DNA from: Methylobacterium sp. SyP6R
Lineage (GTDB): Bacteria > Pseudomonadota > Alphaproteobacteria > Rhizobiales > Beijerinckiaceae
Direction of reading: 5' to 3'
Assembly: GCF_019216885.1 (NCBI RefSeq)
Contig: NZ_JAAQRC020000002.1
Location: 124,001 to 188,000, forward strand
Length of the DNA stretch: 64,000 nt
The position numbers and the translations under genes are program-made. The notes beneath the pieces are model-generated. The model worked only from the letters and a program-made list of their open reading frames with translations, did not search any database and was not told the origin of the DNA. How positions within the stretch are numbered: position 1 is the first letter of the stretch; every line of letters begins with the position of its first letter. Below are positions 1-64,000 of the stretch, piece by piece.

Positions 1-51
1 TCGGCTCTCGGCGACATCACGCCCGAGCAGGCCGGGCGGAACGCAGGCTAA
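1..51 (+). CDS. C-terminal 16 codons of an unidentified gene, possibly an IS3-type transposase
   Basis: The window opens in an open frame that reads SALGDITPEQAGRNAG and stops at TAA (49-51). The string SALG-D-TPE resembles the 'RPHSALG..TPE' tail of many IS3-family OrfB transposases, but 16 residues are too few to be certain. The rest of the gene lies to the left of the window. Confidence 0.35.
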   Translation, partial: SALGDITPEQAGRNAG

Positions 52-75
52 CCCCCGTATCCGCGCAAACGGGGG
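52..75. terminator. hairpin after the left-edge gene
   Basis: CCCCCGT (52-58) pairs perfectly with ACGGGGG (69-75) around a 10-nt loop, directly after the stop codon at 49-51. There is no T-run, so it could equally be the terminal inverted end of an insertion sequence. Confidence 0.3.
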
Positions 76-266
76 AGGATCATCCCTCCCGCTGCGCTGC
101 GTCGTGGCCGCGCAGCCGAGGGTCAGCCTTGGCGCAGGAGGCGGGCGGTCGCTTGCGCTGGATCAAGGCCGGACCTGCCCGCGCGCCCATGCTGGTAGCG
201 GAGCGGTACGGCGCTACGCCTCCGCACATTTTCCGCATGCCGCTGCCAGCGTCCGGAGAACCCCGC

Positions 267-1064
267 ATGTACGCCCAGATCCGCGCTCGTGAGATCATGT
301 CGCGGCAGGTCGCCTGCATCCCCGCCGACGCGACCGTCGCCCAGGCCATCGACCTGATGATGGACCGGCGGATCAGCGCGCTGCCGGTCACGGACCGGGA
401 CGGGCAGCTCGTCGGCATCATCAGCGAGGGCGACCTCCTGCGTCGGAGCGAACTCGGCACCGAGCGGGAGCGACCGCGCTGGCTGCAATACCTGCTCAGC
501 CCCGGACGACTGTCCGCCGAGTATGCTCGTGCCTACGGCAGGCGGGTCGACGAGGTCATGACCCGGGAGGTGGTCACGGTCGGCAAGGACGCCTCTCTCG
601 CCGAGATCGTCGCCCTGATGGAACGCCACCAAGTCAAGCGCCTGCCGGTGCTGTGCACGGGCCGTATGGTCGGTATTGTTGCCCGCGCCGACGTCGTTCG
701 GGCGCTGGCCGAGGCGATGCGGGCCCCCACCTCCGCCGCACCGCGCAGAGACGCCGCCATCCGCTGCGACATCCTGGCCGAGTTCGTGCGCGTGCCGTGC
801 ATCCCCGCTGCGCAGATTTCGGTCATGGTCCTCGATGGCGTGGTCGACCTCGCGGGAGCCATCACCGACGAGAGGGAGCGCAGCGCCGTGCACGCCGCGG
901 TCGGAACCGTGCCGGGCGTGACCGGCCTGCACGACCACCTGATCCTGATCGAGCCGCTCTCGGGCGAGGTCATCTTCGTGCCGGACGAGGCGGCGCGGCA
1001 AGAGATCCAACAAGAGGTGCGCCCAGGAGAAGCGGCGCCAGCGGCCAATGCGTCCACCGCCTGA
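267..1064 (+). CDS. CBS-domain pair protein with C-terminal BON-like domain
   Basis: This 265-aa cytoplasmic protein has two CBS motifs in the N-terminal half. The first follows AREIMSRQVACIPADATV and the second follows VDEVMTREVVTVGKDASL. A BON-like segment of about 70 residues (ISVMVLDGVVDLAGAITDE and on) follows. CBS pairs usually bind adenine nucleotides as regulatory modules, and CBS-BON proteins are common stress-associated proteins in alphaproteobacteria. The frame stays open to an ATG at 129, but the ATG at 267 has GGAG ten bases upstream and gives the family-like start MYAQIRAREIM. The 3' end overlaps the following adaptor gene by 17 bp, so it heads the exporter operon. What it senses is not visible. 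Confidence 0.85.
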   Translation: MYAQIRAREIMSRQVACIPADATVAQAIDLMMDRRISALPVTDRDGQLVGIISEGDLLRRSELGTERERPRWLQYLLSPGRLSAEYARAYGRRVDEVMTREVVTVGKDASLAEIVALMERHQVKRLPVLCTGRMVGIVARADVVRALAEAMRAPTSAAPRRDAAIRCDILAEFVRVPCIPAAQISVMVLDGVVDLAGAITDERERSAVHAAVGTVPGVTGLHDHLILIEPLSGEVIFVPDEAARQEIQQEVRPGEAAPAANASTA

Positions 1065-2400
1065 TCGTCCCACCGGTGCGGGAGCGCAGCCCACGACCGT
1101 GACCTCTCTTTCCGCGCCTCCTCTTACCGCGGCCACGCCCGTTGCGGAGAGCCCGGCACCCGCTGGCATCGCTCCGGGGCAGGCGCTCGTTCCCGCACCG
1201 CAGGCAGTCCTGCCGGCCGGCCGGACGGGCAGGCGGCACGGCATCTGGTTCGGGCTGCTCGCGGCCCTCCTGATCGGGGTAGCGGCCGGCTTCGCCTGGT
1301 GGCGCGTTTGCCCACCCGCACTGCCGCCGGGCTTCGCACAGGGAAACGGGCGGCTCGAGGCCGACGAGATCGACATCGACACCAAGTTCGCCGGCCGCAT
1401 CGCCCGGCTTCTGGTCGACGAGGGCGACATGGTGCGGGCTGGCCAAATCGTCGCCGTCATGGACACTCGCGACCTTCAGGAGCAGGAGAGCCAGGCCGAG
1501 GCTCTGGCGGGGCAGGCCGAGCGCACGGTCGAGGAAGCCGGCAAGATCCTCGCCCAGCAGGAGCGAGCGGTGCTCGCCGGCGAGGCCGCAGTGTCACAGG
1601 CCCGGCGGAGCGTCGAGGAGGCGAACGCCAATCTCGAACAGGCGCGGACTGTGGCGCGCCTGGCGCAGCAGGAACTCGCTCGCACCGGCGCCCTCGTCAC
1701 GCGAGGCTTTGCCACGCGCCAGACGCTCGACACCCGCCAGCAGGCCCTGGACGGTGCCATTGCGGCACAAGGCGCCGCTACCGCGAGAGTCGGGGCCGCC
1801 GACCAAGCGCTACTCGCCGCCCGCCACGCGGCCGACGGGGCCGCGGCCGCCCGCGACGCGGCTGCTGCCCGGGTCGGCGCCGTCCAGCACGCCCGGGACG
1901 CTGCACGCCACAACGTCGAGTACGTGCGTGTCAACATCGCGGACAATTCCCTGACCGCTCCTCGCGACGGGCCGATCCAGTACCGCATCGCGAATGTCGG
2001 CGAGGTGCTGGCGGCCGGCGGCCGGGTGTTCACCATGCTCGATGCAGGGTACGTCTACATGGACGTCTACCTGCCGACGACCCAGGCCGGGCGCGTCCGG
2101 ATCGGGGCCGAGGGGCGCGTCGTGCTCGATGCCTACCCGGACCACGTCATTCCCGCCCGAGCAGTATTCGTGGCGAGCGAGGCGCAGTTCACGCCGAAGA
2201 CCGTCGAGACGAAGGACGAGCGGGACAAGCTGCTATTCCGCATTCGCCTGCGGGTCGACCCCGAGCGATTGAGGGGACGCGAGGCCTTGGTGCGGACCGG
2301 GCTGCCCGGGGTTGGCGTCGTGCGCACCGACGAGGCCGTCGCCTGGCCCGCGCGGCTTGCCCCCAGCCCACCTCCGGCCGCTGCGACGGGGGGCCGATGA
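1048..2400 (+). CDS. HlyD-family membrane fusion protein (YbhG-like)
   Basis: This 450-aa periplasmic adaptor belongs to an ABC export system. A proline/alanine-rich cytoplasmic N-terminus precedes one membrane segment (about residues 64-85, HGIWFGLLAALLIGVAAGF). A biotinyl-lipoyl-like half (GRIARLLVDEGDMVRAGQ), a long Ala/Gln/Glu-rich coiled-coil hairpin (about 140-310) and a beta-barrel region (PRDGPIQYRIANVGEVL and on) follow. Its start overlaps the CBS gene and its TGA overlaps the ATG of the ABC gene (ATGA), so translation is probably coupled. A GTG at 1099 is an alternative start. Known relatives (YbhG, YhiI) partner with double-NBD ABC proteins such as the next gene. Confidence 0.9.
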   Translation: MRPPPDRPTGAGAQPTTVTSLSAPPLTAATPVAESPAPAGIAPGQALVPAPQAVLPAGRTGRRHGIWFGLLAALLIGVAAGFAWWRVCPPALPPGFAQGNGRLEADEIDIDTKFAGRIARLLVDEGDMVRAGQIVAVMDTRDLQEQESQAEALAGQAERTVEEAGKILAQQERAVLAGEAAVSQARRSVEEANANLEQARTVARLAQQELARTGALVTRGFATRQTLDTRQQALDGAIAAQGAATARVGAADQALLAARHAADGAAAARDAAAARVGAVQHARDAARHNVEYVRVNIADNSLTAPRDGPIQYRIANVGEVLAAGGRVFTMLDAGYVYMDVYLPTTQAGRVRIGAEGRVVLDAYPDHVIPARAVFVASEAQFTPKTVETKDERDKLLFRIRLRVDPERLRGREALVRTGLPGVGVVRTDEAVAWPARLAPSPPPAAATGGR

Positions 2401-5129
2401 GAGCCGCCGCTTGCGATCCCGGGGCAGCGGTCGCCGCCGTCGCCGCGCTGTCGCACCGCTACGGCGGGCGGGCGGCGCTCGATCGCGTCACGCTCGCGCT
2501 GCCCGCTGGTCGGCTCGTCGGGCTGGTCGGCCCGGACGGCGTCGGCAAGTCCACGCTTCTGTCGATCCTCGCGGGCACTAGGCGGATCCAGGCGGGACGG
2601 GCGTGGGTGCTCGGCGGCGATGTCGCACAGGCCCACCATCGCGCCGCGATCCGCGCCCGCATCGCCTACATGCCCCAGGGACTCGGCCGCAACCTCTATG
2701 CGGGCCTAACCGTTCGAGAGAACATCCTCTCCTTCGCGCGTCTGTTCGGCCAGGGCGGACCGGAGCGAGAGGAGCGCGTCCGCCTCCTGCTGGCCGGGAC
2801 CGGCCTTACCCCCTTCGCCGGCCGGGAGGCCGGCAAGCTCTCGGGCGGCATGAAGCAGAAGCTTGGGCTCTGCTGCGCCCTGGTCCACGATCCCGATCTC
2901 CTGATCCTCGACGAGCCGACGACCGGGATCGACCCGCTCTCGCGGCGGCAGTTCTGGCGCTTGATCGGCCGGATCCGCGCAGCCCGCCCCGGCCTCTCGA
3001 TCCTGGTCGCCACCGCCGATTTGCGGGAGGCCGAAGGATTCGACTGGCTCGTCGCCATGGATGGCGGCCGGGTCGTCGCCGGTGGCGCGCCGGAGGAACT
3101 CCGGCGCGCCACCGGAACGGCGGATCTCGAAGCCGCCTTCATCTCTCTCACCGGTGGGCGCGCCGCATCCGCCTGCCCGGCCCCGGCTCGGAGTGAGGAG
3201 CTGGCCGAGCCGATCATCACCGCACGGGGGCTGACGTGCCGGTTCGGCGACTTCACGGCGGTGGACGACGTGAGCTTCACCATCCGGCGCGGCCAGATCT
3301 TCGGCTTCGTCGGCTCCAACGGCTGCGGCAAGACCACGACGATGCGGATGCTGACCGGCCTGACGCCGCCGAGCGCCGGAGACATCCTGCTGTTCGGCCG
3401 GCCGCTCGACCCCGGCGACCGGGCGGCGCGCCGCCGGGTCGGCTATATGTCGCAATCCTTCTCGCTCTACGGCGAGCTGAGCGTCCGGCAGAACCTCGTC
3501 CTGCACGCGCGGCTGTTCCATCTGCCCCGCGACGGGATGCGGGCCCGGGTCGCCGGGCTGATCGGGTCGTTCGGGCTCGGCGCCCACGCGGATACCCGCG
3601 CGCAGGACCTGCCCCTGGGCCTGCGCCAGCGCCTGTCCCTCGCCGTCGCCATCGTGCACGGCCCAGACCTCCTCATCCTCGACGAGCCGACCTCCGGCGT
3701 CGACCCGCTCGCCCGCGACCGGTTCTGGGCGCTGCTCTCCGATCTCGCACGCGGGCAGGGGGTGACGATCTTCGTCTCGACCCATTTCATGAACGAGGCG
3801 GAGCGCTGCGACCGCATCGCCCTCATGGATGCCGGCCGCGTTCTCGCCACCGACACCCCGGCAGGCCTTGTCGCCGCCAACGGCGCCGCTGACCTCGAGG
3901 ACGCCTTCGTGGCGGTCCTGGAAAAGGCCGCGGGCGCCCGGGGCCGCGTACCCCGTGCCGAGGACATCGCCCTGGCACCCGGCGGTCCCCCAGCGTCGCC
4001 GCCGCTCTTCAGCCTGCGCCGGCTCCTCGCCTGCAGCCTGCGTGAGACGCTCGAACTCCTGCGCGACCGGGTTCGGCTCGCCTTCGCGGTGCTGGGCACG
4101 AGCTTCCTGATGCTCGTCTTCGGCTTCGGCATCTCCACCGACGTCAACAGCCTCACCGTCGCGGTGCTCGATCGCGACCGGAGCCACGCCAGCCGCGCCT
4201 ACCTCGAGGCCCTGCGCGGCTCGCCGTACTTCGTCGAGCGGGCACCGCTCGCCGACGATGCGGATCTCGACCGGCGGCTCGCGGGCGGCGAGATCGCCGC
4301 GGCGGTGGAGATCCCGCCGCATTTCGGGCGCGACGTCGCGCGCGGGCGCCCGACGGAGATCGCGGCCCGGATCGACGGGGCGCGGCCGTTCGTGGCGCAG
4401 ACGATCCGCGGCTATCTCGCCGCCCTGCACGAGCGCGTCCTCGCCGATCCGCTCGCATTGCGCCTGCCGGCGCAGATGGCCCTCCCGGCGGACGTCGCGG
4501 TGCGGTTCACCTACAACCCGACCTTCGACAGCATCTACGCCATGGTGCCGGCGCAGATCGCGCTCCAGCTCGCCCTGATCCCGGCGATCCTGATGGCGCT
4601 CGCGGTGGTACGCGAGCGCGAACTCGGCTCGATCGTCAACCTCTACGCCACGCCGCTCACCCGGCTCGAATTCCTGCTCGGCAAGCAGGTGCCTTACGCC
4701 GCCGTCGCGATGGTCAACTTCGCCCTGATGGTCGGCTTGGCGGTCGCGGTTTTCCGGGTCCCCCTGCGGGGCAGCGGCCCGACGCTCGTCCTCGGCACGC
4801 TGATCTACGTCTTTTCGACCACGGCCTACGGAATGCTGGTCTCGACCTTCGCACGCACCCAGATCGCGGCCCTGTTCGGAACCGCGATCCTGACCGTTCT
4901 GCCGGCTACGATGTTCTCCGGGATGCTGGTGCCGGTTTCCTCTCTCGCCGGGGTCGCCAGGGTCATCGGTGCGCTCTTTCCGATGAGCTACTACCTGCCG
5001 ATCAGCGTCGGCGCCTTCACCAAGGGGCTCGGATTGTCCGATCTGTACGTCACCCTCGGGACGCTAGCGCTGTTCGTGCCGATCCTGACCCTGCTCGCCG
5101 TCGCGCTACTGCGCGGGCAAGAAGCGTGA
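2397..5129 (+). CDS. fused ABC exporter: NBD-NBD-ABC2 permease (RbbA/YhiH-like)
   Basis: This 910-aa inner-membrane protein fuses two ATPase domains to one ABC-2 permease. NBD1 (about 10-230) has Walker A GPDGVGKST, signature LSGGMKQKL and Walker B LLILDEPTTGID. NBD2 (about 265-500) has Walker A GSNGCGKTT and Walker B LLILDEPTSGVD, but its signature reads LPLGLRQRL instead of LSGGQ, so one ATP site may be degenerate. The permease (about 540-910) has an N-terminal helix, a large periplasmic loop and about five C-terminal helices. The ATG overlaps the adaptor's stop. The frame extends open far upstream, but that part is a shadow of the adaptor. The substrate is unknown; relatives are annotated as multidrug or ribosome-associated ATPases. 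Confidence 0.9.
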   Translation: MRAAACDPGAAVAAVAALSHRYGGRAALDRVTLALPAGRLVGLVGPDGVGKSTLLSILAGTRRIQAGRAWVLGGDVAQAHHRAAIRARIAYMPQGLGRNLYAGLTVRENILSFARLFGQGGPEREERVRLLLAGTGLTPFAGREAGKLSGGMKQKLGLCCALVHDPDLLILDEPTTGIDPLSRRQFWRLIGRIRAARPGLSILVATADLREAEGFDWLVAMDGGRVVAGGAPEELRRATGTADLEAAFISLTGGRAASACPAPARSEELAEPIITARGLTCRFGDFTAVDDVSFTIRRGQIFGFVGSNGCGKTTTMRMLTGLTPPSAGDILLFGRPLDPGDRAARRRVGYMSQSFSLYGELSVRQNLVLHARLFHLPRDGMRARVAGLIGSFGLGAHADTRAQDLPLGLRQRLSLAVAIVHGPDLLILDEPTSGVDPLARDRFWALLSDLARGQGVTIFVSTHFMNEAERCDRIALMDAGRVLATDTPAGLVAANGAADLEDAFVAVLEKAAGARGRVPRAEDIALAPGGPPASPPLFSLRRLLACSLRETLELLRDRVRLAFAVLGTSFLMLVFGFGISTDVNSLTVAVLDRDRSHASRAYLEALRGSPYFVERAPLADDADLDRRLAGGEIAAAVEIPPHFGRDVARGRPTEIAARIDGARPFVAQTIRGYLAALHERVLADPLALRLPAQMALPADVAVRFTYNPTFDSIYAMVPAQIALQLALIPAILMALAVVRERELGSIVNLYATPLTRLEFLLGKQVPYAAVAMVNFALMVGLAVAVFRVPLRGSGPTLVLGTLIYVFSTTAYGMLVSTFARTQIAALFGTAILTVLPATMFSGMLVPVSSLAGVARVIGALFPMSYYLPISVGAFTKGLGLSDLYVTLGTLALFVPILTLLAVALLRGQEA

Positions 5130-5136
5130 AGCGGCG

Positions 5137-6267
5137 ATGCGACGAGCTGCGACGATCTTCTGGCTGGGTATCAAGGAGCTGCGCAGCGTCCTGACCGACA
5201 CCGTGCTGATCGGCCTCGTCCTCTACAGCTTCTCCCTCGCGATCCTGGCACCGGCGCGCAGCGGCTCGCAGGAGGTACGCAACGCCTCGGTGGCGATCGT
5301 CGACGAGGATCGCTCGCCGCTCTCGCGCCGCATCGCCGGGGCCTTCCTGCCGCCCCTGTTTCGGCCACCGGTACCCCTCGCCGCGCGCGACGTCGCGCCC
5401 GCGATGGATGCCGGCCGCTACACCCTCGTCCTCGACGTGCCGCCGCACTTCGCCCGCGATCTCCTGGCCCGACGCCACCCGGTGCTGAAGCTCGAGGTCG
5501 ACGCCACCGCGATGGTCCAGGCCGGACTCGGGGCGACCTACGCGCAGCAGATCCTCGCTGACGAGATCGCCCGGTACCTCACCCGAGGTCGGGCGGCGGC
5601 GCCCGCACCCGTGACCCTCGTATCGCGGATCGCCTACAACCCCAACGTGGAAACCGCTTGGTTCACCAGCGTCATGGGGATCCTCAACAGCGTCACCATG
5701 CTGGCAATCATCCTGGCCGGGGCCGCGATCGTGCGCGAGCGCGAGCGCGGCACCCTCGATCACCTGATGGTCATGCCCGTCACGCCCCTGGAGATCGCGC
5801 TGGCGAAGATCTGGGCCAACGGCGCAGTCATCCTGACGGCGGTGGGCCTGTCGCTGGTAGTGATCGTGCGCGGCCTGCTACGGGTGCCCCTCGCCGGGTC
5901 GCTGCCGCTATTCCTCTTCGGCACCGCGATCTACCTGTTCTTTGCCACGGCGGTCGGGCTCTATCTCGGCACAGTCGCGCGCTCAATGCCGCAGCTCGGC
6001 CTACTGTATTTGCTGATCTACCTGCCGCTCGCCATGCTGTCGGGCAGCAATACACCACTCGAGAGCATGCCACCTTGGCTATCAGCAGCGCTCCAGGCTT
6101 CACCAACAGTGCATTTTGTCGCCTTCGCCCAAGCTGTTTTGTACCGCAGCGCCGGGCCGGACGTTGTATGGCCGCGGCTCGTCATCATCGCTGGCATCGG
6201 GAGCCTCGTCCTGATCCTGTCGCTTCTTCGGTTCCGCCATATGGCAAAGGCGGAGACGGGAGGATGA
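5137..6267 (+). CDS. ABC-2 type permease (YhhJ/YbhR-like)
   Basis: This 376-aa inner-membrane permease has one N-terminal helix (about 15-40), a periplasmic domain of about 130 residues, then a cluster of helices from about residue 180 to the end. The ABC-2 motif IVRERERGTLDHLMVMPVTP sits in the middle. It starts 7 bp after the fused ABC gene and is homologous in layout to that protein's own permease part, so the two probably form the heteromeric channel. It ends with an ATGA overlap with a small frame of uncertain status. No outer-membrane partner is encoded here. Confidence 0.9.
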   Translation: MRRAATIFWLGIKELRSVLTDTVLIGLVLYSFSLAILAPARSGSQEVRNASVAIVDEDRSPLSRRIAGAFLPPLFRPPVPLAARDVAPAMDAGRYTLVLDVPPHFARDLLARRHPVLKLEVDATAMVQAGLGATYAQQILADEIARYLTRGRAAAPAPVTLVSRIAYNPNVETAWFTSVMGILNSVTMLAIILAGAAIVRERERGTLDHLMVMPVTPLEIALAKIWANGAVILTAVGLSLVVIVRGLLRVPLAGSLPLFLFGTAIYLFFATAVGLYLGTVARSMPQLGLLYLLIYLPLAMLSGSNTPLESMPPWLSAALQASPTVHFVAFAQAVLYRSAGPDVVWPRLVIIAGIGSLVLILSLLRFRHMAKAETGG

Positions 6268-6596
6268 TCGTGGACAATAGCAATCTGCAGGTCCATATGC
6301 GACGGCTGCATGAAAGGGCTTCGCTTCGGGATCCTATCGCAAACTCGGCTATGCATCTCAGCAAGGGCTATTTGCCCCTATTTCGACACTTTACTCTCGA
6401 TGGGAAGACCGAAGCATGTGGTGAGCAGATAGTCCTGCTCGCGGATGATGCATGCTCCCGAGAACCCGAAGCCCTTGCGCATCCACTCCGAATGACCGAG
6501 TTGGGTCAGCTGCGATTGCTGGTGGCGGATTCAGCATGGCTGGTTCCATACGCCTCCCTTACGCGAGGGCGAGCAGGACCCGGAGAGGCGGTGTAG
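6264..6596 (+). CDS. possible small hypothetical protein coupled to the permease gene
   Basis: A 110-codon frame begins with ATG overlapping the permease stop (ATGA), with GGGAGG directly in front. The protein has no recognised domain. Its base composition is less GC-rich than its neighbours, and its last roughly 18 codons lie inside a dispersed repeat that begins at 6542, so the original C-terminus has probably been replaced. It may be a decayed gene rather than a functional one. Confidence 0.35.
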   Translation: MIVDNSNLQVHMRRLHERASLRDPIANSAMHLSKGYLPLFRHFTLDGKTEACGEQIVLLADDACSREPEALAHPLRMTELGQLRLLVADSAWLVPYASLTRGRAGPGEAV

Positions 6597-6827
6597 ACGC
6601 CCTCCAAGGCGTCGAAGCCGTCGGCAGCCCAGCGCCAGGCGACCGGGCCGGGGTCAAGGACCTTGCGGCCTTGAGGCCGGTTCGGGCGGATGGCCCACCA
6701 AGTGATTTCGGCCACAGGTCACCGCGCACCGCGTCAGTCGACCGTCACCCACAGGGCCGAAACCGCGCAGCGGGTTCGGGGAGCCGCCGCAGGCGGCGAG
6801 TAGGGCGCGGCCCGTAGGGGACGCCCT
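6542..6827 (+). repeat. dispersed repeat, copy A (about 285 bp)
   Basis: This block recurs in inverted orientation at 56996-57280. Shared landmarks are GGTTCCATACGCC at the left end, a core reading GAAGCCGTCGG-AGCCCAGCGCCAGG, and the end -GGGACGCCCT. Any frame through it is open in both copies only because of GC bias. It looks like a non-coding intergenic repeat family. Confidence 0.75.
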
Positions 6828-7046
6828 TCAGCAGCATGCGCTCCGCCAAGCTCATGCGATCATCTTCGCGAACGGGAAGCCGGCGCTCCGAAGTCCTACG
6901 ACGCAACTGAACCGCTCCGGGTTTTTCGGAGCGTCACCGAGCGCTTACGTCCGCAACTGGCGCACAGCCGAACAAACGGTATGCGAACTACCGAGCCTTT
7001 GCAGAACTAGCGGCTGACCAGATGAGACATCTGCTTCGAGTGGAGA
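6828..7046. other. gene-free stretch with an insertion-sequence end-like motif
   Basis: This stretch has no credible gene. TGAACCGCTCCGGGTTTTTC, continuing GGAGC, lies at 6908-6932. A close variant lies at 18105-18127, next to a transposase remnant, so the motif is probably an IS3-family terminal sequence left by a lost element. Confidence 0.5.
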
Positions 7047-7363
7047 AGCGGACCCCGGGCGACCGTCATGCGGGCGCTCATGGCCCGCGCCCCGACCGGC
7101 GAGGTCTTCACCCTCACCGAAGAGTTCGGCAACCTGGACAGGGCCAAGCCCTGCTGGGAGGTGTCGTACTCGCCGCTGCGAGGCGAGGACGGACGCGTCG
7201 TCGAGGCGTTCCACTACGCTAACGACATCTCGGCCCGCCTATGCGCCGAGGCCGAGCTCGCGAGCACCCAGAGGCCTTACGGCAGTCGCAGAAGATGGAA
7301 GCGGTCGGCCAGCTGACCGGCGGAGTGGCGCACAGCTCCAACAACCTGCTGACCATCACCCCA
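7047..7363 (+). pseudogene. fragment of a PAS/histidine kinase gene
   Basis: One frame (from about 7047, with ATG 7068) reads a PAS/PAC end: FTLTEEFGNLDRAKP, then WEVSYSPLRGEDGRVVEAF and [16 protein letters not shown]. After about 7265 the homology continues in another frame as [20 protein letters not shown], then HSSNNLLT, which is the HisKA phospho-acceptor region of hybrid sensor kinases (usual form AHDFNNLL). The fragment is therefore frameshifted, carries SS instead of DF after the histidine, lacks the ATPase domain and stops abruptly at the RND gene end. It is a non-functional remnant. Confidence 0.8.
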
Positions 7364-10300
7364 ACCGGGGCGACCCCGCCTGCAGGGCCGCGACCGGTCG
7401 CACCGCCTCGCCGTTCCCACCGCTGCGCTGCTTGTGTGACCCAAATGCCTTCGCGATCAGGACGTACAGGAGCGGCGTGACGAAGACGGCGAGCACCGTC
7501 GCGGTGACCATTCCGCCGAGCACGCCGGTGCCGATGGCCCGCTGGCTGTTCATGCTGGCCCCCGTCGCGACGGCGAGCGGCACCACGCCGAGGATGAAGG
7601 CGAACGAGGTCATGACGATGGGCCGGAAGCGCAGCTCGCACGCCTCCAGCGCCGCCTCGTGCAGGGACCGGCCCTGCGCAACGAGATCCTTGGCCACCTC
7701 GATGATCAGGATGGCGTTCTTCGCCGTCAAGCCGATCACCGTGATCAGGCCGACCTTGAAGTAGACGTCGTTCGGCATGTCCCGCAGCAGCATGGCGAAG
7801 ACGGCGCCGACCACGCCGGTCGGCACCACGAGCAGCACGGCGAGCGGGATCGACCAGCTCTCGTAGAGCGCGGCGAGGCAGAGGAAGACGCAGAACAGCG
7901 CCAGCGCGAGCAGGTAGACGGCCTGGGAGCCCGACAGCTTCTCCTGCAGAGACTGCCCGGTCCAGGCGAAGTCGAAGCCCGGCGGCAATTGCCCGGCCAG
8001 CCGCTCCATCTCCGCCATGGCGTCGCCGCTGGCGTAGCCGGGCGCCGCGCTGCCGGAGATCTTGATGCTCGGATAGCCGTTGAAGCCGACGACCTGCGAC
8101 GGGCCCATCGCCCACGAGACGCGGGCGAAGGATTGCAGCGGGACCATCTGTCCCTTGGCGTTGCGGACGTTGAGATCGAGCAGGTCCTCGGCCCGCATCC
8201 GCCGGGACGCCTCGGCCTGGACGACGACCCGCTGCATCCGCGCCTGGTTCGGGAAGTCGTTGACGTAGGCCGAGCCGAGGCTCGTCGAGAGCGCGTCGTT
8301 GATGTCGGCGAAGGTGACGCCGAGCGCGTTGGCCTTCTGCCGGTCGAGGACGAGCTCGATCTGCGGCGCGGTCGGCAGGCCCTCGACGTAGACGCCGGCG
8401 AGGACCGGGCTCTGGCTCGCGGCCTTGAGCAACTGGTCACGGGCGGCGGCCAGCGCCGCATGGCCCTGCTGGCCCTTGTCCTGGAGGCGGAAGGCGAAGC
8501 CGCTGGAGTTCCCGAGCGAGTCGATGGCCGGCGGCGACAGCGACATGGCGATGGCGTCCGGCATCCCCCCGAGCGCCGCGTTGGCCCGGGCGGCGATGGC
8601 GTCGGCGCCATCGTTCGGCCCGCGCTCGCTCCAGGGCTTCAGCCCGACGAAGTTGAGCGCCGCGTTCTGGCCCTGGCCGGAGAAACCGAACCCGAGCAGC
8701 AGGGTCTGGCTGTCGACACCGGGCTCACGCGCGAAATGCTCCTCGATGCGCTTGGCCACATCGAGCGTGCGCTCGGTCGCCGATTCCGGCGGGGTCTGGG
8801 CATCGACCATGAGGTAGCCTTGGTCCTCGACGGGCAGGAAGCTTCCCGGCATCCGCAGGTAGCCCCAGCCGAGCGCGGCGACGAGCAGGGCGTAGACGAG
8901 GAGCGCCCGCACCGGCCGGCGCAGCAGTCCCGCGACGCCGGACCGGTAGGCCAGCGTGCCGGCGCGGAAGCGGCGGTTGAACCAGCCGAAGAACCCGCCC
9001 TTGGCGTGACCGGCCTCGACGGGCTTCAGCAGGGTGGCGCAGAGGGCGGGCGTGAGCGACAGCGCCAGGAAGGCCGAGAAGGTGATGGAGGTCGCCATGC
9101 TGACGGCGAACTGGCGGTAGATCACCCCGACCGAGCCCGGGAAGAAGGCGAGCGGCACGAACACCGCGACCAGCACCGCGGTGATGCCCACGATAGCGCC
9201 GGTGATCTGGCCCATGGCCTTGGCGGTCGCTTCCCGCGGGGGGAGCCCCTCCTCGCCCATGATGCGCTCGACGTTCTCGACCACCACGATGGCGTCGTCG
9301 ACGAGGATGCCGATGGCCAGCACCATGCCGAACATGGTCAGCACGTTGATCGAGAAGCCGGCGAGCAGGAGCGCGCCGCAGGTGCCGAGCAGGGCCACCG
9401 GCACGACGATGGTCGGAATCAGGGTGTAGCGGACGTTCTGGAGGAACAGGAACATCACCGCGAAGACGAGCGCCATCGCCTCGGCGAGCGTCGTCAGCAC
9501 CTTCCTGATCGAGACCTCGACGAAGGGCGTGGTGTCGTAGGGCACGGTGACGCTGACATTGGCCGGCAGCGTGCGCTGGAGCTGGGCGAGCTTCGCCTTC
9601 ACTCCGCTCGCGGCGGCGAGCGCGTTGGCGCCGGGCGCGAGCTGGATGCCGATGCCGGCGGCGGGGCGACCGTCGAGGCGGGTCTGCATCACGTAGGATT
9701 GGCTGCCGAGCTCGATCTCGGCGACGTCGCGCAGGCGCACCAGCGAGCCGTCCGGGTTCGCGCGCAGCACGATCTCCCCGAACTCGGAGACGGTGGTGAG
9801 TTGGCCCTTCACCAGCACGTTGGCGGCGATGCGCTGACCTTCCCGCGCCGGTTGGGCGCCGACGACGCCCGAGGCGACCTGCGCGTTCTGCGCGCCGACG
9901 GCGGCCGTCACGTCGCCTGGCGTCATGCCGAGGCCGACGAGCTTGACCGGGTCGATCCAGATGCGCAGCGCCTTCTCCGAAGAGAACAGGGTGGCGCGGC
10001 CCACCCCCGGCACGCGCCTGAGTTCGCCCAGCAGACGGCGTGCGGCGAGGTCGCCGAGGTCGGTCTCGCTCAAGGTGCCGTCCTTCGAGGAGACGGTGAC
10101 GAACTGGAGGAAGCTGGTGCTCGCCTCCTCGACCGTGACGCCCTGCTGGGTCACGGCGCGCGGAAGGCGCGCCTCGATGCGCTTGATCCGGTTCTGGACC
10201 GCGACCGTCGCCTTCGACGGGTCCGAGCCCGGCGCGAACGAGGCCGTGATCTGGGCCATTCCGGAGGTGTCGCTGGTGCTCTCGAAGTACATCAGCCCCG

Positions 10301-10517
10301 GGATGCCATTGAGCTCCTCCTCAATGATGCGGGTGACGCCGTCGTAGAGCCGCTCGGGTGGGGCGCCCGGATAGGTCGCCGTGACCTGGATCGTGACCGG
10401 GGCCACGTCCGGGTATTGCGAGACCGGCAGGTAGGCGATGGAGATCGCCCCCACCATCATGACGAAGATGGAGATCGCCCAGGCGAAGATCGGGCGCGCG
10501 ATGAAGAAGCGGGTCAT
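7356..10517 (-). CDS. RND multidrug efflux transporter (AcrB/MexB-like, HAE1)
   Basis: This 1053-aa inner-membrane proton-driven pump has the normal length for the family. It shows TM1 ([20 protein letters not shown]), the conserved TM4 aspartate pair in [15 protein letters not shown], the porter-domain repeats and the C-terminal helix block ending [19 protein letters not shown]. It takes substrates from the periplasm and outer leaflet and hands them to an outer-membrane channel. Its start lies 19 bp after the adaptor stop, so the two form one transcription unit. No TolC/OprM-type gene is present, so the channel must come from elsewhere. Confidence 0.96.
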
Positions 10518-10536
10518 GGCGGCGTGATCCTGGCGC

Positions 10537-11721
10537 TTAGGGCTTCGCGGAGGCGGAGGCCGTCCGAGGCGCCTGCCAACGGGACGGGTTCACCGCGATG
10601 CCGGGCTGCAGCCTCTGGAAGCCCTCGACCACCACGGTCTCGCCGGCCTTAAGGCCGTCCTCGACGATCCAACCCGCATCCGTCAGCGCCCCCGCCCGCA
10701 CCGGGCGCAGGGCGGCCTTCATGTCGTCGCCGACGACGTAGACCTGGGCGACGCCGGCGCTGGAACGCTGGACGGCCTGGGCGGGGACGACAACCGCGCC
10801 CGGCAAGGTCCCCCGCGCGACGCGGACGCGGACGAAGGCGCCGGGCAGCAGGGCGACCCTCGGGTTGGGGAAGGTCGCCCGCATCGACACCTGTCCGGTG
10901 CCGGGATCGACGCTGACGTCGGTGAACAGCAACCGCCCGGCGTCGGCGTGGAGCGAGCCGTCCGGCAGGACAAGATGCACTTCCGTTTCCTCCTCCGATC
11001 CGAGCCGGCCGAGGTCGTCGGCGGGGGCGTTGAAGTCGGCGAAGATCGGGTCGACCTGCTGGATCAGCGCGAGCTTGGTCGCCTCGCCCTGGCTCACGAG
11101 GGCCCCCTCGGTGACGAGCGCCCGGCCGATGCGGCCGGCGATGGGCGCGCGCACGGTGGCGTAGTCGAGGTCGATCCGGGCTCGGGCGAGTTGCGCCCTG
11201 GCGCTCGCGACATCGGCCTCGGCCTGGCGCAGGGCGGCAACCGCGATGTCCTGCTGGGCGGCGCTGGCAGCCTGCCGCTCCAGCAGCGTGTCGGTGCGCT
11301 CCGACTGGCGTTGCGCCTGGACCTTGGTCGCCTCGGCGCGGGCGAGGGCGGCGGCCTTGGCATCGACCTCGGCCCGGTAGACCGCGGCATCGATGCGGAA
11401 CAGGACGTCACCCTTCCGCACCAGGCTGCCTTCCTCGAAGGCGCGCTCACGGATGATGCCGGCGACTTGCGCCCTGACCTCCGCGACCCGCGTCGAGGCA
11501 AGGCGTCCCGGCAGGTCGAGGGTACGCGGGACCGTCGCCGTCTCGACGACGACCGTCGAGACCGTCGGCGGCCCCGCGTCCGCTCCCGGCGCGGCCTTGC
11601 CGTCGGCGCCCCGTTCGCATCCGCCCAGGGTGAGGACGACCAGGCCGGCCATAACCGTCGCCGCGACGGGATGCGGGCGACGACGCCGCACGCGCAGGAA
11701 TGGTGGGATCGGGCGTGTCAT
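10537..11721 (-). CDS. RND efflux periplasmic adaptor lipoprotein (AcrA/MexA-like)
   Basis: This protein of about 394 aa joins the RND pump to an outer-membrane channel. The N-terminus MTRPIPPFLRVRRRRP leads into a hydrophobic segment and the lipobox LTLGGC, so it should be lipid-anchored. Lipoyl/hairpin parts follow (VEVRAQVAGIIRERAFEEGS; Ala/Gln-rich coiled coil about 100-170; YATVRAPIAGRIGRALVTEG), then beta-barrel and membrane-proximal domains. An in-frame ATG at 11748 would add nine residues but would overlap the upstream gene by 17 bp. Neither start has a clear ribosome site. It is cotranscribed with the pump. Confidence 0.92.
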   Translation of the reverse strand: MTRPIPPFLRVRRRRPHPVAATVMAGLVVLTLGGCERGADGKAAPGADAGPPTVSTVVVETATVPRTLDLPGRLASTRVAEVRAQVAGIIRERAFEEGSLVRKGDVLFRIDAAVYRAEVDAKAAALARAEATKVQAQRQSERTDTLLERQAASAAQQDIAVAALRQAEADVASARAQLARARIDLDYATVRAPIAGRIGRALVTEGALVSQGEATKLALIQQVDPIFADFNAPADDLGRLGSEEETEVHLVLPDGSLHADAGRLLFTDVSVDPGTGQVSMRATFPNPRVALLPGAFVRVRVARGTLPGAVVVPAQAVQRSSAGVAQVYVVGDDMKAALRPVRAGALTDAGWIVEDGLKAGETVVVEGFQRLQPGIAVNPSRWQAPRTASASAKP

Positions 11722-11731
11722 CACGGGCGCA

Positions 11732-12181
11732 TCACCAGCACAGGGCATGGCTTATCCAGGCCGACGGCTTGCAGGAGAGCGACGGCTCGCCTGTCTGCGA
11801 GGCGACGCTGCCCCGGCACGTCCGCGAGGTCGTCTGGTCGAAGGAGATGCCCGTCGTGCGACCGGCCTCCCGGCAGATCCAGTCGGCGGCCAGCCCGCAA
11901 TCCAGGGACTCCCCGTCGTCCACGCTCGGGCAACGGGCCTTCGAGAACACGAGGACCGGCCCGAACGAGGGCGCTCCGGACATGGCCTGGCCGAGCGACG
12001 CGACCACCTCCGACCAGGAGCGCCCCAATGCCGCCAGCGGACCGTCGTCGGCGCGCATCTGCGGCACACCCGGTATCATGGGAGCCGTCGTCGCCGCCGT
12101 CGCGATGGACGCCTCCAACCCCATCACCGCGGCGAGGCACCATGTCATGATCGAGCGGGCGCTCGAACTCGAAAACCGCAT
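11732..12181 (-). CDS. secreted cysteine-containing hypothetical protein
   Basis: This 149-aa protein has a signal peptide (MTWCLAAVMGLEASIATAA after a short Ser-rich leader). The mature part has five or six cysteines (ARCPSV, LDCGLA, WICREA, RTCRG, LSCKPS, near the end HALCW), which suggests disulfides in the periplasm. The family is not recognised. It lies just upstream of the RND adaptor gene on the same strand, with its stop 10 bp before the adaptor start chosen here. ATG 12148 is an alternative start. Confidence 0.6.
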   Translation of the reverse strand: MRFSSSSARSIMTWCLAAVMGLEASIATAATTAPMIPGVPQMRADDGPLAALGRSWSEVVASLGQAMSGAPSFGPVLVFSKARCPSVDDGESLDCGLAADWICREAGRTTGISFDQTTSRTCRGSVASQTGEPSLSCKPSAWISHALCW

Positions 12182-12303
12182 CTCGAAATCCCGTTGGGCA
12201 AGGGCCGAGCCCCGGACGCCCGATTTATCGGGCGGCCGTCGGCGACGGCGGCCCCGTGTCTTCGCGAACCCGTGCCGTGGGGCCGGGTGGAGGACCGGAT
12301 CCC

Positions 12304-12588
12304 TCAGTCGTCCCAGTCGTCGTGGAAGCCGAGCGGCTCGAACGGGGGCTCGTACTCGCGCATGACGAACCGGCGGCGATAGACGCGGTAATACTCGGGC
12401 GGCCCGTACGCGTAGCCGTCGTCGTAGACCGGCTGCGCCCGTGCCGAGGACGCGGCGAGCGCCCCCAGGGCGACCCCCCCGGCGAGGCCGGCGGCGAATG
12501 CCCCGGACCGCCCGCGGGCCTGGGCTTCCGGGACGGCGGACGAGAACGCGGCGAGTGCGGCCGCAAGGACCAGGGCTTTGTTGCGCAT
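12304..12588 (-). CDS. small secreted Gly/Tyr/Asp-rich hypothetical protein
   Basis: This 94-aa protein has the signal peptide MRNKALVLAAALAAFSSAVP. A Gly/Ala segment (AAGLAGGVALGALAA) follows, which could be a hairpin membrane segment, then a Tyr-rich acidic tail (DDGYAYGPPEYYRVY; DDWDD end). A GAGGTGA ribosome site precedes the ATG. No function is known; similar short proteins are common in Methylobacterium-like genomes. It is probably envelope-located. Confidence 0.65.
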   Translation of the reverse strand: MRNKALVLAAALAAFSSAVPEAQARGRSGAFAAGLAGGVALGALAASSARAQPVYDDGYAYGPPEYYRVYRRRFVMREYEPPFEPLGFHDDWDD

Positions 12589-12684
12589 GGGGTCACCTCG
12601 GCTCCCAGGAGGGGAGACCGGGCCGATCCTAGCGGCCGAGGTTGCCGCAACATTACGCCCGGCGGGGTCGGACGCAGGCGTGGG

Positions 12685-14016
12685 TCAGGCCGCCGCGCCC
12701 GGGAACATGAGGGAAACCGTCAAGCCGCCGCCGGGGGTCTCGTCCATCGCGACGCTTCCCCCATGCATGGCCATGACCTGCGCGACCAGGGCGAGCCCGA
12801 GCCCCGTGCCGTCGCTCGCCTGCCCTCGCGCGAACGGCTGAAGCATCTCCGCCGGGGCTCCGTCCCGGACCCCGTCGCCGTGGTCGATCACGCGAACGGT
12901 CCCGGGGGAACGGACCTCGACCAGGACGGACTTACCGGAGCGGGCGTGCTGGAGGGCGTTGCGCAGGAGGTTGCCGGCGGCGATGCGTGCGGCGGTCTCC
13001 GAACCGATGACGAGGACCGCGTCGCATTCCCCGAAGAACGCGACGTCTACCCCGGCGGCAAGCGCCGCCGGGACATGCTCCGCGGTCGTGGCGCGAACCG
13101 CCGCCACGAGGTCGAACCTGCGCATCTCCGGACTGTCCGAGGACAGCCGCGCGATCTGGAGCAGCATCGTGACGGTCGACGACAGCGACTGGATGTCCGC
13201 CACCAGCGACCGACGCAGGTGAGCGTCCTCGACCCGCTCCAGGCCGGTCCGGACCCGGGTCAGCGGGGTCCGGAGCTCGTGGGCCGCGTTCGACAGGAAC
13301 CGGCGCTGCGCGGCCGAGGCCACGTCGATGCGCTCCAGGGCGCGGTTGAAGGCGGCCACCATCGGGACGAGTTCCCGCGGCGCCTCCTCCAGAGGCAGGC
13401 GAATACCGTCCGACCCACCGTCGATGCGCTCCGCCGAGTGCGAGACCCGGCGCACGGGTCGGGCGATCAGGGCGGGGACGGTGATGAGCGCGACCAGGAT
13501 GGTCGCGACGACCACGGCGAGGATGGGGATTGCCGTGTAGTTCACGTCGCGCAGGCTGCTTAGGGCGGCCTGAGCCGGGGTGTAGGCGGCGCCGCCGACC
13601 TGAATCCGTACGAATTCCCCCCCGAGCCGCGTCACCACGGTCGCGTTGGTCAGGCGCAGGGCGTCGCCGCTGTCCAAGAAGGCCGACGCGTCGGGAGCCG
13701 CCATGTCGCCGTCCCGGACCGATGCGGGCACGGCGCCGTAATACACATTCCCTCCCTTCGTCGTCACCACGTACCAGAGGCCGGGGAAGGAGCGCTTGAT
13801 CCCGTCGAGGTCGCCCGTCGACGACACGACCGGCGCCCCATCCCCGTCGCGCGAAAGAGCCCCCTTGATCGCCCTCGCCGCGTCGTACTGCGCGAGGAGG
13901 CCATCGTCGCCCTGCAGGGCGATGACCAGCGTCCAGGTGCACAGGATGGTGACGGCGACGACCAGGCTGAGCAGGACGGCGGCGAGCCGGGCGATGGAGG
14001 GCTGCCCGCGTGGCAT
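12685..14016 (-). CDS. two-component sensor histidine kinase
   Basis: This 443-aa inner-membrane kinase has TM1 (about 9-34), a periplasmic sensor of about 130 residues, TM2 (about 168-192), a HAMP linker, a HisKA box SNAAHELRTPLTRVRTGLE with the phospho-histidine, an N box GNLLRNALQHA, and ATP lid motifs DHGDGV and GTGLGLALV. The start ATG shares one base with the stop of the response regulator gene (TGATG), so the pair is translationally coupled. The longer open frame upstream is a shadow of the regulator. Position and type (QseC/PmrB-like) suggest envelope or cation sensing, but the signal is not determinable from sequence. Confidence 0.93.
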   Translation of the reverse strand: MPRGQPSIARLAAVLLSLVVAVTILCTWTLVIALQGDDGLLAQYDAARAIKGALSRDGDGAPVVSSTGDLDGIKRSFPGLWYVVTTKGGNVYYGAVPASVRDGDMAAPDASAFLDSGDALRLTNATVVTRLGGEFVRIQVGGAAYTPAQAALSSLRDVNYTAIPILAVVVATILVALITVPALIARPVRRVSHSAERIDGGSDGIRLPLEEAPRELVPMVAAFNRALERIDVASAAQRRFLSNAAHELRTPLTRVRTGLERVEDAHLRRSLVADIQSLSSTVTMLLQIARLSSDSPEMRRFDLVAAVRATTAEHVPAALAAGVDVAFFGECDAVLVIGSETAARIAAGNLLRNALQHARSGKSVLVEVRSPGTVRVIDHGDGVRDGAPAEMLQPFARGQASDGTGLGLALVAQVMAMHGGSVAMDETPGGGLTVSLMFPGAAA

Positions 14017-14687
14017 CAACCGGCGTCCATCATGTAGCCCAGGCCCCGGAGCGGCTTGATCGCCACGGAGCAGTCGGCGTCCCGCAGCCGCTTGCGCAGG
14101 CGCGAGATATGGGCGTCGAGGGCATTGGACTGGATCTCGTCGTCGAAGCCGTAGGCCGCGGCTTCGAGCGTCTCCCGCATGGCGACCTGCCCGGCCCGGC
14201 GGATGAGGGCTTCGAGCAACGCGAGTTCCCGGCGCGGGACCGGAATGGGGCGACCGTCGATGCTGACCGAGCGTGCGGCCGTGTCGAAGGACAGGTTGCC
14301 GACCCTCAGCACGCCCGTCCTGTCGACCTGGAGCCGGCGGATCACGGCCCTGGCGCGGGCGACGAGCTCCACCGGCTCGAACGGCTTCGGCACGTAGTCG
14401 TCGGCCCCTGCGTCGAGCGCCCGCGCGATCTCGACCGGATCGTCGAACGCGGTCAGCATCAGCACCCCCGGCCGTGGCCTGAGCTGCGCCAGGCGCGAGA
14501 TCAGGGTGATGCCGTCGCCGTCCGGCAGCCGGCGGTCCAGCACGACGAGGTCGAACGGCTGGACGCTGACGGCGGCCAGCGCCTCGTCGAGGTTGTCGAC
14601 GACGTCGGCGTGCCCGAGGGCGTCCGAGAGCGTGGTCTTGAGCCACGCGCTCAGCTGTGGGTCATCCTCTACGACCAGGACGCGCAA
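14016..14687 (-). CDS. OmpR/PhoB-family response regulator
   Basis: This 223-aa protein has a receiver domain (about 1-115; acidic pair VVEDD, phospho-aspartate in VVLDRRLPDG, conserved lysine in PKPFEP). A winged-helix DNA-binding domain follows (about 130-220; ELALLEALIRRAGQV, DAHISRLRKRL, GLGYMM). It starts at TTG with GGAGG about eleven bases upstream. It is coupled to the kinase gene downstream and begins 57 bp after the ABC exporter gene, so all three may share a transcript. Confidence 0.94.
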   Translation of the reverse strand: MRVLVVEDDPQLSAWLKTTLSDALGHADVVDNLDEALAAVSVQPFDLVVLDRRLPDGDGITLISRLAQLRPRPGVLMLTAFDDPVEIARALDAGADDYVPKPFEPVELVARARAVIRRLQVDRTGVLRVGNLSFDTAARSVSIDGRPIPVPRRELALLEALIRRAGQVAMRETLEAAAYGFDDEIQSNALDAHISRLRKRLRDADCSVAIKPLRGLGYMMDAG

Positions 14688-14744
14688 GACGGTTCGACCT
14701 CCAGGGAACGATGGCGGCAGGACGGGGCCGGCGTAAGCGGGTCG

Positions 14745-16553
14745 TCAAGCCGCCTTGCGGACGAGACGGGCATAGGCGCCGCTGCGGTCCAGCAGGTCGT
14801 CGTGCGTCCCGTGCTCGACCACCGCCCCCCGGTCGAGCACGACGATCTGGTCCGCCCGGCGCACGGTCGAGAGCCGGTGCGCGATGGTGATGGTCGTGCG
14901 GCTCCTGCCGGGCCGGTCGAGGGCACGGGTCATCGCCAGCTCCGTCGCGGTGTCGAGCGCGCTCGTCGCCTCGTCGAGCAGCAGGACCCGCGGATCGCGC
15001 AGGAGGGTGCGGGCGAGGGACAGGCGCTGCTTCTCGCCGCCGGAGAAGCGGTGTCCCCGCTCGCCGACCACGGTGTCGTATCCGTCGGGCAACGCCGCGA
15101 TGAGGTCGTGCACCTGCGCGGTCCGGGCGGCTGCGTACAGGTCCTCGTCGCTGGCGTCGGGCCGGGCGAAGCGCAGGTTCTCCGCGACGCTGGCATGGAG
15201 CAGGTAGGGGTCCTGCGTCACCACCCCCAGGATGTCGGTGAGCGACCGCCGGCTCAGGTCGCGCACGTCGACGCCGTCGTAGAGCACCGCGCCGGCATCC
15301 ACGTCGTAGAGGCGGGCGAGCAGGTAGCCGAGCGTGGACTTGCCCGATCCGGTGGCGCCCACGATGGCGGTGTGCGACCCCGCCGGGATGTCGATGGTGA
15401 CGCCGCGGATGGTGGCCGGTCCTGCCCGGTCGTAGGAAAACCCCACGCGCTCCAGCCGGACGTGGCCCGCGACCGTGGCCGGGTCGAGCGTGACGGGATC
15501 GGGCCGTTCGGTGATCCCGACGGGCTCGTCGAGGTATTCGAAGATGCGGGCGAACAGGGCCCGGGTCTTCCTGACCTCGACGCCGGAGCGCAGCACCTCC
15601 TCGAGCGGGAACAGGAGCTGCTCCTGCAGGGCGATCATGGCGACGAGCGTGCCGACGGTCATGGCGGTGCCCGAGGCCATCAGCCAGCCGCCGAGGAGCA
15701 GGGTCAGGGCCGGCATGGCCTGGAGAACCAGGTCGATGACCGACCATTGCCACTGGCCCGCCGTGTGGGACCGGACCTCCAGCGTCGCGACCTCGCGCGA
15801 CGACCGCGCGAAAAGCTGCGTCAGATGCGCGGTCCGCCCCATGGTGCGGGCGAGGACGATGCCGGACAGGGACAGGGATTCCTGTACCGCCGACGACATC
15901 TCAGCGATCCGTCCCTGCTGCTCGTAGGTGAGCGCCTCGCGCTTCCGCCCGACCCGGTCGCTGATCCAGGTCGCGAGCGGCAGGACGAGGAACGACAGCA
16001 GGGCGAGCCGCCAATCCAGGAGCAGCATCGCGACGGCCGTCATGGCGACCGTGCTGGCGTTCCGGGTCGCCTCGCCGGCCGTGTGGGTCACCAGTGCCTG
16101 CAGGGCACCGATGTCGTTGGCGATGCGGGACTGGATGTCGCCGGCGCGGGTCGCCGTGAAGAACCGCAGCGAGAGCGACTGGAGGTGGGCGTACACCGCC
16201 ACCCGGAGGTCGTGCATGACCGCCTGCCCGACCTTCGCGGTGACGAGGACCTGCAGCACGCCGATGCCGGCGCCGACCGCCGCGAGGGCGACCAGGCTGC
16301 CGGAGAGGGTGGCCAGCAACGCGATGTCGCCCTTCGGCAGGGCCTCGTCGATGATCGCCCGCAGCAGGAACGGGGCGGCGAGCCCGGCGGCCGATGCCAG
16401 GGCGATCAGGAACAGGACGAGCGCGATCCGCCCCCCGTAGGGCCGGAAAAGGCCGAGGATACGCGCCATCGACACATGCGCGGTGGCGAGGTCCTCGTAG
16501 GTCGTGTCGTCCGCATCGTCCGATGCGAACCCGTTTGGTGAACCGTGTCTCAT
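14745..16553 (-). CDS. ABC exporter, fused TMD-NBD half transporter (MsbA/multidrug type)
   Basis: This 602-aa half transporter forms homo- or heterodimers in the inner membrane. Six helices (about 30-330) precede an NBD with Walker A GATGSGKST, signature FSGGEKQRLSLARTL, Walker B VLLLDEATSALD and H-loop IAHRLS. The start lies 3 bp after the TetR gene, which probably controls it. The substrate is unknown; lipid or drug export is the family norm. A 17-residue acidic cytoplasmic extension (ASDDADDTTYED) precedes the first helix. Confidence 0.94.
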   Translation of the reverse strand: MRHGSPNGFASDDADDTTYEDLATAHVSMARILGLFRPYGGRIALVLFLIALASAAGLAAPFLLRAIIDEALPKGDIALLATLSGSLVALAAVGAGIGVLQVLVTAKVGQAVMHDLRVAVYAHLQSLSLRFFTATRAGDIQSRIANDIGALQALVTHTAGEATRNASTVAMTAVAMLLLDWRLALLSFLVLPLATWISDRVGRKREALTYEQQGRIAEMSSAVQESLSLSGIVLARTMGRTAHLTQLFARSSREVATLEVRSHTAGQWQWSVIDLVLQAMPALTLLLGGWLMASGTAMTVGTLVAMIALQEQLLFPLEEVLRSGVEVRKTRALFARIFEYLDEPVGITERPDPVTLDPATVAGHVRLERVGFSYDRAGPATIRGVTIDIPAGSHTAIVGATGSGKSTLGYLLARLYDVDAGAVLYDGVDVRDLSRRSLTDILGVVTQDPYLLHASVAENLRFARPDASDEDLYAAARTAQVHDLIAALPDGYDTVVGERGHRFSGGEKQRLSLARTLLRDPRVLLLDEATSALDTATELAMTRALDRPGRSRTTITIAHRLSTVRRADQIVVLDRGAVVEHGTHDDLLDRSGAYARLVRKAA

Positions 16554-16556
16554 GGG

Positions 16557-17159
16557 TCAGGGTTTGCCGTCGTTCGAGGTCGTTGCCCGTCCGGCCAGGG
16601 TCATGGCGACGAGGCGTTCGCGCAGCTCGCCGAGCATGGGCACCGGGTCGCTCGGCTTCTCGCGCACGAGATAGGCGAGCCATGCGCCGTCGGCGGCGAG
16701 CCGGACGAGTTCGAGCTCCGGGCCTCCGTCGGTGTCGTGGTGGCGGCGCAGTCGCTCCGCGAACCAGTCCGAGACCAGTCGGCGCAGCCTCGGCTCGGCG
16801 AGGATGGAGATGTGAAGGGCGGCCCACTGGCCTCCCTCCGTCATCATCGGGTCGTGCAGGGTCACGTCGATATAGGCGCGCGTGAACCGACCGTGCGGGT
16901 GGGCGTCCCTGGCCATCGCCGCTTCGATGTCGGCATCGAGCTGCTCGATGAGGTCCGAGACGACGCCCTCGACCAACACCTGCTTGCTCGCGAAATGATG
17001 GAACAGGGCGCCCTTGGTCACGCCGGCGGCCTCGCAGACCCCCTGTACGGTCACCGCGGCGAGGCCCTGCTCCAGGGCGAGCTTGGCGGCGCAGTCGAGC
17101 AGCGTGCGCCGGACGAGCTCGGGCTGCTTCTTGCGTCGGTATCCCGTTTCGGTCGCCAT
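16557..17159 (-). CDS. TetR-family transcriptional repressor
   Basis: This 200-aa protein has an N-terminal helix-turn-helix (about 18-60; LALEQGLAAVTVQGVCEAAG, VTKGALFHHFASKQ) and an all-helical ligand domain with a TetR_C-like DPMMTEGGQWAALHISILAE region. It is the first gene of a run with the ABC exporter (3-bp gap), which is typical for a repressor of its own efflux operon. A perfect 14-bp palindrome about 185 bp upstream (17343-17356) is a candidate operator. Confidence 0.93.
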   Translation of the reverse strand: MATETGYRRKKQPELVRRTLLDCAAKLALEQGLAAVTVQGVCEAAGVTKGALFHHFASKQVLVEGVVSDLIEQLDADIEAAMARDAHPHGRFTRAYIDVTLHDPMMTEGGQWAALHISILAEPRLRRLVSDWFAERLRRHHDTDGGPELELVRLAADGAWLAYLVREKPSDPVPMLGELRERLVAMTLAGRATTSNDGKP

Positions 17160-17453
17160 GGTCCTGGTTCTCGCGACGTCGAAGGTACGGCGTCGTCAGG
17201 ATGGGCCGTCGCCATCTCCGGTGCCGCCAAGGGTCGGTTGCTCGGTGCCGTTTGTGACCGCGACCGGGCGCTGCGGGTCCCTTGGCCCGCTATCGTGCAC
17301 CTGGTACCGCGGTGGTCGACGTTTCCGGCTCGCGTATCATACATACCGTACGGTATCTTTCAATCGGAGAGCCGTTCCCGGCTCCGTCATCGGCTCCTCG
17401 TAGGACGACTGGCGGGACGCGTGTGTTGCGGGCGGCGGCCGGAGGCTTTCCGG
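17160..17453. other. upstream region of the TetR-ABC operon
   Basis: This stretch holds no gene. It contains the palindrome at 17343-17356 and AT-richer sequence around it (TATCATACAT before and CTTTCAATCGG after), which is likely the operon promoter. Nothing else is recognised. Confidence 0.5.
17343..17356. promoter_or_regulatory. perfect palindrome, candidate TetR operator
   Basis: ATACCGTACGGTAT is identical to its reverse complement. Short palindromes with this ATAC-N-GTAT form are typical AcrR/TetR binding sites, and the only nearby regulator gene is the TetR gene reading away from it. Direct binding is inferred. Confidence 0.55.
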
Positions 17454-17669
17454 TCATTTTCCGAGCAGGCGTTTCCCCGACTGGATGACCTGCAGCGTCT
17501 GGGAACCCAATTCCTCCTGGCGCGCGCGTATCTCGTGGCTCATCAGGCGAGCGATGATGTCCTCGTCCCAGTAGAGATCCTCGTCCAGAACCGAGGTTGC
17601 GGTCTTCGTGAGCGCCTGCCTCAGCATTTTCTCGAAGATGTCGTCCGCCTTCTCTGGTTCCGTATCCAC
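17454..17669 (-). CDS. small acidic hypothetical protein
   Basis: This 71-aa soluble protein starts at GTG, with GGGAGG seven bases upstream deciding the start. It reads MDTEPEKADDIFEKMLRQAL, then SVLDEDLYWDEDIIARLMSH, and ends in a basic tail GKRLLGK. It is predicted mostly helical, with no domain recognised. It stands alone between the TetR promoter and an insertion-sequence remnant. Confidence 0.6.
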   Translation of the reverse strand: MDTEPEKADDIFEKMLRQALTKTATSVLDEDLYWDEDIIARLMSHEIRARQEELGSQTLQVIQSGKRLLGK

Positions 17670-18142
17670 TCGGCGCCTCCCGTTGTGGCAGGCCGGCTCG
17701 ATAGGGGGGCTGGGTTACCGCAGCATTACGGGATGTCGGACGAGTGGACCGTCCCCGACCACGGATGGCCTCCTCGCTCGGAGGGCGCCCCGTCCGGTTT
17801 CAGGCTCCCATGAAGCCAGGTCGGGCAGGGGCTCGGTGGCAGATGTCGGGGCGCCGTCGAGGCGACCTCTCCGGCGAACGCGACTTACCCTCGTCACCGG
17901 CTTCGTCCTGCCGACGAAGGGCGGCCGGGCTGGCCTCCTCGGATATTGGGTCGCCGATATGCCCGTACCGGATGACGGCGTGGCCGCCGGACCAACCATC
18001 CACATCAACGGCAGCTGTTGGGCTCCAAGCGGCCATTCCAGGGACTTCGGTCGAAGTTCCGCCAATGGCGCGAAGCTGAACGAGTCGGGGGCGAATTCCC
18101 AACCTGAACCGCTCCAGGTTTTTGGAGGCTGTTTGTCTTCGG
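17670..18142. other. gene-free stretch left of the transposase remnant
   Basis: No frame here has convincing coding character or a ribosome site. The right end holds an insertion-sequence end-like motif, TGAACCGCTCCAGGTTTTTG then GAG, at 18105-18127, similar to the motif at 6908-6932. Confidence 0.45.
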
Positions 18143-18382
18143 TCAGGCGGACAAGGCTTGATCGCCGTCGTCGGCATAGGAGCGCTCTTCGGCCTCAGCG
18201 AGAGGGACGTTGCCGATTGGCGCGAGCAGGCGACGGTGGTTGTACCAGTCGACCCTCGCCAAGGTGGCGTACTCGACCGCTATGACCGAGCGCCACAACC
18301 CGCGTCGGTGGATGACCTCCGCCTCGAACGGACCGTTGATCGTCTTCGCCAAGGCGTTGTCGTAGCCGTCGACACTGCCGAC
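18143..18382 (-). pseudogene. IS3-family transposase (OrfB) C-terminal remnant
   Basis: The frame reads VGSVDGYDNALAKTINGPFE, then AEVIHRRGLWRSV, YATLARVDWYNHRRLL and PIGNVPLAEAEE. This is the end of the DDE integrase core including the catalytic-glutamate region (usual form DNALAETINGLYKAEVIH). Note K in place of the usual E (LAKTING). A stop codon (TAG at 18383-18385) lies just upstream of the homology. The 3' side is bounded by the IS end-like motif at 18105-18127. It is inactive. Confidence 0.85.
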
Positions 18383-18477
18383 CTACAACTTGAGGCCTGC
18401 CTCGGCGTCCGCCGTCACGTTGAAGTCCGCTTGCCGGGCAGCCGAAGTTCGCAGGAGGCAGCTGTCGTTGCCAAACC

Positions 18478-19341
18478 TCAGACCTCGCGGAAGAGATCGT
18501 CCGCCGCCGGGAGACGATGGTTCAGCTCCATCAACGATCCGGAGCGGATGGCGGCATAGAGGAGTGTCTGGTCTCCGGGATCGGCGCAGATGAGATCGCG
18601 CGGATCCTCCGGCCTTCCGAAGCGCCCGAGCGCCGGGATGAGATCGGCTGGCGGATACTTCCAGAGATATTCGCAGTTCACCGTCCGGGTGCGGCCCTCG
18701 ATCGGGAAGGCGACCCGAGCCGTTCCCTGATTGCCCTCCGGCGGCAGCGTGACCGTGATGTCGCGCGGCTGCACGGCATGGCCGAGCGAGGCGAGCGTGC
18801 AGGCTGTGATCTCGGCGAGAAGGGGGGCGTCGTAATCGGTGTGAGCCGGAACGAATATCAGACGCCCGATGCGCGGATGTCCATCGTCGTGAAGCGCCGC
18901 GAACGAACTGACGGCCTCATCGATGCCGATGGCCCGGCCGGGATCGAGCCGCTGGGCCGCCCTCCAGAGCGAGCGTGCATCGATCTCGCCGTGCTCCAGG
19001 CCGCCGACGGCCTCGAGCGCGGCGATCGTGGTTTCGAGGATGCGCAATTCGTCTGGTGACGGATCGCCGATCGGGACGTCCTCGACCGGCTCGTCGCCGA
19101 TCGGTCGAGGCAGCTTGGGTGTCGTGGGATCGTCGATTTTCTGTCGCCTGACCCCCACGCCCGGTTTCACAACGCCGAGGTCCGACTTCACGAGGCCGCA
19201 GCAGGCGAGGACTACGAAGGCGACACAGCCGGCAACGCCTGCCCAGCCGGCGACGTCGAACGGGCGCCGGAAGAGGACGAGTGCGCCCGCCGCAAGCGCA
19301 AAGAACGCCATACCCGCCCAAAGCTCACGCTTCGAGGGCAT
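18478..19341 (-). CDS. membrane-anchored hypothetical protein
   Basis: This 287-aa protein has two N-terminal membrane helices (AGMAFFALAAGALVLF and GVAGCVAFVVLACCGLV), then a soluble domain of about 220 residues. The end (FGRPEDPRDLICADPGDQTL, YAAIRSGSLMELNHRLP) looks globular. The ATG at 19341 has GGAGG six bases upstream and is preferred over the GTG at 19353. It overlaps the end of the preceding SUFU-like gene by 17 bp and is the last gene of the long caspase-containing run. No family is recognised. Confidence 0.7.
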   Translation of the reverse strand: MPSKRELWAGMAFFALAAGALVLFRRPFDVAGWAGVAGCVAFVVLACCGLVKSDLGVVKPGVGVRRQKIDDPTTPKLPRPIGDEPVEDVPIGDPSPDELRILETTIAALEAVGGLEHGEIDARSLWRAAQRLDPGRAIGIDEAVSSFAALHDDGHPRIGRLIFVPAHTDYDAPLLAEITACTLASLGHAVQPRDITVTLPPEGNQGTARVAFPIEGRTRTVNCEYLWKYPPADLIPALGRFGRPEDPRDLICADPGDQTLLYAAIRSGSLMELNHRLPAADDLFREV

Positions 19342-20500
19342 GAAGGCCTCCACGCTTCGGCGAGCCGATCAGGGCATGCGCAACCCGCTGTGAGCGTCCC
19401 GCAACGGACGGGTGATACTGCTTCACGGACGACACGCTCGAACTCGTCGGCGCCGACGGGGACGACCGAGCGCCGCTTGATCTTCGCGCCAGGCCAGGGA
19501 TCGGACCGTCTTCTCGTGATCGACGTATCAGCCGACCTGAAGCAGGAATGATGGGCGAACTGAGCTGCTTGGGCGCGGCGCGCTTCTCCAGCGCTCCGAG
19601 TGCGGCGGCCGTGCCCCATGGGTCGTCGTCCAGTCCGGGCAGTTCGTCCTCGCGAAGCGGTGTCGCCTCGATGAGGCTCACCGGCCCGAACGGCAGCCTC
19701 TCGATCGAGCGCAGGTCCATGCGGAGAGCCATCCGCGTCATCGGCCGGCAGTCCTCGATGAGGCGGCAGAACAGGATCGCGCCGTTGGTCTGGACGTCCC
19801 GCAAGACCCGGTAGCCGTCCGCGACGAGGTCGCCGACGCCGATCAGCACGTCGGACCAGAGCGCGACCGATGCCTCGTCCGCAGCGACAAGATTGCCGGC
19901 CCCGCCGAGCCGCATGAAGACCTCGCATTCGACCCCGTTCTCCTGCGTCGTCACGCCCGCCCAGGGTGTCGAGAGGCCGTCGGTCGCCAGCAGCACCGCG
20001 TCGCCGGCCTTGATTCTCAGGACGCGGCGATGGGGCTGGAACCACTTGGTCTGTCCGTGGATGTTGGCCGTCTCGCGTTCGGCGGCAAAGCCCGGTTCGA
20101 CGGTTCCAACCGAGTTCCAGAAGCGGCGGCGCGCGTCGGCCGCGTCGGCGTAGATCGGATCGTCGGGACCACGCGGAACCAGCGCGGCATCGAAGGCCGT
20201 TTCGACGGTGACCCGACCCTGTCGCCAAGGCAGCATCGCCCGGGTCCAGTGGACGCTCACGACGTTAAACGGCGTCGCGGCGTTCGTACCGAGTCGCTCG
20301 ACGACCTCTTCGAAAATGTCGAACTGGGGTTCGTCCGAAGCGACGACCGAGCCATCGCGGCGGTGGTAGCTGCCGCTCAAGCTGGAATGGCCGGCTTGCA
20401 TGGTTGTCACCGTCCAGTTTCCTCGGACGGCGCCAAAAGGTGCCTTGTCCAGCGCAGCCCGGAGATCGTGTTCCGCATCGTCGACGGAATAGCCCGCCAT
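19325..20500 (-). CDS. protein with a possible suppressor-of-fused-like domain
   Basis: This protein of about 391 aa has a core AGDAVLLATDGLSTPW, then AGVTTQENGVECEVFMRLGG, resembling the 'TDGLS-PW' signature of bacterial SUFU-domain proteins. SUFU domains often occur in immunity proteins of polymorphic toxin systems; that link is inferred from the family, not seen here. ATG 20500 has GGAG seven bases upstream; ATGs at 20512 and 20536 are alternatives. The last roughly 45 residues are Ser/Arg-rich and unlike the rest, and the frame may have drifted near 19500. It overlaps the next gene by 17 bp. Confidence 0.6.
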   Translation of the reverse strand: MAGYSVDDAEHDLRAALDKAPFGAVRGNWTVTTMQAGHSSLSGSYHRRDGSVVASDEPQFDIFEEVVERLGTNAATPFNVVSVHWTRAMLPWRQGRVTVETAFDAALVPRGPDDPIYADAADARRRFWNSVGTVEPGFAAERETANIHGQTKWFQPHRRVLRIKAGDAVLLATDGLSTPWAGVTTQENGVECEVFMRLGGAGNLVAADEASVALWSDVLIGVGDLVADGYRVLRDVQTNGAILFCRLIEDCRPMTRMALRMDLRSIERLPFGPVSLIEATPLREDELPGLDDDPWGTAAALGALEKRAAPKQLSSPIIPASGRLIRRSREDGPIPGLARRSSGARSSPSAPTSSSVSSVKQYHPSVAGRSQRVAHALIGSPKRGGLHALEA

Positions 20501-20554
20501 CGCATTCTCCATGCTATGCTGGGCTTTGCCCGGCATCCCGAGGGGCCTGTGCCA

Positions 20555-22036
20555 TCAATCCGGGTTCGTGAACACGCTGCCGCCAATGAAGGCCATCTCG
20601 CGGTCCGGCTGCGGCGGATCCTTCTGCGAGCCGTAGGCGAAGAACAGGCGGCGGCTGCGCCCGTCAGGGCCGGTCAGGGTGAGCGTGTGCCGGTCGAGAC
20701 CGTAGCGCCCACCCTCCGGCGGGCGCCGGCGGCTCATCGCGGAACTCACGCCGCTGGTCGCGCCCGAATTCGTCGCACCGGTCGAGCCGCCGCGGCCGTA
20801 GGTGCCGTCGGAGCGGAAGTCGTAGCGGTTCGAGACCGCGATCATCACGTCGCCGCCCATCGCCGTGTTGCCGCCGCCCGACATGCGGCGGTAGGAACGG
20901 GCAATCGTCCGCTCGCCGGCCTCCGCCGGGTAGGCCTTGAAGAACGAGCCGTCCTGGAGCTTGTAGTCCTGCGGCTTACCCCCCGTGCCGGTCAGGACGT
21001 ACGAGTCGCCGGAGCGGGTCCAGCGGCCGAAGCGGCGCGGCTTGGTGGCACGCTCTGCGGCGAGGTCGACGTCCTCGAGGGCGTTGTCGTCGATCTCGTA
21101 GTAGCTGCCGTCGCGAAACAGGATCAGCGGCTCGAACTCGATGACGACCATGCCGCCGACCCCGACGCCGGTCGTCGAGCGGAAATACACGCCCTCGACC
21201 GCGGCCCAGTTCGCAGCATGGCGCGGTTCCGTCGGCGGCTCGGTCACGACGACGGGAGGAGCGTTGCCGGTGGCGGTCGGCGCGATCGCGGCGACGGGCG
21301 CCTCGGGCAACGCGCCGCCCGCCGCGGCCCGGTCCGCCGAAACCTTCCGGCCGGCCTTGCCCACGAGCCCGTCATCCGTGAGAGCGACCGCCCGCAGCTT
21401 CGCCGGGGGGATGAAGTCCTTCGACAGGCCGGCGACGAAGCTCGGCACCATCCCGAGGCGCTGCGCCGCCTGCCAGCCGGCATGGTGCAGGACCGTGCGG
21501 AGCTTCACCTGCTCGGCGAAGGCGGCGCGGATAGCCGCCTGCGACAAGGGCGGCTTGTCGGCCATCGGCGCCACCATCTGGCGCCGCACCGCCCGGAGCG
21601 CGGCAGGACTCGGCTCGGCCTTGGTGTCGTTGGCGACCATCCATTGCAGGACGACGAAGGCGGTGAGCACGTCGCCGGCATCGTCCGGCCGCAAGGCGGT
21701 GTCGGAGAGGAAGCTCCGGAAGATTGCGTCGTAATCGTGCCGGGCCATCTCCCGGGCGACCTCGGCCGCGGCGATCGGGTTGCTGGCACGCAGCTCTCGG
21801 ACGTGGCGGGTGACCGTGGCGGCCCGCAGCTCCGCGTTCGAGGCGAAGGGCAGGGCAGGGCCGGCATCCCCGCTCTCCGAACGGGCAACCTCGCCGACCG
21901 ACCGGGCGTCGAGGGTCCGGAACTGCTGCTGCATCCCCTGGAGGAGGCCCGTGCCGACGTCCTGGGCCGGCGCTGCTGCGGCCAGCAGCGGAATCAGGGC
22001 GGCGGCGACGGGGATGACGACGATCTTGGCGGTCAT
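20555..22036 (-). CDS. large secreted hypothetical protein
   Basis: This 493-aa exported protein has the signal peptide MTAKIVVIPVAAALIPLLAA, a helical N-terminal region (about 30-215), a Pro/Ala linker, then a beta-rich part with repeated short motifs (GVYFRSTTGVGVGGMVVIEF, LFRDGSYYEIDDNALED, YDFRSDGTYGRGG, YGLDRHTLTLTGPDGRSRRL). The 'F..DG.Y' repetition is typical of lipocalin-like or META-type secreted proteins, but no family is assigned. GGAG precedes the ATG. It is part of the caspase-containing run. Confidence 0.75.
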   Translation of the reverse strand: MTAKIVVIPVAAALIPLLAAAAPAQDVGTGLLQGMQQQFRTLDARSVGEVARSESGDAGPALPFASNAELRAATVTRHVRELRASNPIAAAEVAREMARHDYDAIFRSFLSDTALRPDDAGDVLTAFVVLQWMVANDTKAEPSPAALRAVRRQMVAPMADKPPLSQAAIRAAFAEQVKLRTVLHHAGWQAAQRLGMVPSFVAGLSKDFIPPAKLRAVALTDDGLVGKAGRKVSADRAAAGGALPEAPVAAIAPTATGNAPPVVVTEPPTEPRHAANWAAVEGVYFRSTTGVGVGGMVVIEFEPLILFRDGSYYEIDDNALEDVDLAAERATKPRRFGRWTRSGDSYVLTGTGGKPQDYKLQDGSFFKAYPAEAGERTIARSYRRMSGGGNTAMGGDVMIAVSNRYDFRSDGTYGRGGSTGATNSGATSGVSSAMSRRRPPEGGRYGLDRHTLTLTGPDGRSRRLFFAYGSQKDPPQPDREMAFIGGSVFTNPD

Positions 22037-22107
22037 GGTGCGCTCCGCGCTCGGACGACGATTGAGGGACGGCCCGTCGGCGGGCGCCGTCGGACACTGA
22101 GCCCGCC

Positions 22108-22419
22108 TCACGGCCAGCGGATCCCGAACAGCGCCAGCACGCCGGCGACGGCCGCGCCGATCAGCGTCAGCGCCATGAAGGGCAGGAGCGGGATCACCAG
22201 CCAGCCCATCATCATCAGGGTGTAGAGCAGGCCACCGATGTCGAGGCCGGCGATCCGGCAAGGCTGCGCTCCAGCCTCGTTGACCGTGCACCCCGTCAGG
22301 CGGGTGACGACCAGGGAGAGGACGAGCAGCAGGAACGGGGTCCAGACGATCAGCACGCCGAGGAGGAGCATGCCTCGGTTCCTTCCGCGCCGGGTGACGC
22401 CCGGCGACACCGCACTCAT
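22108..22419 (-). CDS. small three-helix membrane protein
   Basis: This 103-aa protein has three likely membrane helices (GMLLLGVLIVWTPFLLLVL, GGLLYTLMMMGWLVIPLL, FMALTLIGAAVAGVLALFG). Two cysteines in the first loop (GCTVNEAGAQPC) probably form a periplasmic disulfide. Its ATG overlaps the stop of the upstream gene (ATGA). Function unknown. Confidence 0.72.
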   Translation of the reverse strand: MSAVSPGVTRRGRNRGMLLLGVLIVWTPFLLLVLSLVVTRLTGCTVNEAGAQPCRIAGLDIGGLLYTLMMMGWLVIPLLPFMALTLIGAAVAGVLALFGIRWP

Positions 22420-22703
22420 CGCGAGGTCCCGGCGCAAGGGCGCCAGACCCGCTGGTATCCGGCATCGCCGCGCCGGCCGTAGCACCAGCCCGCCGCCTCG
22501 AGCCGCCGGTGGACGGCGTCGCGCCGGGTGCAGGCGTCGAGCGTGGCGGGATCGTCGCCGCGCCCGCCCCGGCAGGCGGCGTTGAGGGCGGTCCAGTCCC
22601 GCACCAGCGGCGGGACGTCCGCGGCCGGACCGGCCAGTGCGACGCTTGCCCCAGCGGCAAAACCGAGGAGCGCGGCGGGAAGCAGGATGACGCGACAGGC
22701 CAT
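22416..22703 (-). CDS. small secreted protein with GDDP..C/GWCYG motif
   Basis: This 95-aa protein has a signal peptide cleaved after about residue 24 (GASVALAGPA). The mature domain carries NAACRGGRGDDPATLDAC, RRDAVHRRLEAAGWCYGRR and a last Cys near the end, so two disulfides are likely. I recognise this pattern as a widespread unnamed periplasmic mini-domain in Hyphomicrobiales. It overlaps the next membrane protein gene by 4 bp. Confidence 0.72.
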   Translation of the reverse strand: MACRVILLPAALLGFAAGASVALAGPAADVPPLVRDWTALNAACRGGRGDDPATLDACTRRDAVHRRLEAAGWCYGRRGDAGYQRVWRPCAGTSR

Positions 22704-22715
22704 GCGCCGACCTCC

Positions 22716-23753
22716 TCAGCGCATCGCGACCGAGGCGGCCACGCGCTCGGCGCGGGCGAGCGCCTCGGGCCGGTCCGCCGGGGCCAGGCCCAGCACCCGC
22801 AGGTAGGTCGGCCCGTCGAACCGGATCACCTGCGTGACGGCAACCGGGCGGCCGCTCCTCGCGTCCGAGCCGGTGGCGCGCAGGCGCAGCACCACCGCGC
22901 CGTCGCGGGTCGCCCGGTCCTCGTCGGTGACCGTAACGTCCTTGATCTCCCGGAAGGTGGCGAGCGCCTTGCGGGCGAAGGTGCCCTCCTGGCCTTCCGG
23001 CACGGCGGCCCGCCCCATCGAGGGGGCGACGACGACCAGCGGCTGCACACCGTCGGGATCGATGTCCTTCGGGCCGTCGGTGAGCATCAGGGCGTTGCCC
23101 ATCATTGCGCGCACCGGGCGGAAGCCGGCGAGGTCGCCGACGGTGTAGGGCAGGGCCGCGATCTGGTCGGCGAGGCTGCCGGGCGCCCGGAACGCGATCG
23201 TCGAGAGCGCGGCCTCGACCGCCTCGTCCGGCATCTGCCCCCGCGCGGCTTCCGGCACCTGTACGGTGACGAGGCCGGTACCGGAGGCACCGCGCACCAC
23301 CGCGACCCACTTGGCGTAGGTGAGCCCGTTGGCGGCCTGGCTGCCGCGCAGAACCCGGCCCTCGCTGCCGGCGACGCCGAGCGCGGTGCCGGAACCCCGC
23401 GCCTCGAAGCCCGTCGCGCGCAGGGCCTCGGGTGTGAACCGCTCCACGAGCTGGCCGTAGGCCTCGGCCGGCATCTCGGTGATGAGGATCGAGGCGCCCG
23501 AGCGGTGCTCGAACCCGGCAAAGCCCTTCGAGGGCGTCATGCCGGGCGGCGGCACCAGGCCGACCGAGCCGGCGGCCGGGAACACCGCCTCGGCGGCGAG
23601 GGCGGGCGAGGCGAGGAGACCGAGGACGGCCAAGAGCCGGCCGGCGGCGAGAACGGGCCGGCCGGCGGCGAGAACGGGCCGGCCGGCGGCGAGAACGGGC
23701 CGGCCGGCGGCGAGAACAGGCCGGCCGGCGACGCGGGGCAGGAAGGATGCCAT
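22716..23753 (-). CDS. secreted hypothetical protein with tandem-repeat leader
   Basis: This 345-aa protein has a signal region unusually expanded by four near-identical seven-residue units (GRPVLAA). A normal hydrophobic core and cleavage site follow (AVLGLLASPALAAEA). The mature part (about 55-345) has two similar halves of alpha/beta character with LVTVQVPEAARGQMPDEAVE, EIKDVTVTDEDRATRDG and IRFDGPTYLRVLGLAPADR. It may bind or process a substrate in the periplasm, but the family is unknown. It lies 12 bp before the next gene. Confidence 0.72.
   Translation of the reverse strand: MASFLPRVAGRPVLAAGRPVLAAGRPVLAAGRPVLAAGRLLAVLGLLASPALAAEAVFPAAGSVGLVPPPGMTPSKGFAGFEHRSGASILITEMPAEAYGQLVERFTPEALRATGFEARGSGTALGVAGSEGRVLRGSQAANGLTYAKWVAVVRGASGTGLVTVQVPEAARGQMPDEAVEAALSTIAFRAPGSLADQIAALPYTVGDLAGFRPVRAMMGNALMLTDGPKDIDPDGVQPLVVVAPSMGRAAVPEGQEGTFARKALATFREIKDVTVTDEDRATRDGAVVLRLRATGSDARSGRPVAVTQVIRFDGPTYLRVLGLAPADRPEALARAERVAASVAMR
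23636..23736. repeat. 21-bp in-frame tandem repeat (4 copies plus partial)
   Basis: The unit GCCGGCCGGCGGCGAGAACG, followed by G, occurs at 23636, 23657, 23678 and 23699 (the last with a one-base change), and a 17-bp partial copy starts at 23720. It encodes the repeated GRPVLAA units in the leader of the secreted protein. Being a multiple of three, copy-number change would lengthen or shorten the leader without a frameshift. Confidence 0.92.
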
Positions 23754-23785
23754 TGCGGAATCTCCAGAAGGTCGGCGCGAGGCGT

Positions 23786-24718
23786 TCAGCGCGTCGCGAC
23801 GCGGCTGAGCACGAAGGTGTTGCCGGAGAACTGTACCTGTCCGGGCGCGCTCATGTGCTCGAGCATCAGGCGCAGGTTGCGGCCGAGGCGGGCGGAGTCG
23901 GAGCGGGTCTCGTACCAGTACTCGGCGGCGGATGCCCCGGCCCGCACGGGGCGGTGGTGCTCGTAGCAGCGGAACGCCGCCATGTACTCCTCGGCTGCCT
24001 GGACCTCCTGGGCCGAGAACCCGTTGAGCCGAACGACGTAGGCCGTCGGCAGGCCGCCGCAGGCCTCAGCCGTCGGGCCGCCGGCGACCGGCGCCGCGAC
24101 GGCGCCCAAGACGGAGGCCGTGCCGGGATCGGCCCCGCGGCGGGGCGCCAACACCCCGTCGAGCTTCGCGGTGAGCGCCGCGGCAACGTCGCCGGCAATG
24201 ACTTTCGCCTCGGCGCCGACCCGCTCGAGCAAGCATTCGCGGTCGCACCCTTGCGGCAGCGGCGGCAGCTGCACGCCTGCGACCTCGAACGAGCCGAGGG
24301 ACTGGCCGGTGCGCACGTTGAGGAGCCGGCCCGGGATGCGCACCTCCGGCCGCACGATGTCCGAATAGGTCGATTTCGACGCCGAGGCGTAGATCTGGAA
24401 CACCGCGACCACGTCGAGGGGCGGGCTCGAGACCGCGCGGGCGACCTCGATCAGTTCGGCGTCGCGCCGGCGCACCCGGTTCGCTTGCGTGAAGCCCATC
24501 GCCACCGCGGTCTCGTCGTAGACGTTGTAGCCGCGCAGGTTCATCGTCTCGGAGAGTTCCGCGATCACCCGCTGGAAGATGCGGTTGCCGCGCGGCACCG
24601 AATCCTCGTCGGCATCCTCGCCCATCACCACCACGGTAGGCTTGGGCTGGGCGAGGGCCGGGCCTGCGACGAGGAGGCCGAGGGAGAAAGCGGCGAGGGC
24701 GGCGCGGATGGGCAACAT
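23786..24718 (-). CDS. secreted hypothetical protein, CsgG/FlgT-like fold possible
   Basis: This 310-aa protein has the signal peptide MLPIRAALAAFSLGLLVAGP, cut near ALAQ, and GGAGGA upstream of the ATG. The mature protein starts PTVVVMGEDADEDSVPRGNR, then FQRVIAELSETMNLRGYNVY, which resembles the nucleotide-independent CsgG/TolB-N-like fold of envelope assembly proteins. A Cys pair (GCDRECLLE) lies mid-protein and a second globular part (ACGGLPTAYVVRLNGFSAQE) near the C-terminus. The start 36 bases further upstream is less likely. It lies 32 bp after the OmpA-domain gene. Confidence 0.7.
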   Translation of the reverse strand: MLPIRAALAAFSLGLLVAGPALAQPKPTVVVMGEDADEDSVPRGNRIFQRVIAELSETMNLRGYNVYDETAVAMGFTQANRVRRRDAELIEVARAVSSPPLDVVAVFQIYASASKSTYSDIVRPEVRIPGRLLNVRTGQSLGSFEVAGVQLPPLPQGCDRECLLERVGAEAKVIAGDVAAALTAKLDGVLAPRRGADPGTASVLGAVAAPVAGGPTAEACGGLPTAYVVRLNGFSAQEVQAAEEYMAAFRCYEHHRPVRAGASAAEYWYETRSDSARLGRNLRLMLEHMSAPGQVQFSGNTFVLSRVATR

Positions 24719-24750
24719 CGTGTCCTCCTTCTGATCAAATGTCGGGTCGG

Positions 24751-25593
24751 TCACTCGGAGCAGGGCAGCGGCGTCGGTGCCGCTTCGAAATCGTCGAGGT
24801 CGAGGGCCACGCGCCGGCGCGGGTCGGCCAGGGTCGGGCCGGTCGAGGCCGGGGCCGCACAGGCCGCCTCTGCGGCCGGCCTGGGGAAGCTGAGCCCGCC
24901 GTGGCGGACGGGCGCGATCAGGCTGACCTCGACCCGCCGGTTGACCCGAGACAGCGGGGCGGCCGGGTCCTTCGGGCGGGTCGGCCCCCAGCCATGCACG
25001 CGCAGCCGCTCCGGCGCGATGCCGTAGGTATCGACGAGGTGGGCCCGCACCGCCCGGGCCCGGGCGAGGGACAGGCGCCGGTTGTGGGCGGGCGCACCCG
25101 CCGCGTCGGTGTGGCCGGCGATGAGGAAGCCGTGGCCGGCGAGGTCGCGCGAGGCGAGCGCCTGGCCCAGCGGCTCGAGCTGGATGCGCGCCTCCGGCGT
25201 CAGGCGGGCGCTGTCATAGGCGAAGAACACCGTGAGATCGACCGTGCGGGCCGGATCGACGCGGACGGACGGCCCGCCGTCGTCCGGGCTGAGCGCCCGC
25301 GCCGGTGCGCCGGAGGCGAGTCCCGGATGTCCGTCGGCGAAGGGGGCGAGGGAGCGGATGATGGCGGTCGCCGACGGGTTGCGGGTTTCCGCCTCCGCCG
25401 GCCCGGCCTCGTCCAGCCTGTACGGGCCGCCGGGCGCCTCGGTCAGCGGGTTCGCCCGCGCCGCGCCGCCGAGGGCGACGACGAGGCCCAGGGCCATCGC
25501 GAGGCAGGAGCGGCCGAGGCGACACCTGGCCGTGCGCCGCAGGGCGGCGTCCGCGATGATGGTCGGCCGCGCGGGCGCGTCGTCGATCCGCAT
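24751..25593 (-). CDS. OmpA-domain protein
   Basis: This 280-aa exported protein has a hydrophobic segment at about 28-47 (SCLAMALGLVVALGGAARA). Its OmpA-like peptidoglycan-binding domain (about 115-225) reads VDLTVFFAYDSARLTPEARI, then GHTDAAGAPAHNRRLSLARA, and RVHGWGPTRP with VNRRVEVSLI. The TD and R positions that bind diaminopimelate are present. It should tether the system to peptidoglycan. It follows the protease gene by 103 bp and precedes the CsgG-like gene by 32 bp. Confidence 0.88.
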   Translation of the reverse strand: MRIDDAPARPTIIADAALRRTARCRLGRSCLAMALGLVVALGGAARANPLTEAPGGPYRLDEAGPAEAETRNPSATAIIRSLAPFADGHPGLASGAPARALSPDDGGPSVRVDPARTVDLTVFFAYDSARLTPEARIQLEPLGQALASRDLAGHGFLIAGHTDAAGAPAHNRRLSLARARAVRAHLVDTYGIAPERLRVHGWGPTRPKDPAAPLSRVNRRVEVSLIAPVRHGGLSFPRPAAEAACAAPASTGPTLADPRRRVALDLDDFEAAPTPLPCSE

Positions 25594-25696
25594 GGTTCCG
25601 TTCTCCTCCGGGCCTTGCTTCGCCCGTCACACCCCGTGCCTGGACGAGCCAGAGCGGTTTTCGCCGCGCCGGCGCACAAATCGTCTCGGGAAAAGA

Positions 25697-26728
25697 TCAG
25701 CGCCCGCGCAGGATCGCGTTCATCCGCCCCGGATCGAGGGGGGCGTCGGGTGCGGGCGGGGCGGCTGCAGATGAGGCGGCTGCAGATGAGGCGGAGGGCC
25801 TCGTCGCCGGCGCGGCCGGAGGCGAGGCCGGATCCGCGGCCGCCGTGGCGGCGGCCGGCCGGCCCTGCCGCGCCGCGATCTCGGACAGGATGCGGCTGCG
25901 GCCGAGAATCGCCGAGAGGCGGGTCGCGGCGTTGAAGCTCGACGGGTCCTTCGGATCGAGGCCGCCCTCCTTGTGCAGCGCGACGCCGGCCACCGAGGCG
26001 TCGAACATCAGCGAGCCCGAGGAGCCGCCGAGCGTGTCGCAGCGGTGGCGCAGGTCCGGCCCCTCGCCCTGCTCCTTGAGGGCAAAGCAGCGGAAGCGGC
26101 TCATCACCTTCGGCCGCCCGAGGGGATGGTGGATGACGAGCATCGAGCGGTTGCCCGGCACCGCCTCGCCCGAGAGCCGCGCCGCGCCGTAGGTCGCGGT
26201 CGGGTTGCCGGCGGCGCGGGCGAGCGCGTAGTCGAGGCGCGCGTCGAACTCGACCGGCTTCGGGTCGATCTCGAACCGCCGCGAGCCCTGCCCGTCGAGG
26301 GTCAGGTAATCCATCAGGATCGAGGCCTTGACCGGGGTCAGGTCGCCCGATTGCGGCAGGCAGTGGTGGTTGGTCAGCACGTAGTCGCCCGGCAAAAGCG
26401 CGCCGGTGCAGGAGGCGCCGACCGCCTGGCCTGTGCGGGCGTTCCTGAGCACGATGTCGACCCGGCCGATCGGGCGGGCAAGCGCGGCGAGGCCGTCGCG
26501 CGGATCGAGTTCGGCGATCGGCTCGAACGCGCCCTTGTTGCGGTCGACATAAGCGGCCGCGTCGCCGGTGGTCTGCCGCAGCGGCAACTGCGCGCGACCG
26601 TAATCGGTGGGATCGAAGCCGACGCTCTGCGCCCGCGCAGGCTCAGCCGCGCCGATTGCCAAGATCAGGCCAGTGAATCCCCAAATCCCCCCCTTGGTCG
26701 AGCGGCGTGTCCGGTGGCTTGTGGCCAT
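25697..26728 (-). CDS. secreted trypsin-like serine protease
   Basis: This 343-aa protein has a signal peptide (residues 1-33, ending AEPARAQ) and a chymotrypsin-fold domain with a full triad: H122 in YVLTNHHC, D166 in DARLDYALA and S237 in DTLGGSSGS. The disulfide partner ASCTGAL and the RFRCF cysteine fit the fold. A Pro/Ala/Ser-rich tail of about 60 residues follows. GAGGAGGA precedes the ATG. Its presence in one run with a caspase-like protease suggests two proteolytic steps in the same envelope pathway; that is inference. Confidence 0.9.
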   Translation of the reverse strand: MATSHRTRRSTKGGIWGFTGLILAIGAAEPARAQSVGFDPTDYGRAQLPLRQTTGDAAAYVDRNKGAFEPIAELDPRDGLAALARPIGRVDIVLRNARTGQAVGASCTGALLPGDYVLTNHHCLPQSGDLTPVKASILMDYLTLDGQGSRRFEIDPKPVEFDARLDYALARAAGNPTATYGAARLSGEAVPGNRSMLVIHHPLGRPKVMSRFRCFALKEQGEGPDLRHRCDTLGGSSGSLMFDASVAGVALHKEGGLDPKDPSSFNAATRLSAILGRSRILSEIAARQGRPAAATAAADPASPPAAPATRPSASSAAASSAAAPPAPDAPLDPGRMNAILRGR

Positions 26729-26811
26729 CGCTGTCCTCCTCTCGGCGCCGGCTTTATGCCGTCCGCCGGTCCGCAAGTCAAAACAAGTCGATCCCGGGCC
26801 GGGAACAGTCC

Positions 26812-27978
26812 TTATCGGACGAGGCCGTGGACGAACCGATCGACCGTGCCCGACGGCTTTGCGGCGCCCGGATCCGCATCGGCAGAGCCCGTCATCACCT
26901 GGACCGTGTAGACGAGGTTTCGTCGGGCGCCCTCGCGCAGGAAATAGGCCTGGGCGCCGTCGGGCAGCCGGGTCGGCGGCAGCGCCGCGGCGGCGAGTTC
27001 CGGGCCCACTGTCACCCGCGCGCCGGGCAGAGTGGCGCGGAAGGCGAGGCCGCACAGGTCCGGCGCGAGGCGGCTCGCCCTCAGCCGGCCGGAAGATTCC
27101 GATGGGACCGGACGCCGTACCGGCGGGTCGGCCCCGAAGGCGACGCGCCGGCAGGTCGAGCCCGCCGGAGCGGCCAGTTCCTCCACGACGGCGCCACCCG
27201 CCACGGGGTCCGGCGTAGGGGCGATGGCCGTGCCGGGCTCAACCGGGGCGGGTGTCGCGGCGGCGGCGACCGGCCGCTCCGCCTCCGGGCGTGCGCGGAG
27301 CATCGCGAAGCCGGCAGCGAGCGCCGTGGCGGCGAGAAGTGCGACGAGCGCGGCCACGAGAGCGGGGCGCCGCCCGGCCGCCGGGGCGGGGTAGGGCGCT
27401 GGCCGTGCCAAAACCGCGAGAGCGGCCGGCACGCTCGCAGCCGGCAGGATCACCGGCGCCCGCGCCCGCCCGAGGTCGCGAAGCGCCCGCGCGGCCTCCG
27501 CCGTCTCGGGCCCGTCGGGCAGGAGGACCGCGAGGTCGGCGCGCGCCGCCGCCGCGAGCAGGTCGCGGGAGCGCGCGAGCTTGTCGAGGAGAGCGTAGTC
27601 GCCGGGCAGCACCGCGAGGTCGAGGTCGACCGCTCCCGTCGCCCACAGGACGAGGTCGGCCGCCTCCGGATCGGCGGTGAGGCTGTGACCTCGCGCCAGG
27701 AGGCCGTGGGCGAGGCAGACCGGTACCTCCCACGAGCGCCCGGCATCGAACGAGCCGGAGAGCCGCAACTCGTAAGGTTCGGAAACCTCGCCCGCGAGGC
27801 GCGATAGCGGCCCGCCGGCCGCGGCGAGCCGGGCGTAGTCGCCCGACCAGGGCAGGGGCCGGTAATCGCCCGCCGCGAAGGCGGCGGAGGCCGGCAGGCC
27901 GGGGCGGCGTTTCAGGCTGCGCAGAACCACCGGACCGCCGGTCGTCGGCACCACGACCAGGATCGAGACCGGCTTCAT
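26812..27978 (-). CDS. single-pass membrane protein, hypothetical
   Basis: This 388-aa protein has a cytoplasmic N-terminal domain (about 1-205; MKPVSILVVVPTTGGPVVLR, then VDLDLAVLPGDYALLDKLAR). One membrane helix follows (RRPALVAALVALLAATALAA, then GFAML), and a periplasmic domain of about 160 residues with two cysteines (GSTCRRVAFG, APDLCGLAF). The N-terminal half has an alternating alpha/beta pattern with alanine-rich helices. It starts 7 bp after the next gene upstream. It could pass a signal across the membrane; no family is known. Confidence 0.72.
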   Translation of the reverse strand: MKPVSILVVVPTTGGPVVLRSLKRRPGLPASAAFAAGDYRPLPWSGDYARLAAAGGPLSRLAGEVSEPYELRLSGSFDAGRSWEVPVCLAHGLLARGHSLTADPEAADLVLWATGAVDLDLAVLPGDYALLDKLARSRDLLAAAARADLAVLLPDGPETAEAARALRDLGRARAPVILPAASVPAALAVLARPAPYPAPAAGRRPALVAALVALLAATALAAGFAMLRARPEAERPVAAAATPAPVEPGTAIAPTPDPVAGGAVVEELAAPAGSTCRRVAFGADPPVRRPVPSESSGRLRASRLAPDLCGLAFRATLPGARVTVGPELAAAALPPTRLPDGAQAYFLREGARRNLVYTVQVMTGSADADPGAAKPSGTVDRFVHGLVR

Positions 27979-27985
27979 GCCGCCG

Positions 27986-28510
27986 TCACAGCAGGAACAC
28001 CGCGCAAGACCTGTCCCGCAGCATCTCGCCGAGCCGAGCCGCCTCCGGCACGTCCGGGTCGAGGGCGACGAGGATCGCGCCGTCGGTCGGCGGCGGCAAC
28101 GCGAGCCGCACCGTCTCGTCGCCCAGCATCGCCTCGATGACGCGCGGCGGCCGCGCCGCGCTGCCGCGCAGTACCAGGAGCGGCGGCGCGTCCTCGTCCG
28201 CGGGCAGGATCCCGAGGGTGAAGGGGCCGACGCGGCGTGATGCGACCGCGCCGTCCGAGGCCGCCGCCGCGAGCGGCGCGTGGGCAATCGCCTGGCCTGC
28301 GAGCAGCGCCCGGTAGCGCCGGGCCGTCGCGGGGTCGTCGCGGATCGCCCGCACCAGAGCGAGGTCGACCGGTTCGCCCGGCTCGCGGATGGCGTGGGCC
28401 CACAGCTCCGCGGCGCCCGGGCCCCGAGACGTGTCGCGGGCAGGTTCGCTCGCCCGCATCAGGGCGCGGGCGGCGTGGATCTCGGCGAGCAGGCGCGCTT
28501 CGTCGCTCAC
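27986..28510 (-). CDS. hypothetical cytoplasmic protein
   Basis: This 174-aa protein starts at a GTG that overlaps the stop of the upstream gene (GTGA). The N-terminal half is helical and charged (DEARLLAEIHAARALMRASE), and the C-terminal half is beta-like (RVGPFTLGILPADEDAPPLL). It has no signal peptide or membrane helix, unlike most genes of the run. The longer open frame upstream is a shadow of the neighbour. No family is assigned. Confidence 0.65.
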   Translation of the reverse strand: MSDEARLLAEIHAARALMRASEPARDTSRGPGAAELWAHAIREPGEPVDLALVRAIRDDPATARRYRALLAGQAIAHAPLAAAASDGAVASRRVGPFTLGILPADEDAPPLLVLRGSAARPPRVIEAMLGDETVRLALPPPTDGAILVALDPDVPEAARLGEMLRDRSCAVFLL

Positions 28511-29913
28511 GCGGTCGCCTCCGCGGCGTAGGCTTCGGCGAAGGCGTCGGCGAAGACGTCCCGGTCCGTCGCGAAGGCCGCGTCGAGCGGCCGCTGCCGG
28601 GCGAGGCCGGCGATCGCGCGGGCGAGCCGGCCGGCCTCCTCGGCGAGCCGCAGCAGGGCGGCGTCCGCTGCGGCGAACCCCGCCGCGAGCCGGTCGGGGT
28701 CGTCGAAGCCGGCGCGCCGGATCCGGCGGATGTCGGCGCGTGCCGCCGCGAGGGCGTCGCGGGCCTCGGGGGACAGGCCCTCGGCCTCCGCCGGAACCCG
28801 CAGCGCCGCCGCGATCCGCAGCATCCGGTCGAGATGGACGGTCAGCGCCGAGACCCGCACGGCCAGCGCCGGGTAGGTCTCGGCCTCGGCGCAGGCGGTA
28901 CGCTCGGCGATCCCCGCCCCGCCGCCGCCGCGGCGCAGGCGGTTGGCGAGGCCGGATTGCACCCGCCCGAAGCTCGCGGCCCGCAGGGTCGTGAGCGGGC
29001 GGGTGCGGTGGAACGGCTCGAGGCGCAGGAACTCGGCGAGGTCGTCGCGCTCCGCCCCGGTCAGGATCTTCGGCCCGTCGGGCAGCGCGGCGAGGAGGGC
29101 CGCCAGGGTCTCGGCCGGCTCGGCCCCCGCGAGGTCGGCCAGCGAGGCGTCGAGCCGCTCCTCCCAGCCCTCGACCGCGTCGAGCGAGGCGGGGGCGGAG
29201 AGGCCCGCGAGGCCGCCGAGCAGGGCGGAGGCCGCCTCGAAGGTCACGAAATGCTCGGCGACCGTGCGAAAGCCCGGCCGCTCGCCCTCGCGCATCTGCC
29301 CACGCCAGAAGCCCAGGATGTCGTCGTCCGTGAAGGCGCGGCGCCCATCGAGGAAGCCGAGGATCGCCCGGAAGCGCCGCTCCAGCGGGGCGAGCGGCAG
29401 GTGGGCGTGGCGATAGGCGGCGAGGTAACGCGCCAGGCGACGGCTGAAGGACACGGCGCCCTCGGCATCCGGCGCCGCGGCGAGGTCGTCGAGCCAGCCG
29501 GTGACGGCGGCGAACTGCGCCAGGTCCTCCGCCGTCAGCACGAACTCGGCCAGCGCGAGGAGCCGGGCGAGGCCGGACCAGGTCGTGCGCCAGCCCGCCT
29601 CTCCGCCCGGCAGGATCGGCCCGCGGGCATCGACCGCCTCGCCCGTGCCGGCGAACCGGGCCTCGAGCCGGTCGGCCCGGGCGAGCCCCGGATCGAGGGC
29701 GAGGGTGACGAGGTCGCGCCCGTCCCGGGCACCGGCGAGCCGCGCCAGGGCGGCGAGGGCGTGGGCGAGGTCCCAGAGCGGCTTGTCGCGGTTCGGCCGC
29801 ACCGCGCCGGCGACGACCCGGGCGAGCCAGGCCCGGTCCTCGCGGGAGAGGTCGCGGCCCTCGGCCACGGCGGCGAGGTCGGCCGCGCAAGCTTCGTCGT
29901 ATCCGCCGGTCAT
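28507..29913 (-). CDS. large helical hypothetical protein
   Basis: This 468-aa Ala/Leu/Arg/Asp-rich protein is predicted almost wholly helical, with no membrane segment or signal peptide. It starts MTGGYDEACAADLAAVAEGR. Segments such as SRRLARYLAAYRHAHLPLAP and RRFRAILGFLDGRRAFTDDD are characteristic but not diagnostic. The ATG at 29913 has an AG-rich site upstream; the ATG at 29967 would add a basic 18-residue extension. It is coupled by overlap to the next gene. Function unknown; a cytoplasmic scaffold is possible. Confidence 0.68.
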   Translation of the reverse strand: MTGGYDEACAADLAAVAEGRDLSREDRAWLARVVAGAVRPNRDKPLWDLAHALAALARLAGARDGRDLVTLALDPGLARADRLEARFAGTGEAVDARGPILPGGEAGWRTTWSGLARLLALAEFVLTAEDLAQFAAVTGWLDDLAAAPDAEGAVSFSRRLARYLAAYRHAHLPLAPLERRFRAILGFLDGRRAFTDDDILGFWRGQMREGERPGFRTVAEHFVTFEAASALLGGLAGLSAPASLDAVEGWEERLDASLADLAGAEPAETLAALLAALPDGPKILTGAERDDLAEFLRLEPFHRTRPLTTLRAASFGRVQSGLANRLRRGGGGAGIAERTACAEAETYPALAVRVSALTVHLDRMLRIAAALRVPAEAEGLSPEARDALAAARADIRRIRRAGFDDPDRLAAGFAAADAALLRLAEEAGRLARAIAGLARQRPLDAAFATDRDVFADAFAEAYAAEATA

Positions 29914-29992
29914 GCGTCCGCCCTCGGCCCCGCGCCCGTTCGTCGCCCACCGATATCGCCGCCCCACCGGTCCGTCACCCCCGGGGCCACCG

Positions 29993-30490
29993 TCAGCCGC
30001 CGACGATGCGCGGCGCGATCCGGCGCACCAGGATCTCGACTTGGCGCGCCGCCACGTCGCGGCTGCCCGCGAGCGCCCGGATCGTCAGGAGGTCGCCGTC
30101 GCGCAGGATGACGGCGGTCGCCCCCGCGCTCGACCCGATGCCGTAGGTGGTGACCCACCCCACCGCCGGATCCACCGACAGGCCGGACAGCCGGCAATCC
30201 GGGCTGCGCGACCGGCAGATGTCCTCGAGCTGCGCCATCGAGGTCCGGCCCGCGCGCACCCGCTCCTCGGTCCCGTCGGCCTGGCGGCCGAGCAGCAGGT
30301 CGACCATCGGCGCGCCCTCGCAGGTCGTGCACATCAGGGTAAGCCGCTCCGGGGCGGCCCGCGCCGCGTAGCCCTGGCCGAGGGCAGATCCTGCCTCGTC
30401 CGCCACGGCGGTGAGGTCGCGCAGCGCGAAGCCCCCGGCGCAGGCCGGCGCGGCGGAGACGCACAGGAGGGCGACGAGAAGGCTTCGCAT
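29993..30490 (-). CDS. small secreted hypothetical protein
   Basis: This 165-aa protein has the signal peptide MRSLLVALLCVSAAPACAGG. The mature region has a CxxC (LMCTTCEGAP) and a second Cys pair (EDICRSRSPDCRLSG). It may be a disulfide-stabilised periplasmic domain; the CxxC could also bind metal. It lies 46 bp after the DUF4384 gene in the same run. Confidence 0.7.
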   Translation of the reverse strand: MRSLLVALLCVSAAPACAGGFALRDLTAVADEAGSALGQGYAARAAPERLTLMCTTCEGAPMVDLLLGRQADGTEERVRAGRTSMAQLEDICRSRSPDCRLSGLSVDPAVGWVTTYGIGSSAGATAVILRDGDLLTIRALAGSRDVAARQVEILVRRIAPRIVGG

Positions 30491-30536
30491 CAGGCATTCT
30501 CCCTGTAAGTGAGGGCGGTGGTGCCCGTCCGTCTCG

Positions 30537-31880
30537 TCATCGCACCACGATCCTGGCCGTCGCCTCGGTCACGCCCGGCACCGCCCGAATCCGCTCGACG
30601 AGGTCGAGCACCTCGGGCGGCTGGAGCAGGCGCGCCTCGCCGTCGGCGCCCGGCGCGGCGGCGAGCCAGCGCTCGGCGAGTTCCGGCGGCAGGCCGCCGG
30701 CGACGCCGAAGCAGGAGAATAGGTTCTCGAACGGGTCCCCGGCGACGATCTCGTCGAGGCCGTAGCCGCGCGGGTATCGCCGGACGTCGCCGGCGGCGAG
30801 GGGCGTCAGCGAGGCGGCGTTGCCCCGCACCGGCAGCGCCACGAAGGCGGTCTCGTCGGGGGCCACCACCCAGCAGTACAGGCTCTGGCGCGCCCGTGCG
30901 TCGATGCGCAGCTCGAGCCGCTGGCCGCGCGCGAACGGGGTGGCGGTCGCGGCGACCGCGAGCCGGCCGCCATCGGTGCGCGCCGTCGCCGCGAGGTGGT
31001 CGAGGAAGGGGCGCGGGGTCGGGTCGCAGCCCAAGCCATCGATGGCGATGCGCCGCCGCCCCGTCGGCGCCAGCACCGCGCCGTCGCGCTGGAACTCCAG
31101 CTCCATCCAGGAGCGGCGCTCGCGATCGGTGAGGAAGCGCCCGCGCGCCGTGACCGGACCGGCGCAGGCGGTGCCGGGCGGGCGGCGGCGCACCTCGAGG
31201 CGGGCGCCCTTGAGGATGCGGCCGGCCGAGCGCGCCTCGGCGTCGAGGGCGATGAGCAGGCGGTCGGTGAGCGCGCCGGCACAGGACGAGTGGCCGCCCT
31301 CGGCCTCGAACGGGCAGACCTCGACCGCGGCGACGCTCGGCGCCGCCTGCCCGAAGGCCCGCACCGCCCGCTCCATCTCGGCATCGACGTCGGCGACGCC
31401 GGCGCCGACGCGGATCGGCACCGTCAGGGGCTCGCTCGTCGCCTTGCAGGAGGCGCTGCGGGTGATCGCCTGGAGCCGGAACGCCGCGGTCTCTCCGGCG
31501 CGGCGCGGCTCGACCAGGAACACGCTGGCCTCGCCCGCGAAGGCGGCACGGATTTGCGCCTCGGCCTCCGGGCCGGACAGGCCGGTCGTCCCCTCGCGCA
31601 GGGCCTTGACCCGCACCACGTCGGCGGCCGCCGCGAGGCGGACCCGGCCGGTCCCCTGCAGCCGGCTCTCGACCGCGAGGCGCACCTCCTCGGCCTGCTC
31701 GCGCGACCACGCGGTCTGGCCGGGCTCGGGCCCGATGACGGCGAGCGAGAGATCGGACCGCCCGACGCAGGAAGCGACCGCGTCGAGAAAGGGCGCCAGC
31801 GCGTCGGTGCCGGGATCGGCGCGGGCCGGCAGGGCCGCGGCGAGGATCGCGGCGAGCGATGCGGCGAGACGGTGCTTCAT
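30537..31880 (-). CDS. secreted DUF4384-type protein, partner of the caspase
   Basis: This 447-aa protein has the signal peptide MKHRLAASLAAILAAALPAR. The N-terminal part (about 25-250) resembles a duplicated alpha/beta domain with conserved cysteines (VASCVGRSDL, VCPFEAEGGHSSC). The C-terminal part has the DUF4384 pattern LELRIDARARQSLYCWVVAP, then DETAFVALPVRGNAASLTPL and GLDEIVAGDPFENLF. DUF4384 proteins are often encoded beside caspase-like proteases. Its ATG overlaps the caspase gene stop (ATGA), which supports functional pairing. Confidence 0.8.
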   Translation of the reverse strand: MKHRLAASLAAILAAALPARADPGTDALAPFLDAVASCVGRSDLSLAVIGPEPGQTAWSREQAEEVRLAVESRLQGTGRVRLAAAADVVRVKALREGTTGLSGPEAEAQIRAAFAGEASVFLVEPRRAGETAAFRLQAITRSASCKATSEPLTVPIRVGAGVADVDAEMERAVRAFGQAAPSVAAVEVCPFEAEGGHSSCAGALTDRLLIALDAEARSAGRILKGARLEVRRRPPGTACAGPVTARGRFLTDRERRSWMELEFQRDGAVLAPTGRRRIAIDGLGCDPTPRPFLDHLAATARTDGGRLAVAATATPFARGQRLELRIDARARQSLYCWVVAPDETAFVALPVRGNAASLTPLAAGDVRRYPRGYGLDEIVAGDPFENLFSCFGVAGGLPPELAERWLAAAPGADGEARLLQPPEVLDLVERIRAVPGVTEATARIVVR

Positions 31881-33997
31881 TCCGTCTCGTTCGCCTTGGC
31901 GTACTGATCGAGAGCGCGCACGAAGACCGGGTTGAAGCGTCCGTCGAGCGCGCCGGGATAGTAGTCGGCCTGCTTGATCGCGCGCTGCACGGTGCGGATC
32001 GTCTCGGGCTTCAGCTTCTGCGCCGCTGTGTCCGTGGCCGAGACCGCGGCGGCGCCGAGTTCGCCGCGCTTGAGCGCCCGCAGCACCATGTCGGCGGCGC
32101 CGACCCCCGGGAAGTAGCGGGCAAAGCCGTTGTCGATCAGGGTCGCCATCGTTGCCATCGCCACCGGATCGCCCTTCTCGGCCGCCTTGCGGAACAGGTC
32201 GAAGCCCTGGCGCAGATCCCTCGGGAAGCCGTGGGCGCCGGTGGCGTAGTGCGGCACGAGCTTGCTGATCGAGGGCACGTCGCCCCCGTCCGCGGCGCGC
32301 CGGTAGAGCGCCACCGCCTCGGCCTCGTTCTTCGGGACCCCGTTGCCGTATTCGAGCATGCGGGCGGCGTTGGCGAGCGCCACCACGTTGCCGGCCTCGC
32401 CGGCCTGGCGGTAGAGGCGCAAGGCCTCGCCTTGCGAGCGCTTCACGCCCTGACCGTTCTCGTAGAGCGTGGCGAGGTTGTTCATCGCCGCGGTGCTCCC
32501 GGCCCTGGCCGCCCGGTCGTAGGCCGCGAACGCCTCCTTCGCGCGGTCGGCCCGGTCGTAGGCGCGGCCGAGCTGGTAGGCGAGGCGGCGCAGGGACGGG
32601 TAGGCGGCCGACGCCCCGCGGCAGGCCTCGATCGCCGACGCGGCCTCGATCCGGCCGTACTTCACGCCCGGGACGGCCTGCGGCCGGTCGGGATCGTCGG
32701 TGCCGGCGGCGAGCGCGTCGCAGGTCTTCACCCGCGGATCGCCGCTCGGGTCGGAGCCGCCGAGATAGCCTTGCGCCAGGCCACGATAGGCGCAGGTCTC
32801 GGTGCAGGAATCCAGGTAGGCCTGGTACTGCCGCGCCGCGCCGAATTTCGCCCAGTTCTCCTGGTCGATCGCCGTCGCGTCGCGCTGGCGCCCGGCGAGC
32901 AGCCGGTCCATCGCCTGAGGCCGGTAGGCGCAGACCGCGCCGCAGGCGCCGATATAGGCCTCGAATGCCTCGCGCGTGCCGAGCGCTTCCGCCCGGCGCC
33001 ACGCCGCTTCGTCGCGCAATGCCGCGACGCCGTTGGCCACCGCGTCGACGGGCAGCGAGGCCTGGAGGACGATCGGCGCGTCGTCGATCTCCGGCACCTG
33101 CTCGCGGCCGGAGGCGCGGCGCGCCGCTTCCTCGACCTCGCGCTTCAGGTAGCCCTTCAGCTCCGCCCAGGTGACCCGGCCGTCTCCACCGCCCGGCCGG
33201 TCGCCCGCATCGGCGAGGCCCGCGACGCCCATCAGGAAGCGGCTGGTGAGGAGGCCCAGCCGATTGGCCTCGTCCCAGTTCGCCGGCGTCGCGCCCGACG
33301 TCGCCACCAGCCGCACGATCCCGCTCTCCGCCTTCGGCCGGGCCGGGGCGAAGCCGGGGGCCGAGACCGCGAGCAGGCTCTCCCCCTTCCGCCCGGTCTC
33401 GCCGGTGAAGCAGGCATCCACCATCACGACGAGCTGGCGCCCGGACCCGATCTTGCGCTTCACGAGGTCGAGGTTGCGGTAGAGCGTCTCGAGGGCGTAG
33501 CCGCTCTCGCCCTGGTTCGGGTTGCCGTCCTCCGGCAGGAGAAAGGGCTGGCGGCTGGTGAGGTCCGGCACGCCGTGGCCCGAATAGTAGACGAAGACGT
33601 TCGAGCGCCCCTCGCGCGCGCTGCGCCACAGCCGGCCGGATTGCGGATTGCGCTCGGTGCCGAACACCTGGTTGAACTCGTTGAGCGTCGCGTCCTTGAG
33701 GACGAAGACGTTGGCCTCGCGGTAGCCGAGGCGCTGGACGAGGTAGGCCCGCATCGCCTCGGCGTCGTTATGCGCGTAGTCGACCGGCACCGTCTGCTTG
33801 TAGCTGCGGTTGCCGATCACGACGGCGACCGAGTCGGCGTTGTCGGCGAAGGCCTGGGTCTCGAGAGCAGACGCTCCGGGGGCAGGCGTCTCGGGCGCGG
33901 CCCGGGCGGCACCGGACAGGACGATCGCGGCCGCCTGCACCAGAAGGGCGAGCCCGACCCGGGCAACGCAGCCCCGCAACGCCGTGGCCTTGGTCAT
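31877..33997 (-). CDS. secreted caspase-fold protease (peptidase C14) with Sel1 repeats
   Basis: This 706-aa protein has a signal peptide (residues 1-33), then a caspase p20-like domain (about 55-320). The catalytic dyad is His141 in VYYSGHGVP and Cys196 in VVMVDACFTGE; the start SVAVVIGNRSYKQ is typical. A middle Cys-rich region follows (about 350-460). Sel1/TPR-like repeats (about 500-640) read GSTAAMNNLATLYENGQGVK, GNVVALANAARMLEYGNGVP and GDVPSISKLVPHYATGAHGF. A peptidoglycan-binding-like tail ends YYPGALDGRFNPVFVRALD. The AAGGAGA site supports ATG 33997 over 34039. It is the largest enzyme of the cluster, and substrates are unknown. Confidence 0.9.
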   Translation of the reverse strand: MTKATALRGCVARVGLALLVQAAAIVLSGAARAAPETPAPGASALETQAFADNADSVAVVIGNRSYKQTVPVDYAHNDAEAMRAYLVQRLGYREANVFVLKDATLNEFNQVFGTERNPQSGRLWRSAREGRSNVFVYYSGHGVPDLTSRQPFLLPEDGNPNQGESGYALETLYRNLDLVKRKIGSGRQLVVMVDACFTGETGRKGESLLAVSAPGFAPARPKAESGIVRLVATSGATPANWDEANRLGLLTSRFLMGVAGLADAGDRPGGGDGRVTWAELKGYLKREVEEAARRASGREQVPEIDDAPIVLQASLPVDAVANGVAALRDEAAWRRAEALGTREAFEAYIGACGAVCAYRPQAMDRLLAGRQRDATAIDQENWAKFGAARQYQAYLDSCTETCAYRGLAQGYLGGSDPSGDPRVKTCDALAAGTDDPDRPQAVPGVKYGRIEAASAIEACRGASAAYPSLRRLAYQLGRAYDRADRAKEAFAAYDRAARAGSTAAMNNLATLYENGQGVKRSQGEALRLYRQAGEAGNVVALANAARMLEYGNGVPKNEAEAVALYRRAADGGDVPSISKLVPHYATGAHGFPRDLRQGFDLFRKAAEKGDPVAMATMATLIDNGFARYFPGVGAADMVLRALKRGELGAAAVSATDTAAQKLKPETIRTVQRAIKQADYYPGALDGRFNPVFVRALDQYAKANETE

Positions 33998-34139
33998 GCG
34001 TGGTCTCCTTGCTCGCGGCGGGAAGCAGCCTCCCGGCATGGCTCCTGTGCCCGACCTGGGCTCCCGTGACGGGCCGGTATCCGGCCCAGGCGGCCGGAGC
34101 GTGGTGGCGAAAACGGCCCATGCATGGCGTAGCGATTTT

Positions 34140-34208
34140 TTACCGCGCGATGAGCGCGAGGGCGAGGCTGAACAGGGCGAGGTGCAGTGGCGAGAGGGTC
34201 TTCAGCAT
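34140..34208 (-). CDS. 22-aa hydrophobic small protein
   Basis: ATG 34206-34208 to TAA 34140-34142 encodes MLKTLSPLHLALFSLALALI, then AR. GAGGAG lies 8-9 bases upstream of the ATG, and the start is 12 bp after the stop of the preceding gene. Nearly all third positions are G or C. One membrane helix is predicted. It is too short to assign, but the ribosome site and codon bias support real translation. Confidence 0.55.
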   Translation of the reverse strand: MLKTLSPLHLALFSLALALIAR

Positions 34209-34220
34209 CGCGGTGCCTCC

Positions 34221-34481
34221 TCAGCGCAGGTAGAGACCGCGCCCGCACCGGCGCACCCGCCGCGGCTCGATGTATCCGGTAGCCCGGTTGAAGACCTCGA
34301 CCGTGCGATAGAGGCAGTAACGCCCGGAATCGCGGCCGTTGAAGTAGACCCCGCCGTTGTCGAGATCGACGCCGATGAACTCCTGGTTGCCGCGGCTCCC
34401 GTGAGCCTCGCCATCCTGGGCAATTCCCGGGACCGTGCAGCAGAGCAGGACGGCGGCGGCGAGGATCGTGGTCTTCGTCAT
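34221..34481 (-). CDS. small secreted hypothetical protein
   Basis: This 86-aa protein has the signal peptide MTKTTILAAAVLLCCTVPGI (cut near AQDG). The short mature domain carries FIGVDLDNGGVYFNGRDSGR, then YCLYRTVEV, and RRCGRGLYLR at the end; two cysteines could pair. GGAGATG precedes the ATG. It is followed 12 bp on by the 22-aa small gene and then the caspase gene. Confidence 0.65.
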   Translation of the reverse strand: MTKTTILAAAVLLCCTVPGIAQDGEAHGSRGNQEFIGVDLDNGGVYFNGRDSGRYCLYRTVEVFNRATGYIEPRRVRRCGRGLYLR

Positions 34482-34610
34482 GGCACATCTCCGTTCGGGC
34501 GCTGTCCGCCCTCATCGAGGCCATGGGCCAGCCAGACCGGTTTTCGCGCGCGCCGATCCGGCAGGAACGAAAAAATTCCGATCCGGGCGGCGTGGCGGCG
34601 GGAGCGCGCC

Positions 34611-35051
34611 TCACAGGGTGAACACCGCGACCCAGACGCGCCGCAGACCGGGACCGGCGGGAGCAACTACGACCTTGCGGGCGCGCCGGCCCGCCACCAG
34701 CGCCTCGCCGCCGGCCGCGCCCTCCGGCAGGGCCGCGAGCCACCCGTCGAACCCGCTGCCGAGGAGCGTGATCCCCGCACCGCCGCCGGGGGTGAGCCCC
34801 CCGGGCACGAGCCGGGCCGCGAAGGCGGCGGCCTCGGCCTCCGGCGCGTCGAAGGTGAGCCGCATCAGCCGGTCGACCCCGGCCTCGTCGGCACTCCGCA
34901 GGCCGCGATGGCCGGGCGGCAGCGGCACGCCGATGAACGCCTCGATCTCCGCGACGGGAACCGGCCGCCCAGGCGTGCAGGCGGCGAGCAGGGCAACCAG
35001 GAGCAAAGCCAGACGCAACGCCGATCGCGCGGCGGCGCGGCGCGCGCTCAC
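34611..35051 (-). CDS. small lipoprotein, hypothetical
   Basis: This 146-aa protein starts at a GTG that overlaps the upstream stop (GTGA). The leader ARSALRLALLLVALLAAC fits a lipobox, so lipidation at Cys25 is likely. The mature part reads EIEAFIGVPLPPGHRGLRSA, FDAPEAEAAAFAARLVPGGL and ITLLGSGFDGWLAALPEGA. No family is known. Part of the caspase run. Confidence 0.66.
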   Translation of the reverse strand: MSARRAAARSALRLALLLVALLAACTPGRPVPVAEIEAFIGVPLPPGHRGLRSADEAGVDRLMRLTFDAPEAEAAAFAARLVPGGLTPGGGAGITLLGSGFDGWLAALPEGAAGGEALVAGRRARKVVVAPAGPGLRRVWVAVFTL

Positions 35052-35575
35052 CGGCCCGGCCCCCGCAGGTAGGCCCGGATCTGCCGGGCATAGTCGCGGG
35101 CACCCCGCGCCTCCGGCCCGGTTCCGCGGGCGATCCGGTCGAGGGCGGCCAGCGCCGCGCGGCCGTGGCGCCGGCTTGCGAAGAGGGCGAGACCCTGCTC
35201 GGCGACGAAGACGTCGAGCCCGGTGAGGCCGGCCACGCAGGCGAGGTAGGCGGCGGCGTTCTCGACCTGCCCCGGATCGAGATCGAGCCGCTCGACCGAG
35301 GCCTCGCCGACGAGCGCCCGCGGATAGCGCGTCTCGAACGCCGTCACGAGCGCGGAGTCGAACAGGGCGGCGGCGCGAACTTCGGCGCAGCCCGGCAACG
35401 GAAGGCCGGCAACCGGTGAGGGCGCGGCCCGGGCCGGGCCGGGGAGGAAGAGGGCGAGCGCAAGGAGGGCGCCGAACTGCCTGCGCCACCTCGGGTCCGA
35501 CATGGGCGCGACGGAGAAGTCCCGCCGCGCCCGGGCGGCGAACCGGCACAGCTCCGCGTTCGTATGGATGCTCAT
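35048..35575 (-). CDS. secreted hypothetical protein
   Basis: This is a 175-aa reading from ATG 35575, which has a GGGAG-like site; ATG 35503 gives 151 aa with a shorter signal leader (MSDPRWRRQFGALLALALFL) but no ribosome site. The mature domain reads PLPGCAEVRAAALFDSALVT, then ETRYPRALVGEASVERLDLD and a helical tail ARDYARQIRAYLRGPG. Two cysteines may pair. It is coupled by overlap to the lipoprotein gene. Confidence 0.62.
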   Translation of the reverse strand: MSIHTNAELCRFAARARRDFSVAPMSDPRWRRQFGALLALALFLPGPARAAPSPVAGLPLPGCAEVRAAALFDSALVTAFETRYPRALVGEASVERLDLDPGQVENAAAYLACVAGLTGLDVFVAEQGLALFASRRHGRAALAALDRIARGTGPEARGARDYARQIRAYLRGPGR

Positions 35576-35589
35576 CGCCGTCGCTCCCG

Positions 35590-36348
35590 TCACAGCGTGC
35601 GCCGGTAGACGCCGCGGAACGTGACGTTCAGGCCGCCGCAGGCGAGGTTGTCGTCGACGACGAGCCAGGGGCCGAGCCGTCGCAGCCAGATCTTGCAATC
35701 GGTCTCGGCGCCCTTCTGCACCGGCAGGGTGCCCGCCTCGCCCACGGCGAAGCTGGCGGCGTCGCCGACGGGCACGAATGTGCCGGACATCTCGCCGGTA
35801 TGGATTCCGCCGCGGCGGACCCGTTCGGGATCGCCCGCGCCCCAGGTCGCGTCGCCGGCAACGGCGAGCGTGCCGGCCTTGTCCCCGCGTGTCACCCGGA
35901 TCTGCGCCTCGGCCTGCTTCCAGGCGCCGAGCCATCCCTCGAGGGCGACCGACGCCGCGGACTCGAGCGCCACCGCCTCTGCAGGGATCCAGCCTGTACG
36001 TCCGACCTCGTCGTCCTTCCCGCTCCGGTAGGTCGCGCACAGGAACGCGCCGCGGCGCTCGCCGAGGATCACGGCATCGCCGGTCACCAGGTAGGCCCGC
36101 TCGCGGCAGACCGGGCCCGGATCGGGGCAGCCCGCGCGGGCAAGGCCGTCCTTGACGAAGGCGGTGCGGCCCGGGGCGGAGACCCGTCCCAGGGAGAGGA
36201 TCGGGCCGGCGGAGAGGGTGGGCGCGCGCCGGCACTCGTTCTCCTCCGCCCACCCGTCCGAGACGCCCGCCGCGGAGGCCAGGACCGCGAGCAGGACGGC
36301 ACGGCGTGACCGGCGGACGGTCCTGTGCGTCGGATGGGCGCGTCTCAT
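35590..36348 (-). CDS. secreted SH3-like hypothetical protein, first gene of the run
   Basis: This 252-aa protein has a basic leader and signal segment (TVRRSRRAVLLAVLASAAGV, cut near WAEENEC). The mature part has six cysteines and stretches such as AYLVTGDAVILGERRGAFLC and GRTGWIPAEAVALE that suggest an SH3-like fold, then GTFVPVGDAASFAVGEAG and ACGGLNVTFRGVYRR. ATG 36348 is preferred because the signal starts there; the longer frame upstream reads into non-coding DNA. It probably heads the caspase-containing operon. Confidence 0.68.
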   Translation of the reverse strand: MRRAHPTHRTVRRSRRAVLLAVLASAAGVSDGWAEENECRRAPTLSAGPILSLGRVSAPGRTAFVKDGLARAGCPDPGPVCRERAYLVTGDAVILGERRGAFLCATYRSGKDDEVGRTGWIPAEAVALESAASVALEGWLGAWKQAEAQIRVTRGDKAGTLAVAGDATWGAGDPERVRRGGIHTGEMSGTFVPVGDAASFAVGEAGTLPVQKGAETDCKIWLRRLGPWLVVDDNLACGGLNVTFRGVYRRTL

Positions 36349-36594
36349 GGCAGGCGATCCGGATGCGGGCGTCGGGTTGGCGACGATCGCGGCGGGCGCG
36401 GTCGCGATCCTTTGCGCGATGGTGGGGTGGCGGCTTCGCGAGGTCATCGCCCTGAAGGCCTGCGACCATCGGAAGGGTGTGGCGGAAAGGTCGAGCACCG
36501 CGGCGGCGACCGCCGCGGCCAGAGTGTCGTAGGGGCACAGCATGCGCCGGACGGGCTCGTGCGAAGCGGGAGGCGGTCGGGGGCTCACCGGCGC
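36349..36594. other. probable promoter region of the caspase-containing run
   Basis: About 245 bp without a credible gene. I see no clear -35/-10 pair or operator; GC-rich frames through it are shadows. Confidence 0.35.
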
Positions 36595-36810
36595 CTAGTC
36601 CTGCACGGCCACGATGCGCTGGGGCGTGAATTTGCGCTGCCGCCAGACCTGGCAGACGCCGCGCGCGGGCGTGATCGTACCGTGCTCGTCATGGACGACC
36701 AGCGCCTGATCTCCGCATATGTCGAGCGAGAAGCAGACGCCGCTGGCGAACAGGGAGGCGGGGTCGGCGACCCGGTAGCTGTGGCCGGTGAGTTCGCCGT
36801 GGACGAGCAT
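36595..36810 (-). CDS. small 'GEVTGH'-type protein, probably 5'-damaged
   Basis: The 71-aa reading MLVHGELTGHSYRVADP through HDEHGTITPA and VWRQRKFTPQRIVAVQD matches a small bacterial family with the pattern LAHGEVTGHAHR...EEH-PI..P.G-Y-V-RQREY. In-frame homology continues upstream to about 36900 (AKWRQGDIFIQVIRILPREA), but no start codon occurs there before a stop. The normal N-terminal third has therefore lost its start, and this copy is probably decaying. Function of the family is unknown. Confidence 0.5.
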   Translation of the reverse strand: MLVHGELTGHSYRVADPASLFASGVCFSLDICGDQALVVHDEHGTITPARGVCQVWRQRKFTPQRIVAVQD

Positions 36811-37342
36811 GGTATGCGGCAGAGGACGCTCGACGGCCTCCCGCGGTAGGATCCGGATTACCTGTATGAAGATATCGCCCTGTCGCCACTTGGCGGACTC
36901 CGCTGGTCGTCGAGATCAGCGATCGGCTCGACGCCGAGCGCTGATCCTTATCCGGCTGATGATCAGTATGTGATCAGTGGCGGCCGAGCCCCGATAGGCG
37001 AGGGCATCGGGATGGTCTTTCCATCATCACGCTAACCCGAGGATCGACTGGGGGTCAACCACGGTTGCGCAACCGCTGCGATCGAGAGGTCACACACCCG
37101 ACCAGGCCAGAGAAGGGGATCGCAACGCTTGGTGCTCCGACGCCCGGCGACGGGTCGTGGTTTGCCTCGTCGACGATCGCCAGAAACATTGGGTTGACCT
37201 GTACGCTCATACCGCTAGAAATCCTGCTACCTTTCGAGACCTCGGACGTGCTGCGCCCGATCTAACGCCGCTTTTCCGGCACTTCGACCGGCGTGCCCTA
37301 GATAGCGCCGCTCGATCGTCTTGCGATCGTCTGGTGCGCTTC
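36811..37342. other. intergenic region with inverted repeat and promoter-like site
   Basis: The left end (to about 36900) holds the orphan 5' part of the GEVTGH-type gene. CTGAT (36956-36960) and ATCAG (36973-36977) form an inverted repeat containing two TGATCA palindromes. TTGACC at 37194-37199 and TAGAAA at 37216-37221, 16 bp apart, are a plausible promoter for the M48 gene. Nothing else is recognised. Confidence 0.4.
37194..37221 (+). promoter_or_regulatory. promoter-like site upstream of the M48 protease gene
   Basis: TTGACC and TAGAAA are separated by 16 bp, with the likely ATG 122 bp downstream. The match is good at -35 and moderate at -10. No other promoter-like pair is seen between 36980 and 37343. 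Confidence 0.35.
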
Positions 37343-39550
37343 ATGCCGTATCGGCATCTGATCTCCCACGCCCAGGAGGCGACCATTCCCGAGGCAACGA
37401 CTTCGCACGTGCCCTCGCGGCCGCGCGCCTTCGCCGGTCTGATCGCCGCCACCGTGCTTCTGCCCTTCGCCCTCCTGCTCCTCGGCCTGTGGGAGCGGCA
37501 GCGCGGCGCCGATGACTGGGCCGAGTTCGCGGCCGAGCACGACCGCCTTGCCCGGGTCGTGGCGGATCTCGAGGCTCGCACGCCACGCGACGGGCGGCCT
37601 GATTTTCGCCTGCAGTTCCGCCACGACGGCAAGAATTACGGCGGTCCCCTCGCCGTCGTGATGGCGCGCGGGGCCCGGGACAGCGCCGGAACGCTCGTCG
37701 CCGTCATGGACTGGCGCCGCTGGCTGCCGCCGGTCGCGATCGCAGGTGGGGGGATCGCGGCCGGACTCTCGCTCCTCGTGCTGCTCGCCGGGGCCGCGCT
37801 CGCAAGGCTCGGGCGCAGCTCGCGCGACGCACTGGTGGGTGGCTTCTCGCTCGTGCGCCGCCTGCTGCCGGCGTCCCTCGCGGCCCAGATCCTGGCGGCG
37901 ACCGCCGGTTTCGTCGCCGTCGTCGCCTTCGAATCGGGGCTGCTGCTCCAAAGTGGCCTCTCCGGCGACGGGATGAAGCTCTTGGGAATCGCCGCCGTCG
38001 CGGTCGCCGCCACGCTCCTCGCGGCGGGCGGCGCCCTCCTCGGCCTGCGCCGAGCGCTCGACGCCTTCGAGCCCGACCCGGTGCCGATCCTCGGCCGACA
38101 GATCACGCCGGCCGAGGCGCCGGGCTTGTGGCGCCTCGTCGAGGGCCTGGCCGAGCGGATGGGAGCGCTGAAGCCCGAGGCCTTGGTCGTCGGCCTGACC
38201 GAAGGCTTCTTCGTCACCGCCGGCCCGGCGGTACTGGAGCCTGGCGGCGCGCGGCTCTCGGGCCGCATCCTCCACCTGCCGCTGCCGCACCTCGCCTTGA
38301 TGCGTGGCGACGAGACCGCGGCGATCATCGCTCACGAGCTCGCGCATTACGCCGGCGGCGACACCGCCTACAGCCAGCGCTTCCTGCCGATCTATGCCGG
38401 GGTCGCGCGCTCCCTCGACGTGGTCGCGGCGCGCGAGGGTCACGCCCTCGGCCTGCTCGGGCCCTCGGTACGGCTCGGCCGGTTCGTGATGGAGCGCTTC
38501 CACCTCGCCGTGCGTCACTGGAGCCGGGTGCGCGAGTTCGGGGCCGATGCGGCTGGCGCCGGAGTGACCTCGCCCGAGGCGTCGGTGCGAGCGCTCCTGC
38601 GCAGCGGCGCCCTCGCCCCGCGCATCGCCGAGACCCTCGCCGCCGCGGCCGAGGCCCCCGACGCGGCACCACCCGACCTCGTGGCGGCGATGCTCGACCG
38701 CGTCGTCGCTCGCGGCCTCGACGACCCGGCCCGTCACATCGAGGCCGAGCAGGCTCATCCGACCGACACCCACCCGCCGACCCGCGAGCGCATCGCCGCC
38801 CTCGGACAGACCATCGACGCCGGCCTGTTGGATGCCGCCGCTGTCACACCGCCGCCGCACGCCCTCGGTCAGCTCGCCGCCTACTTTGCAGACCCGGCCA
38901 GCCTGTGCCGGGCAGCGAGTGAGGACTTCCTCGACGCGGTGCGCGAGCGCGACGCGGCGTTCCGCGCCCGCCTGGAAGAGAAAGCCGCCGAGGTCGGTAC
39001 CGAGGAGCGGGTGCTGCGCGCGAACTACCGCCCCCGCGGCCTCGTGCTGGCCATGGCCGGCGGCCTCTTCGGCCTGGCCGCCCTGGCCGTGGCTTTGTTC
39101 GGCATCCCCGGGATCCTGCCCCGCGAGGCCACTGTCGTCCTTGCCGCGGCGCTCGCGATCGCCATCCTGATGGGCGGGGCCGGAGCGTTCATCCTGGCGC
39201 GAGGCGAGCCCGTCATCCTGGTCCTGAGGCCCGAAGGCCTGGCCGCGCCCGGGCTCGACCGGACGATCGCCTGGAGCGACATCGCCGACCTCGACCTGAC
39301 CGGGAACCATGGCGGCCTCGTCATGCGCGTGCTGCTGCCGCCGGCCGTGCCCTGGCCCGAGCGGCGGCCCGGCCACCCCGCCGCGAGGCTCGACCCTGAA
39401 CGCCGCATCGTCACGCTGCCGCTTCCCATGCCGCGCGGGATGAACCCGCAGGGTTTCGCCGACCTCATCGCCACCTACCAATCGGCGGCACAGGCCCGGT
39501 CGATCCTCGCCGGGACCGCGGTCACCGTGCCCGTGACCGAGCCCGCCTGA
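37343..39550 (+). CDS. M48-family membrane zinc metalloprotease
   Basis: This 735-aa inner-membrane protease has an N-terminal helix (AGLIAATVLLPFALLLLGL), a small periplasmic loop, and three further helices to about 230. The catalytic domain carries HELAH (331-335) in AAIIAHELAHYAGGD; the downstream glutamate is probably in VREFGADAAG. The C-terminal region has two helices (about 570-630) and an EF/PH-like domain. M48 enzymes degrade or process membrane proteins. The ATG at 37343 lacks a clear ribosome site; GTG 37409 and ATG 37157 are alternatives. Two small membrane protein genes follow. Confidence 0.88.
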   Translation: MPYRHLISHAQEATIPEATTSHVPSRPRAFAGLIAATVLLPFALLLLGLWERQRGADDWAEFAAEHDRLARVVADLEARTPRDGRPDFRLQFRHDGKNYGGPLAVVMARGARDSAGTLVAVMDWRRWLPPVAIAGGGIAAGLSLLVLLAGAALARLGRSSRDALVGGFSLVRRLLPASLAAQILAATAGFVAVVAFESGLLLQSGLSGDGMKLLGIAAVAVAATLLAAGGALLGLRRALDAFEPDPVPILGRQITPAEAPGLWRLVEGLAERMGALKPEALVVGLTEGFFVTAGPAVLEPGGARLSGRILHLPLPHLALMRGDETAAIIAHELAHYAGGDTAYSQRFLPIYAGVARSLDVVAAREGHALGLLGPSVRLGRFVMERFHLAVRHWSRVREFGADAAGAGVTSPEASVRALLRSGALAPRIAETLAAAAEAPDAAPPDLVAAMLDRVVARGLDDPARHIEAEQAHPTDTHPPTRERIAALGQTIDAGLLDAAAVTPPPHALGQLAAYFADPASLCRAASEDFLDAVRERDAAFRARLEEKAAEVGTEERVLRANYRPRGLVLAMAGGLFGLAALAVALFGIPGILPREATVVLAAALAIAILMGGAGAFILARGEPVILVLRPEGLAAPGLDRTIAWSDIADLDLTGNHGGLVMRVLLPPAVPWPERRPGHPAARLDPERRIVTLPLPMPRGMNPQGFADLIATYQSAAQARSILAGTAVTVPVTEPA

Positions 39551-39568
39551 CAAACCGTGAGAGGATTC

Positions 39569-40078
39569 ATGACCAAAGCACCCGAGACCGCCTCGTCCTA
39601 CCGCCCCGATGCCCTGCGGCTGCCGCCCCGGGGTCACGGGTGGATCAACACCTTCTGGGTCCTGTTCGGCGTGATGGCGCTCGGGGGCATCCTGATCGCC
39701 TGCGCGGTCTACACGGCGCCGGCGGTGATCTCGGACTGGCAGGTCCACGCGGCGGCGAAAGCCGCCCCCGACGCCCGAGTGAGCGAGGGGAAGTGCAGCG
39801 CCAAGCTCGTCATCCACATCTGCGATGCGACCCTCGCCTTGCGCACTCCCACCGGAACGGTGACGCGGCGAGTGAACTACGTGTTCATCGGCCTCCATGC
39901 CGGTGACTATCGCGTCGGGGTGATGGCCGACCCGGCCCGGCCAGACTTCGTCACCACCGATCTCGGCCTCGACCGGCTCTGGAACCGGACGATCACCCTT
40001 CTGGTGGGCATGGGTGCGATCGCAGCCTGCATCTTCGGGGCGCTGCTCTCGCTCCTCCGCAATCGGCGCACGGCATAA
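39569..40078 (+). CDS. two-helix membrane protein linked to the M48 protease
   Basis: This 169-aa protein has helices at about 29-52 (NTFWVLFGVMALGGILIACA) and about 140-162 (LLVGMGAIAACIFGALLSLL), with a periplasmic domain between them that contains two cysteines (EGKCSAKLVIHICDATL). GAGAGGA precedes the ATG. It starts 18 bp after the protease stop, so it is cotranscribed and could be a partner or substrate-binding subunit. Confidence 0.75.
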   Translation: MTKAPETASSYRPDALRLPPRGHGWINTFWVLFGVMALGGILIACAVYTAPAVISDWQVHAAAKAAPDARVSEGKCSAKLVIHICDATLALRTPTGTVTRRVNYVFIGLHAGDYRVGVMADPARPDFVTTDLGLDRLWNRTITLLVGMGAIAACIFGALLSLLRNRRTA

Positions 40079-40166
40079 TCCCGGCACTGGCGGCGCGTGA
40101 CGGCGAAAACGGGTCTGCACGGCCCACGCCCCGTTGAGCGCTGAGAGAGGACGCTGATCGGCTCTT

Positions 40167-40182
40167 ATCGGACGCGTCCGAT
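40167..40182. promoter_or_regulatory. perfect 16-bp palindrome
   Basis: ATCGGACGCGTCCGAT equals its own reverse complement. It lies 29 bp upstream of the start of the small membrane protein gene at 40212, a plausible operator position. No regulator gene is adjacent. Confidence 0.5.
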
Positions 40183-40211
40183 GAGGCGTTTATCAGGAGG
40201 AGCTCGAACAC

Positions 40212-40691
40212 ATGATCATCTGGTCAGGCTGGGGCATGCTCTCGGCGCTCATTGCGGCCGCGGGCCTTGTCGTCAGCGTGCTCCTCGATCCGGCGCTCGC
40301 GCGCATCGGCATCCCGACGCCGACCGGGGTCGTCCTCGTCTGGGTCGTCGCCGCAGCGTTCAACTGGTGGCTCGGCACCCGGCTCAACGATCTCCCGGGT
40401 CGCGAACTGGTTGATCCGCGTACGGGACAGATCGTGATCCTGCGTGGGCGCCACACCCTGTTCTGGATCCCGATGCAGTACTACCCCGTGCTCATGGTGG
40501 TGCTCGGCATTCTTTCGGTGCTCGGCGCCATGCATGGCGGATCTCCCGGGCGCAAAGCCGGCCAAGCCGCACGAGCCCATACCCCCGCTGCCAGCAATCC
40601 GCTCCGCGTCGCCGTGACGGGTACGACGCCTCCCAAATGGCTAAACGGGGGCCGTGAGGTCGCATGGGCTTCGACGAGCTTCCGAGGCTGA
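40212..40691 (+). CDS. small membrane protein, hypothetical
   Basis: This 159-aa protein has three helices in the first 110 residues (MLSALIAAAGLVVSVLLDPA; TGVVLVWVVAAAFNWWLG; YYPVLMVVLGILSVLGAMHG) and a low-complexity tail. AGGAGGAG precedes the ATG by nine bases. The last 17 codons overlap the convergent OYE gene, and the tail has no membrane character, so the C-terminal part may derive from a rearrangement junction. Confidence 0.6.
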   Translation: MIIWSGWGMLSALIAAAGLVVSVLLDPALARIGIPTPTGVVLVWVVAAAFNWWLGTRLNDLPGRELVDPRTGQIVILRGRHTLFWIPMQYYPVLMVVLGILSVLGAMHGGSPGRKAGQAARAHTPAASNPLRVAVTGTTPPKWLNGGREVAWASTSFRG

Positions 40692-41759
40692 ATGCGTGCG
40701 ATCCGCATCTCGCCTCCCCGGGTCGGCCTCCGCCAGAGGGGCCTCGCGGCGCAGCCGCTCGACCAGATCGGGATTGCCGATGAACGGACGGCCGAAGGCG
40801 ATCATGTCGGCGTAGCCGGACGCGACCGCCTCGACAGCAAGCTGCCGGTCGTAGCCGTTATTGGCGATGTAGGCCCCGCCGAGTGCGGCGTGCAGCGCCT
40901 TGTAGTCGAACGCCGACGACCCGTTGGGCCCGCGCGTCTGCCCCTCGACGCAGTGGAGATAGGCCAGCCCGAGCTCGCCCAGTCTCCGGGCGAGATGGCC
41001 GTAAGTTGCCTGGGGATCGCTGTCGAGCGGGGTGTCGCCGACGGCTCGCGTCATCGGCGAGAGCCGCAGACCGACGCGGTCGGCACCCCAGACCTCCGCC
41101 ACAGCCGAGACGACCTCGATGGGAAGCCGCGTGCGGTTCTCGATCGAGCCGCCGTAGCGGTCCGTCCTGCGATTGGTGCTGTCGCGGATGAATTGGTCGA
41201 GCAGGTAGCAGTTCGCGGAATGCACCTCGATCCCGTCGAAGCCCGCCTGCTTCGCCAGGGACGCGGCGCGCCGGTAATCGTCGATCAGACTTGGAATCTC
41301 GTCGGTCCGCAGCGCGCGCGGCATGGAGGGGGGAGCCTGCGTGCGGCTCTCAAGGAAGACGAGTTCACCGGCCCGGATGGCCGAGGCCGAGACCGGCGCC
41401 TCGCCATTCTCCTGAAGGCTGACATGCGACATGCGCCCGACATGCCAGAGCTGGCAGACGATCCGCCCGCCGGCCTCGTGCACGGCCGAGGTCACGCGCG
41501 TCCAGGCCTCGGCCTGCGCCTCCGTGTAGATGCCCGGCGTGAAGGCGTAGCCCCGGCCCTGCCGCGAGATGTTGGTCGCCTCGGTGATGATGAGGCCGGC
41601 CGAGGCGCGCTGCCGATAATATTCGACGGCGAGATGCGAATGGACGCCCTCCATGTCGGCGCGTGAGCGCGTCAGCGGCGCCATCGCGACGCGATTGGCG
41701 ACGTTGATGGCTCCGATCCTCGTCGGAGAAAACAAATCACGATCGGCGGTCATCGGCAT
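40641..41759 (-). CDS. Old Yellow Enzyme-family FMN oxidoreductase (NemA-like), altered C-terminus
   Basis: This 372-aa protein keeps the TIM-barrel FMN enzyme core: RVAMAPLTRSRA, RQRASAGLIITEATNIS, CQLWHVGR, GFDGIEVHSANCYLLDQFI with the catalytic HxxN pair, RTDRYGGS and MIAFGRPFIGNPDL. It reduces activated C=C or nitro groups with NAD(P)H. Normal members end in a TFY-GG-EGYTDYP motif; here the sequence after APLAEADP is a different Arg/Ser-rich tail, so the 3' end was replaced or frameshifted near 40720. Whether it is active is unclear. Confidence 0.88.
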   Translation of the reverse strand: MPMTADRDLFSPTRIGAINVANRVAMAPLTRSRADMEGVHSHLAVEYYRQRASAGLIITEATNISRQGRGYAFTPGIYTEAQAEAWTRVTSAVHEAGGRIVCQLWHVGRMSHVSLQENGEAPVSASAIRAGELVFLESRTQAPPSMPRALRTDEIPSLIDDYRRAASLAKQAGFDGIEVHSANCYLLDQFIRDSTNRRTDRYGGSIENRTRLPIEVVSAVAEVWGADRVGLRLSPMTRAVGDTPLDSDPQATYGHLARRLGELGLAYLHCVEGQTRGPNGSSAFDYKALHAALGGAYIANNGYDRQLAVEAVASGYADMIAFGRPFIGNPDLVERLRREAPLAEADPGRRDADRTHSASEARRSPCDLTAPV

Positions 41760-41888
41760 GGGTGGGATCTCTCAGCGCCTGTTTGATTGAAATGGACAGA
41801 TATCAAGCCCCTCGTCATTTCGGCGCCGCGCAGCGGCCCCGGAATGACGGGGAGGGTGTCAAGACCGTCGAGCAGGTCGAACACGGTC

Positions 41889-42404
41889 TCACTCGGCCCG
41901 GGCGGCCATGTCGCTCCGGTTGGCGTAATTGAGTTCCGTCGAGTGGGAGTATATCTCGATCAGGTTGCCCCAGGGATCCTCGCAATAGACGGCCTTGAAC
42001 GGCTCTCCCTCGAACAGCGTCCAGACCTTCGAGCGCTGCGTGCCGCCCATCTCGGCGATCCGCCGCGCGAGGCCCTCGACGTCCGGGTCGACCAGGCAGA
42101 AGTGGAAGACACCGGTCTTCCAGTAGCGGAAGTTGTCGTCCGCGGCTTCCGACGTCGGCGTGACGAACTCGAACAGCTCGATCCCGACCCCGTTCGCGGT
42201 GGCGAGGTGGGACACGTATCCCTCCTCGAAACGGTCACCGAAGATCCCCTTGAACACCTCGCCGATATGCGAGCCGTCGTGCCGGATGTGGAGGGGCCCG
42301 ATGATGTGACGGCAGCCGAAGGCCTTGGTGTACCACGCCGTCGCTGCCTCGATGCCGGTGACGGTCAGGCCGACATGCGTCACCGGAGCGGGATGATGGG
42401 ACAT
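41889..42404 (-). CDS. VOC-superfamily (glyoxalase/dioxygenase) protein
   Basis: This 171-aa protein has two beta-alpha-beta-beta-beta modules. It shows VTHVGLTVTGIEAATAWYTK at the start, VFHFCLVDPDVEGLARRIAE in the middle and CEDPWGNLIEIYSHS at the end. Likely metal ligands are His10, His in FHFC and Glu in NLIEIY. GGAGAAG precedes the ATG. It lies next to a molybdopterin dehydrogenase fragment, so a role in aromatic or aldehyde catabolism is possible but unproven. Confidence 0.85.
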   Translation of the reverse strand: MSHHPAPVTHVGLTVTGIEAATAWYTKAFGCRHIIGPLHIRHDGSHIGEVFKGIFGDRFEEGYVSHLATANGVGIELFEFVTPTSEAADDNFRYWKTGVFHFCLVDPDVEGLARRIAEMGGTQRSKVWTLFEGEPFKAVYCEDPWGNLIEIYSHSTELNYANRSDMAARAE

Positions 42405-42427
42405 CGCTCTTCTCCGCGGGTGAGGAA

Positions 42428-43876
42428 TCAGGCCGCGCGCGGCAGTCGGTCGAGCAGTTTGTCGAGCGTGACGGGATAATCGCGCACGCGGATGCCGGTC
42501 GCGTTGTAGACGGCATTCGCGACCGCCGCGGCCGCACCGCACAGGCCGATCTCGCCGATGCCCTTGGCCTTCATCGGGGACGAGACCGGGTCGGGGTGAT
42601 CGAGGAAGACGACGTCGAGATGCGGGATGTCGGCATGGACCGGCACCTCGTAGCCGCCGAGGTCGTGGTTGATGAAGAAGCCGTGGCGGGTGTCGACGAC
42701 GAGCGCCTCCATGAGCGCCGAGCCGACCCCCATCGTCATGGCGCCGATCACCTGGCTTCGCGCCGTGAGCGGATTGAGCACCAGGCCGGCATCGATGACC
42801 GCGAGCATGCGGCGAATGCGCATCTCCCCGGTGAACCGGTTCACCGCCACTTCGGCGAACTGCGCCCCGAAGGTGGCCTGGACGAAGTCCTTGTCGAGGT
42901 CGCCATAGGTGATCCGGTCTTCCGCGGTCAGCGGCCCATCCTTTACGGCGTCGAGGAGAGGCACGCTCCGGCGTCCCGCCGTGACCATCCCGTCCGCGAA
43001 CGCCGCGTCCTCGGCGTTGAAGCCGAGCCGCGCCGCGACGCTCGCCCGCAAAGCCGTGCAGGCGGCGTAGAGCCCGGACGTCGCATTGTTCGCGCCGAAC
43101 TGCCCGCCTGAGCCGGCGGCTTCGGGATAGTCCGAGTCGCCGAGACGGACCGTCACGGCGTCGAGCGGCAGGCCCATCATCTCGGCCGCCGTCTGGGCGA
43201 GAATGGTGTAGCTGCCGGTCCCGATGTCGGTCATGTCGGTCTCGACCGTGAGCCGGCCGTCCTGTTCGAGCCGGACGCGGGCGCCGGACGGCATCGGCAG
43301 GTTCTGGCGAAAGCCCGCCGCCATGCCCATGCCGACGAGCCAGCGACCGTCGCTCACGGAGCCGGGCCCCGGGTTGCGGCGTGCCCAGCCGAAGTTTTTC
43401 GCGCCGACTTCGAGACACTCGATCAGGTGGCGCTCCGAGAAGAGCCGCTGCGGCTTGCGCGGATCCACCTGCGTGTCGTTCAGGATCCGGAACGCGACGG
43501 GGTCGAGGCCGAGCCTCTCGGCCATCTCGTCCATCGCGATCTCGAGCGCCATCAGGCCTGGCGCCTCTCCGGGCGCCCGCATGTCGTTCCCTTCGGCAAG
43601 GTCGAGGGTCGCAAGCTTCATGGACAGGTCGCGGTTCGGAGACGCGTAGATCAGCCGCGTCGGCGCGACCGCCGCCTCGGCGAAGGCTCCGGCCAGGTTT
43701 CCGTTGACGCTGTGATGAGCGATGGCGGTCAGCCGCCCGTCACGGTCCGCACCGAGGCGGATCCGTTGAATCGTGCCGGCGCGGCGCGTGCCGTTATTGG
43801 CGATCAGCGGGCGCTGCAACGCGACCTTGCACGGACGTCCGACGGCCTCGGCGCCGAGGGCGGCAGATCCCGCCTG
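42428..43876 (-). pseudogene. xanthine/aldehyde dehydrogenase molybdopterin subunit, 5'-truncated
   Basis: The frame covers only the C-terminal half (about 480 codons) of a protein that is normally about 730 residues. Conserved pieces are PCKVALQRPLIANNGTRR, EAPGLMALEIAMDEMAERLG, MTDIGTGSYTILAQTAAEMM and the cofactor-binding KGIGEIGLCGAAAAVANAVY. Homology starts abruptly at about 43876, where a stop codon and then the CRISPR distal flank appear. The first half, with start codon and promoter, is absent. It is therefore a remnant cut by rearrangement at the array end. Confidence 0.85.
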
Positions 43877-43931
43877 CTACAGCGCTGTGAGGGCGCGCAG
43901 GCGGGCTCTCCCGCTCTCGGTCAGCTACACC

Positions 43932-46900
43932 ACTCCACGGGACACGACCCGGGGGAGCCACCTTCTGGTACCGCCCGTCGACCTGAAGCGCGGGTCGATC
44001 CCCGCGGATGCGGGGGAGCCGGGGGAGGGGCGAAGGAATCCCTTGATCTGCGGGGTCGATCCCCACGGATGCGGGGGAGCCCCCCCTGCGGTGTTCGTGG
44101 CCCTCGGCTGCCAGGGTCGATCCCCGCGGATGCGGGGGAGCCCGCTCGCAGGCAGCCGGCATCGCCGGTCGGCTGGGTCGATCCCCGCGGATGCGGGGGA
44201 GCCTGCATGCTCTGGGTCGGCGCGCTCAACGCCTCGGGTCGATCCCCGCGGATGCGGGGGAGCCCTTGGCCCCATGGCCGCCGTACCGCAGTGCCACGGT
44301 CGATCCCCGCGGATGCGGGGGAGCCCGTACCAGGTGCCGCCGACCTCGGGATTCTTCTGGTCGATCCCCGCGGATGCGGGGGAGCCAAGGACACGGGGCT
44401 GGGCGCAGTGGTCGAGCGGGGTCGATCCCCGCGGATGCGGGGGAGCCGTCGCGGTGGTCTGGGATCCGGGTGTCGGTCGGGGTCGATCCCCGCGGATGCG
44501 GGGGAGCCACGGCAGACAACAGAGGATGATCGGCCGGAGGAGGTCGATCCCCGCGGATGCGGGGGAGCCCCGATCAACGGGCAGAGCACGGTGGGCCTGC
44601 GGGGTCGATCCCCGCGGATGCGGGGGAGCCAGCGATTTACTGCTCAAACCTTATCGACTTTACGGTCGATCCCCGCGGATGCGGGGGAGCCGAGCGTCCG
44701 ATGGTGTCGGGCGACCTGGCGCCGGGTCGATCCCCGCGGATGCGGGGGAGCCAATGCCGGCGGTGCGCCATGGCTAAGCGCCACGGGTCGATCCCCGCGG
44801 ATGCGGGGGAGCCGCCCTGGAATGGGACTGGAATATTTTCGGCCGGGGTCGATCCCCGCGGATGCGGGGGAGCCGGGCTCATCATCACGCCAGAGGGGCG
44901 CATTCCGGGTCGATCCCCGCGGATGCGGGGGAGCCTCGACGCGCAGGCCGAAGTGGGCGAGCACCCGGGGTCGATCCCCGCGGATGCGGGGGAGCCAGGT
45001 TTCTGTCGCCGTTTCTGTCGCCGAACCTGGGTCGATCCCCGCGGATGCGGGGGAGCCTCGAGGGGGGTGTGGGTGTCGTCGGACATGGGGGGTCGATCCC
45101 CGCGGATGCGGGGGAGCCCCCAGGCGCTCCTCTGGCCCTACGTGCGGGCGGGGTCGATCCCCGCGGATGCAGGGGAGCCGCGAGAAGCTGCGCATCTCAC
45201 GCCTCCCGCTGGGGTCGATCCCCGCGGATGCGGGGGAGCCGGCCAGGAAGCCTTGGCGATGGCGGGCAAGAGGGGTCGATCCCCGCGGATGCGGGGGAGC
45301 CAGCCAGCGCACCTACTGGGACGGCCTGCGCCGGGGTCGATCCCCGCGGATGCGGGGGAGCCGGCCGACGGGCGCGGGTCGAGGGTGGGGCGGAGGGTCG
45401 ATCCCCGCGGATGCGGGGGAGCCCGGACGGTCGTCTCGGCGACGTCGAGCACCGGGGGTCGATCCCCGCGGATGCGGGGGAGCCCCACTCGCGTCGCGTG
45501 CCAGCGTCGTTCGCCAGGGTCGATCCCCGCGGATGCGGGGGAGCCGCCTGCGTCAGGAAGCCGTCGAAGGCGAGCGCGGGTCGATCCCCGCGGATGCGGG
45601 GGAGCCGCGCAGGGCAGCCAGGGCGGTGTCGTCGACAAGGGTCGATCCCCGCGGATGCGGGGGAGCCACGCCAAGCGCCGGGGCGACCTTCGGGCCGAGG
45701 GGTCGATCCCCGCGGATGCGGGGGAGCCCGCTACCGCGTCTCGGGCGGCGCGATCACCTGGGGTCGATCCCCGCGGATGCGGGGGAGCCCGCCACCTGAT
45801 GTGCGGCGAGCTGCGCGAGGAAGGTCGATCCCCGCGGATGCGGGGGAGCCGCGGCCTGGATCGTGTTCATGGTGGTGTCCTGGGGTCGATCCCCGCGGAT
45901 GCGGGGGAGCCGCCTCGGTCTCGACGCCGACGAGGAACGTCCCGGGTCGATCCCCGCGGATGCGGGGGAGCCGGCCGCGACGGCAGCGAAACCTACTCGG
46001 CGAAAGGTCGATCCCCGCGGATGCGGGGGAGCCTCCGGTCGAACGACGCGTCCGCCGCCGCCGTGAGGTCGATCCCCGCGGATGCGGGGGAGCCAGCGCC
46101 GACAAGCTCGGGAACGGACTCGACCAGGGTCGATCCCCGCGGATGCGGGGGAGCCAACCCGGCCGCCTCAAGGCGCGCCGCGGTCACGGGTCGATCCCCG
46201 CGGATGCGGGGGAGCCGGGCCGCTTCCCTGGGGATCGCTTCAGGCAGCGGGTCGATCCCCGCGGATGCGGGGGAGCCGTCGGAAAGCGCTCGCTATCTGC
46301 CTCCGGCAGGGGTCGATCCCCGCGGATGCGGGGGAGCCACTTTGCGCTCCACGTCGAGGCGCCGCGCACCGGGTCGATCCCCGCGGATGCGGGGGAGCCC
46401 GGTCGCGCCTCTCGAAGCCGTCGGTCGGGTCGGGTCGATCCCCGCGGATGCGGGGGAGCCTCGACCGCCGTTCCGATATAGAAGCGACTACCGGGTCGAT
46501 CCCCGCGGATGCGGGGGAGCCAGCAGCATGACGATGCGACCTCGCAAGAGACGGGGTCGATCCCCGCGGATGCGGGGGAGCCGGGATCTGGAACGGCTCG
46601 CTCTACGGCGTGCGGGGTCGATCCCCGCGGATGCGGGGGAGCCGCCTGAGACGCCGGGTGGATCGGACCTATCCCGGGTCGATCCCCGCGGATGCGGGGG
46701 AGCCGCTACGCGGGTCATTGTGCCCAGCAGCGATGCGGGTCGATCCCCGCGGATGCGGGGGAGCCCATTCCGCGGCCTCCCGTCGGCTAGCCGCCTCGGG
46801 TCGATCCCCGCGGATGCGGGGGAGCCTCGGCCTTGCGCTCTTCCTCGGGTCAAGCAACGGGTCGATCCCCGCGGATGCGGGGGAGCCCCAACGTGCAACG

Positions 46901-47253
46901 TGCCGGTGAACGCGATGCTGGGTCGATCCCCGCGGATGCGGGGGAGCCGATCGCCGATTTCGCCCCGGGCACCCAGGCGCAGGTCGATCCCCGCGGATGC
47001 GGGGGAGCCTTCGAATTCTGAGTGCGGCACTGTGGGTACGTGGGTCGATCCCCGCGGATGCGGGGGAGCCGGGGTGCGGGCTATGGCTATCGTCAACGCG
47101 GCGGGTCGATCCCCGCGGATGCGGGGGAGCCGATATCGTGATCCAGAGCCCGACTGGGTCGGCGGGTCGATCCCCGCGGATGCGGGGGAGCCGCGTCGCC
47201 CGCGTTCGGATCGTCGTGGGTGAGGGGTCGATCCCCGCGGATGCGGGGGAGCC
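43932..47253 (-). CRISPR. type I-E CRISPR array, 54 repeats plus one decayed repeat
   Basis: Full repeats of 28 bp run from 43993 to 47253 with a constant 61-bp period (28 + 33), giving 53 spacers. Transcribed on the minus strand, each repeat has stem CCCCGC/GCGGGG with loop ATCC and ends in the handle GATCGACC. The leader end is at 47253, next to cas2. Variants are one base in the repeat at 44054 (second from the distal end) and one in the repeat at 45152. A decayed repeat at 43932-43959 keeps the last ten plus-strand bases CGGGGGAGCC and sits exactly in register. Long open frames through the array are artefacts of the 61-bp periodicity. Confidence 0.99.
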
Positions 47254-47263
47254 TCTGCCAGTC

Positions 47264-47291
47264 AATATACTGACATCATTCACTTATCAAA
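47264..47291 (-). promoter_or_regulatory. candidate pre-crRNA promoter in a very short leader
   Basis: On the minus strand TTTGAT (47286-47291) and TATATT (47264-47269) are 16 bp apart and read into the first repeat, which begins 11 bp beyond the -10. The -35 element lies inside the end of cas2, which stops at 47280. Only 26 bp separate the cas2 stop from the array, so the leader must overlap cas2. An inverted GTCA-N6-TGAC (47261-47274) surrounds the -10. Confidence 0.55.
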
Positions 47292-47627
47292 GAGCCCGCC
47301 TCCTGAACGAGGGGGTATCCCCGCTCCGCGGCCCAGCGGGCGGCGGGTGAGAAGGACGCCCTCATGGGCGATCACCTCCTTGGGCGGCGAACCGAGCGTG
47401 CGAACGCCGAGCGCGCCTGCCGCGGCGTTGTCCGCCCAGGTCATCACGATGCTGCCACGGCCGAGCTGGCCGTACCAGTCCGACAGCACGGTCCAGACAC
47501 GATCGCGCACGCCCGCGCTCATGCGCGGGTAAGCGTAGACGCCGGGGGCCAGCTCCAGCATGGCGGATCCGAGGAAGCCCCGGTAGCGATCCTCGACATC
47601 GCGGGTGACAACCACGCAGAGCGGCAT
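47280..47627 (-). CDS. cas2: Cas2e, CRISPR adaptation protein
   Basis: This 115-aa Cas2 of the type I-E class has the starting strand MPLCVVVTRDVEDRYRGFLG, then ELAPGVYAYPRMSAGVRDRV, GRGSIVMTWADNAAAGALGV and LGSPPKEVIAHEGVLL. Two Cas2 dimers scaffold with Cas1 to insert spacers. It lies 19 bp after cas1, and its 3' end carries the array promoter -35 element. The last 15 residues (Gly/Arg-rich) are more variable. Confidence 0.95.
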   Translation of the reverse strand: MPLCVVVTRDVEDRYRGFLGSAMLELAPGVYAYPRMSAGVRDRVWTVLSDWYGQLGRGSIVMTWADNAAAGALGVRTLGSPPKEVIAHEGVLLTRRPLGRGAGIPPRSGGGLFDK

Positions 47628-47646
47628 GCCCCTCTCCTCGTCGCGT

Positions 47647-48576
47647 TCACGTCGGCTCGGGGTCGGTCGTCGAACCGACCTCTGCCTGGGGGGTGTCGTC
47701 CTGCTCCCGAGGCACCAGGACGGATTTGATCACATCGATCAGACCCGGGATGACCTCGCGCCGGCGAAACAGCTCGGCTGCCCGGCGGCGTACCAGCCGG
47801 TCGATGCTCTCCGGGCGCTTGGTCGCCTCCTTGGCCGCCCCGAAGGCGATGTCGAGGACGACGTCGTGGCGCCGCACGTCGGCAATGTCGAGGACGAAGC
47901 TCTGTCCGGAGTCTTCGTGGATGAAGCCGAGCTGGGGGATCGTGCCGGTGGCAGCAACGGCGATGGCGGCGGCGGCCTGCATCGTCACAGCCGCGTGGTT
48001 GAGGGCCTGGTTGGGCAGGTCCGCACTGTCCGGGTTCGCTCGATCATAGCGGCGTCCGCGCCAGGGCACGCCGAAGCGCTCGGCGGCCAGCTCATAGGCC
48101 CGCTTGATGCGTCCACCCTCCATGCCGCGCAGGACCGCGATGTCGCGGGTTCGCACGATCTCGCCGAAGCGCAGGGCGTACATCCGCCGCGCCACCTCCA
48201 TGCGCGTGGCCTTCACCGCCCAGAGCTCGACCTGGCGCCGAGCCAGGGCGGAGGTGTCCGGCAGGAGCGGCGGCGCCGTGTAGAGCCGCACGCCCCCCTC
48301 ACCGATGGCGCACAGGGCGCAGCCGTGGCGGGCGAGGAGTCGAAGGGCGTCGTGGGTCACCGAGGAGCCCGGGCCGAGCAGCACGGCCGAGACCGACTGA
48401 TGCGGGATCTGGTAGTCGCCCGGTGCGAGGGTCGCGCCGCCCTCCGGCCCGGCTCGAGTGACGAACCGCAGACAGCCATCCTCCACCTCCAGGCGGCCGC
48501 GGTCGAGCCAGAGGAGGCCGTGCCGGTCGCCGTGGGGGACGCGGGCCGTGTCGAGGCCGAGGCGGCCGAGGAGCAT
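47647..48576 (-). CDS. cas1: Cas1e, CRISPR integrase
   Basis: This 309-aa protein is the metal-dependent integrase of the adaptation complex. It reads LGLDTARVPHGDRHGLLWLD at the start and has the type I-E hallmark regions RKxG-free loop QIPHQSVSAVLLGPGSSVTH, PNQALNHAAVTMQAAAAIAV and the catalytic region PQLGFIHEDSGQSFVLDIAD with conserved His and Asp. Length is normal. It starts 4 bp after cas6e. Confidence 0.96.
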   Translation of the reverse strand: MLLGRLGLDTARVPHGDRHGLLWLDRGRLEVEDGCLRFVTRAGPEGGATLAPGDYQIPHQSVSAVLLGPGSSVTHDALRLLARHGCALCAIGEGGVRLYTAPPLLPDTSALARRQVELWAVKATRMEVARRMYALRFGEIVRTRDIAVLRGMEGGRIKRAYELAAERFGVPWRGRRYDRANPDSADLPNQALNHAAVTMQAAAAIAVAATGTIPQLGFIHEDSGQSFVLDIADVRRHDVVLDIAFGAAKEATKRPESIDRLVRRRAAELFRRREVIPGLIDVIKSVLVPREQDDTPQAEVGSTTDPEPT

Positions 48577-48580
48577 GGCG

Positions 48581-49411
48581 CTATCCTCCCGCCGGCCGCA
48601 GCAGCAGCATGCCGAAGCCGAACGCGCCGTGCCGCCCCACCCCGTGGCCCAGCAGGGCGGTGAAGGCTGCCGGATCGGCGATCGTCAGCACCCCGTCCAC
48701 CACGGTCTCCGGCCCGGCGAACCCCGGCCGGCGGCGAGATGTAATGTCCGGCGGGATGGATCGCACCGTGCGGATGCGCCGATGCGCCACCAGGCGGAAG
48801 GCGGAAAGACGCGCCGCCGAGCCCAGGCGCTGCTCCAGCCAGGCTTGGTAGATCGGTTCGCGCTCCAGTGGATCGTTCGCCTCGCTCCCGCCCGCCAGAT
48901 CGCGTTGCTCGAGCGCCGCCAGGAAGGCGTCCCGCTCGTGGCCGCCCTGGCGGTCCGCCGCCGACCGGGCGGCGGCGGCACGCGGACCGTAGCGCACCAC
49001 CGGCCGCATCCGCAGGGTAAAGCCGTAAGCGGCCCCCTCGGCAAAGGCGCGCGGCATCGCCTTTGTCTCGAACGGATGTGGAAAAATCGCCGCCAACGCG
49101 CTCTCGGCGTCGTCGTCCGCGCGCCAGTCCGCCTCCCAGTCCGGAGGGGGTTCAGGGCGCGCATCCGCACGGGGATCGGCCGCTCGCAGGGCGTCCTTGT
49201 CGTGGCTATAGCCGAGCAGCATGTCGGGTCCGCCGTCGCGGCCTGGCATCAGGCGCCAGGGCTGAGGGGCCGCCGCCCCGAAGCGCCGCCGCAGGGCGAG
49301 ATGCAGCGCGTAGCCGAGATCGTCGTCGAGGACACCGTGATGCGCCGCGAAGGTCCGCAACGCTGTAGGCGCAACGGCGGTCCGCACGAGGTGCAAGAGC
49401 GGACCGCTCAC
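48581..49411 (-). CDS. cas6e: Cas6e, crRNA-processing endoribonuclease
   Basis: This 276-aa protein is a two-ferredoxin-fold endonuclease that cuts the pre-crRNA at the 3' base of the repeat hairpin. It contains ALRTFAAHHGVLDDDLGYAL near the N-terminus (candidate catalytic His), KAMPRAFAEGAAYGFTLRMR mid-protein, and the Gly-rich loop GHGVGRHGAFGFGMLLLRP at the end. GTG start overlaps the cas5 stop (GTGA). The substrates here are the array repeat and, by inference, the repeat-like hairpins between cas3 and cas8e. Confidence 0.95.
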   Translation of the reverse strand: MSGPLLHLVRTAVAPTALRTFAAHHGVLDDDLGYALHLALRRRFGAAAPQPWRLMPGRDGGPDMLLGYSHDKDALRAADPRADARPEPPPDWEADWRADDDAESALAAIFPHPFETKAMPRAFAEGAAYGFTLRMRPVVRYGPRAAAARSAADRQGGHERDAFLAALEQRDLAGGSEANDPLEREPIYQAWLEQRLGSAARLSAFRLVAHRRIRTVRSIPPDITSRRRPGFAGPETVVDGVLTIADPAAFTALLGHGVGRHGAFGFGMLLLRPAGG

Positions 49412-50217
49412 GGGGTTTCTCCGTGAGCGCGCGCCGGAAGGCACAGCTGGCCCTCGATCACCCCGCGCGAGCCGCCATGCACGCCCACCACCCAGTCGCG
49501 CTCGTCGCAAATGTCCCGGCGGCGCTCACGCTCCTCTGGCTCCTGGTCGGCCGGCCCGCGGTTGGCTGGCCATTGGGCGCGCACCCGACGCTCGGAGCGG
49601 GGCCAACCGTCAGGCGTCTGCCGAAGGCGTGAGGGATGGAGGCGAAAGCGCTCCTTGCCCGCCGCGCACGCAGCGAGGGCAAGGTCGAGGGCGGTGCGGA
49701 TGTCGTTCGATGCGATGCGCCCGGCCACGAGCGGCCGCGACGGCAGGCAGGGCTTTCGCCCGATAAAGAGCGGCCGCTCCGGCCGGCCGAGGGCGCCCTC
49801 GATCTCCGCCAGGGTCGGACTTTCCTCGGGCGGATCGAGGTGGAAGGCGACCAGCACCAGCGCATCGGCATCGGCATCGCGGTAGCGGATATGGGGCGAG
49901 TCGTAGGTCGCCGCCCCGCCGCTGCGGCCCTCGACGCGGCCTCGCGTGGTCCAGCCCCGGTCGCCGGCGCCGAGGCGGGCGGTCTGGAAGTCGCGCACCC
50001 GCCGGCCCTCCGCCACCCGGGCGGAGCCCAGGACGAGGCGGGCTTGCAGCCGGTCGAGCAGGGCACCGTCGGCCCGGTCGTAGCCCAGCGCGTTGGCGAG
50101 GAGCCCGGTGACCGTCGAACGACCGGGGAAGTCGCGCACGACCCCGTAGGCGTCGATGATGTCGCCGCCGAAGGCGCAGAGGGGCGCGTCGAGGAGGAGG
50201 ACGAGGTGGTCCGGCAC
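49408..50217 (-). CDS. cas5: Cas5e, Cascade subunit binding the crRNA 5' handle
   Basis: This 269-aa protein begins VPDHLVLLLDAPLCAFGGDI with the Cas5e hallmark, followed by FPGRSTVTGLLANALGYDRA, RVRDFQTARLG and FIGRKPCLPSRPLVAGRI. Cas5e caps the crRNA 5' handle. GTG start is 5 bp after the cas7 stop. The C-terminal 70 residues are Arg/Glu-rich and more variable. Confidence 0.95.
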   Translation of the reverse strand: MPDHLVLLLDAPLCAFGGDIIDAYGVVRDFPGRSTVTGLLANALGYDRADGALLDRLQARLVLGSARVAEGRRVRDFQTARLGAGDRGWTTRGRVEGRSGGAATYDSPHIRYRDADADALVLVAFHLDPPEESPTLAEIEGALGRPERPLFIGRKPCLPSRPLVAGRIASNDIRTALDLALAACAAGKERFRLHPSRLRQTPDGWPRSERRVRAQWPANRGPADQEPEERERRRDICDERDWVVGVHGGSRGVIEGQLCLPARAHGETP

Positions 50218-50222
50218 GGCTG

Positions 50223-51437
50223 CTACCCCACGATCAGCGCCCGGCGCACCATGGCGCCGGCACGGGTGGCGAGGTCGGGCAGGGTCAGCGCGTCGATGCC
50301 GGACAGCCGCGCCGCGCCGCGAGCGGCCTGCATCCGGGTCTCGTGCAGGCCGAACATCCCGTCGAGCCCCTCGATCTCCCGCTCGATCGCCCGGGCGGTC
50401 TCGCGGGCCAGGGTCGCGCCGGCCTCCAGCGCCTGGCGGTTCCGGGGCGGCTGGACGGGATCGCGGAAGGCGTTGGCCAGCGTGCGCGGCTGGCGTTCGC
50501 CGGCCTCGACCAGCACGAGGTCGGCATAGGCGTAGGGCGCCGTCGAGCCCCGCTTGGCCCCGGGGCTGACGGTGGCGACGAGGTGGACCAGGTTCTCGAT
50601 CACGCGGGCCGCGAGGTCGCGCGCCTCCGGGTCGAGGCCGGCCCAGGCCTTGCGCGGGCACCCGGTCAGGTTCGAGACCAGGAGCGGCGCGTCGACGACG
50701 ACATATCCATAATAGAGGCCCGAGGTCAGCTCGGTATCGAAGACGCCGGCCGCACCCGCATCCTCGCGCTCGGCGAGGTCGTCGACCACGGTGAAATAGT
50801 CGAGCTCGGGCTGCTCGTCATGGACCGTGAAGGCGTGGGCGACGTGGATGGCAGCGTCGGTGTTGGCACGGACGTCGGAGGTCACCATGCGGCCGAACAG
50901 GGCGCTCTCGAGACCCGGGGCGAGGTGGTTCTGCTCGCGCAGCTGCTTGAGGTTCGCCTTCCCGTCGCCGTCCTTGAAGAAGGCCTGTGCGGCGGCCTCC
51001 GCGGCCTTGGCGTCCTCCGCCTCCCGGGCGATGCGGGCGGCGTTCTCGGCGAGATAGGCGAGTTCGGGGCGGCCGAGCAGCAGCGCCTGGCGGGACTTCT
51101 TGTCGCCGGCCTTGCCGCCGTAGACCTTCTCCACGAAGACCTTCTCGATGGCGTCCACCACCGCCTTGTCGGCCCGGTCGCGCAGCGGATCCGTCACCTC
51201 CTGTTCGATCGCGACCTTGGAGCGCTCGGCCTCGAGGCCGACCTCCTCGGCGAGCCGGTGCAGGCCGCGGGAATCCTCGGTCATGCGCCAGTGGCGCTTC
51301 AGGCATTGCGACGAGATCCGCGTGCGGGTGGCGCCGCCGAACGGCAGGCGCTTGGCGAGCCCCGCATCGTCGCGGTTGAGGAGCACGCCCGGATAGGAGG
51401 CCAGGAAGTGGATCTGGATGAAGCGGGGAGTGGTCAC
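50223..51437 (-). CDS. cas7: Cas7e, Cascade backbone subunit
   Basis: This 404-aa protein coats the crRNA spacer in six copies. It has the family motif IQIHFLASYPGVLLNRDDAG, then KRLPFGGATRTRISSQCLKR, then ALFGRMVTSDVRANTDAAIH and TELTSGLYYGYVVVDAPLLV. GTG start overlaps cse2 (GTGA). Length is slightly above the usual 360, owing to a charged insert (about 125-170). Confidence 0.96.
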   Translation of the reverse strand: MTTPRFIQIHFLASYPGVLLNRDDAGLAKRLPFGGATRTRISSQCLKRHWRMTEDSRGLHRLAEEVGLEAERSKVAIEQEVTDPLRDRADKAVVDAIEKVFVEKVYGGKAGDKKSRQALLLGRPELAYLAENAARIAREAEDAKAAEAAAQAFFKDGDGKANLKQLREQNHLAPGLESALFGRMVTSDVRANTDAAIHVAHAFTVHDEQPELDYFTVVDDLAEREDAGAAGVFDTELTSGLYYGYVVVDAPLLVSNLTGCPRKAWAGLDPEARDLAARVIENLVHLVATVSPGAKRGSTAPYAYADLVLVEAGERQPRTLANAFRDPVQPPRNRQALEAGATLARETARAIEREIEGLDGMFGLHETRMQAARGAARLSGIDALTLPDLATRAGAMVRRALIVG

Positions 51438-52087
51438 GCTCGAGCGTCCTCGTCGATCTCGTCGGTATCGCGGTCGTTGCCTGCTTCCGCAGCGTAGTAG
51501 GCGCGGGCGAGCGCGAGGCGGGCCTCGTCGGCCCGCGTCTCGTCCAAGCCCTCGCTCAGGATCAGGTGCGCGAGGGGCGTGAGGTCGAGGGGGATTGCAC
51601 CGGCAGCGGCCAGGAACCGGCCGATTCGGGCGATCTGGGCGACGAGCGCGGGCCCCCGGGCGGTGGTGAGCCGCATCAGTCGCGTCTCCGACACGCCGGC
51701 GGCGTGGATCCTGCGTCCGGCCTCGCGCTCGCGGTGCCGCGGGCCCGTCATCTGTCCGTCGGCCCCGTGCTCCCGCACCGGCGCGTGGACCTCACGCGCC
51801 GCGGTGCCGGCCAGGGTCGCGACCAGGTGGCAGATCAGCGCCCAGCGGCGAAAGCCCTCGTCGGAGGCGAAGGCGCGCCGGTTCACGCCGGCCGCGATCA
51901 GGAGCGGGATCACCGCATCGACGCCGCGGCCGGGGGCCGCCGGATCCAGGCGCCGCAGCGTCGCCCGGGTCCCGGTCGGCAGACCCGGCATCCGGCCGGA
52001 GATCGACCGCAGCTGCGCGGAGAGCGAGGGCGCCCGCCGTGCCGTCCGCTCGCCCGCCTCGGTCATCGGTTCGGCCTCACCCGGCAT
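51434..52087 (-). CDS. cse2: Cse2 (Cas11e), Cascade small subunit
   Basis: This 217-aa all-helical protein forms a dimer in the belly of Cascade. It has the type feature GTRATLRRLDPAAPGRGVDA and, in the C-terminal half, ETRLMRLTTARGPALVAQIA and LAHLILSEGLDETRADEARL. It overlaps cas8e by 11 bp and cas7 by 4 bp. ATG 52066 is an alternative start. Confidence 0.94.
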   Translation of the reverse strand: MPGEAEPMTEAGERTARRAPSLSAQLRSISGRMPGLPTGTRATLRRLDPAAPGRGVDAVIPLLIAAGVNRRAFASDEGFRRWALICHLVATLAGTAAREVHAPVREHGADGQMTGPRHREREAGRRIHAAGVSETRLMRLTTARGPALVAQIARIGRFLAAAGAIPLDLTPLAHLILSEGLDETRADEARLALARAYYAAEAGNDRDTDEIDEDARA

Positions 52088-53645
52088 CCTTCACCTCCGC
52101 CACGAACGCGCCGGCCCGGCGCTCGAACAGGTCCGAGGCCTGGGCCCGGGCCCGGATGCGCCGCACCTCGGTGCGCGGCGCCGCCTCGGCGGCCTCGGCG
52201 AGGACCGCGCGGGCGAGGCCCGCGAGCCGCCCCCGCCAGGGCGTCCGATGCGGCCCGTCCCGCTCCGCCACCTCGTTCCAGAAGGCGTCGTCGAAGAAGC
52301 CCGCCTCGACGCGGCCGTCGTAGGTCGCCTGCCAGGACGCGGCCTTGCGCTGGGCCGCCTCGTCGTCGAGCCGCACGCCGTCGCGTCCGCCGCGCATCAG
52401 CGCCAGGAGTGCGTGGCGCAGGATGCGCCCCAGCTCCCCGGCCTCGTCGGCGCGCTCCTGCGCGACCTTGCCGGTGCGGTCGAGGATCACGTCGCCACGC
52501 TGTTTCAGCAGGGCACCGACGAAGCCCGGTACCGGCAGGTGACGCTCGTGGAAGCCCTCGGTCTTGCCCTGGCCGCGGACCACGGCGCTGATCGTGATCG
52601 CGAGGCCGGTGCCCGGCATGCCCGGGGTCGGGGTGGCGAGCACCGGCCGCACGACGATGTCGGTGTTCATCAGCCGGGCGATCTGCCGGTAGCCGAACCC
52701 GGCTCCGGTCGGCGTGTAGGCCTTCTCGCCGTCCTTCAGCACCGGCGCCCACGGATCCCCGGTCCGCCCGGTGAGCGCCTTCGCCTCGATCCGGGCCGCC
52801 TTCGAGCCGGCGGTGCGAGCGATGAGGCGATCGCCCTCCCGCACCAGCCGCATGCGCCGGCACACCTCGACGTAGAGCGGATCGAGCCCCGCGAAGCCCA
52901 GCGAGGCCTGCCCGTCCCACGGAGCGAGCCAGACGAGGCCCAACCCGTCGCGGGCGGCGAGCGCCGGCTGTTTCGCCAGGATCCGGTCGCGCCCTCCGGC
53001 GAGGAGCTGGCCGACATCGTGCCGGAAGGCGGCGCCGGGACTGCCCTGCGGGCGTAGCCCGAAGGTCGTGCGGCTGCCGAAACCGCCGTTCATCCGGCTG
53101 ATGCCGAAATTTCCGGCACCCATGAAGCCCTCCTGGGTCTGGAGGCTGACCAGGGCGAAGAGCCAGTGGTCGTCCGCGGCGTCCCGCATCCGCTCGGCCT
53201 TCAGGTCGTGGTTCTTGGCCGTGACCAGCATGTCGAGGCCGTCGGGCGCCTCGATCCGCCCCCGGTACTCCGCGGCGTTCGCAGGTCGGACCACCGGCGG
53301 CTGGAGCAGGGCCGGCTTGCTCCAATCCTCGACCACGAGGTCCCAGGCCTCGCCATCCGGCCAGTCCGGAGTGAGGGCGAGGAGCAGCCGGCGCCACGCC
53401 TCCCCGGTCTCCGGCAGCGTCGTCGCACCGGCACGATGCAAGGCCATCGCCGCGACCTGGACCAGGAAGGCGTGCCAGGCTTGGCGCTGGTGCGGGCGCA
53501 AGGCCGGGAAGGCGGCGACGGCGTCGGTGCTCAGGGCGGCCAGGATGTCGAACAGGTCGCCTGTTCTCGTCTGACTGGATCGATCGCAGTACCGGATATC
53601 CATACGAGAAGCCCGTTTGACCATCCTGATCGAAGCGATATTCAC
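52077..53645 (-). CDS. cas8e: Cas8e (Cse1), Cascade large subunit
   Basis: This protein of up to 522 aa recognises the PAM and recruits Cas3. Family signatures are ALRPHQRQAWHAFLVQVAAM, WDLVVEDWSKPALLQPPVV, TAKNHDLKAERM, SLQTQEGFMGAGNFGISRMN and AWLAPWDG-like VWLAPWDGQASLGFAGLDPL. The usual DPWLPV motif near the N-terminus is not present; the start reads MDIRYCDRSSQTRTGDLFDI from ATG 53603. GTG 53645 and ATG 53624 are alternatives; none has a strong ribosome site. A promoter-like pair lies at 53689-53716. Confidence 0.93.
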   Translation of the reverse strand: MNIASIRMVKRASRMDIRYCDRSSQTRTGDLFDILAALSTDAVAAFPALRPHQRQAWHAFLVQVAAMALHRAGATTLPETGEAWRRLLLALTPDWPDGEAWDLVVEDWSKPALLQPPVVRPANAAEYRGRIEAPDGLDMLVTAKNHDLKAERMRDAADDHWLFALVSLQTQEGFMGAGNFGISRMNGGFGSRTTFGLRPQGSPGAAFRHDVGQLLAGGRDRILAKQPALAARDGLGLVWLAPWDGQASLGFAGLDPLYVEVCRRMRLVREGDRLIARTAGSKAARIEAKALTGRTGDPWAPVLKDGEKAYTPTGAGFGYRQIARLMNTDIVVRPVLATPTPGMPGTGLAITISAVVRGQGKTEGFHERHLPVPGFVGALLKQRGDVILDRTGKVAQERADEAGELGRILRHALLALMRGGRDGVRLDDEAAQRKAASWQATYDGRVEAGFFDDAFWNEVAERDGPHRTPWRGRLAGLARAVLAEAAEAAPRTEVRRIRARAQASDLFERRAGAFVAEVKDAG

Positions 53646-53688
53646 CGGCGTCTCTGGATCACGCAGAATGCGCCAGGATTGAAACTGG

Positions 53689-53716
53689 AGAATATCGCTT
53701 CTGTTAAGGCGGTCAA
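53689..53716 (-). promoter_or_regulatory. candidate Cascade operon promoter
   Basis: On the minus strand TTGACC (53711-53716) and TATTCT (53689-53694) are 16 bp apart, with a start site expected about 40 bp before the GTG of cas8e. This gives the Cascade genes a promoter separate from that of cas3, downstream of the crRNA-like element. Confidence 0.5.
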
Positions 53717-53781
53717 CCGAACTTTTGGTTGTCGACTTGTCGAAGTTTTGATTTCAAGCTCAGATCGCTTCTTCGATATCT

Positions 53782-53870
53782 ATTTTATCCCCGCGAGTGC
53801 GGGGGAACAACCCGCATGACGGCGGCGGCCACCATCCAGCGTGGTCGATCCTCTTTGAGAGAGGGAACAG
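53782..53870 (-). ncRNA. solitary crRNA-like unit (repeat-like, 33-nt spacer, repeat-like)
   Basis: On the minus strand the first repeat-like element (53843-53870) ends in GATCGACC, identical to the array's crRNA handle, and can pair CCTCT with AGAGG around CTCAA. A 33-nt spacer follows (53810-53842; starts ACGCTGGATGG). The second element (53782-53809) has the array's own stem CCCCGC/GCGGGG with loop ACTC but ends ATAAAAT instead of the handle. The period is 61 bp, exactly that of the array. The elements match the array repeat at about 16 and 20 of 28 positions. The layout equals the psi-repeat/spacer/psi-repeat of CreA-type RNAs. It sits between cas3 and cas8e, 66 bp upstream of the Cascade promoter-like site. 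Targets are not identified. Confidence 0.75.
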
Positions 53871-53872
53871 GT

Positions 53873-53895
53873 CGGGGCAGAACGACTCTGCCCCG
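53873..53895. terminator. 9-bp hairpin between the DUF1508 gene and the crRNA-like unit
   Basis: CGGGGCAGA (53873-53881) pairs with TCTGCCCCG (53887-53895) around ACGAC. It lies 5 bp after the stop of the DUF1508 gene and 2 bp before the first repeat-like element. There is no U-run on either strand, so it may be a processing or insulating hairpin rather than a true terminator. A second perfect stem, GTCACA/TGTGAC (53900-53915), overlaps the DUF1508 stop codon. Confidence 0.5.
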
Positions 53896-53900
53896 CGAAG

Positions 53901-54074
53901 TCACACGGTTGTGACAAGCGCGTCCGAGGATGATTTGCTCAGAAGGATCGAGTAATCGCAATCGCGCTCTGACATATAGGTCTCACGCGATATCGATATG
54001 ATGCGGCCATTGTCGGCGCGAAGGCGCCATCGCCAAGCCTTGCGCCCGGAAACGGCATATTTCTCGTATTTCAT
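53901..54074 (-). CDS. 57-aa DUF1508 (YegP-like) protein within the cas operon
   Basis: This frame reads MKYEKYAVSGRKAWRWRLRA, then DNGRIISISRETYMSERDCD, and a short tail ending VTTV. It matches one DUF1508/YegP module (typical form YE-..-G-WRWRLKA-NG-II--S--Y-S). ATG 54072-54074 has GAGG about nine bases upstream, and TGA is at 53901-53903. Codon use (TAT, ATA, TCA, CTT) is less GC-biased than in the flanking cas genes, which suggests transfer. It ends 30 bp before the crRNA-like unit, in the position that a CreT gene holds in CreTA modules. The function of DUF1508 is not known to me, and a toxin role is only a hypothesis. Confidence 0.72.
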   Translation of the reverse strand: MKYEKYAVSGRKAWRWRLRADNGRIISISRETYMSERDCDYSILLSKSSSDALVTTV

Positions 54075-54177
54075 CAGCGATACCTCGTACGGGCTCGGCT
54101 TGACGAAAGACGCAGAAGATCTACAAGTGCCATGTCAACTGACACCCGATCTCGCGGTCCTCAGCCGCTATCGGACC

Positions 54178-54218
54178 AAAGCCCGGAGACTTCCTAGGGT
54201 CTCCGGGCTTCGTCTTTC
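54178..54218. terminator. 12-bp stem-loop terminator between cas3 and the DUF1508 gene
   Basis: AAGCCCGGAGAC (54179-54190) pairs perfectly with GTCTCCGGGCTT (54199-54210) around an 8-nt loop. It is followed by CGTCTTTCC on the plus strand and TTTGG on the minus strand. It probably ends the cas3 transcript, separating cas3 from the downstream module. Confidence 0.7.
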
Positions 54219-54330
54219 CAGGACAATCCGCCCAAGAGTCGATCCACGCGCAAGCGCGAATTGGCGGCTGTGCCACGCTCGGTTCGAGCAGCTTGCAGCA
54301 GCACCATTCAGCGGTTTGAGCCATCATGCT
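54219..54330. other. cas3 3' untranslated stretch
   Basis: No gene is seen. A 68-codon minus-strand frame (54121-54327) crosses the terminator stem and is not credible. A TTGACA hexamer on the minus strand at 54133-54138, beyond the terminator, could be the -35 of the DUF1508 gene, but no good -10 follows. Confidence 0.35.
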
Positions 54331-56904
54331 TCAAACCACCCGCAACCCGAGCCGATCGTACCGAAACTCGACCGTGCCCAACGTGAACCTCACGCCCTCG
54401 GCGCCCGCCTCCTCGCGGACCGCGACGGTCGCGTCGTCGGGGATCGGCCGGGCCTTCGTCAGCATCCATCCCGGGATGCGCAGCTGCGTGACCACTACCC
54501 CGAACGGGCCGACGAACGGCACCTCCGGCCGGATCAGCCGGTCGTCGGCGCCGAGCCGGGTGCGCACCGTTTCGTCCTCGGGAAACGACAGGTCCGTGAA
54601 GGTAGCCGCCATGTCGAGCCGATGGTGAGCGGCGAGGGCCATATCGGCGACACGGCCGCCCTCCTGGCGGGTCGCATGGTCGAGCCAGGCGCCGCCCTTC
54701 TGCGCCGCGACCGCGTCGAGCGCCTCCGGATGGGTCGTCAGCTCGACGAGCCGGCGGCAATCGCACGGGACGACGATCCAGGCGTGCTCCTCCAGCAGGC
54801 GCCACGTGGCCTCGATCACCGCCAGCCGGGGATAGATCCCGCGTCCCTCCTTGAACGGCCCTAGCCCGTTCCGGGCGCGGTCGAGCAGGGGCGAGAGGTC
54901 GCGCGCCTCCGGCACCAGCACGATGGCCCGCACCGTCTCGAAGCCGGCCGGTCGGTCGCGCCGGTGTCGATGCAGGCGGCCGAAGCGCTGGAGCAGCACA
55001 TCCATCGGCGCGAGATCGGTGATCAGAAGATCCGCATCCAGATCCAGGCTCATCTCGAGCGTCGTCGTCCCGACCGCGACGATCGGCCGGCGCTCGCGGC
55101 CGCGGCGCTCCCCGGGTACCTGATCGCCGTCCACCTTGCCGAATAACGCCTCGATCTCGGTGTCGAGCAGACGCCGGTCCTCGGCGGCGAAGCGGCCGTG
55201 ATGCAGGGTCGCGACGCTCCCGACCCGGAACAGCAGGTTGCCGGCGTCCTCGGCTTCGAGCGCCTGCTGCACCGCCACCGCGTCGGCGACCGTGTTACGG
55301 ACGACCAGCACCGCGGCGCCCGCGCGGGCGGCGGCGAGGGCCCGGATGGCGATTTCCCTCGGGTGCGCGATGAGCGGCGCGGTTTCGATCGCGATTTCCT
55401 TGCGCCGGCCGCCGGTCGTCACCTTCCTGGGCGCTGCGTCTGAGCCCGAGAGTGCCGGGTAGGGCGTCTCAAGGGCCTGTGCGAGGCTCGGCGCCTCCCG
55501 GCCGAGGAGGGCCGCACGCGCCGCGCTGCCGAGGGTGGCCGAGAGGAGCATCACCCGGCCGCCGGCCGCAACATGGTTCCCGATGACGGTCTTCAGGATT
55601 TCGGTCTGGAACGTGTCCGACGCATGGACCTCATCCACCACGAGCAGTAAACGCGGCAGAGCGGCGGCGCGCAGGTGAGCGTGCTTGACCTGCAGGCCCG
55701 CCATCAGCGCTTGATCGATGGTTCCGACGGCGATGCGGGCGGCGAGGTAGCGCTTGGGTGCCTCAGCCGCCCACCGTGCGTCGTTGTCCTCCTCGTCGGG
55801 CCACAGCACCGTGAAGGGTGCGAGCCGCTGCCCGTCCTCGTCGCCGGCGCGCAGGTAGCCCGGCACCGCGAGCACTGCCCGAGGGGCATCGGCGCCGTAG
55901 ATGCGGGCGAGGTGGCGGTTGATCCGCCCGTGCAGCTGCGTCGCTGCGGTGCGGGTCGGGACAGCGAAGTACAGCCCGTCGACCTCGCCGCGGGCGATCA
56001 GCCCGAGGGCGCGCCACAGGGCCGCCTCGGTCTTGCCCGAACCGGTTTCGGCCTCGAGGGCAGAGATGGCGCCAAGCCATGCGGCGGCGGCCTTCTCCTG
56101 GGCCTCGTAGGGCGGAAAGCCGAACGCTGCTATAAAGGAGTCGGGCGCTGCGCGTGACAACGGGCGGAGACCCCGCACGGTGACGCCCAGAGCTGCTTGC
56201 CGTGCCGCAAACTGCGATCGTGACAGCTCGAACGGCGTCACGAGGGGAAAGTGCGCCGTGTCCGAACCGAGCCAGTCGGCCAAGGTCGTCAGGCCGGCGA
56301 GCAATGCCACGAAACGCGGGGCATCGGGCAAAGGTGGGCCCTCCACGAAGGCGAGCGGAAAGCGCAGGCGGGCAGCGGAGAGGAGCCGTGCCAACTCGGC
56401 GAGCGGATCGTAGCCGTCGATCGGGCGCCACCAGCCGGCATCACGCCGTGCCTCTCTGGTGCTGGATCCGCTCATGGCGCCTGGCGTGCTGAAACTCGCC
56501 AGCGGACGGCCGTGATGAGCCATGACGGCCGTGAAATGTTCGGCCGCCCCCCAAGCCGCGATAAGATCGCTTAGCTCCCGCACCACGGCTTGGTTACGGA
56601 GCGGTATGCTGTGGTGAAACAGGGCGCCGGCGACCTCGGTGTGGCCGATACGCGGCATCTTGGGAAATTGGCGCCGCCAGAAGCCGCTATTTGCTTTGCC
56701 AAAATCGTGCAGAAAGGCGAGTGTGCACAATCGCTTGATGTCTTGATCGGACAAGACGCGTCCGGCGAGGCCCTCGATCCTGCCTCGATAGGCGGTCTGC
56801 GTCAGCACAGCGCACAGGACAGCGGCGACGTCCTCACCGTGATCGATGAGAGCAAGCGTCGTTCCGAAATCGTCGCGCTTGGCCCAAGCGTGATTTTTAA
56901 TCAA
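54331..56904 (-). CDS. cas3: Cas3, HD nuclease-helicase of type I CRISPR
   Basis: This 857-aa protein has an HD nuclease domain (about 15-230; His66-Asp67 in FLHDFGKANSGF, AHHGRP further on). An SF2 helicase follows: Walker A ETGSGKT (286-292), DEVH box (424-427, VVDEVHASDT), motif III LLSATLG and motif VI LLQRFGRLHRH. A C-terminal domain ends the protein. It degrades the displaced strand after Cascade binds. TTG start (56902-56904) has AGGAGGG five bases upstream. The cas3 gene is separated from cas8e by 685 bp, which contains a DUF1508 gene and a crRNA-like unit. Confidence 0.96.
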   Translation of the reverse strand: MIKNHAWAKRDDFGTTLALIDHGEDVAAVLCAVLTQTAYRGRIEGLAGRVLSDQDIKRLCTLAFLHDFGKANSGFWRRQFPKMPRIGHTEVAGALFHHSIPLRNQAVVRELSDLIAAWGAAEHFTAVMAHHGRPLASFSTPGAMSGSSTREARRDAGWWRPIDGYDPLAELARLLSAARLRFPLAFVEGPPLPDAPRFVALLAGLTTLADWLGSDTAHFPLVTPFELSRSQFAARQAALGVTVRGLRPLSRAAPDSFIAAFGFPPYEAQEKAAAAWLGAISALEAETGSGKTEAALWRALGLIARGEVDGLYFAVPTRTAATQLHGRINRHLARIYGADAPRAVLAVPGYLRAGDEDGQRLAPFTVLWPDEEDNDARWAAEAPKRYLAARIAVGTIDQALMAGLQVKHAHLRAAALPRLLLVVDEVHASDTFQTEILKTVIGNHVAAGGRVMLLSATLGSAARAALLGREAPSLAQALETPYPALSGSDAAPRKVTTGGRRKEIAIETAPLIAHPREIAIRALAAARAGAAVLVVRNTVADAVAVQQALEAEDAGNLLFRVGSVATLHHGRFAAEDRRLLDTEIEALFGKVDGDQVPGERRGRERRPIVAVGTTTLEMSLDLDADLLITDLAPMDVLLQRFGRLHRHRRDRPAGFETVRAIVLVPEARDLSPLLDRARNGLGPFKEGRGIYPRLAVIEATWRLLEEHAWIVVPCDCRRLVELTTHPEALDAVAAQKGGAWLDHATRQEGGRVADMALAAHHRLDMAATFTDLSFPEDETVRTRLGADDRLIRPEVPFVGPFGVVVTQLRIPGWMLTKARPIPDDATVAVREEAGAEGVRFTLGTVEFRYDRLGLRVV

Positions 56905-56935
56905 CGATCCCTCCTCATAAAAATATCATAAAATA

Positions 56936-56941
56936 ATTATA
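56936..56941 (-). promoter_or_regulatory. cas3 promoter -10 element
   Basis: A perfect TATAAT on the minus strand lies in an AT-rich stretch (56905-56990), 32 bp before the TTG start. The -35 region at 17 bp (CGCTTC) is weak, which suggests activator- or repressor-dependent transcription. Confidence 0.5.
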
Positions 56942-56995
56942 TTCGTGATGGGATATAAGAAGCGAGAGATATTTTTGTAGTACGTTCGATTTTGC

Positions 56996-57280
56996 AGGGC
57001 GTCCCCTCCGGGCCGCGCCCTACTCGTCGCCTGCTGCGGCTCCCCGAACCCGCTGCGCGGTTTCGGCCCTGCGGGTGACGGTCGACTGAGGCGGTGCGCG
57101 GTGACCTGCGACCGAAATCATTTGGTGGGCCATCCGCCCGAATCGGCCTCAAGGCCGTGAAGGCCTTGAGGCCGGCCCGGTCACCTGGCGCTGGGCTCCC
57201 GACGGCTTCGACGCCCGGGAGGGCGTCTGCGTCGCCTCTCCGGGTCCTGCTCGCCCTCGCATAAGGGGGGCGTATGGAAC
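56996..57280 (-). repeat. dispersed repeat, copy B (inverted relative to 6542-6827)
   Basis: Same block as copy A in reverse orientation, beginning AGGGCGTCCC and ending GGGGGGCGTATGGAAC. Identity is high along the full length, with scattered substitutions. It lies upstream of cas3 and may mark the border of the CRISPR-Cas region. Confidence 0.75.
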
Positions 57281-57286
57281 GTAAGT

Positions 57287-57583
57287 TCAGGCGGTGGCCA
57301 TTGCCTCTTTGAGGCGCCGTTGAAAATCGGCGACCTCGTCGACCATGTCGCGCCATGCGCCCGGGTCCTCCTAATCCGGTGCCGGGCCGCGCTCGCGGCA
57401 GAACAGGACCATACTTTCCAGCCATGACAGCGGCCGAGTGCCCTTGGGGCACTCCGGGTCCGGATCGCCCCGCACGATGTCGAAGACCTGCCGGGCGAGG
57501 GCTGGCGCACGCCTGATGATGTTCGCGAACCCTGATGCGGTGGACTGGATTGATGCCGCCAACCGGCTGATGGAGGAGAGCAA
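57287..57583 (-). pseudogene. hypothetical gene interrupted by an amber codon
   Basis: Seventy codons (MLSSISRLAASIQSTASGFA and on, through CPKGTRPLSWLESMVLFCRE) stop at TAG (57371-57373). In the same frame the reading continues EDPGAWRDMVDEVADFQRRL, KEAMATA, then TGA at 57287-57289. The continuation has good coding character, so the stop is probably a nonsense mutation. No family is recognised. Confidence 0.5.
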
Positions 57584-57739
57584 GATCTTGGTGACGGCGT
57601 GCAGGCGTCTGTGGCGAAAGCCGGCGAGGGACAGAGCTGCACCCTCTTCGCGCCAGTGCCAGAGCAGAGTTCCGATGTGATCCGCCGATGACTGGTGGAG
57701 CTGAACGCTGGTTCAGTCCGGACGCGCTCCTGCGGGACT
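57584..57739. other. junction stretch before the AT-rich island
   Basis: This GC-rich DNA has no gene that I can support. Base composition changes abruptly at about 57740. Confidence 0.35.
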
Positions 57740-57901
57740 GCTCTCGTTGATGTATCAGATTTGGGGTATTATCATAATAGTTGTTTTTTCAACCACAATT
57801 TTTACCCGTACTAAATGTATAAGAAAGTTTTTTGAATTCTTGCCCGTAATCAAATCAGATTTATTAACAAAATGCACACTGTATTAAACTATATTTTCAC
57901 T

Positions 57902-58572
57902 TTAAAAAATAAAGGCAATTATAAGAAATGCAATGTTGTTCCAAGCATGTACAAATGAACGTATAAAGATATTTTCCGTTTTTATTCTTATATATGTCAA
58001 AATAAATCCTAGAGGTACTATTCCAAATATTGTTTTTATATTACTTTCGTAATGAAGAATATACCATATTAACAATGTCAATACAGAAGTAGTTATATAT
58101 CCAAACCGCTTACTAAATATATTCCAAATTACAAAGCGAAAATATAGTTCTTCCCCTATGGGAGCAAGCAAACAAAAAGAAGATGCATATAGAATTACGT
58201 TTATAAAATTATAACCTATAAAATTGTCTATCTTGATAAAAGTTGAATATAAAATTATATATAAAATTACTGAAAAAAACAAGAAATAGTTATATAGACG
58301 CTTGTTTTGTTTAAAGAAAATGATTTACGAAATAAAACCTCCATGTTGGGTCCAAATAAGATACTTGCTGATATAAATCCAAATAATATAAAAACATTAA
58401 TCAAAAACGTAGTTGTATATTTAGCCTGTTCGTGTGCTAAACTAATCATATAATATTTGTAAATATTAAAAGCAAAAATAAGTCCTAGATTATAAAAAAC
58501 AATTACTATAAAAGCGGAAAGAAAGAATTGCATCGTAACGCATTTTAAAGATGTATTTGCAATATTTCGCAT
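57902..58572 (-). pseudogene. CPBP/CAAX-type intramembrane protease gene, frameshifted
   Basis: The N-terminal 101 codons (MRNIANTSLKCVTMQFFLSA onward, two helices) end at FSLNKTSVYITISCFFQ. The second part, in another frame, reads KRLYNYFLFFSVILYIILYS, then the CPBP motifs APIGEELYFRFVIWNIF (EExxxR), WYILHYE and RSFVHAWNN. The shift lies near 58300-58315 in an A-rich tract (AAACAAAACAAG), so it may be a mutation or a phase-variable site. CPBP proteases often act as bacteriocin immunity or peptide-maturation proteins. Extremely AT-rich compared with the window. Confidence 0.75.
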
Positions 58573-58661
58573 CGATCGCCTCTCAGAATTATTTGTATGT
58601 CGACACGCAAAAATCCTATTGCGTGTCGCTTTTACTAAGTAGTTATAAGACTTTTTTATTA

Positions 58662-59177
58662 TTAACCACCTTGATTTCCATACCCTTGATATGCCTCTAG
58701 TCCTTGGAAAGCACCAGGATCGTTAATACCATATCCTGGATCGCTCGGCAAGAAAGTATTGTTTCCAGGCACGGTACTGGGATAGAAGCTCCCATATCCA
58801 AAATTCGTCCCTGTTTCGCGAAAATTGCCTGAGTCATAGCTTTGATAAAGAGCAGCAGCTCCTGAAAAGAAAAAAGATCTGAGTTTATCACCGATAGACC
58901 CTGAAGATCCCAATCCTGCGTCAATCAAATTTGCAAGAAAATTCGAAAATACTTGATTGTTAAATGGGAGGTTTCCGGGATCATTTGACGGTTCTGGAGA
59001 AAAAGAACCGTTCCCGAACCCCATGGGAGTGCCACTGAAAAGCGCAGCAATATCAGCTTGTGAGGGCGGCCCGAATGAACCAGCAGGTTCGAAAGTTTGA
59101 TTTTGACCACCCATTGGCTGAGAATTGAATAAGTTTTGTATATCCTGTCGAGGAATATCAATTACTTCAAGTCTCAT
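58662..59177 (-). CDS. Gly/Asn/Ser-rich hypothetical protein with internal duplication, candidate secreted substrate
   Basis: This 171-aa protein has no signal peptide and no membrane helix. Residues about 11-39 and 41-68 are similar: QDIQNLFNSQPMGGQNQTFE and ADIAALFSGTPMGFGNGSFS, sharing DI..LF...PMG..N..F. The C-terminal part is rich in Gly, Tyr, Pro and Asn (YGSFYPSTVPGNNTFLPSDP), ending GYGNQGG. TAGGAAAT precedes the ATG. It is divergently placed to a type I secretion ABC transporter gene, so an exported peptide or protein is a reasonable guess. No family is recognised. Confidence 0.65.
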   Translation of the reverse strand: MRLEVIDIPRQDIQNLFNSQPMGGQNQTFEPAGSFGPPSQADIAALFSGTPMGFGNGSFSPEPSNDPGNLPFNNQVFSNFLANLIDAGLGSSGSIGDKLRSFFFSGAAALYQSYDSGNFRETGTNFGYGSFYPSTVPGNNTFLPSDPGYGINDPGAFQGLEAYQGYGNQGG

Positions 59178-59480
59178 ATTTCCTAAAGCAGACCATTCGG
59201 GTCGGAAGAACTCATCTCTTTCCCACTTGTCTTCGATCCAAATTGTACTTCTCCGATCTATTTAAAGCATGACTATGAAATTACTAAATTTTATTCATGT
59301 CAATAGTTTTATCTATATATAAAAAGGTCTAGATATAACAAACTATATAAAAATGTTAGATCTAATCAATTAAATTAGATAATTGAATGTTGTATTTATT
59401 TATATATATATGTATATATTACGGAAAATATTGTAGTAAAAATAAAAGATATATAAAATATAAAACACAGGGAGGTTTTA

Positions 59481-61655
59481 TTGATAGTGCAAGACCAAGC
59501 CAACGTGTCAGTAGCAGTACCTGATACAGGCCTCGGTGCGCTGGCCCTCGTCGCCTCGTTCCATCAGATCCCGTGCGAGCCGGCCCAGGTCCGCCATGAT
59601 CTCGGCTTCGGCCAGACCGTGATGAGCGCCACCGACATCGTCCGCGGTGCCCGCCGGCTCGGCCTCAAGGGCCGCCTGCTCCAGAACCAGAAGCCGGCCC
59701 GCCTCGACGGCATCCCGCTCCCGGCGATCCTGGAGGTCGAGGACGGGCGCTTCGTCGTCCTCGGCCGCCGCTTCGAGGACGGCAAGCTCCGCATCATCGA
59801 TCCGGTCGCCCGCACCGCCGACCACGTCGAGGCCGAGGCCTTCTTAGCCCGCTGGACCGGCACTATCGTGCTCGTGGCGCGCCGAGCCAACCTCCAGACC
59901 GCGCTCCACCATTTCGGCCTGTCCTGGTTCGTCCCGTCGATCTGGCGCTACCGCAAGCCGCTCGCCACCGTGCTCGTCGCCTCGCTGTTCATTCAGCTCT
60001 GCGCCCTCATCACCCCGATCTTCTTCCAGATCACCATCGACAAGGTGCTGGTCCACCGCGGCTACTCGACCCTGACGCTCGTCGCGGTCGGCCTCGTGGT
60101 GCTCGGCCTGTTCCACGTCGTGCTGCAATACTTGCGCGGCTATATCCTCACCCATACCGCGAGCCGGATCGACGTCGAGCTCGGCGCGCGGCTGTTCGAC
60201 CACCTGATGCGCCTGCCGCTCGGCTATTTCGAGACCAGGCCCGCCGGCCAGACCGTCGCGCGGGTGCGCGAGCTGGAGACGGTGCGCAACTTCCTCACCG
60301 GCCAGGCGCTCACCTCGGCGATCGACGTACCGTTCACGTTGATCTTCCTCGCCATCCTCTACTTCTACTCGCCGCTCTTGGCGCTGATCGTCACCCTGTC
60401 GATCCCGTGCTACATCCTGGTGGCGGTGCTGCTGCGGCCGATCCTGCGCAACAAGACCCTGGAGCAGTTCAACCGCTCGGCTCTGTCGAGCCAGTTCCTG
60501 ATCGAGTCGGTGGTCGGCATCCACACCGTCAAGGCGCTGGCCGTCGAGCCGACTCTCAAGAGCCAGTGGGAGGAGCGGCTCGCCGCCTACGTCAAGACCT
60601 CGTTCGTCGCCGGCCTCATCGCCAGCATCGGCCAGAACACGATCCAGTACATCTCGAAGGTCACTGCTGCGCTTGTGCTGTTCTTCGGCGCCTACGCGGT
60701 GATGAACGGCGAGTTGACCGTCGGCAGCCTGATCGCCTTCAACATGATCATGGGGCAGGTGACCGCCCCGATCCTGCGCCTGTCCCAGCTCTGGCAGGAC
60801 TTCCAGCAGGTCAAGGTGTCGCTGGAGCGCCTCGCCGACGTGCTCAACTGCCCGCCGGAGACCCGGGCGCTCGCCCAGGCCCACCTGCCGCCGGCCAAGG
60901 GCCAGGTCACGGTGCGGGGCGTGTCGTTCCGCTACCAGCCCGGCACCCCGGAGGTCCTGAAGGACGTCAGCCTCGACATCCCGGCAGGCCAGGTCATCGG
61001 CATCGTCGGCCCGTCGGGCTCAGGCAAGTCGACCTTCACCAAGCTCCTGCAGCGCCTCTACGTGTCGGAGAAGGGCCAGGTGCTGGTCGACGGCGTCGAC
61101 ATCGCCCAGGTCGATCCGGCCTGGCTGCGGCGCCAGATCGGCGTCGTGCTCCAGGAGAACCTCCTGTTCAACAAGACGGTGTTCGTGAACATCGCGCTCG
61201 CCAATCCCGGCCTGTCGCGGGCGCAGGTGATGCAGGTGGCCCGTCTCGCCGGCGCCGACGAGTTCATCAACCGGCTGCCGCTCGGCTACGACACGCCGAT
61301 CGAGGAGCGCGGCGCCAATCTCTCGGGCGGCCAGCGCCAGCGGCTCGCCATCGCGCGGGCGCTCGTCACCAACCCGCGGATCCTGATCCTGGACGAGGCG
61401 ACCTCGGCCCTCGACTACGAGAGCGAGCGGATCATCCAGGAGAACATGAAGCACATCGTGCGCGGGCGGACCGTCATCATCATCGCCCATCGCCTCGCGG
61501 CGGTGCGGATCTGCGACCGGATCATCGCCGTGCAGGAGGGGCGCATCGTCGAGGACGGCACCCACCGCGAGCTGGTCGAGCGGCCGGCCTCGCTCTACGG
61601 CCGCCTCTGGCGCCTGCAATCCGACCACGGCACAAGCCAGGGAGAGGCCGCGTGA
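59481..61655 (+). CDS. type I secretion ABC transporter with degenerate C39 domain (HlyB-like)
   Basis: This 724-aa protein has an N-terminal C39-like domain (about 10-135; TGLGALALVASFHQIPCEPA) that lacks the catalytic Cys/His pattern, so it is a docking domain as in HlyB. Six helices (about 155-430) precede an NBD with Walker A GPSGSGKST (about 510), signature LSGGQRQRLAIARAL, Walker B ILILDEATSALD and H-loop IIAHRLAAVR. GGGAGG lies six bases before the TTG start; GTG 59487 is an alternative. Its first bases are AT-rich and the rest GC-rich. Confidence 0.93.
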   Translation: MIVQDQANVSVAVPDTGLGALALVASFHQIPCEPAQVRHDLGFGQTVMSATDIVRGARRLGLKGRLLQNQKPARLDGIPLPAILEVEDGRFVVLGRRFEDGKLRIIDPVARTADHVEAEAFLARWTGTIVLVARRANLQTALHHFGLSWFVPSIWRYRKPLATVLVASLFIQLCALITPIFFQITIDKVLVHRGYSTLTLVAVGLVVLGLFHVVLQYLRGYILTHTASRIDVELGARLFDHLMRLPLGYFETRPAGQTVARVRELETVRNFLTGQALTSAIDVPFTLIFLAILYFYSPLLALIVTLSIPCYILVAVLLRPILRNKTLEQFNRSALSSQFLIESVVGIHTVKALAVEPTLKSQWEERLAAYVKTSFVAGLIASIGQNTIQYISKVTAALVLFFGAYAVMNGELTVGSLIAFNMIMGQVTAPILRLSQLWQDFQQVKVSLERLADVLNCPPETRALAQAHLPPAKGQVTVRGVSFRYQPGTPEVLKDVSLDIPAGQVIGIVGPSGSGKSTFTKLLQRLYVSEKGQVLVDGVDIAQVDPAWLRRQIGVVLQENLLFNKTVFVNIALANPGLSRAQVMQVARLAGADEFINRLPLGYDTPIEERGANLSGGQRQRLAIARALVTNPRILILDEATSALDYESERIIQENMKHIVRGRTVIIIAHRLAAVRICDRIIAVQEGRIVEDGTHRELVERPASLYGRLWRLQSDHGTSQGEAA

Positions 61656-63163
61656 GCGCGAACCCGCAACCCGCCGCTAACCTCCCGGCGCCCCGCCGCA
61701 GCCCGCCGCCGCCGGCCCGCTTCAGCCCGCGCGGGCTCAGCGACCGCATGCGGCGGCTTGCCGACGATCGCTCCGACCAGGAATTCCTGCCGGCGCATCT
61801 CGAGATCCTCGACACCCCGCCCTCGCCCTACGCGGTGGTGTTCACCTGGGTGATGTGCCTGATGTTCGGGGCGGCGCTCGTCTGGAGCATCTTCGCCCAG
61901 ATCTACATCCACGCGGTGGCGACCGCCCGCATCCAGCCCTCCGGCCGCTCGAAGGTCGTGCAGCCCTTCGACACCGGCAAGGTCCAGACCATCGCGGTCG
62001 AGAACGGCAGTCGGGTCCAGGCCGGCGACGTGCTCCTGACCCTGGAGCCGACCGAGGCCGAGGCCGACCTGTCCTCGCGCCAGGGCGACCTTGCGGCGTT
62101 GGAGGCCCAGATCGCCCGGCGGCGCGCCACGATCGAGGCGGTGGATAAGAACCAGCCCACCGCCACGGTGGATTTCCCGGCCGCGGTGCCGCCGGCGGTA
62201 CGCGCCCGCGAGGAGGGCGCGATGCTGGCCGAGATCGGCCAGTACGTCACCACCCGTGACGCGTTCGAGGCCCAGCTCGCCGAGAAGGTCGCGACGCAGG
62301 AGCGCTTCACCGCCAGCATCGCGGCGCGGATGCGGCTCCAGGCGGTGCTCAAGGAGCGCGCCGACATGCGCGAGACCCTGGTGGCCAAGGCCGCCGGGAC
62401 GCGCGCGGCGGTGATCGACGCGGTGCAGCAGGTCGAGCGGGTCGCGGCCGATCTCGCGTATGACCGCGGGCAGTTGACCGAGGCCAAGGCCGCCGCGACC
62501 TCGCTGCAGCGGCGCATCACCCAGCTCACCAGCGAGACCGTGGCGCGCCAGTACCAGGCGCTGACCGAAGCGGCACAGAAGCGCGACGCCCTGGTGCAGG
62601 ACGTGGTGAAGGCGCAGCTCAAGCGCGAGCGCACGGCGCTCAAGGTGCCGATCTCCGGCACGGTGCAGCAGCTCGCCGTGACGACGCTCGGCCAGGTGGT
62701 GACGGCGGGCCAGCCGCTGATGGTGGTGGTGCCGACGGACGGGCCGATCGAGGTCGAGGCCCAGGTCCAGAACAAGGATATCGGCTTCGTCATGCCCGAC
62801 CAGGAGGCGGTGGTGAAGATCGACGCCTTCCCGTTCACCCGCTACGGCTCGATCGAGGGGCGTGTCGTGCGGGTATCGCGCGACGCGATCGACGACCGCG
62901 AGGCGAGCGGCGGCAGCGACGCGCTCTCGGTGGCGCGGGGCCAGGGCCTCAACCCGGTGACGGGGATGCCCAAGACCCAGAACCTGATCTTCCCGGTGAC
63001 GGTGGCGCTGTCCAGGACCACCATCATGGCCGACGGCAAGGAGGTAGCGCTCACCCCCGGCATGACCGCGACGATCGAGATCCGCACCGGGCGGCGACGG
63101 GTGATCGACTACCTGCTGTCGCCGGTGCGGGAGACCACCTCGACGGCCGGGCACGAACGGTGA
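61652..63163 (+). CDS. HlyD-family type I secretion adaptor
   Basis: This 503-aa protein has a Pro/Arg-rich cytoplasmic tail (1-58), one membrane helix (about 60-83; YAVVFTWVMCLMFGAALVWS), a lipoyl-like region (GKVQTIAVENGSRVQAGDVL), a coiled coil (about 145-360), then KVPISGTVQQLAVTTLGQVV and a beta-barrel with FPVTVALSRTTIMADGKEVA. It starts at a GTG overlapping the transporter stop, with GGGAGAGG upstream. No TolC gene is present. It should join the ABC transporter to an outer-membrane channel. Confidence 0.92.
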   Translation: MSANPQPAANLPAPRRSPPPPARFSPRGLSDRMRRLADDRSDQEFLPAHLEILDTPPSPYAVVFTWVMCLMFGAALVWSIFAQIYIHAVATARIQPSGRSKVVQPFDTGKVQTIAVENGSRVQAGDVLLTLEPTEAEADLSSRQGDLAALEAQIARRRATIEAVDKNQPTATVDFPAAVPPAVRAREEGAMLAEIGQYVTTRDAFEAQLAEKVATQERFTASIAARMRLQAVLKERADMRETLVAKAAGTRAAVIDAVQQVERVAADLAYDRGQLTEAKAAATSLQRRITQLTSETVARQYQALTEAAQKRDALVQDVVKAQLKRERTALKVPISGTVQQLAVTTLGQVVTAGQPLMVVVPTDGPIEVEAQVQNKDIGFVMPDQEAVVKIDAFPFTRYGSIEGRVVRVSRDAIDDREASGGSDALSVARGQGLNPVTGMPKTQNLIFPVTVALSRTTIMADGKEVALTPGMTATIEIRTGRRRVIDYLLSPVRETTSTAGHER

Positions 63164-63177
63164 AGGTGGCGTATCGG

Positions 63178-63210
63178 CGAACCATCCTGGATTAATCCTG
63201 AAATGGTTCG
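63178..63210. terminator. stem-loop after the HlyD-type gene
   Basis: CGAACCAT (63178-63185) pairs with ATGGTTCG (63203-63210), a perfect 8-bp stem with a 17-nt loop. It lies 14 bp after the stop of the adaptor gene. No U-run follows. Confidence 0.4.
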
Positions 63211-63528
63211 TCGATGGTCCCTCACATAAGGGCGTATGAAACCAGGTAGAGGGGCCGGTCATCGACGCCGGAGGCCGTCAGTGCGTCGCGCTGCAGGTCG
63301 ACCGATTGGCGCTCGTCGGCCGTCGAGGCCCGCATGTACCCAACCATCATATACGGAAAATCTCTCGACCCATGCTTTCGCACATTTGATCAATCCGATA
63401 GGGTTTGTCGGGCAAGTTTCACGTTGGCAGCCGAGGCGTGGCTGTGACCTTCAGCGATAAATGGCAGTTTTTCTTCAGGGCTTGATAGCTGATCCTGATC
63501 CCGCGTTGCTGGCGGGATGCGGAGGCAG
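63211..63528. other. gene-free stretch before the recombinase
   Basis: Holds a short tail similar to the end of the dispersed repeat (CATAAGGGCGTATG near 63224-63237) and otherwise nothing I can support. Recombinase recognition sites may lie here, but none is identified. Confidence 0.35.
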
Positions 63529-64000
63529 TCAGGGCAGCCCGGTTGCGTCCCTGATCCGCAGGATGGTCTGCCGGCTGGTCTTGAAGCTCCGCGCCAGGGC
63601 CGACACGCTCGCACCTTCCCCGAGTTGGCGGGCGACCTCCGCGCGCTGCTCGCCGGTAAGACTGGCTGGCCGGCCAAGCCGCCGGCCTTCCGCCCGCGCC
63701 CGGCTCAAGCCAGCCTGAGTCCGCTCGATCAGGAGATCGCGCTCGAACTCCGCGACCGCGTTGATCACGGCCATGGTCAGCTTGCCTGTCGAACTCGTCA
63801 GGTCGACCCCACCCAGCGCCAGGCAGTGGACCCGCACCCCGAGCTCGTCGAGCCTAGCCACGGTCGCACCCACGTCCATGGCGTTGCGGCCGAGCCGGTC
63901 GAGCTTGGTCACGATGAGGACGTCGCCCGCTTCGAGCCGATCGAGCAGGCGGGCGAACCCGCGGCGCTGCCCGACTGCGGTGGATCCTGACACGGTCTCG
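63529..64000 (-). CDS. serine recombinase / resolvase, partial at window edge
   Basis: The frame is open through the right edge, so the N-terminus (about 50 residues, including the catalytic serine) lies beyond. The visible part reads [60 protein letters not shown] and [20 protein letters not shown], and ends in an Hin/Tn3-type helix-turn-helix [19 protein letters not shown]. This is a Tn3-resolvase/invertase type of enzyme and suggests a mobile element at the edge. Confidence 0.93.

Follow-up and report, generated by a model that had tools for sequence, protein, structure and literature searches.

Does the solitary crRNA-like unit that lies between cas3 and cas8e in this Methylobacterium genome still serve as a guide gene, or is it what remains of a mini-array? 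We approached this question within the window, the whole 64,000-nt stretch of DNA analysed here, and in related genomes. The preliminary description had proposed a CreA- or CreR-type role for the unit, and this reading was supported by a local target matching in seed and PAM, by homologues free of random decay and by the lack of a full phage match. We favour a creA-type guide gene over a decayed mini-array as the reading of this unit, and refer to it as creA below.

A degenerate repeat-spacer unit inside a type I-E locus

The surrounding locus is of type I-E, with cas3 (54331..56904), a diverged cas8e (Cse1; 52077..53603), a block of cse2, cas7, cas5, cas6e, cas1e and cas2e (47280..52087) and a CRISPR array of 54 units of 61 nt (43960..47253), all on the minus strand. 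The cas8e product matched TIGR02547 at E=3.5e-13, which is below the cut-off, and had no Pfam match, and the cas6e product scored below the NCBIfam cut-off and above the Pfam cut-off. Before cas8e, the promoter scan listed a site of the form TTGACC-16-TATTCT (53689..53716, minus strand). Among the five Methylobacterium genomes that carry the module, such a TTGAC-type site was present in three (the window genome G000, G032 and G062) and absent from G012 and G068. An imperfect 43-nt inverted repeat at 53604-53729 surrounds the promoter-like site, in a stretch that is likewise absent from G012 and G068. Elsewhere in the window, at 58662-63163, a 171-aa Gly/Pro-rich ORF with internal repeats lies beside a peptidase-C39 ABC exporter and a membrane-fusion-like ORF, which together look like a secreted peptide system.

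Two repeat-like elements around a 33-nt spacer had been described between cas3 and cas8e, and both this position and the exact coordinates (53870-53782, minus strand) were reproduced. The stems of the two elements lie 61 nt apart, so that the claimed register with the 54-unit array also held, 61 nt being the period of that array. Comparison with the array repeat bore out the different fates ascribed to the two elements: the upstream psiR1 (53843..53870, minus strand) is a degenerate repeat that shares 16/28 nt with the array repeat and has an intact handle, ATCGACC (7/7), with a short, rebuilt stem of 5 bp, and the downstream psiR2 (53782..53809, minus strand) shares 20/28 nt and keeps the array-like 6-bp stem with the handle lost (3/7). 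The stem and handle of psiR1 were kept, with small changes, in five of five relatives. Degenerate repeats around one spacer, outside the array and inside a cas locus, with the 5' handle retained in psiR1 and the Cas6 stem but not the handle retained in psiR2, are the form of a CreA; they are not the near-identical repeats of an ordinary mini-array.

The spacer, psiS (53810..53842, minus strand), starts at the position where a C follows most array repeats, and the 32-nt guide begins at 53841. Its sequence is self-complementary (-18.2 kcal/mol), a stability equalled by one of the 54 array spacers, and the seed is hidden in the hairpin, which was kept in five genomes (-12.1 to -18.2 kcal/mol) without compensatory changes. 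Another hairpin (53874..53894, minus strand) lies between psiR1 and the preceding gene, which encodes a DUF1508 protein.

By shape alone, the unit is only mildly unusual. Scanning the 64 kb for a handle of at least 6/7, a stem of at least 5 and a second stem of at least 6 at +61 returned 53 array units, the creA-like unit and one other place (43463), and the same scan gave five matches in 40 shuffles, by two-base blocks, of the window minus the array. It is position, conservation and target, not shape, that set the unit above chance.

A full match of the spacer to a phage, which would have marked the unit as an old mini-array, was not found, the best phage match being 25 nt at 92% (E=0.09), and psiS had no full-length match in the host either. 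Searches against plasmids gave 29 records up to E=1, and none among the best 20 of the 29 fell below E=0.07. In six viral contigs the first 18 nt of psiS recur, with identity at 20-24 of 32 positions overall, and none of these sites lies behind AAC. No convincing phage, plasmid or viral-contig source of psiS emerged from these searches.

A PAM-flanked partner downstream of cas3

According to the accessible parts of two reports (PMC8501985, PMC9458426), CreTA guides pair with their targets at seed positions 1-5 and 7-11 with positions 6 and 12 free, and the handle is kept in psiR1 and lost in psiR2. The preliminary description had suggested aligning the spacer to local sequence under the every-sixth-base mismatch rule, and this alignment was positive: on the minus strand, a protospacer at 54313-54282 (feature 54282..54313) matched the guide at positions 1-5 and 7-12 and was mismatched at position 6, with AAC (54314..54316) as its PAM. 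The seed occupies 54313-54303, and the site, 17 nt beyond the stop codon of cas3, precedes the DUF1508 gene and falls outside any promoter listed by the consensus scan of the window. The seed of the guide, at positions 1-5 and 7-11, is thus paired with a PAM-flanked local site and the pairing as a whole is partial, as for CreA.

We took AAC as the PAM because of one weak phage match, the C that directly follows 45 of 53 array repeats, and the targets themselves. The phage match came from a search with the whole array, in which two related phages matched the same spacer (54) at 88% over 34 nt (E=0.3 each), with AAC at both sites. Searching the whole array against plasmids returned 68 records; those at the top were long matches, at 65-70%, to GC-rich or CRISPR DNA, and these results were not used for the PAM.

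Besides psiS, this site was the sole full ten-position seed match on both strands of 20 kb in G000, G012 and G062, and G068 has a seed site at the same place past cas3. The combination of AAC, seed and position 12 occurred once per genome in G000 (7.5 Mb), G012, G062 and G068, always past cas3. Positions 4-5 covary in guide and target, the TG form being found in G000 alone and the CA form in G012, G062 and G068 alone; reversed-sequence controls of these TG and CA searches gave two matches in G032 and none in the other genomes. With equal base use assumed, the chance of finding PAM plus seed in an interval of this kind is about 2 in 100,000. Against a single target stands an extra match in G000: the bare seed, with position 12 free, occurs there at 12 places including psiS and the target, and one of the others (C3:166214) lies behind an AAA PAM, without clear promoter context. 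In G032 the bare seed occurs at 14 places including psiS, none of them behind AAN.

The stretch from the unit to DUF1508 was found in 5 of 111 genus genomes (G000, G012, G032, G062 and G068), and the order cas3, DUF1508, creA, cas8e was kept in all five. Identity between the window and G032 was 77/80 in creA, 254/300 at the cas3 3' end, 259/300 at the cas8e 5' end and 130/184 after psiR2. For the window and G012 the values were 125/174 in DUF1508 and 68/80 in creA, with flanks at 277/300 and 280/300, so the module is more diverged here than its flanks and therefore has a history of its own. Random decay of the repeat-like elements in homologous loci, which had been named as evidence against a CreA/CreR role, was not seen when the same interval was compared. 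G032 has lost the target together with the promoter P1 and the leader described below, and has kept creA and an intact DUF1508 gene that lies 16 nt after cas3. In G062 (L018, ~9175-9635), an insertion of ~0.45 kb with inverted ends GAGCCTGTTTG and CAAACAGGCTC lies between psiR2 and cas8e and looks like a MITE.

A profile of this Cas8e recovered nine of the 111 genus genomes, namely the five with the DUF1508 module and four at ~46% identity (L035-L038). All nine carry a comparable unit, and eight carry a seed target in the same interval, behind AAC (seven) or AAA (one), each of these PAM-plus-seed targets being unique genome-wide in its own genome. Position 6 was mismatched in six of the eight, as Cascade pairing predicts. 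Class-wide, this Cas8e was found in 5/385 genomes, our own included, and no unit was seen by eye beside the Cas8e relatives of Sphingomonas and Croceibacterium (L023-L025). Five genus genomes carry a PF09481-type I-E system instead, four of them with an array within ~0.6 kb upstream of cas8e, and these loci were left out of the nine-locus count. One of the PF09481-type loci (L009, in G080) has a solitary degenerate unit at ~1250-1350 in the cas sense, upstream of cas8e, and a site behind its psiR2 resembles the spacer, with mismatches at seed positions 1 and 5. Upstream of a related cas8e, L027 (G400) carries at ~1115-1200 a hairpin that resembles the repeat, with ATGGACC as its handle and another stem ~22 nt on; this may possibly be a short-guide unit.

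In the four sister loci L035-L038, the unit again lies between cas3 and cas8e and runs opposite to the cas genes. Each has a local seed site behind AAC (three) or AAA (one), mismatched at position 6 in all four, and the reversed control gave two matches in G132 and none in other genomes. These units were first spotted by eye, and the rule was then scripted, taking as criterion the handle found in the window's repeat. The script returned exactly one AAN-flanked pair in eight of the nine intervals and none in 146 control windows, which were half-overlapping and mostly coding, drawn from the window and five 20-kb loci, and which held 41 chance seed pairs in 33 windows. A plain rule of degenerate unit, seed (1-5/7-11), PAM and same interval thus finds a partner in 8/9 loci and 0/146 controls, and is therefore fit for wide scanning; CreTA modules are described as hard to find, both partners being small and poorly conserved (PMC8501985, accessible text).

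The sister loci fall into two arrangements. In L035 and L037 the target protospacer is followed at 0-1 nt by a hexamer (TTGACC or TTGACA), and this in turn by a 68-aa ORF and then creA. The ORF has a dN/dS of 0.29, is unrelated to DUF1508, and gave neither a homologue nor a Pfam match in our searches. In both loci psiR2 comes 6 nt earlier than the array period, and 6 nt is one Cas7 step. In the other two, L036 and L038, a TTGA hexamer that lies immediately before cas8e follows the target at 0-1 nt; we saw no small ORF between target and cas8e, and the arrangement looks CreR-like. The promoters beside these targets were read by eye, and not one of the four appears in the consensus scan.

What the guide would repress

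Downstream of the target in the window lies P1 (54225..54253, minus strand), the candidate promoter of the repressed unit, with the -35 element TTGCGC. The gap from target to P1 is 28, 27, 27 and 27 nt in the four genomes with P1, although the intervening sequence differs. Three observations speak against repression at P1: its -10 element is poor in the window (CGGATT), the consensus scan lists it in one genome of the four (G068 alone, TTGACC-16-TATGAT), and the protospacer ends 27-28 nt from the -35 in the window group as against 0-1 nt in the sister loci. Past P1, a leader hairpin with compensatory changes in four sequences (54178..54211) folds on either strand, and the leader contains no conserved mini-ORF with a Shine-Dalgarno sequence (SD) and no Rfam match. 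On the opposite strand, the alignment revealed a conserved promoter-like site, P2 (54100..54127, plus strand), which the formal scan lists in G012 alone. Together, site and hairpin (54100-54211) could possibly give an antisense RNA to the DUF1508 leader.

The gene that follows (53901..54074, minus strand) encodes the 57-aa DUF1508 protein (PF07411). It has an SD-like stretch in the four genomes compared and dN/dS values of 0.08-0.29 (10 pairs from five genomes, several with saturated dS). Three word-sharing homologues were found, of which the two named ones are from Methylobacterium. The predicted structure is weak, with four strands, a mean pLDDT of 61.5 and a pTM of 0.30, and the nearest solved protein by sequence is UPF0339 protein NMB1088 (3bid, E=3.7e-4). 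We regard DUF1508 as the toxin candidate because it is the sole conserved ORF in this slot and because another ORF fills the slot elsewhere. A literature search, with most subscription journals outside its reach, found no toxic relative of DUF1508 and no link between DUF1508 and toxins. As far as the accessible records go, its sole match for DUF1508 with CRISPR concerns Mycoplasma hominis, and the matches listed for Methylobacterium with CreTA have unrelated titles.

We propose that creA would be transcribed into a crRNA-like RNA, which would be cut by Cas6e and loaded by Cascade, and that the resulting complex would bind a single site shortly after cas3, partly matched and flanked by AAC, and so repress the transcription unit that starts at P1. 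DUF1508, the sole conserved protein gene of that unit, might then be a toxin kept silent while Cascade works, and creA itself would lie inside the unit that it represses. Action of the guide through Cascade at the site past cas3 is very probable, and, irrespective of what DUF1508 itself does, repression of its transcription unit by the guide appears reasonably probable. That DUF1508 is the toxin has in our view somewhat less than an even chance; the main fact against it, and one that is hard on this reading, is G032, in which DUF1508 follows cas3 without a target.

The same loss in G032, of exactly target, P1 and leader with DUF1508 and creA kept, favours a CreTA in which the toxic product would be the structured leader, or an opposite-strand RNA, with DUF1508 as an accessory. 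The conserved leader hairpin with its compensatory changes and the conserved P2 point the same way, and known CreT toxins are often RNAs (PMC9458426 and PMC10097628, in their accessible parts). We nevertheless consider an RNA toxin unlikely, if a serious contender, since the leader lacks a conserved mini-ORF with SD and an Rfam match, the compensatory counts come from four sequences, and both strands fold. A CreR-type autoregulator, in which the guide would repress the transcription that feeds the Cascade operon, spare Cascade would lower its own genes and DUF1508 would be a passenger, is a rather unlikely account of the window. It fits the shared direction of target, creA and cas8e, the placement of the targets in L036 and L038, directly before cas8e and without an intervening small ORF, and the gap of only a few nt between psiR2 and cas8e in G012 and G068, where P1 or read-through from cas3 must therefore feed cas8e. 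It sits poorly with the other promoter-like site before cas8e in G000, G032 and G062, with L035 and L037, whose guides and targets point away from the cas genes, and with selection on DUF1508 in all five genomes. In G012 and G068, cas8e begins 7 nt downstream of the stem of psiR2, and its sole SD-like stretch, GGGGA, lies inside that stem, so CreA excision might cost cas8e translation.

That the unit is a functionless decayed mini-array or stray self-targeting spacer is scarcely credible. Its repeats are degenerate and its shape is not rare in shuffled sequence, but between G000 and G032 creA has changed less than the sequence on either side, guide and target covary, the same logic recurs in 8/9 loci and in none of the 146 controls, and host and phage sequences hold no full-length match. 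Returning to the DUF1508 toxin, we tentatively, and with considerable doubt, put forward a CRISPR-addiction module with a DUF1508 (YegP/UPF0339) toxin and a co-directional order of target, promoter, toxin and creA, belonging to a genus series in which one Cas8e lineage has creA with DUF1508, creA with the 68-aa ORF (guide 6 nt shorter) or creA aimed at cas8e, so that CreTA and CreR forms would trade places. Should the toxin indeed be DUF1508, this would give a role to a family whose function is unknown. The nine loci also make testable how a self-regulating guide becomes an addiction guide.

Relation to known systems

This kind of module is already known, and our literature search found no DUF1508 in such a module. 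The comparisons that follow refer to the accessible text of the cited reports. The CreTA of Citrobacter rodentium (PMC12055562) resembles the window in being type I-E, in occupying the cas3-casA gap with psi-repeats and a psi-spacer, and in having a PAM-flanked site with a partial seed match beside a small ORF, whose translation is needed for toxicity there. It differs in that its creA lies on the strand opposite the toxin, whereas all parts are co-directional in the window; its target overlaps an UP element and has the PAM ATG, not AAC; and its ORF, of 96 bp, is described as without homologues, where the window has a DUF1508 ORF as candidate toxin.

With the type I-B CreTA modules of Haloarcula hispanica and Halobacterium hubeiense, the window shares the seed rule, the handle pattern and a psiR1 more diverged than psiR2 (PMC8501985, PMC9458426). 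The toxins of these archaeal modules, unlike a DUF1508 protein, are RNAs that sequester rare tRNAs, with no protein gene reported in the slot (PMC8501985, PMC9458426). The creTA promoter of H. hubeiense is autoregulated (PMC8501985, PMC9458426), and work on a type I-B archaeon shows that Cascade guided by short spacers can repress its target without cutting it (PMC10989794). The type I-F CreTA of Acinetobacter likewise has two psi-repeats around a psi-spacer in the gap between cas3 and the effector genes; unlike the window, its guide, of 20 nt, relies on long non-seed pairing at a site downstream of the promoter, and its toxin is an RNA with a mini-ORF (PMC10097628).

CreR is also a crRNA-like guide within the cas locus that acts on local transcription (PMC12737573), and L036 and L038 resemble it. 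The window differs from CreR in that the first gene behind the target is not a cas gene and that a separate promoter-like site stands before cas8e. CrePA differs in that CreP is typically a KilA-N protein (PMC12737573), to which DUF1508 is unrelated by name and family and for which it gave no Pfam match; a protein toxin under the control of CreA and Cascade would nonetheless be common to both.
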